Source of the DNA: a bacterium
GTDB taxonomy: Bacteria > Electryoneota > Electryoneia > Electryoneales > Electryoneaceae
Assembly: GCA_028278125.1 (NCBI GenBank)
Contig: JANQEY010000186.1
Coordinates: 1 to 23,387, forward strand
Direction: 5' to 3'
Length of the DNA: 23,387 nt
Of this stretch, positions 1-23,387 are shown in pieces (the first letter of the stretch is position 1; each line of letters starts with the position of its first letter). A program made the translations under genes and the position numbers. The notes under the pieces are model-generated. The model was not told where the DNA came from. It saw only the letters and a program-made list of their open reading frames with translations, and made no database searches.

Positions 1-1973
1 TTCCTGGTTACTTCCATATCTGCATAGGGATGATCGGGATTATCACCCCAGAATGCCTGGTTCTGCATCCACAACATCTCACCATGGCCATAGACAGGGT
101 AATATGACATCGCCTCGGAATACCCATGATCCATCCACTGGATACCCCTTTTAATCGCTTCCTGAACCGTACAATGGTGGAAATGGATGCCTGATGTTCT
201 CAAGTACTCCAGGCTGTTTGAAGATAAATCGATCTCTTCAGCATCTTCGAAAATCGCATCGAAAACCCTTTTGTGCTGTTCCGGATCATTATATGTGAAT
301 TCCTGTGAAGTTGTGTATTCGAGAAAGCCGGATTCCGATGTATGGTGATAGGCATGAAGACCAATATTCATGCGGTTTTCCCACCCGAAATTTACATCGC
401 CTGAGTCCAACAAACGAAGGAAGTCCTTGTATTCTTCAGGACAGTTGGTCAATCTCAGTTCACCATGAGCATTATTCCAATCATAATCAGGTGCATCATA
501 TGTTACATACGTGTCGCCCTCCTCAAATCCATTGTTTTCCAGGGGAATCTCAAGCTGGTTTTCAAACAGGTGAACATCGTCAACAAAAACACTTCCACCG
601 GCATATTCCAGCAAAATTTGCATTTGGTAGTTTTCTTCCAGCAGAATGCCTTCAGCGACGGAGAAATTTAGTTCCTGCCATTTACCTGTTGTTGTTCTGA
701 AACATTCAGATCTTTCTATCTCATTATTTGAAGGATCAAGTATTACAATGTATATACCACCTTCACCGGTTAGCTCCCCACGGATCATTGCCCAAAGTGA
801 AACGTCAATTTCGTTTCCGGGATTCATTGTGAATGCTTGCTTCACATAACAGGATTTGTCCGCATCGACTTCCATCCTGCAAGAACGGTTCCCTTCAAAT
901 CTGTCAAACGGTACCCATGAGATATTTGCCCTGTTTAAGCGCCATCCATATTGAACACCCTGGCTGTACCCCCACAGATACATCAGTTTGTCATAGATGA
1001 CAACCATGGACATTTTGAACCAGGGGAAGTTCTCCAGTATCCGTACCATGCTGCTCTGAAGGGGATCGTCAGGATCGTTCGGTATAGTTGGGTATTTCCA
1101 TTGGTTTCCAAGTGGAAAATCATCCCCGATATAAAACAATGCTCCTTCTGCGCCGTAGGGATGGGGTGAGGGTGAGGCCATAACACGCATAAAATCGAAC
1201 GCATGGTGATCCACCGGATCAACTGTTAATAGAAATTCACGTCGAATTCTATCACCCGGTACTAGAACTGAGTGAACTTTGGGTCCTATTTCAGCTCCCC
1301 TCGGATTACCCGTACGCATTACTCTTTGTTGAACCTGCCTCTCACGCTGGATAAAATCGCCATGAAAAGGATTGCTCAAGCTGGTAACAAATTCAAGATC
1401 ACTATTACGTAAGGCAAAACCATTCTGCAGGCATGTTTCATGGGGTGGAAGATCATTAATTGAAATTGCGTATGATCCTGCTGTGTTCATAAAAACACAT
1501 GTGTCAAAAGGTGTCCCTTCAAACGCGATAACCGCATCATCGAACAGATGAACAGTGTCAGTCGGTATCCACTCTGTAATCAGCTTTACACCCTCACTCA
1601 ATGGTATCCATGTTTGAATGATTTCCAGGTTTCCTTCACCCAGTGCATCAGGCCTCTTCCCCCTCACGATCAATTCAGAATCGTCAATTATTTCACTGTC
1701 AAGGTAAACCATTGGTACATTTTCAGTACCTGCGCCAAAAGCCGGATATGCAAGGTTTAGATTGGACAACCCGGCTTCGTAGGGAAGTATAGTGGTACTT
1801 AGTGAGATGATTGCTCCCGGCGCATTGTCTTGGGTACTGTTAACATTGACAGTAACCGAATAGTTCTGACCTGTGATTTTAAATAATCCAGTATCCGAAT
1901 ATTCAATTGATTGCGCGAAAGTTGTAGTAAATGATAGTAGGAAAAATAGAAGAGATGCGACCGGCCGTTTCAC
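1..1973 (-). CDS. Secreted protein with carbohydrate-binding-like domain and polysaccharide-deacetylase-like segment (3' end beyond window)
   Basis: One frame stays open from a GTG at 1973 to the window edge (657 codons, no stop). The GTG is chosen because GGAGGGGG lies 7 bases before it and the first 20 residues form a signal peptide ending TTTFA. Residues about 343-470 look like a jelly-roll carbohydrate-binding module: aromatic-rich start, a KWQELNFSV strand and a closing VFVDDVHLFE strand. From about residue 475 comes a region with LHAYHHT at 539-545, which resembles the zinc-binding histidine motif of NodB or DUF2334-type deacetylases, followed by a second His cluster (IHFHHC). The aspartates that would complete the site were not located, so enzyme class is inference. 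A role in export and polysaccharide binding or trimming is plausible. The C-terminus, where a sorting domain might lie, is outside the window. Confidence 0.75.
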   Translation of the reverse strand, partial: MKRPVASLLFFLLSFTTTFAQSIEYSDTGLFKITGQNYSVTVNVNSTQDNAPGAIISLSTTILPYEAGLSNLNLAYPAFGAGTENVPMVYLDSEIIDDSELIVRGKRPDALGEGNLEIIQTWIPLSEGVKLITEWIPTDTVHLFDDAVIAFEGTPFDTCVFMNTAGSYAISINDLPPHETCLQNGFALRNSDLEFVTSLSNPFHGDFIQRERQVQQRVMRTGNPRGAEIGPKVHSVLVPGDRIRREFLLTVDPVDHHAFDFMRVMASPSPHPYGAEGALFYIGDDFPLGNQWKYPTIPNDPDDPLQSSMVRILENFPWFKMSMVVIYDKLMYLWGYSQGVQYGWRLNRANISWVPFDRFEGNRSCRMEVDADKSCYVKQAFTMNPGNEIDVSLWAMIRGELTGEGGIYIVILDPSNNEIERSECFRTTTGKWQELNFSVAEGILLEENYQMQILLEYAGGSVFVDDVHLFENQLEIPLENNGFEEGDTYVTYDAPDYDWNNAHGELRLTNCPEEYKDFLRLLDSGDVNFGWENRMNIGLHAYHHTSESGFLEYTTSQEFTYNDPEQHKRVFDAIFEDAEEIDLSSNSLEYLRTSGIHFHHCTVQEAIKRGIQWMDHGYSEAMSYYPVYGHGEMLWMQNQAFWGDNPDHPYADMEVTR

Positions 1974-2208
1974 TTTGTAACCCCCTCCAGAATTGATACC
2001 TGGATTTATCTTCGGCAATTTATGTTCCAGTTTATAAATAATTGTATATATAGTAGATGAGTTTTTCTCGAAAATACTATTGTGAAATGGGTATCCCTGT
2101 ATGTGCACACTGTACACATATAGATGACTATTGCAACCATCTTATTAACATTGTATTCATCAGAAGTTTTTGTATCTCGCTCCCCTCAGTATTTGGATAT
2201 AGTCTTTC

Positions 2209-2238
2209 TTGCAACACATCATGTGGTTCAATTATATT
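2209..2238 (+). promoter_or_regulatory. Candidate promoter for the TPR gene
   Basis: TTGCAA (2209-2214) and TATATT (2233-2238) are separated by 18 bases, in the AT-rich 312-base space between two divergent genes (1974-2285). The same space must also hold the promoter of the minus-strand gene at 1973. A TATACAAT sequence on the minus strand near 2040 is a possible -10 for it, but I see no good -35. Nothing else is recognisable in this stretch. Confidence 0.3.
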
Positions 2239-2285
2239 ATTTGATTAAACAAAAATTAAGACTAACTATTTAGTGGGGAACTGGA

Positions 2286-3290
2286 ATGCGTGTTTTAATT
2301 TTACTTATGTCCCTTTTACTTTTCTTTAGTATTGCGATGGCGCAGACGCCTGAGATTGAAGCAAAACTGGCCGAACGTGACCAGCTTCGCGAGAAAATGG
2401 AAAACGCTACACCTGAGGAATATGAAGCATTAAAAGCCCAATGGACTCAACTGGAAGCTGAGATCAAAGCTTTGATGGAAGGTCTGCAGGCTGACAAGGA
2501 AGCAAAATCTCGAGCTATTTCGCTCTTTAACGAGGGCAACCAGAAGCTCAAAAGCAGACGTTACCCCGAAGCTGAAGCTGCCTATAATGAATCAATATCG
2601 CTGAATCCATTCGAACCTCGGGCTTATTTCCAGCTTGGAAGAACTCAATATGCCCAGAAAAAATATGAGCCTGCTCTTGAATCTTATACAAAAGCCATTC
2701 AGCTTGATAATGCTTATGCTAAGGCACATAACGCCAAGGGTTTACTGCTTCGCAAAATGAAACGTTATGACGAAGCGATTCAGAGCTTCCGTGCCGCTAT
2801 TGCAGTAGAAGGCATTGAAGCGAAAGAGAAGAGCAAGTCATTCAGTGGGATGGGTTTAGTTTACTATAGTCAGAAGAACTTCGACCAGGCAATTGGTGCT
2901 TATGACCAGGCGGTGATGGCAGATGAAACAAATTCCAGTGCCTTTAACTATCTTGGTAAAGCACATGGCGCAAAAAAAGCATGGAGCGAAGCGGCAGAAG
3001 CTTACAAAAAAGCCACGGAACTTGAACCAACAAATCATAAGTACCTGACATCGCTGGCTGAAGCCTATAATAAGCTGGCTAAATACAGCGAAGCCGTAAA
3101 TGCCGCCCAGGCAGCCACAGCAAATCGTGGAAATTTTGCCGCGGCCTGGTTCGAACTTGGCTGGGGTTTGGAGCAGTCAGGACGATTAACTGAAGCGAAA
3201 GAAGCGTACAATAAGGCGTTGCAGGACAGGAATTACCGCCAGGCTGCTCAGTATCAAATCGATCGTATCGACGAGAAATTGAAGCAATAA
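2286..3290 (+). CDS. Secreted or periplasmic TPR-repeat protein
   Basis: The 334-residue product starts with a signal peptide (hydrophobic residues 4-17, cleavage expected after AMA at about 19). Residues about 21-75 are Glu/Lys-rich and probably a helical or coiled-coil spacer. From about residue 77 to the end there are about seven tandem 34-residue tetratricopeptide repeats, with the usual W/Y-A-x-Y pattern and NP at repeat ends (for example SLNPFEPRAYFQLG). TPR arrays are protein-binding scaffolds, so it likely sits in the periplasm as an assembly or adaptor factor; the partner is unknown. The start is the ATG after TGGGGAACTGGA, a modest ribosome binding site. It stands alone between a divergent gene and a convergent one and ends at a strong terminator. 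Confidence 0.9.
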   Translation: MRVLILLMSLLLFFSIAMAQTPEIEAKLAERDQLREKMENATPEEYEALKAQWTQLEAEIKALMEGLQADKEAKSRAISLFNEGNQKLKSRRYPEAEAAYNESISLNPFEPRAYFQLGRTQYAQKKYEPALESYTKAIQLDNAYAKAHNAKGLLLRKMKRYDEAIQSFRAAIAVEGIEAKEKSKSFSGMGLVYYSQKNFDQAIGAYDQAVMADETNSSAFNYLGKAHGAKKAWSEAAEAYKKATELEPTNHKYLTSLAEAYNKLAKYSEAVNAAQAATANRGNFAAAWFELGWGLEQSGRLTEAKEAYNKALQDRNYRQAAQYQIDRIDEKLKQ

Positions 3291-3313
3291 TAAGTATATT
3301 TTAGTTATAAAGC

Positions 3314-3353
3314 AGAGGCTGTCTTAGTTTCAGAAGACAGCCTCTATTTTTAT
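3314..3353 (+). terminator. Rho-independent terminator of the TPR gene
   Basis: A perfect 12-bp stem (AGAGGCTGTCTT pairing with AAGACAGCCTCT) with an 8-base loop is followed by ATTTTTAT. It lies between two convergent genes. The T-rich side serves the plus-strand TPR gene; the other side has no clear T-run. Confidence 0.9.
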
Positions 3354-3374
3354 CTACTATTTTACCGGCTTAAT

Positions 3375-4145
3375 CTATTCAATTACCTGTTTTATTTTCC
3401 TGACTTCGCAGTTGGGATCTTCTTCACATCCGAAGTTAAAATCAAACTGAATTTCCTCACCATCAGGATTATCGGTCTGAATTCCTTCCAATTGAATTTC
3501 AATCTTCTTCATGTCACCTTCCATCTCTGTCTGAACACTGACGTTCTCAGCTGTAATGCCTTCAGCTGCCAGGGCGGTATGGATGGCTGCTTCAGCCTCA
3601 GCGTCAGACATTCCTGTCAGATCAAGGTTAAAATACCTTGTCGCTATTGCTGCTAATGCGTTTCCGCCTATCTCGGTTGTTAAAACTTCGGCCTTGATAG
3701 ACTCGATATCAAGATCCGGTATATTCTTATGCAATGCTGTTCTGATATTTTCCGCTGCTTTATCAGGTGAAACATCAAGGAAGGTATAATTGATAAACAT
3801 TTTATCATCTGCAATTTTGATAAACGTATTCTGCAAGTTTTCCATCTCAATTGAGATGTTTTGCATGTTATCATTGATGAAATTCTCTGTCATGGGAAGT
3901 TGAACTGTTACCAGTGAACCCACCGGCATATCGTAAGTAACAGGTATTAAAAGAAGTGCTACCACCAGTATGGCTACCCCTGCAATACCTATCGCTGTCC
4001 TGTTTATTGTTCTCATCGGGATAAATCTCCTTGTTTTCTGTTGCTCCAAGTGAGCCATGGTTCTTGAGAATTGGAATGGCTCAGGTTCTTCTCTGGACAA
4101 GTCCTTGAGACCTTTTTCAACCTGCGTGGGCAAATTCTCTTTCAT
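3375..4145 (-). CDS. Single-pass membrane protein, probable anti-sigma factor
   Basis: The product has 256 residues: a cytoplasmic N-terminal part of about 50, one transmembrane segment at about 51-68 (AIGIAGVAILVVALLLIP), then an exported domain of about 185 residues ending with a Cys pair in GCEEDPNCEV. That topology, and its place directly after an ECF sigma gene, fits an anti-sigma factor that senses the cell envelope. I see no zinc-type HxxxCxxC anti-sigma motif, so the sigma-binding region is not recognised. The start is the ATG at 4145 because GGAGGG lies 7 bases upstream. In-frame ATGs at 4175, 4160 and 4151 are possible but worse placed. The gene overlaps the sigma gene by 29 bases, which suggests translational coupling. 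The stop is TAG. Confidence 0.7.
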   Translation of the reverse strand: MKENLPTQVEKGLKDLSREEPEPFQFSRTMAHLEQQKTRRFIPMRTINRTAIGIAGVAILVVALLLIPVTYDMPVGSLVTVQLPMTENFINDNMQNISIEMENLQNTFIKIADDKMFINYTFLDVSPDKAAENIRTALHKNIPDLDIESIKAEVLTTEIGGNALAAIATRYFNLDLTGMSDAEAEAAIHTALAAEGITAENVSVQTEMEGDMKKIEIQLEGIQTDNPDGEEIQFDFNFGCEEDPNCEVRKIKQVIE

Positions 4146-4638
4146 TGCCATTCCCTCCATCGTTAAGACTCTCATAGCATTTTCTCAGTTGAGAGCGTCC
4201 CCTGGATAACCTGCTTTTTACAGCAGAATTGCTGACTTTCTGAATCCGGGCGATCTCTTCGACCTTCATCCCGAGAACTTCATAGAGGATAATCGATTCA
4301 CGCTGCTTGAATGGAATCATCCTTAATGCCTGCCGGACAATTTCTTTTTCCTCGAAGGGTAGATTCTCTTCTGAATAAAGCTGTTCTGCCTCATCAATCG
4401 GAAGAAAAACTTTGTACCACTTCTGCCTGGCTTTGCTTCGGTATGAATTCCTGATGATTTGAAGCACCCAGTACTTGAATTTTTCCCTTTCCTTCAATCG
4501 TGAGAAAGAATTCCATGCTTTAATCAAACCATCCTGCAGCAGGTCATCACCATCTGCTTTTGATCCGGCAATCGAACGTGCGTATCGCATCAATTCCGGG
4601 TAGATCGGTTGAAGCAGTGTCTCAAAATCTGTTTTCAT
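4117..4638 (-). CDS. ECF-family RNA polymerase sigma factor
   Basis: This 173-residue protein has the two domains of an extracytoplasmic-function sigma factor. Region 2 spans residues about 8-75 (YARSIAGSKADGDDLLQDGLIKAW, then KFKYWVLQIIRNSYRSKAR). Region 4 spans about 100-155, with a helix-turn-helix (MKVEEIARIQKVSNSAVKSR) that would read the -35 element. It directs RNA polymerase to a stress or envelope regulon, usually including its own promoter, and is normally held inactive by the partner encoded just downstream. The start is ATG at 4638; a TTG one codon earlier is less likely. No strong ribosome binding site is visible. The gene ends in TGA, which shows that TGA is used as an ordinary stop in this genome. 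Confidence 0.93.
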   Translation of the reverse strand: MKTDFETLLQPIYPELMRYARSIAGSKADGDDLLQDGLIKAWNSFSRLKEREKFKYWVLQIIRNSYRSKARQKWYKVFLPIDEAEQLYSEENLPFEEKEIVRQALRMIPFKQRESIILYEVLGMKVEEIARIQKVSNSAVKSRLSRGRSQLRKCYESLNDGGNGNEREFAHAG

Positions 4639-4747
4639 CAACTATGCCATCACCGGTGTTGGTTTCAAATACAAGACGCTCTTCGCAGCAAAATGGTCGC
4701 ATCATTTCTCTGTGCTCTCATACTGAGTGAAAACGATAAACAGAAAT

Positions 4748-4781
4748 CTGCCAAACACTGCCAGACTGGCAGAGATGGCAG
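4748..4781. promoter_or_regulatory. Nested dyad, candidate operator between sigma and dnaK genes
   Basis: A perfect palindrome CTGCCAG-A-CTGGCAG (4758-4772) is flanked by outer half-sites CTGCCA (4748-4753) and TGGCAG (4776-4781), 4 and 3 bases away. Four copies of one half-site in two nested inverted pairs look like a binding site for a dimeric or tetrameric regulator. It lies 110-145 bases upstream of the sigma gene and about 310 bases upstream of dnaK. The rest of the 449-base gap (4639-5087) is AT-rich, with no gene and no CIRCE element. Confidence 0.45.
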
Positions 4782-4950
4782 TGGGATTGGAGAATATCCC
4801 ATATTATCTAATGGAAAAATAGTTCTCTCGAAAAATAATTTCCTTGGTCTACACTTGCATCAAATTCCAGTAGTGTAAAGAAAAAATTTTCCTATGAATT
4901 ACAATAATAAATAATTACGAGTTTAAAGTTTCAAATAGTACTGTTGAAAA

Positions 4951-4980
4951 TTGGAAAATGTTTCTTCAGGGAGCCATAAT
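4951..4980 (+). promoter_or_regulatory. Candidate dnaK promoter
   Basis: TTGGAA (4951-4956) and CATAAT (4975-4980) are 18 bases apart and would give a leader of about 100 bases before the dnaK start. The match is moderate, and other AT-rich hexamers occur nearby. Confidence 0.3.
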
Positions 4981-5036
4981 ATTTCGATTACTCCTGGAAT
5001 GGCACATGCATTGCCTGAATGATGAACGATAGAAAC

Positions 5037-5060
5037 GCGAAAAACATGTAAATATTTCGC
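5037..5060 (+). promoter_or_regulatory. Inverted repeat in the dnaK leader
   Basis: GCGAAA (5037-5042) and TTTCGC (5055-5060) form an inverted repeat around a 12-base AT-rich centre containing ACATGT. It lies 28 bases before the dnaK start codon. It could be an operator or a weak leader hairpin. It is not the HrcA CIRCE sequence. Confidence 0.3.
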
Positions 5061-5063
5061 TAG

Positions 5064-7004
<1,941 letters not shown>

Positions 7005-7037
7005 GTCACCCAACGATCTTCATGTAGATATAAACTC

Positions 7038-7077
7038 AAAAGCACCTGTAAGATGTAAACAGGTGCTTTTTTATTTA
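7038..7077 (+). terminator. Rho-independent terminator of dnaK
   Basis: A 12-bp stem (AAAAGCACCTGT with ACAGGTGCTTTT) and a 9-base loop are followed by a T-run, 33 bases after the dnaK stop. Confidence 0.9.
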
Positions 7078-7171
7078 GACAGTAGACCAATGTGCTCGAT
7101 AACTTGAAATCTGTTACCTGGATTTTTAATTTGCTTTTAATAAAATTCAACCCACCTCTTGCCAGGATTAC

Positions 7172-8488
7172 ATGGAAACAAAACACACAGTCGTCATCGG
7201 TGATTCAAGGGATATGAATGAGGTTCCAGGTGAATCTGTTCATCTTGTTGTTACATCACCACCTTATTGGCAATTGAAAGATTACGGCGAGGCCGGCCAG
7301 ATAGGCTACAATGATTCTTACGAAGAATACATCAACAATCTCAACCTTGTCTGGAATGAATGTTATCGTGTATTGCATAAGGGCTGCCGTCTCTGCATCA
7401 ACATTGGTGACCAGTTCGCTAGGTCAGCATATTATGGTAGATACAAGGTTATTCCCATCCGTGCGGAAATAATCCGTTTCTGCGAAACCATTGGATTTGA
7501 CTACATGGGTGCGATTATCTGGCAAAAGGTCACAACTACCAACACGACAGGTGGCGCATCCATCATGGGATCATATCCATATCCCAGGAATGGAATTCTT
7601 AAGCTGGATTACGAGTTCATCTTGATTTTCAAAAAACTGGGAAGGCAGCCACAAGTATCCAGGGAGATTAAAGAAAGGTCAAAACTGTCGAAGGAAGAAT
7701 GGAATACCTGGTTCAGCGGGCATTGGAATTTTCCCGGAGTAAAACAGACAGAACACCTGGCTATGTTCCCGGAAGAATTGCCGAAACGGTTGATCCGGAT
7801 GTTCTCAATGGTTGGTGATACTGTACTCGATCCGTTCCTGGGGAGTGGAACAACCTGCCTTGCAGCAGTAAACAATGAGCGAAATTCAATCGGTTATGAG
7901 AAAAATCCTGACTTTACAGATGAGATTAAGGACAAACTGGGATTCAGGGACAGGCGAAAATCATCGGGCAGAAATATAGAAATTACAAGTAGTAATCAGA
8001 TATCGGAAAACTTCCAGGATCGTATTGAAGCACTTCCATACATATTCCATGATCCGGTCAGGTTTCAAAAACGATCAAAACCGGTTGAAAATAATTTCGG
8101 TTCAAAAATACGAAATGATGATCAAAATCTAAGGGAAAAATACCATAGAGTTAAAGCAGTGAATCGTCCTGATTTGATTCAATTGGACAATGATGAATTT
8201 GTCAGGTTGATCGGGATTAAACCCGTTAAAGAAAAACAAGAATCAGCGATTAAATGTTTGTCGGAGTATTTCAGCGGTACAAAGATCTACCTGAAATATG
8301 ATTCTGAAACTTTTGACTCGGATGGTAACCGTTATGGATATGTCTTTTTAAGAAACAGAACATTTGTAAATGCGCATCTTATAAAAAGCGGTAATGTTGA
8401 AGTTGATGAAAGTTCTGAATACCGTTTCAAATCGAAATTTTTATCCTACCAAAAAGAAAGCCCGGATAAAAAATCCGGGCTAGAATAG
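7172..8488 (+). CDS. DNA methyltransferase (beta-class amino-methyltransferase) fused to a staphylococcal-nuclease-like domain
   Basis: Residues about 7-255 form an N4-cytosine or N6-adenine DNA methyltransferase. The catalytic motif IV is TSPPY (28-32), and the S-adenosylmethionine motif I, DPFLGSGT (220-227), comes after it, which is the beta-class order. SPPY is more often seen in N4-cytosine enzymes, but the base cannot be assigned. After a polar linker, residues about 326-437 match the staphylococcal nuclease fold: a VRLIGI strand, then DSDGNRYGYVFLRNRTFVNAHL, then a Gly-Asn-Val-Glu-Val turn and a final basic helix. The nuclease arginine in FRLL appears kept (VRLIG), but the D-T-P-E and Y-G-R catalytic segments are changed, so this domain may only bind nucleic acid. 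No restriction enzyme gene is adjacent. AGGA lies 4 bases before the ATG. The last codons form a hairpin that serves the convergent gene. Confidence 0.88.
   Translation: METKHTVVIGDSRDMNEVPGESVHLVVTSPPYWQLKDYGEAGQIGYNDSYEEYINNLNLVWNECYRVLHKGCRLCINIGDQFARSAYYGRYKVIPIRAEIIRFCETIGFDYMGAIIWQKVTTTNTTGGASIMGSYPYPRNGILKLDYEFILIFKKLGRQPQVSREIKERSKLSKEEWNTWFSGHWNFPGVKQTEHLAMFPEELPKRLIRMFSMVGDTVLDPFLGSGTTCLAAVNNERNSIGYEKNPDFTDEIKDKLGFRDRRKSSGRNIEITSSNQISENFQDRIEALPYIFHDPVRFQKRSKPVENNFGSKIRNDDQNLREKYHRVKAVNRPDLIQLDNDEFVRLIGIKPVKEKQESAIKCLSEYFSGTKIYLKYDSETFDSDGNRYGYVFLRNRTFVNAHLIKSGNVEVDESSEYRFKSKFLSYQKESPDKKSGLE
8451..8481 (-). terminator. Terminator of the minus-strand sorting-domain gene, inside the methyltransferase 3' end
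   Basis: A 9-bp stem AGCCCGGAT / ATCCGGGCT with a 5-base loop (8459-8481) is followed, on the minus strand, by TTCTTTTT. On the plus strand it is not followed by T, so it acts for the gene ending at 8506. It overlaps the last codons of the methyltransferase. Confidence 0.8.
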
Positions 8489-8505
8489 ATTGAAATAATT
8501 CCTGG

Positions 8506-10047
8506 CTATTTAAGAAGCATAATTTTGCCGGTTTGCTGGATGTTAAAATTGTCTCCAGTTGCAGTTATAGTCACAAAATAAACTCCACTTGAAAAACCGG
8601 TACCATCCCATTGTACATTGTAACTGCCTGCAATGTAATGTTGATCGGTTAATTCAATTACCTCCCGACCGACTACATCAAATAGTTTTATATTTACTAA
8701 AGCATTAGAAGTGAGATCGAAAGATATCTGAGTCTCAACATTAAAGGGATTTGGATGAACATTAGTTATACTTAATATCTGTTCTCCAGTTGATAAATTT
8801 GTTCTGTGAGCTGGTTCAGTGTTATTAATTTCCTCGAACCAGCCAGAAACAATCCAATCTTCGACACTTTGATTATTGATTTCGAATCCACCAAGTTTTT
8901 CAAACTCAAAACTGTCTTCAGCTATTACCTCGGGATAATCGCCAACTTTTGCGTGATAGGTATATATCCCGGCAGGCGCAAAACCTGGAACAGCTTGGGT
9001 TGGTGAAGCCATGATCATTGCATCACCCACAAGCGCCAGTCCTTCAAATAAGGTCAGTGGACCGTATGAACTCCCATTTGGTAAAGTAAGCTCCGTCCAT
9101 GCGTCAAATATTACGATATTTTCTGTAAGATTTATTACTGTAGCATCCCACAGGAAATTCCCACCATTTGCGGGAATTGCTACAGGCGGATTTGATGGTT
9201 CGGCTATTAGTTCAAGCTCTGGTCCCTCAGCAGTTAATTCATGCGCGTAAATTAGTGAGTTATGGAATAAAACAATCATATCGCCATCCCAGCTGAAGTC
9301 ATCAGCCAGGAACTGGTTGACGCAAATAGCGGTTCCTCTCTCACCGACCAGTGGATAACCATTATCCCAATCAGCAACCCAACCTGAACCTTCAGTTATT
9401 TCTGATTGTGAGAATAACCATCCGCCCGATAACCAGGCTACATCTACCATTATCGGATGTTCAGTGTCAAAATCACCTAATTGAAGTACCGGCTCAAATC
9501 CCATTCCTATACCCCCAATGGAAAAGGGGAGGTATTCATCATCAATTATTCTACCTTCAAGCCGCATCCCTTCGGTCACTGATGAGAAAGTACATACTAT
9601 AGCGCCACCCGCATCAATATAATCAGCCAGAAGATTGCCCAGCCCTATGGCATCACTGAACCATATCACGGCATAAACCCAGACAACATCATATTCAAGC
9701 ATTTCTTCTACGGTGGGTAAGTCTTCGGTATCAACATTGATATGGTCTATTTCTTCAATATCATCATAGGGGAGAAGGAGATCGCCTATTATAGCGGGAT
9801 AGAGATCGTTGCTGAGTGTCAAAATTGATATCGGTTGATCAAGTTCATTGTTATACCGGTATCCTAGTGAATAATCGATCTTCCGTTCACCAGAATTATC
9901 CTGGTTACCTAAGTTTTCGATGGAAGAGACCAGGTTATCTGATAGTGAATAGTCGTTGTTTGTACCGGCTAACGAAGAGTAGCTGACAATAGTAAATAGC
10001 AATACAATACTTAATGTGATTGTAAAATGACGGCGTGAATTTCTCAT
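8506..10047 (-). CDS. Secreted protein with Rossmann/GATase-like domain, Ig-like domain and C-terminal sorting domain
   Basis: The product has 513 residues. A signal peptide occupies about 1-28 (hydrophobic TITLSIVLLFTIVSY, cleavage near SLAG). Residues about 70-270 contain alternating strands and helices with YDVVWVYAVIW, LLADYIDAGGAIVCTFS and HPIMV, which resemble the glutamine-amidotransferase-like (ThuA-like) fold often found in exported FCB proteins; no catalytic Cys-His pair was identified. Residues about 285-395 look like an Ig-type beta domain. The last 80 residues are a sorting domain (HPNPFNVETQISFDL to GKIMLLK) of the type recognised by the type IX secretion system. The function is therefore likely on the cell surface or outside, and the substrate is unknown. 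The start has GGAGGGG 6 bases upstream. It is a neighbour of the three redox paralogues but lacks their thioredoxin domain. Confidence 0.88.
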   Translation of the reverse strand: MRNSRRHFTITLSIVLLFTIVSYSSLAGTNNDYSLSDNLVSSIENLGNQDNSGERKIDYSLGYRYNNELDQPISILTLSNDLYPAIIGDLLLPYDDIEEIDHINVDTEDLPTVEEMLEYDVVWVYAVIWFSDAIGLGNLLADYIDAGGAIVCTFSSVTEGMRLEGRIIDDEYLPFSIGGIGMGFEPVLQLGDFDTEHPIMVDVAWLSGGWLFSQSEITEGSGWVADWDNGYPLVGERGTAICVNQFLADDFSWDGDMIVLFHNSLIYAHELTAEGPELELIAEPSNPPVAIPANGGNFLWDATVINLTENIVIFDAWTELTLPNGSSYGPLTLFEGLALVGDAMIMASPTQAVPGFAPAGIYTYHAKVGDYPEVIAEDSFEFEKLGGFEINNQSVEDWIVSGWFEEINNTEPAHRTNLSTGEQILSITNVHPNPFNVETQISFDLTSNALVNIKLFDVVGREVIELTDQHYIAGSYNVQWDGTGFSSGVYFVTITATGDNFNIQQTGKIMLLK

Positions 10048-10354
10048 GATTTACCCCTCCAGGCTTGATAATTAACATGGAACAGGGGAGGTGAGAACGT
10101 GCATGAAGGAAAACAGGACTATCCCGAGTTCCTTTAGTCAGGTTTATTTTTGTTCAGCTTTTATACAGAAATATGACAGGAAATGAATGTGAATATTGGA
10201 AGAATTATTATTGAGTTAATTTATCCTGCCATGACACCTAATAAATAGATTTTTGTTGTGGAATACAAAATCACTGAATGGAATTTTAATTTTATATTGC
10301 CTGGTAGTCTCCGAGAGTTGAAGTAATAAATTAACTATTTATCAAGTATACAAT
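10048..10354. other. Gene-free AT-rich spacer
   Basis: These 307 bases lie between the start of the 10047 gene and the terminator of the gene ending at 10408, both on the minus strand. A TATAAA on the minus strand near 10165 may be a -10 for the 10047 gene, without a convincing -35. A 27-codon plus-strand frame at 10103-10186 has a purine-rich stretch before it but no other support. I see nothing else. Confidence 0.5.
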
Positions 10355-10385
10355 TAAAAAAGCCCGGATAAATAAATCCGGGCTT
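10355..10385 (-). terminator. Terminator of selenoprotein gene A
   Basis: A 10-bp stem AAGCCCGGAT / ATCCGGGCTT with a 6-base loop is followed on the minus strand by TTTTTTAATT. The stem is almost the same as that of the terminator at 8459-8481. Confidence 0.88.
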
Positions 10386-10407
10386 GATAATAAAATATAA
10401 ATATTGA

Positions 10408-11190
10408 TTATTTCAGTAACATCATTTTCCTGGTGCTGCTGAAGCTTGAATTCTCACCGGCAGTTTTTATTGAATAGAAATATACACCACTTGGCATATC
10501 TGAAGCGTTCCAGGAAACTGCATGCCTTCCTGCATCAAATGGCGCATCCGCCAGGACGGCTACTTCACGTCCCATCAAGTCGTATACAGCCAATGTGACC
10601 TGGGTATGTACCGGCAAAGAAAATTCAATCTCAGTTTCCGGGTTGAACGGGTTGGGATAGTTCTGCTCAAGTGAAAATACTTCCGGCAAAGTTCCAGCAG
10701 ATAATTCATCAACTGAATCAAAATCGTATTCAATTAACCAACCAAGGGAATTCAGCATAACTTCATTACGGGAATCCACGTCGGCAATTGCTTCAAACGG
10801 GAAACCCAATAGTAGTGTTCTGTATCCTTCACCTTCATGACGAATTCCAGCTCTACGGATAGTTGAATACTTCAAACAATCTGTACCACCGTCATCCCTT
10901 AATGAACTTGGAATTCCGCGGTTATCCGCTCCATCGCCACCCTGGATATCAAATTCCAGTCCACCGTAGTAAGGATCGGCTTCAACGCCGAACACTGAAG
11001 TTCCCTGTTCAAAATGATCCTGGTATTCTGCACCCATCGAGGTAATTAATGCTGATCCGTCGAGATAGAAAGGTGCCTGGCTACCTGTAATCCAGAGGTT
11101 ACCTCCACCTGCGAGGTATTCATCGAGAGCAGTACATTCCTGGGGAGAGATAGTTCCTGTAGCACCTGTGTACCATATTATCAACTCGGG
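10408..11190 (-). repeat. Near-identical 3' region shared with paralogue B (copy A)
   Basis: From the stop up to about 11190 this DNA is nearly identical to 12675-13457, including an unbroken 64-base identity (10722-10785 with 12989-13052). Beyond about 11190 similarity drops sharply to ordinary paralogue level. The third paralogue is clearly more diverged over the same part. Confidence 0.75.
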
Positions 11191-12456
11191 AGCCACGTCA
11201 TTAATCTCTACCGGATTCAGGACATGTTCGAATTTGTTCCAGTCACTATAAGTCAGGGTACCTGCCAACTGAATATTATTGGCTGCATCTAACGCATTAA
11301 GATAAAAATCTGCATTATTACCTTCGGCATCACCATTTACAACCAGCACCTGTCCCGGAGTGTGGGCATAATAACTGAAACTGTTTGTGAGGACAGGAAG
11401 TCCCTGGGAGGTGACGGTTAATGTTAGTTCGCCGTCAACCGCTTCTACTGCATCGCTTGTGAATATTGTGATTGTGCTGGTATAGTTTTCCCCTGCTGCC
11501 AGCGAAACAGTCGCATCGCCTGTCTGTTCTCCATCAGGTGTGGTGTAGTTAAAGCTCCATTCGGGCGGCATATCAGGAACTACGGTGATGTCATAAACAT
11601 CATCCAGCATGGCAGTGTTTTCGATATAGAGATCATACGTAACTGACTCTGCCGGTGAAGTAAGGTGTGACAAATCCTCTGATTGGGCTACAAAATCGAA
11701 CCCAAATCCCAATTCAGCCCAGTTAGACTGGAGTACTTCCTCAGTATCATCATCTTGTACAAAAACAACAACTTTGATGTTGGATTGCTCTATTTCCGTA
11801 CCCTCAAGGTCGTGTGGCCAGGGGAAAGTTGTCTCGTACATTTCAGTTGAATTGGCGTCAATGGAAAACTCTAAACCGTCTTCATCAGGTGCCATATCGA
11901 GCATATCATCATGCCACTCATCCTGACCGTCACCAGCAATAAAATCATCCCAGTAAGTAGTTACCAGTACAAAACGGATATACACGTCCCCATCAATAGC
12001 TTCATCGCCACTGGTGACAAAGGCCATTGCAGTTACTTCATCTTCACCCACCGTTGATGCAATATCAATTGTTATTGGGCTTTCGATATCAATTCTATCG
12101 TCGAAATTGGACTGCATCTCAGCATAGTGAGTTGCTTCATCCCAGTACCACCCGGTCATTTGAATTGTGCCATCAAAGAATAAATCCGGAATTCCTCCAA
12201 CTCCATAATAGGTTTCCCTGGCGTCATGTTCCTGTCCGTTGTTGTCATACCATGGATCTGAATAACAGTGGTAAACAATTACCACAACATCATCTGGATT
12301 ATCTGCCGCAAAATCTGCTACCACAGGCGCCGCCTGTGCGCAGTAGCCTCAATACTGTCCGTTAAATTCTTCAAGCAGAACTCTGCGTGGGAATGCAAAC
12401 AGACTTCCTGTCAGAAAGACAAGAATGAATGAAAAAATCATTAACTTACGGTACAT
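10408..12456 (-). CDS. Putative secreted selenoprotein A: UGYC thioredoxin/Omp28-like domain, Rossmann-like domain and sorting domain
   Basis: Read from the ATG at 12456 (GGAGGA 4 bases upstream) to the TAA at 10408, the frame has 683 codons and one internal TGA at 12351-12349 (codon 36). Residues 1-21 are a signal peptide (cleavage after LFA). Then come RRVLLEEFNGQY, the TGA, and GYCAQAAPVVADFA. This is a thioredoxin-fold active site with U-G-Y-C in place of C-G-Y-C, and the cis-proline loop is GGIPDLF (Pro 90). Residues about 130-250 are a beta domain as in Omp28-like proteins, about 255-366 an Ig-like domain, about 368-585 a Rossmann/GATase-like domain, and 598-682 the sorting domain (LEQNYPNPFNPETEIEF to RKMMLLK). 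The inferred role is an exported thiol-disulfide or reductase protein on the cell surface. Selenocysteine is inferred from position, hairpin and paralogues; selA, selB, selC and selD are not in the window. Confidence 0.85.
12317..12347 (-). promoter_or_regulatory. SECIS-like hairpin after the TGA of gene A
   Basis: Numbering bases after the TGA, 11-17 (CACAGGC) pair with 21-27 (GCCTGTG) around a GGC loop at 18-20. A lower stem pairs 2-6 (GCTAC) with 28-32 (GTAGC), leaving a 4-base bulge TGCG on the 5' side. A G at the start of the apical loop, at this distance from UGA, is what is known for bacterial SelB-binding SECIS elements. Confidence 0.75.
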
Positions 12457-12499
12457 ATTCTCCTCCTCAATCCTTAAATTGGTTCTGAATCCTGCTACT

Positions 12500-12540
12500 A
12501 TTGTATACAAGATAGTAAAGAATATTTTTGACGCAATATC
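12500..12540 (-). promoter_or_regulatory. Shared promoter-like element upstream of gene A
   Basis: Read on the minus strand: GATATTGC, nine variable bases, ATTCTTTACTA, one base, CTTGTATACAAT. The same 41-base arrangement stands before paralogue B. TATACAAT fits a -10, placing the transcript start roughly 35-40 bases before the ATG. The centre TTGTATACAA is a perfect palindrome and could instead be an operator. Confidence 0.6.
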
Positions 12541-12617
12541 CTGTGAAAAATTTTACAAAATGTTTTAGGTAAAAAAAGCGTAAAGTAAGCTATTTATTAT
12601 TTTAAGCTAATATTTAC

Positions 12618-12648
12618 ATAAAAATGCCCGAAGTACATTCGGGCATTT
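12618..12648 (-). terminator. Terminator of selenoprotein gene B
   Basis: An 11-bp stem AAATGCCCGAA / TTCGGGCATTT with a 5-base loop is followed on the minus strand by TTTTATGTAAAT, downstream of the stop at 12675. Confidence 0.88.
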
Positions 12649-12674
12649 AGAATCATTTTATCAGGATATTTTGA

Positions 12675-13457
12675 TTATTTCAGAAGCATCATTTTACGGG
12701 TACTACTAAAACCCGAGTTCTCACCGGCAGTTTTTATTGAATAGAAATATACACCACTTGACATATCTGAAGCGTTCCAACTAACCGTATGCTTTCCTGC
12801 CTCAAATTGAGCATCCGCCAGGACAGCTACTTCACGTCCCATTAAGTCGTATACTGCTAAGGTGACCTGGGCATGTACTGGCAGAGAAAATTCTATCTCT
12901 GTTTCCGGGTTGAACGGGTTTGGATAGTTCTGCTCAAGTGAATATGTGCTGGGAATTGACCCCGCACTCAATTCATCAACTGAATCATAATCGTATTCAA
13001 TTAACCAACCAAGGGAATTCAGCATAACTTCATTACGGGAATCCACGTCGGCTATTGCTTCGAATGGGAATCCTAATAGAAGTGTTCTGTATCCTTCACC
13101 TTCATGACGAATTCCGGCTCTACGGATAGTTGAATATTTTAAACAATCTGTACCACCGTCATCCCTTAATGAACTTGGAATCCCACGGTTATCCGCTCCA
13201 TCGCCACCCTGGATATCAAATTCCAGTCCACCGTAGTAAGGATCATCTTCTACACCAAAGACAGAAATCCCCTGTTCAAATTGTTCCTGATATTCTGCTC
13301 CCATCGATGTTATTAATGCTGATCCGTCGAGATAAAAAGGTGCCTGGCTACCTGTAATCCAGAGGTTACCACCTCCTGCCAGGAATTCATCAAGAACTGT
13401 ACATTCCTGGGGAGAAATAGTTCCTGTAGCACCTGTGTACCATATTATCAGCTCGGG
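12675..13457 (-). repeat. Near-identical 3' region shared with paralogue A (copy B)
   Basis: This is the partner of 10408-11190. It encodes part of the Rossmann-like domain and the whole sorting domain. The 5' two-thirds of the two genes are much less similar. Confidence 0.75.
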
Positions 13458-14702
13458 TGTTGCGTCTAAAATTTCTGCGGGAACTAGAACATTTTCAGCT
13501 TTATTCCAGAAACTGAAGTTCAAGTCGCCTGCCAGAACTGTTTCTTCAGCCGCTAGCAATGCGTCATTATAGAAACTTTCGAAGTTTCCTTCGGACTCAC
13601 CATTTATAACAAGTATTTGACCGCTCGCGTGAACATAATAATTATAAGTATTCGTAAAAACTGGAACTGATTGCGATGTCACCGTGAATGAAATCATTCC
13701 ATCTTCAGCGGGAGATGCCGCATCTGTAGTAACTGAGATAGTACTGATATAGTTCTCTTCGGGTAACAGAGTCAGCGCATAGTCTCCAGTTGTCTCTCCG
13801 TCTGGAGTAGTATACTCGTATGACCATCCCGGTGGAATGTCGGAGACTACAGTTATGTCGTAAGTATCTTCCAAAAGCCCTGAATTACCGATTTCCAGGC
13901 TGAAATCAGTCATTGTCCCTGCCGGTACCAGGTGGTTGGTTACGTCGCTGACGGAATAAAAATCAAAACCACCACCGATTGCTGCCATTTCGGATTGAAG
14001 GACATCTTTTGTATCATCGTTCTGTACCCAGACCAGTGCAGTAACTTCCTCTTCAGTTAGTACATCATTATTAAGAGTAATCGGCCAGTTGAACGATGTC
14101 TCGAATATTTCTGTCGCGTTTGCATCGATCGTGAACTCCAGGCCATCTGCATCCGGAGCCAGATCAACACAGTCATGGTAGAAGTCTGTCTGTCCATTAC
14201 TTGCTCCATTCCAGAATACGTCATTGGAAACTAGAGCGAACCGAATTCGGTGGTCTTCCAGTATATCAGCATCGCTATTTTCAACAATAGCCATTACCTG
14301 CATTTCATCTTCTAATGGAATAGTAATAATCTGGATACTGACTGGGCTTTCATTTTCCATTCTATCGTCGACAGCGTTACCTATTGAAGCATCGTTAATA
14401 GGCCAGATATCGAGCTCACCACCTACCCAGAGAGTTGGGATCGCTGTAACATTGTAATAACTGAACCGATCTTCATGTTCAGTACCGTTGACGGTATACC
14501 ATGGATCATTACTACCGTGGTACACAATAACTGAAACCTGGTCAGGATTATCTACAGAATAGTCGTGTATCGCCTGCGCCGCAGCCGGACAGGTTGGTCA
14601 CCACTCTGTCATAAATTCTTCAAGCAGAACACGCCTGGGGAAAGCCCACAGCGTTCCCACCAGAAGAAGAACCAAGAATACACTTAAAAGTGTCCTGTAC
14701 AT
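12675..14702 (-). CDS. Putative secreted selenoprotein B: UPTC thioredoxin/Omp28-like domain, Rossmann-like domain and sorting domain
   Basis: The frame runs from ATG at 14702 (GGAGGA 4 bases upstream) to TAA at 12675: 676 codons with one internal TGA at 14600-14598 (codon 35). A 20-residue signal peptide ends in LWA. The redox site reads RRVLLEEFMTEW, TGA, PTCPAAAQAIHDY, so U-P-T-C replaces C-P-T-C, and the cis-proline loop is AIPTLW (Pro 89). Domain order is as in paralogue A: Omp28-like beta domain, Ig-like domain, Rossmann/GATase-like domain and sorting domain ending RKMMLLK. Without readthrough the first usable downstream start would give a sorting-domain protein with no signal peptide, which makes no biological sense. 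The redox domain resembles paralogue C more than A, while its 3' third is almost identical to A. The hairpin after the TGA has one G-G mismatch and is the weakest of the three. Confidence 0.85.
14566..14591 (-). promoter_or_regulatory. SECIS-like hairpin after the TGA of gene B
   Basis: Bases 14-17 after the TGA (CTGC) pair with 21-24 (GCAG) around a GGC loop at 18-20. Then comes a G-G mismatch, CG pairing with CG, and a possible outer TGT/ACA stem with small bulges. The loop position and sequence are the same as in A and C. Confidence 0.6.
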
Positions 14703-14737
14703 ATTTTCCTCCAAAAGTTGAAATGATTTTTCCGGCC

Positions 14738-14778
14738 ATTGTATACAAGTTAGTAAAGAATTCCCTCAAAGCAATATC
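14738..14778 (-). promoter_or_regulatory. Shared promoter-like element upstream of gene B
   Basis: It has the same 41-base layout as at 12500-12540: GATATTGC, nine bases, ATTCTTTACTA, one base, CTTGTATACAAT. Here the nine variable bases include TTGAGG, 18 bases before TATACA, a fair sigma-70-like pair. It ends 35 bases before the ATG. Confidence 0.6.
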
Positions 14779-14850
14779 AGTCGAGAGAAATTGCATCGTG
14801 ACATGAGGCAGATGTTTATAAATTTAATAACCGGTGAATAATCTTAAAAC

Positions 14851-14877
14851 AAAAAACGCCCGAACATTATTCGGGCG
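14851..14877 (-). terminator. Terminator of selenoprotein gene C
   Basis: An 8-bp stem CGCCCGAA / TTCGGGCG with a 5-base loop is followed on the minus strand by TTTTTTG. Confidence 0.85.
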
Positions 14878-14903
14878 AATGAATTTTATAACTGAATATT
14901 TAA

Positions 14904-16934
14904 CTATTTCAGTAGCATCATTTTACGCGTGCTACTAAAATTGGAATAATTTTCACTTGTACTGAGACTGTAGAAATATATTCCACTCGGTAATCCGGCG
15001 GCATTCCACGAAACAGAATGAGTACCAATTGAATATTGTCCGTTTGCTAAAACAGTAACTTCACGACCCATCATGTCAAAGATTGACAATTTTACCCTGG
15101 AGTTCTCAGGGAGCGTGAAGGTGATATCAGTTTCAGGGTTAAATGGATTGGGATAGTTCTGGTTCAGGGCAAATGAAGACGGAACAGATCCTTCAACCCT
15201 TTCATCAACGGGGTTGTAAAGATAATCGATCAACCAGATCCACGAGTATAACATCACGCTGGTCCTGCTTTCCGAATCGGCTATTGCTTCAAATGGGAAT
15301 CCAAACAGTAATGTTCGATACCCATCGCCCTGGTAACGAATCCCAGCATTTCGTATAGTTGAGTACATCAGGCATTCTGTTCCACCTGCGGTATTCAAAG
15401 AGCTGGGTGTACCACGGTTATCAGCACCATCACCACCCATGATATCAAATTCCAGGTCGACAAAGTAGGGATCTTCCTCGGCAGAATGAACTGCATAACC
15501 CTGTTCAAATGGACTTTGGTAAGCTGCACCCATCATGGTAATTAAGGATGAACCGTCAAGGTAAAACGGGGCATTGCTACCGCTTATCCAGAGAGTACCT
15601 CCAGCATTCAGGTAATTCTCAAGCTCAACCATTTCGAGAGGATGAAGGGTTCCACCATCACCGGTGTACCAGATCACCATGAGAGGAGAAGATTCTACAA
15701 TTTCTACGGGATTGAGCAGATGTTCAGATTTATTCCAGGTGCTGTACCTGAAATCACTATCAACAGTTAGTCCCTGAACCTCAGCGATAGCATCCATGTA
15801 ATAGTCTGAATAGTTACCCGCGGGATCACCATTAATTATGAGGATTTCACCGGCAGCGTGAGTATAATAATCATATGTGTATGTAAACGGTGGTACCGCT
15901 TGTGATGTCACTGTGAAAGAGATGATACCATCCACTCCCATTGTAACACCACTTGTTTCGATAGTAATGGTACTGGTGAATGTTTCATCGGGGATCAAGG
16001 TTATTGTTGAGTTCTCACTGGTCTCGCCATCGGGTGTTGTATAACTGAAATCCCATTCTTCAGGAACGTTTGAGGCGATCGTAATGTCATATGAATCTTC
16101 CAATAGACCTATATTGGCGATTTCCAGTTCGAATTCTACAACATCTCCGGGTGCTACCAGGTGGTCAGTAGTTTCGCTGATAGTGTAAAAATCATATCCA
16201 CCGCCGAGCTCATTCATTTCGGATTGAATAACCTCTTTTGTATCATCGTTCTGAATCCAGACAAGAGCGGATACATTATCTTCCTCGAGTATTTCTTCAA
16301 GCAGCTCTATAGGCCAGTTGAAATAGGTCTCATATACTTCAACGGAATTCGCTTCAATCGTGAACTCCAACCCATCAGCGTCTGGTGCCATATCGATACA
16401 ACTGTGATAAAAATCTTCCTGGCCGTTATACGCACCGTCCCACCACATGTAGTTTGATACCAGTGCAAACCTGATCTGGTGATCCGCAGTTATAGCTTCG
16501 TCACCGCTTTCAACTATAGCAAGCACCTGGATTTCATCTTCAAAGGGAATGGTGATCAACTCGATACTGACCGGGCTTTCGATTTCAACCCGTTCATCAA
16601 CAGCGTTGCCAATATTGAGTGCATCAATAGGGTAAACATTTGTTTCACCATCTGCTATCAGAGTTGGTATGCCGAATACATTGTAATAATCAATCCTGGC
16701 ATCATGTTCTGATCCGTTAATATCACACCAGGGACTGGGTGGGAAGTAATATGCTATCGTTGTAACGAGGTCAGGATTTTCCTCATAAAAGTCGTGAATA
16801 GCCTGCGCCGCAGGCCCGCAAGGACCTCAATTATGTGCCCCGAATTCTTCGAGTAGTACTTTCCTTGGGAACGCAAACAGAGTTCCTGCCAGGAGAGCAG
16901 TAATAACCGTACAAATCATCAATTTTTTAAACAT
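14904..16934 (-). CDS. Putative secreted selenoprotein C: UGPC thioredoxin/Omp28-like domain, Rossmann-like domain and sorting domain
   Basis: The frame runs from ATG at 16934 (GGAGGGAGAA just before it) to TAG at 14904: 677 codons with one internal TGA at 16829-16827 (codon 36). A 21-residue signal peptide ends in LFA. The site reads RKVLLEEFGAHN, TGA, GPCGPAAQAIHDF, so it is the classic thioredoxin CGPC with selenocysteine in the first place. The cis-proline loop is GIPTLI (Pro 90). A further Cys at 70 (PSPWCD) is not shared with B. The later domains match A and B but are more diverged; the sorting domain starts LNQNYPNPFNPETDITF and ends RKMMLLK. It lies 160 bases downstream of the flavodiiron gene on the same strand with no visible terminator between, so co-transcription is possible. 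The 41-base element of A and B was not found upstream. Confidence 0.87.
16800..16816 (-). promoter_or_regulatory. SECIS-like hairpin after the TGA of gene C
   Basis: Bases 11-17 after the TGA (GGGCCTG C, closing on the loop) pair with 21-27 (GCAGGCT): six Watson-Crick pairs and one G-U, with the GGC loop at 18-20. It is compact and stable, with the loop at the same distance as in A and B. Confidence 0.75.
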
Positions 16935-17094
16935 TTCTCCCTCCACTAAAATTAGGTATAGATGCTCCTGAAGATACTCTAAAGTATTAAATTCTCTCAC
17001 TCTGCACAATAAAAGTCGCATTAAGAAATAAATATTTTCAGTATTTCTCCTCCATCACGTTTGAGCTATTCGACAGCGTTCCATTTTATTAGAA

Positions 17095-18300
17095 TTACGA
17101 ACCTTTAATCAATTTGCCCAGTTCATTTCCAAATTCAAAACATTGACCAAGGATCTCATCGTCTGGTTTGTATTTCACCTGCAACGGCTCCAGTGGTATG
17201 TCCGCTTTGATTTCTTCGAGATAAGAAACTATCTGTTTTGTCGCCGCAGGGCTCCATCCATAAGATCCAAAAGCTGCTCCGGTAATTTTATGGTTCTTAG
17301 GTTTCAAACCTTTCAGGTATGTAAGGATATCAGCAACAGTGGGGAAGAGGCCGGCGTTGAGATTCGGGCTTCCCACTAACATAGCAGAAGCGTCGAGTAA
17401 TTCCGTTGCGATTACACTTCTCGGTGTACGACTTAGAGGCAACACCTTGACATCTACACCTGCTTCAAAGATTCCATCGGCAATTACACCCGCCATTTTC
17501 GATGTGCTTTGCCACATGGTATCGTAGACAACGACTGCTTTTTTCTCAGTTTCGTGATTTATCCACTTCCTGTAAAGGTTAATTATCCAGTCAAGTTTCT
17601 CACGCCATACAGGACCATGATCGGGAGCGATTATCTCTACCGGTTCAGAAAATGACTGCACTTTTTCAATAACCTTGCCTGTAGCAGCGGAAAAAGGCCA
17701 GAGGATGTTGGCGAAATAAGTTTTTGCTTCATATTCAAGAATCCAGGGATCTATCTCGTCGGCGAACCTTTCCATTGAGGCGAGGTGCATCCCAAAAGCG
17801 TCATTGGTGAACAGAATCTTGTCCTTATCCAGGTAAGTAAACATGCTGTCCGGCCAGTGAACCATCTTCGCGTCAAGGAATTGGAGCTTCATGTCTCCCA
17901 GGTCGAGAACATCACCCTCATTCGCGGTTTCTATCTGCCAGCCTTCATGAAAATGCAACTCCAATGCTACTACACCCTTTGGCGAAGCAAATATCTTCTC
18001 AGGTTGGATTTCCCTGATAACATCCGGGAGGGATCCCGTATGATCCATCTCTGAATGGTTGGAGATCAGATAATCTATTCTTGACGGGTGTATGACGGAA
18101 TTTATCCTCGCTAACATCTCTTCCCTGAAAGGTGCTTTAACTGTATCTACCAGGGCGATTTTCTCACCCAGGACGAGGTAGGCGTTATAGGTGCTGCCAC
18201 GTTCAGTCGTATAACCGTGAAAATCCGTTAATTCCCAGTCAATAGCCCCCACCCAGTATACATTGTCGCTTATTTGCACAGCCCTGAAACTGTTTCCCAT
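17095..18300 (-). CDS. Flavodiiron protein (A-type flavoprotein, O2/NO reductase)
   Basis: The 401 residues match the two-domain class A flavodiiron proteins. The N-terminal metallo-beta-lactamase-like domain keeps every diiron ligand at the expected places: H82, E84, D86 and H87 in NHSEMDHTGS, H148 in KMVHWPD, D167 in FTNDAFG and H228 in APDHGPVW. From about residue 254 comes a flavodoxin-like FMN domain (AVVVYDTMWQSTSKMA, VGSPNLNAGLFP, AAFGSYGWSP). No C-terminal rubredoxin domain is present, so electrons must come from a separate carrier. These cytoplasmic enzymes reduce O2 to water or NO to N2O, protecting anaerobes. GGAGGA lies 7 bases before the ATG. The promoter faces the divergent thioesterase gene. 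Selenoprotein C follows on the same strand. Confidence 0.96.
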   Translation of the reverse strand: MGNSFRAVQISDNVYWVGAIDWELTDFHGYTTERGSTYNAYLVLGEKIALVDTVKAPFREEMLARINSVIHPSRIDYLISNHSEMDHTGSLPDVIREIQPEKIFASPKGVVALELHFHEGWQIETANEGDVLDLGDMKLQFLDAKMVHWPDSMFTYLDKDKILFTNDAFGMHLASMERFADEIDPWILEYEAKTYFANILWPFSAATGKVIEKVQSFSEPVEIIAPDHGPVWREKLDWIINLYRKWINHETEKKAVVVYDTMWQSTSKMAGVIADGIFEAGVDVKVLPLSRTPRSVIATELLDASAMLVGSPNLNAGLFPTVADILTYLKGLKPKNHKITGAAFGSYGWSPAATKQIVSYLEEIKADIPLEPLQVKYKPDDEILGQCFEFGNELGKLIKGS

Positions 18301-18341
18301 GTAAAAATCCTCCGAAAATTCCTGTTTAATTTCTATCCGGC

Positions 18342-18370
18342 AATATATAAAATGGCATTAGCTTAGTGAA
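18342..18370 (-). promoter_or_regulatory. Candidate promoter of the flavodiiron gene
   Basis: On the minus strand TTCACT and TATATT are 17 bases apart, giving a leader of about 35 bases before the ATG at 18300. Confidence 0.45.
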
Positions 18371-18454
18371 CATATTTAATGGAGACCAATCAACTGAGCA
18401 TTTACTCCGGTATTTATTCATATTTACTTTGTTTCAGCAATAAAGGAGATCTCG

Positions 18455-18856
18455 ATGGCACAAAGTTATCTTGTAAGTACAAAAATATGCATGACTAAGG
18501 ATGTGGGGACTCATGGCAATCTTTTTGGTGGAAATATGCTGGCCTGGATGGATGAAGCCGCGGCGGCATTTGCCAGGAAATACACCGGGGAGAAACACCT
18601 GGTCACTATCCGACTGAGCGAAGTAATTTTCAAAGTTCCCGTAAAGGTTGGGGAACTGGTAGAATTTTGTGCCATGGATCCAAAAATAGGACGAACCAGT
18701 ATTACTTTCGATCTCGAGGGCAAAGTGCGAAGTAATGTAGTGTTTAGAACTACCTGTACATTTGTTGCTCTCGATGAAGACGGTAAGCCTAAAGAGATCC
18801 AGAAACACGACCACGATGAATGGGGTTCGATTATAATAGATTCAGTAAAACTTTAG
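18455..18856 (+). CDS. Hotdog-fold acyl-CoA thioesterase (YciA/ACOT type)
   Basis: The 133-residue protein has the hotdog helix and its lead-in HGNLFGGNMLAWMDEAAAAFARK (residues 20-42), the typical active-site segment of acyl-CoA hydrolases, with the catalytic Asp in WMDEAA. The strands VTIRLSEVIFKVPVKVGELVEF and RTSITFDLEGKV complete the fold, and the length is usual for single-hotdog enzymes that work as dimers or hexamers. It cleaves acyl-CoA to free acid and CoA in the cytoplasm; chain length cannot be told from sequence. AAGGAGA lies 5 bases before the ATG. It is convergent with the glycosyltransferase gene, whose stop is 20 bases beyond, and no separate terminator is visible. Confidence 0.93.
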   Translation: MAQSYLVSTKICMTKDVGTHGNLFGGNMLAWMDEAAAAFARKYTGEKHLVTIRLSEVIFKVPVKVGELVEFCAMDPKIGRTSITFDLEGKVRSNVVFRTTCTFVALDEDGKPKEIQKHDHDEWGSIIIDSVKL

Positions 18857-18876
18857 CTACTCAGCTGATATACTTC

Positions 18877-20958
18877 TCACCGTCCCGGGGATGGAACAGG
18901 GACAGGACTGTAATCCGGTTTTTCCGGTGTCATCAAGAAGGAACCGGTCTCATCCGTCTGCGGACGCCAGCCGTTTTTCCACTCAACCGCCGGTTCAAAA
19001 TTCGGATAAATCTTCAGTAATTCAACTATTATCTGGTTTGCTTCGTCTTCTCTGCCTTGTGCCCACAAGGAACTGGATATCGCGAAGGGGAAGAATGGAT
19101 TGAGCGGATCGATATCAGCGGCCTGTTTAAACAGGCTTTGAGCTTTTTCCCACTCTCCGGAATCGGCTTCTTTCAATCCTCTTTCACCAATTTCCTGCGC
19201 CAGCAGGGTGCGAATTTCTTTCGATTTCGGTGCCAGCTGCACGGCATTTCGAAAAGCATCTTCCGCTTCATTTCTCATATCCAGCTGCCTGTATGCCAGG
19301 CCAAGTCCACGGTATGCTTCGACTCCTTTACTAGACTCCAGTTCCCGGAGAAAATATTCCACCGCTTCCGCTGCTCGACCCTGTTGCATTGATAACTGAC
19401 CAAGGTAGAGATTTGCCAGGGGAGTAGTGGGGGAATGTTCCAACGCTGCTCTGAAGGATGACATCGCTTCAATGGATTTACCTTCTCGAACCAGTACCTG
19501 TCCTAGCAGGAGGTTTCCATAGGCAGGATTACCTCCTATCGGAACACCGGCAAAATTTCTGTTTAACAAAAAAATGAGCACAAAAACAAGAACAGCGTTT
19601 ACCAGTTCACGACGCCATTTTAACTCTTCGATTTTGAAGTGCATTATAAAATTGACCGCGAATAGTGTAAATATAGCCGCTGTCGGCATCCTGAACCGTG
19701 CACTGAAGAAGAAGAGGATTATACTCAGCAGGTAAAGCAGGGCAATCCCTGCAACGAGACGTTTTTCAGGATATTTCCAGGTATTTATTATTCCCACAAT
19801 GGCAAAGGGTGCTATCAAGCCGAAACCGAGGAACAAAAGTAGTTTTAATAACGGATTTCGATTAGCCATAAAATCAAGATCGCCATTGTTGCTTACCTCA
19901 GCACTCCCGAATGCCAGGAATAATTTCTTTCCAAGTAGTTTTAGACCGTCACCCGGATTAAAAACCAGGTACCTTAATCCCTCTTTATAATAGAATGATG
20001 ATACTTCCGACGGTGACATTATCCGTCCTGTTTTTTGCTCAGCCCATGCATGTGCCTTTTCAGGTGTCCAGAATACACCAAGTTCCGGGTGAAATGCAGT
20101 GTACCCGTTCGCCTGCGAGTTGTTACCAAGGTAAAAATTGATGCCACCGTTAACTGATATCAATACAGGATCGCCCTGCGTCATGTTTCTGAATGTTACT
20201 GGCGCGATAGCTAGGACAACAGCGAGGACAAATGATCCGGCGAAACGCATATTCAGCGAACTATCTATCCTGCGTCTGAAAAGAATATCAAGGCATACAA
20301 GAGCAACTGGAATCAACGCAACCGGACGTGTAATGGCGGTTAATCCCCATAATATCCCCGCAAACACATACCTCTTGATTGAAGGTTTTTCCCTGGCGAT
20401 TAGCGTTAGGTTGATCGATTCGATTGTCAGGTAAATCAGCAGCGATGTAATCAAACCCGTACCACTGAAATGAACCAATAATCCCTGGAACGAAAGAACA
20501 ATTCCTGCGGCAAACGCCACTTTTTTATTGAACAACTTTGTACCGAGCCGATATGAAGCGTTGACGGCTAACGCTCCCAGGAGAACGTTTGCCAACCGCG
20601 CGAAGGGAAATGCCGGGCCGAACAGGAGATATATAATTCCCAGGAAAGTCGGCCATAAAGGTGGTCGGAAAAACGGGCCTGGATCGTATCCCTGCCCACT
20701 TGCAAAAGCGCGCGCGATACGGTCATAATCAACTTCATCAACAATCGGTATAGAAAAGCCAGGTTGCGCTGCCAGGGTAACGAGATAAACCAGGCGGATG
20801 GCAAGCGCCAACAGGAATATTAACAGTGCCGGGCGATCTTTCAGGGAAAATTTTTTCTCAGAGTTGGGGGTTTTATCAGTTTTTGACTTTTCAGTAGCTT
20901 TAGATTTTGAGGATTGTTTACCGTCGTTTCTCAATTTTTTCTGTTCCCCGTCAGCCAT
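18877..20958 (-). CDS. GT39-like integral membrane glycosyltransferase with C-terminal TPR domain
   Basis: The product has 693 residues. Residues 1-38 are a Lys/Ser-rich cytoplasmic tail. The first membrane helix (about 43-63) leads into PIVDEVDYDRIARAFASGQGY, which carries the acidic first-loop motif (DE) of GT-C transferases such as ArnT and PMT, followed by FFRPPLWPTF. Several more membrane helices follow to about residue 470. Residues about 480-665 contain at least four TPRs (for example GQVLVREGKSIEAMSSFRAAL). Such enzymes move a sugar from a polyprenyl-phosphate donor to a protein, lipid or glycan on the outer face of the inner membrane; donor and acceptor are unknown. The TPR part may hold the acceptor or a partner. 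No strong ribosome binding site precedes the ATG. The gene ends with TGA, a second example of TGA as a plain stop. Confidence 0.88.
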   Translation of the reverse strand: MADGEQKKLRNDGKQSSKSKATEKSKTDKTPNSEKKFSLKDRPALLIFLLALAIRLVYLVTLAAQPGFSIPIVDEVDYDRIARAFASGQGYDPGPFFRPPLWPTFLGIIYLLFGPAFPFARLANVLLGALAVNASYRLGTKLFNKKVAFAAGIVLSFQGLLVHFSGTGLITSLLIYLTIESINLTLIAREKPSIKRYVFAGILWGLTAITRPVALIPVALVCLDILFRRRIDSSLNMRFAGSFVLAVVLAIAPVTFRNMTQGDPVLISVNGGINFYLGNNSQANGYTAFHPELGVFWTPEKAHAWAEQKTGRIMSPSEVSSFYYKEGLRYLVFNPGDGLKLLGKKLFLAFGSAEVSNNGDLDFMANRNPLLKLLLFLGFGLIAPFAIVGIINTWKYPEKRLVAGIALLYLLSIILFFFSARFRMPTAAIFTLFAVNFIMHFKIEELKWRRELVNAVLVFVLIFLLNRNFAGVPIGGNPAYGNLLLGQVLVREGKSIEAMSSFRAALEHSPTTPLANLYLGQLSMQQGRAAEAVEYFLRELESSKGVEAYRGLGLAYRQLDMRNEAEDAFRNAVQLAPKSKEIRTLLAQEIGERGLKEADSGEWEKAQSLFKQAADIDPLNPFFPFAISSSLWAQGREDEANQIIVELLKIYPNFEPAVEWKNGWRPQTDETGSFLMTPEKPDYSPVPVPSPGR

Positions 20959-21046
20959 GCGTTAATCCAGTCTTACTCTGAGAATGTGCTCAGAACAAAT
21001 TAAGCTAACTCGATTATCCCTGCAAGGTTTAATCCCTGTATAAATA

Positions 21047-22318
21047 CTAAGCCATCAGGCCGAATTTCCAGGCCAGGAACAGCAGGCTGAAGCCTGTGAG
21101 GAAAACCAGCCCAAGCCATGATAAAATCCTTAGCCAGGCAGGGGGTCGGGCTTCTTCGGGCATATGTTTCCCGGTAACTACCCTGTAGTTGATATACCCT
21201 AGAACTGGAGCCAGGATAAATGATAATGTCGTAGCCAGGTCAACCATAAACTTCATGCTGTCCGGTAAAACACCTAGTAACACCAGTGCACCCGAACAGA
21301 CTATCAGCATCCATCCGAAATAAAGTCCACGGTTATGAACCCTCTGCGTAAATGCAGGTAAAACCAGTTCTGTTGCTTTCCGTAGCACACGAGGGAAGGC
21401 ATCAATGACTGTCAAAGTGGTGCTGAACATGGTAGTAAATGCCGCAAGCAGGATTATCCAGTAACTCCAGCTTCCAAGATTCTGAGTATACATGTTTATC
21501 AATTGTCCGGCAAAAACAGAACCCGACTCGCTGAAAGATTCTCCCGTACCATACATTGTTAATGCGCCAAGAGTAAGGAAAACAAGTGCTAGAAAAGCTG
21601 TTCCGATGTACCCGAGGTTAAAATCAAAAAGTGCTTCTTTGAGCTTAGGAGCATGGCCGGTCTGTTTTTTCCGCTCAATCGTCCAGACCGAATGCCAGAC
21701 GGATATATCAAACGCTGACGGCATCCATCCCATCAAAGCCACCAGGAATGAAATACCAGCCAGATCCCATACAGCGGGTGGGTGAAATCCGGGTTGAGCG
21801 GAACTGCCGTGAGATATTGCGATTATTACCGCTGTGAGTGTTGATAGAGTTAACAGGACAATTATCACCTTAATCATTTTATCGAGAAGGGGGTAGCGTC
21901 CAAATAGTAAAAACAGGGCGCAAATAACAAACAGGATAGCGCTCCAGTTCACCGGATTAATCCCGAATCCGAAAATTCTTTCCGCCAACCCGGCTGTGAC
22001 AACAGTTACTGCTGCTGTAATTGTGAACATCATCGCGAAAGTGAAGAGGAGGTAGATACCCATAGCCCATCTACCGAGACGCAGGTATCCTTCGAGGAGA
22101 GTTTCACCTGTTGCCGCTGCATACCGGGGACCATACTCGAAAAATGGATATTTAAAGAGGTTAGCTACGAGGACAGCCCAGACCAGCAGGAAACCGTAGC
22201 TTGCACCGGCTCTTGTGGATTGTACCAGGTGCGAAACACCAATCGCCGCACCAGCCCAGAGTAATCCCGGCCCAAGGCTTTTAAGAAATCCTGAAAGTCT
22301 AATATCGTTATCTGTCAA
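21047..22318 (-). CDS. Nramp-like metal ion transporter with non-canonical metal site
   Basis: This 423-residue protein has about 11 membrane helices in the LeuT-like layout of Nramp transporters. It opens with LGPGLLWAGAAIGVSHLVQSTRAGA. Classical Nramp proteins have DPGN in helix 1 and MPH in helix 6; here those places read GVSH and GWMPSAFD, so two main metal ligands are missing. It probably belongs to a divergent Nramp branch whose substrate may not be Mn2+ or Fe2+. The start is TTG at 22318: it is the first start-like codon after an in-frame stop (TAA immediately before it), and no Met occurs in the first helix. The ribosome binding site is weak. The stop is TAG. It lies 88 bases upstream of the glycosyltransferase on the same strand. 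Confidence 0.87.
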   Translation of the reverse strand: MTDNDIRLSGFLKSLGPGLLWAGAAIGVSHLVQSTRAGASYGFLLVWAVLVANLFKYPFFEYGPRYAAATGETLLEGYLRLGRWAMGIYLLFTFAMMFTITAAVTVVTAGLAERIFGFGINPVNWSAILFVICALFLLFGRYPLLDKMIKVIIVLLTLSTLTAVIIAISHGSSAQPGFHPPAVWDLAGISFLVALMGWMPSAFDISVWHSVWTIERKKQTGHAPKLKEALFDFNLGYIGTAFLALVFLTLGALTMYGTGESFSESGSVFAGQLINMYTQNLGSWSYWIILLAAFTTMFSTTLTVIDAFPRVLRKATELVLPAFTQRVHNRGLYFGWMLIVCSGALVLLGVLPDSMKFMVDLATTLSFILAPVLGYINYRVVTGKHMPEEARPPAWLRILSWLGLVFLTGFSLLFLAWKFGLMA

Positions 22319-22346
22319 TTATAACTCAACGTTTCCTGATTTCCGC

Positions 22347-22379
22347 AAAAATAAAGCTTCCCGATGAAATTGGGAAGCT
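22347..22379 (-). terminator. Terminator of the right-edge sorting-domain gene
   Basis: An 8-bp stem AGCTTCCC / GGGAAGCT, extendable by one G-U and one A-U pair to a 5-base loop, is followed on the minus strand by TTATTTTTG. It lies 41 bases after the stop at 22420 and before the Nramp-like gene. Confidence 0.85.
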
Positions 22380-22419
22380 GTTGAAACAAGAATATATAAA
22401 AAACTCAGATGACAAAGTT

Positions 22420-23387
22420 CTATTTAATCAGCACCATCTTCTTCATATCAGCGAATTCTGGTGTTTCTATCCAGTAGAAGTACATTCCACTTGCCAGGTT
22501 ACTTGCGTTGAATGTCACCTCATGGATACCTGGAGTCATTCTTTTGTCCACCAGGTCGGCAACCTGTTGCCCAAGAGTATTATAAACAGTCAGCCTGACG
22601 TGTTGTGTTTTAACCAGGGTGAAGCTGATCTGGGTCGTGGGATTGAATGGGTTTGGATAAGCGGAGTGCAATTCGTATTCGCTTGGAATTTCAGAACCGG
22701 TGAAAGTTGTTTCTCCTGTTTCTCCGAACATCCTCTGCAGAACCTCTTTCTGTTTCTGATGGAAATCTTTTATACTGTATGGAACAACTTCAGCATTCAT
22801 TCCAAGAACCGGAAGATTGAGAGGTGTTGAATGATCTATTATCCTGCTGCCACCGTAACCATCCAGTTCTCCACCTTCATCCATTGCCATCTGGTAGTAG
22901 GTTTCAAGCTCATGCAATATGCCGTAAAGTGAATCTTCTTCAGTATCGGCATCCATGATATAATCATCAAGCTGATCAATACTTTCTTCAAAATCACCAA
23001 TACGGTTCTGGAACGTTAACCTTGCCCAAAAAGCTGATGATCCGAGGTCTTCGTCTTCAAGGTAGGATTCGCAATCTTCCACGAGAACACTGTCAGTGAT
23101 ACCGAGCGCATCCCTACACCTTAACCAACCCATAAAAGCAGCAGTGATCCCATCGTCTTCTGCCAGGTCGAGGTAAAGAGTAGCGGCAGACTCATAATAG
23201 CCGTTCAGCTCATAATTCTGCGCTAATGTAAAATCATCTGTGGATAATGCATTCCTGTTTGCTGTCAGGTCATATTCATTAGGATTATAATTAAACCAAT
23301 TGTTTGGAATGAACCAATCATCGCCGTCGCCCTCGCTACCGTAGAAATTCCCAGCACAAATGATGTCATTTGTTGGGGCTGCTGAAC
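22420..23387 (-). CDS. C-terminal part of a secreted protein with helical-repeat region and sorting domain (5' end beyond window)
   Basis: The frame is open from the right edge to TAG at 22420, about 322 residues. The visible N-terminal part has an Asp/Gly-rich stretch (GSEGDGDDWF) followed by NALSTDDFTLAQNYELNGYYESAATLYLDLAEDDG, which reads as TPR-like helices and continues to about residue 200 with paired helices. The last 80 residues are the sorting domain (YPNPFNPTTQISFTL to KKMVLIK) expected on type IX secretion cargo. An internal ATG at 23133 is not the start, because coding similarity continues upstream of it. FCB proteins of this shape often carry long Ig-like or repeat regions upstream, so the whole protein may be large. 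Function unknown; probably cell-surface. Confidence 0.85.
   Translation of the reverse strand, partial: SAAPTNDIICAGNFYGSEGDGDDWFIPNNWFNYNPNEYDLTANRNALSTDDFTLAQNYELNGYYESAATLYLDLAEDDGITAAFMGWLRCRDALGITDSVLVEDCESYLEDEDLGSSAFWARLTFQNRIGDFEESIDQLDDYIMDADTEEDSLYGILHELETYYQMAMDEGGELDGYGGSRIIDHSTPLNLPVLGMNAEVVPYSIKDFHQKQKEVLQRMFGETGETTFTGSEIPSEYELHSAYPNPFNPTTQISFTLVKTQHVRLTVYNTLGQQVADLVDKRMTPGIHEVTFNASNLASGMYFYWIETPEFADMKKMVLIK

Follow-up and report, generated by a model that had tools for sequence, protein, structure and literature searches.

Three Tandem Thioredoxin-Like Paralogues with In-Frame TGA Codons Are Predicted Selenoproteins with Type IX Sorting Domains

Three Tandem Paralogues Each Contain One In-Frame TGA

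The window, that is, the whole stretch of 23,387 nucleotides analysed here, contains three neighbouring paralogous genes on its minus strand: gene A (10408..12456, 682 amino acids), gene B (12675..14702, 675 amino acids) and gene C (14904..16934, 676 amino acids). Their products share a five-part layout, which from the N- to the C-terminus consists of a signal-peptide-like start, a thioredoxin/Omp28 part, a beta part, a glutaminase-like domain and a type IX sorting domain. The structure of the gene B product was predicted, and the domain limits in genes A and C were derived by alignment onto this model.

Each of the three frames contains a single internal TGA and no TAA or TAG. From the reading frames and the alignment, the predicted selenocysteine (Sec) codons are located at 12349..12351 in gene A, 14598..14600 in gene B and 16827..16829 in gene C (all minus strand). 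They fall in one alignment column, that of the leading residue in the UxxC thioredoxin site, with the motifs UGYC (A), UPTC (B) and UGPC (C). An earlier note on this DNA had described three adjacent paralogues with one in-frame TGA each at the first Cys of CxxC, as both the frames and the shared column bear out. It had also placed signal peptides before the TGA, and by eye the N-terminal starts of all three proteins are indeed signal-peptide-like.

A ribosome-binding-site-like stretch was seen by eye ahead of each gene. A terminator search, which listed 9 sites in the region where 7.0 were expected, placed terminator-like hairpins 3' of gene A (10360..10385, minus strand) and 3' of gene C (14857..14877, minus strand), and none downstream of gene B. 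With a ribosome-binding-site-like stretch for each gene and hairpins after genes A and C, these sequence signals suggest that the three are separate units and not a single operon. No tRNA gene was found in the window. A simple reassignment of TGA in the window was considered and rejected, as two other window genes (4117-4641 and 18877-20958) end in TGA.

Hairpins Downstream of the TGA Codons

A hairpin with a GGC loop lies 17 nt after the TGA in each gene. The predicted bacterial SECIS hairpins of gene A (12322..12338, minus strand, -9.8 kcal/mol) and gene C (16800..16816, minus strand, -10.5 kcal/mol) have stems of 7 bp, whereas the SECIS-like hairpin of gene B (14571..14587, minus strand) contains one G.G mismatch and is weaker (-6.9 kcal/mol). 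The bacterial SECIS consensus, as given in a figure legend of a 2026 review (PMC13188914), comprises a loop of 3-9 nt with a G in the first two loop positions, a stem of 4-16 bp, a distance of 16-37 nt from the UGA and an energy of at most -7.5 kcal/mol. The hairpins of A and C lie within all of these limits. That of B is too weak for the energy limit, both with its mismatch and as a perfect stem (-2.2 kcal/mol), and is not the minimum-energy fold of its sequence, which is a different one. Thus, the hairpins that the earlier note had reported at equal distances from the TGA agree in place, loop and spacing, but their strength is uneven.

Among the three genes, four of the seven stem pairs are altered on both sides, a count that comes from three sequences only. 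Folding of the 43-nt stretches yields energies that are only modestly low (z of -1.71, -0.66 and -1.82 in the three genes). Rfam returned 11 matches at E <= 5, none of which was above the gathering score or belonged to a SECIS or tRNA-Sec family.

Sorting Domains, Predicted Fold and Closest Known Families

The type IX-style sorting domains noticed earlier score above the curated cut-offs at the C-terminus of all three proteins, with 35.3, 38.2 and 41.1 bits for TIGR04183 (cut-off 23) and 33.9, 37.7 and 37.6 bits for PF18962 (cut-off 27), both of which describe the type A sorting domain. The predicted structure of gene B has a thioredoxin-like fold at the UxxC site. By fold it is closest to HBP35 of Porphyromonas gingivalis (PDB 5y1a), with 15% identity, and the two share their fold across the thioredoxin part and the part that follows it. 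Single-sequence folding of part of gene C gave no confident model (mean pLDDT 34.5), and a sequence search of solved structures with the whole-family profile matched FlgD only, in the tail.

The window proteins lack, by eye, a catalytic Cys at what we take to be its usual place in glutaminase-like and ThuA-like domains, and their own glutaminase-like domain may have a binding role.

HBP35 is a type IX cargo protein that has thioredoxin activity and binds hemin (PMC2907840, PMC3120885). It carries Cys where the window proteins have predicted Sec, and it measures 344 residues against 675-682, so that the glutaminase-like domain is absent from it. Similarity to Omp28 is seen in protein A, which scores 24.1 bits with PF11551 and 34.5 bits with NF033782, and in 8 of the 12 rows of alignment A2, which match PF11551 at E <= 0.001. 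However, the window proteins do not reach either cut-off (34.9 and 150 bits, respectively), proteins B and C are absent from the PF11551 matches at E <= 0.01, and by eye none has the lipoprotein cysteine at the end of the signal peptide.

The suggestion that the family has no precedent did not hold. NCBIfam already contains NF045500, 'Omp28-related selenoprotein', a family that appears in the 2026 review under the name GOS_C, with a UxxC motif (PMC13188914); GOS_C was introduced as new in the report of a 2008 ocean survey (PMC2398784). As described in the relevant sections of these two sources, GOS_C resembles the window proteins in its thioredoxin-like fold, UxxC motif, Cys homologues and SECIS-like hairpin. 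The homology covers at most positions 39-268 of the 377 in the NF045500 profile (E of 2.5e-15, 2.5e-10 and 1.3e-6), and the glutaminase-like and sorting domains fall outside the matched part. With scores of 56.7, 40.3 and 28.1 bits, where the curated cut-off stands at 200, the window proteins are not members of NF045500, which on this sequence comparison is a distant relative.

Our literature and database searches found no record of this distant branch, of its glutaminase-like and type IX additions or of the three tandem copies. No paper was found that pairs Omp28 with a selenoprotein, or a selenoprotein with PGAP and NCBIfam, and the only match joining selenoproteins with type IX secretion was an unrelated rabbit feeding study. 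By its own account, the 2026 review covers 119 selenoprotein families or subfamilies, and none in the examined part of its Table 1 is described as type IX cargo (PMC13188914).

Relatives Carry Cysteine at the TGA Column

The earlier note had proposed a search for homologues with Cys at the TGA position. In the phylum that we reached via an Ignavibacteria genome, all 41 relatives that cover this column have TGC or TGT. A first search of this phylum returned 149 of 296 genomes and was dominated by sorting domains, with four matches above 200 bits among the matches listed. With the NF045500 profile, 33 of the 296 genomes matched at E <= 1e-10, none above the cut-off; in two of them, G104 and G175, the match does not include the thioredoxin part. 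The 45 matches listed include one with an internal TAG, one with an internal TAA and none with an internal TGA. Within the class of G133, 43 of 197 genomes matched, and none of the 49 matches listed has an internal stop. The Sec form was therefore not found among these 45 and 49 listed matches, and SelB was found in none of the 33 genomes with NF045500 matches, the only ones examined and of unstated completeness.

A contig search with one window protein returned a single locus, the Ignavibacteria Cys homologue, and a protein search with the tail trimmed returned P0014 again and one distant relative with Cys (P0162). In viral contigs, 59 loci aligned only from query residue 533 onward, mostly over the sorting domain. 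A search of G001 for tRNA-Sec gave 13 matches below the cut-off, a threshold at which all 14 controls also match (5 of them above the cut-off), so that these matches are uninformative. In KSB1, the relevant part of one study reports selA, selB and selD as predicted except in clade II, and selC as not found (PMC9012183). The text of a paper on Electryone does not contain 'seleno'.

Coding Constraint and Alternative Readings of the TGA

In comparisons between the paralogues, each block downstream of the TGA shows less nonsynonymous than synonymous change, with synonymous sites saturated between A and C. Upstream, dN/dS is 0.28-0.80 across some 35 codons, which is weak evidence. As TGA ends other genes of the window and constraint extends through all blocks 3' of it, the TGA pattern is more than chance.

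Together with the shared TGA/Cys column, the hairpins with their paired changes, the sorting domains and the fold match, this constraint makes it highly probable that the TGA is read as Sec, giving proteins that are predicted to leave the cell via a type IX system and would exchange disulfides at its surface. This supports the inference, made earlier, that Sec occupies the catalytic position in proteins that have a thioredoxin fold, are related to Omp28 and carry a type IX tag. SelB carrying tRNA-Sec would bind the hairpin 3' of the UGA and insert Sec, a signal peptide would direct export through the inner membrane, and the C-terminal sorting domain would direct it through the outer membrane before being cleaved off. 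The UxxC site may then reduce or exchange disulfides, by analogy with the CxxC site of HBP35.

It is improbable that the TGA is instead a true stop, leaving pseudogenes or two pieces each, with translation restarting after it. TGA does terminate the two other window genes, and a GTG lies 9 codons past the TGA in gene A and 25 codons past it in gene B, where, judging by protein length, the database copies of these proteins (P0004 and P0005) begin. However, the 89 codons that follow the TGA in gene C include no ATG, GTG or TTG (a CTG lies at codon 56), yet 47 of these 89 residues match gene B. The product of such a restart would be missing its signal peptide as well as the first residue of the active site, constraint is seen in every block after the TGA, and all three TGAs occupy the sole column that holds the catalytic Cys in relatives.

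Slightly less probable still is a reading of UGA as cysteine, tryptophan or another residue by a route without SelB. Such recoding would likewise leave the frame open, but the same genes use TGG and Cys codons, TGA ends genes elsewhere, and a hairpin at a fixed distance with paired changes suits decoding by SelB. A sequencing or assembly error for TGC or TGT is very unlikely: although TGA differs by one base from the Cys codons that the relatives use, the identical error would be required three times, in genes that have diverged, and the gene models of 9 of 10 close relatives likewise begin after the site.

A Tandem Family Possibly Routed beyond the Outer Membrane

We consider it slightly more plausible than otherwise that these are the first selenoproteins sent beyond the outer membrane by a type IX system: three tandem HBP35-like Sec-thioredoxins whose fronts are diverging, and of which two have similar back halves through gene conversion. 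At the stem, codons read CAG-GCG-GCG-CCT (QAAP) in A and CCT-GCG-GCG-CAG (PAAQ) in C. Within this proposal, there is a slight balance in favour of the SECIS stem having been kept even at the cost of a change in the protein between A and C. If the proposal is correct, Sec beyond the outer membrane would face whatever oxidants the habitat holds, which raises the questions of whether export by type IX leaves Sec intact and what a single genome would need three copies for.

Gene finding cuts such proteins short. In this branch, the signal peptide and the active site are lost from the gene models of 9 of 10 close relatives, including P0010 and P0013, which are located on short contigs, and of two of the three window proteins (genes A and B), whose models begin 3' of the TGA. 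The truncated relatives probably also contain a TGA at this site, judging from where their models start.

The In-Frame TGA Codons of Three Tandem Paralogues Are Likely Decoded

The minus strand carries genes A (10408–12456), B (12675–14702) and C (14904–16934) in head-to-tail order. When the TGA is read through, each forms one frame of 675–682 codons that lacks TAA and TAG and has its only TGA at codon 35 or 36 (A, 12349–12351; B, 14598–14600; C, 16827–16829). B and C show 65% and 53% identity to A, respectively, and the three TGAs occupy one common alignment column, at the first position of UGYC in A, UPTC in B and UGPC in C, as the earlier note described. As TGA terminates two other genes in the window, the genetic code is not simply changed. 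The window, 23,387 bases at 43% G+C, most probably derives from a metagenome.

Homologous segments matching a profile of the front part (loci L001, L010–L049 and L109–L128) yielded 54 aligned rows, of which 41 were kept after removal of 12 duplicates and one row that did not cover the column. All 41 have cysteine at the column of the TGA (23 TGC and 18 TGT). The aligned loci came from the phylum reached via an Ignavibacteria genome, the one phylum searchable for homologues, and no Sec form was found there. SelB was found in none of its 33 genomes (of unstated completeness) with matches resembling NCBIfam NF045500, 'Omp28-related selenoprotein', and the E. coli and M. jannaschii controls were both positive. 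P0014, the nearest relative that is full-length and shares the layout, has cysteine at the TGA site. The gene models of the other nine of ten close relatives start downstream of the site (P0006–P0013 and, by eye, P0015); those of P0010 and P0013, on short contigs, may be cut for that reason. Cysteine relatives in other genomes (L010, L012 and L031) have further Omp28-like sites beside them in the same orientation, so that neighbouring copies recur.

After the TGA, dN/dS is 0.24 for A–B and 0.09 for B–C, and synonymous sites are saturated for A–C. The front 35 codons gave 0.80 (A–B), 0.28 (A–C) and 0.41 (B–C), weak evidence from few sites. In the 89 codons that follow the TGA of gene C, ATG, GTG and TTG are all absent and a CTG is found at 56; across this stretch, 47 of 89 residues are equal in C and B. 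Because relatives have cysteine in the column, selection acts downstream and C lacks ATG, GTG and TTG as restart codons over that stretch, the three TGAs are likely decoded.

SECIS-Like Hairpins

The earlier note had placed a hairpin at the same distance after each TGA. Candidate hairpins are found at 12322–12338 (A), 14571–14587 (B) and 16800–16816 (C), minus strand, each with a GGC loop that starts 17 nt after the TGA. Published limits for bacterial SECIS elements are a loop of 3–9 nt with G in the first two positions, a stem of 4–16 bp, a distance of 16–37 nt from the UGA and an energy of at most −7.5 kcal/mol (PMC13188914). The hairpins of A (−9.8 kcal/mol) and C (−10.5 kcal/mol) fall within these limits, whereas that of B falls outside (−6.9 if one G.G mismatch is allowed, −2.2 for a perfect stem). 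The minimum-energy fold of B differs from the SECIS-like hairpin, which is a weak candidate.

Across A, B and C, 43 of 1973 codon positions (2.2%) fall within the limits, compared with none of 30 cysteine sites of relatives, which were chosen by motif and include some instances of the same gene from overlapping loci. Synonymous recoding attained the observed energy in 26 (A), 457 (B) and 4 (C) of 2000 trials. Over the three sequences, 20 of 21 stem cells pair and both sides changed in four of seven pairs; 7 of 500 shuffles did as well, and sliding the partner abolished the signal. Stem changes alter the protein (QAAP in A, PAAQ in C) with the stem kept in each. Fold energies of the whole 43-nt stretches are only modestly low (z = −1.71, −0.66 and −1.82 for A, B and C).

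Relation to Known Selenoproteins

NF045500 matches A, B and C with E-values of 2.5e-15 to 1.3e-6 and by this profile similarity is a relative, but all three score far under its cut-off. It corresponds to GOS_C, a UxxC family in a 2026 review (PMC13188914), for which a 2008 survey reports 74 Sec and 312 Cys sequences with a Trx-like fold (PMC2398784). The earlier note was aware of no described selenoprotein family that joins Omp28-like domains to a type IX-style sorting signal; a precedent does exist for Omp28-related selenoproteins. This kind of selenoprotein is already known, and it is for the branch, architecture and tandem set seen here that no record was found: open-licence papers yielded nothing linking Omp28 with selenoproteins and nothing relevant on selenoproteins with type IX secretion.

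By analogy with HBP35 of Porphyromonas gingivalis, the A, B and C proteins may be surface thioredoxins with Sec in the attacking position. HBP35 is reported as a type IX cargo (PMC3120885); the recombinant protein is described as surpassing E. coli thioredoxin in insulin reduction and as inactive when both active-site cysteines are changed (PMC2907840). Unlike HBP35, with its cysteine active site, the three proteins have a predicted Sec.

Likely Gene Conversion and Genomic Neighbourhood

Nucleotide identity between A and B is 48–59% in the front (codons 1–400) and 85–96% in the back (from codon 450; 10408–11110 versus 12675–13370, minus strand). This suggests that the glutaminase-like and export parts underwent gene conversion, which would leave the redox part free to diverge. 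A repeat, TTACTANCTTGTATACAA, containing the palindrome TTGTATACAA, occurs twice on the minus strand (12501–12518 and 14739–14756; 0.01 matches expected), about 37–62 nt before the ATG of A and B, and is absent before C. It is possibly a shared promoter or operator.

Directly upstream of C lies a flavodiiron (FprA-type) gene (17095–18300, minus strand), with 67% identity to its best named relative, from Candidatus Electryonea clarkiae, and 58% to a further homologue. On the evidence of this one gene, the window probably belongs in or near Electryoneota, which have been placed in the Fibrobacterota–Chlorobiota–Bacteroidota group (PMC10439189). Flavodiiron enzymes act on oxygen or nitric oxide, and such a neighbour would fit a redox-stress setting. 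The window also encodes, on the plus strand, a DNA methylase with a nuclease-like end in one protein (7172–8488; the SNase match is weak and below cut-off) and, on the minus strand, a 705-aa open frame that runs off the window (3–2117; no Pfam match at E ≤ 0.01) and an ECF-type sigma factor (4117–4641). Two further minus-strand genes (8506–10047 and 22420–23133) carry type IX sorting domains above the Pfam cut-off.
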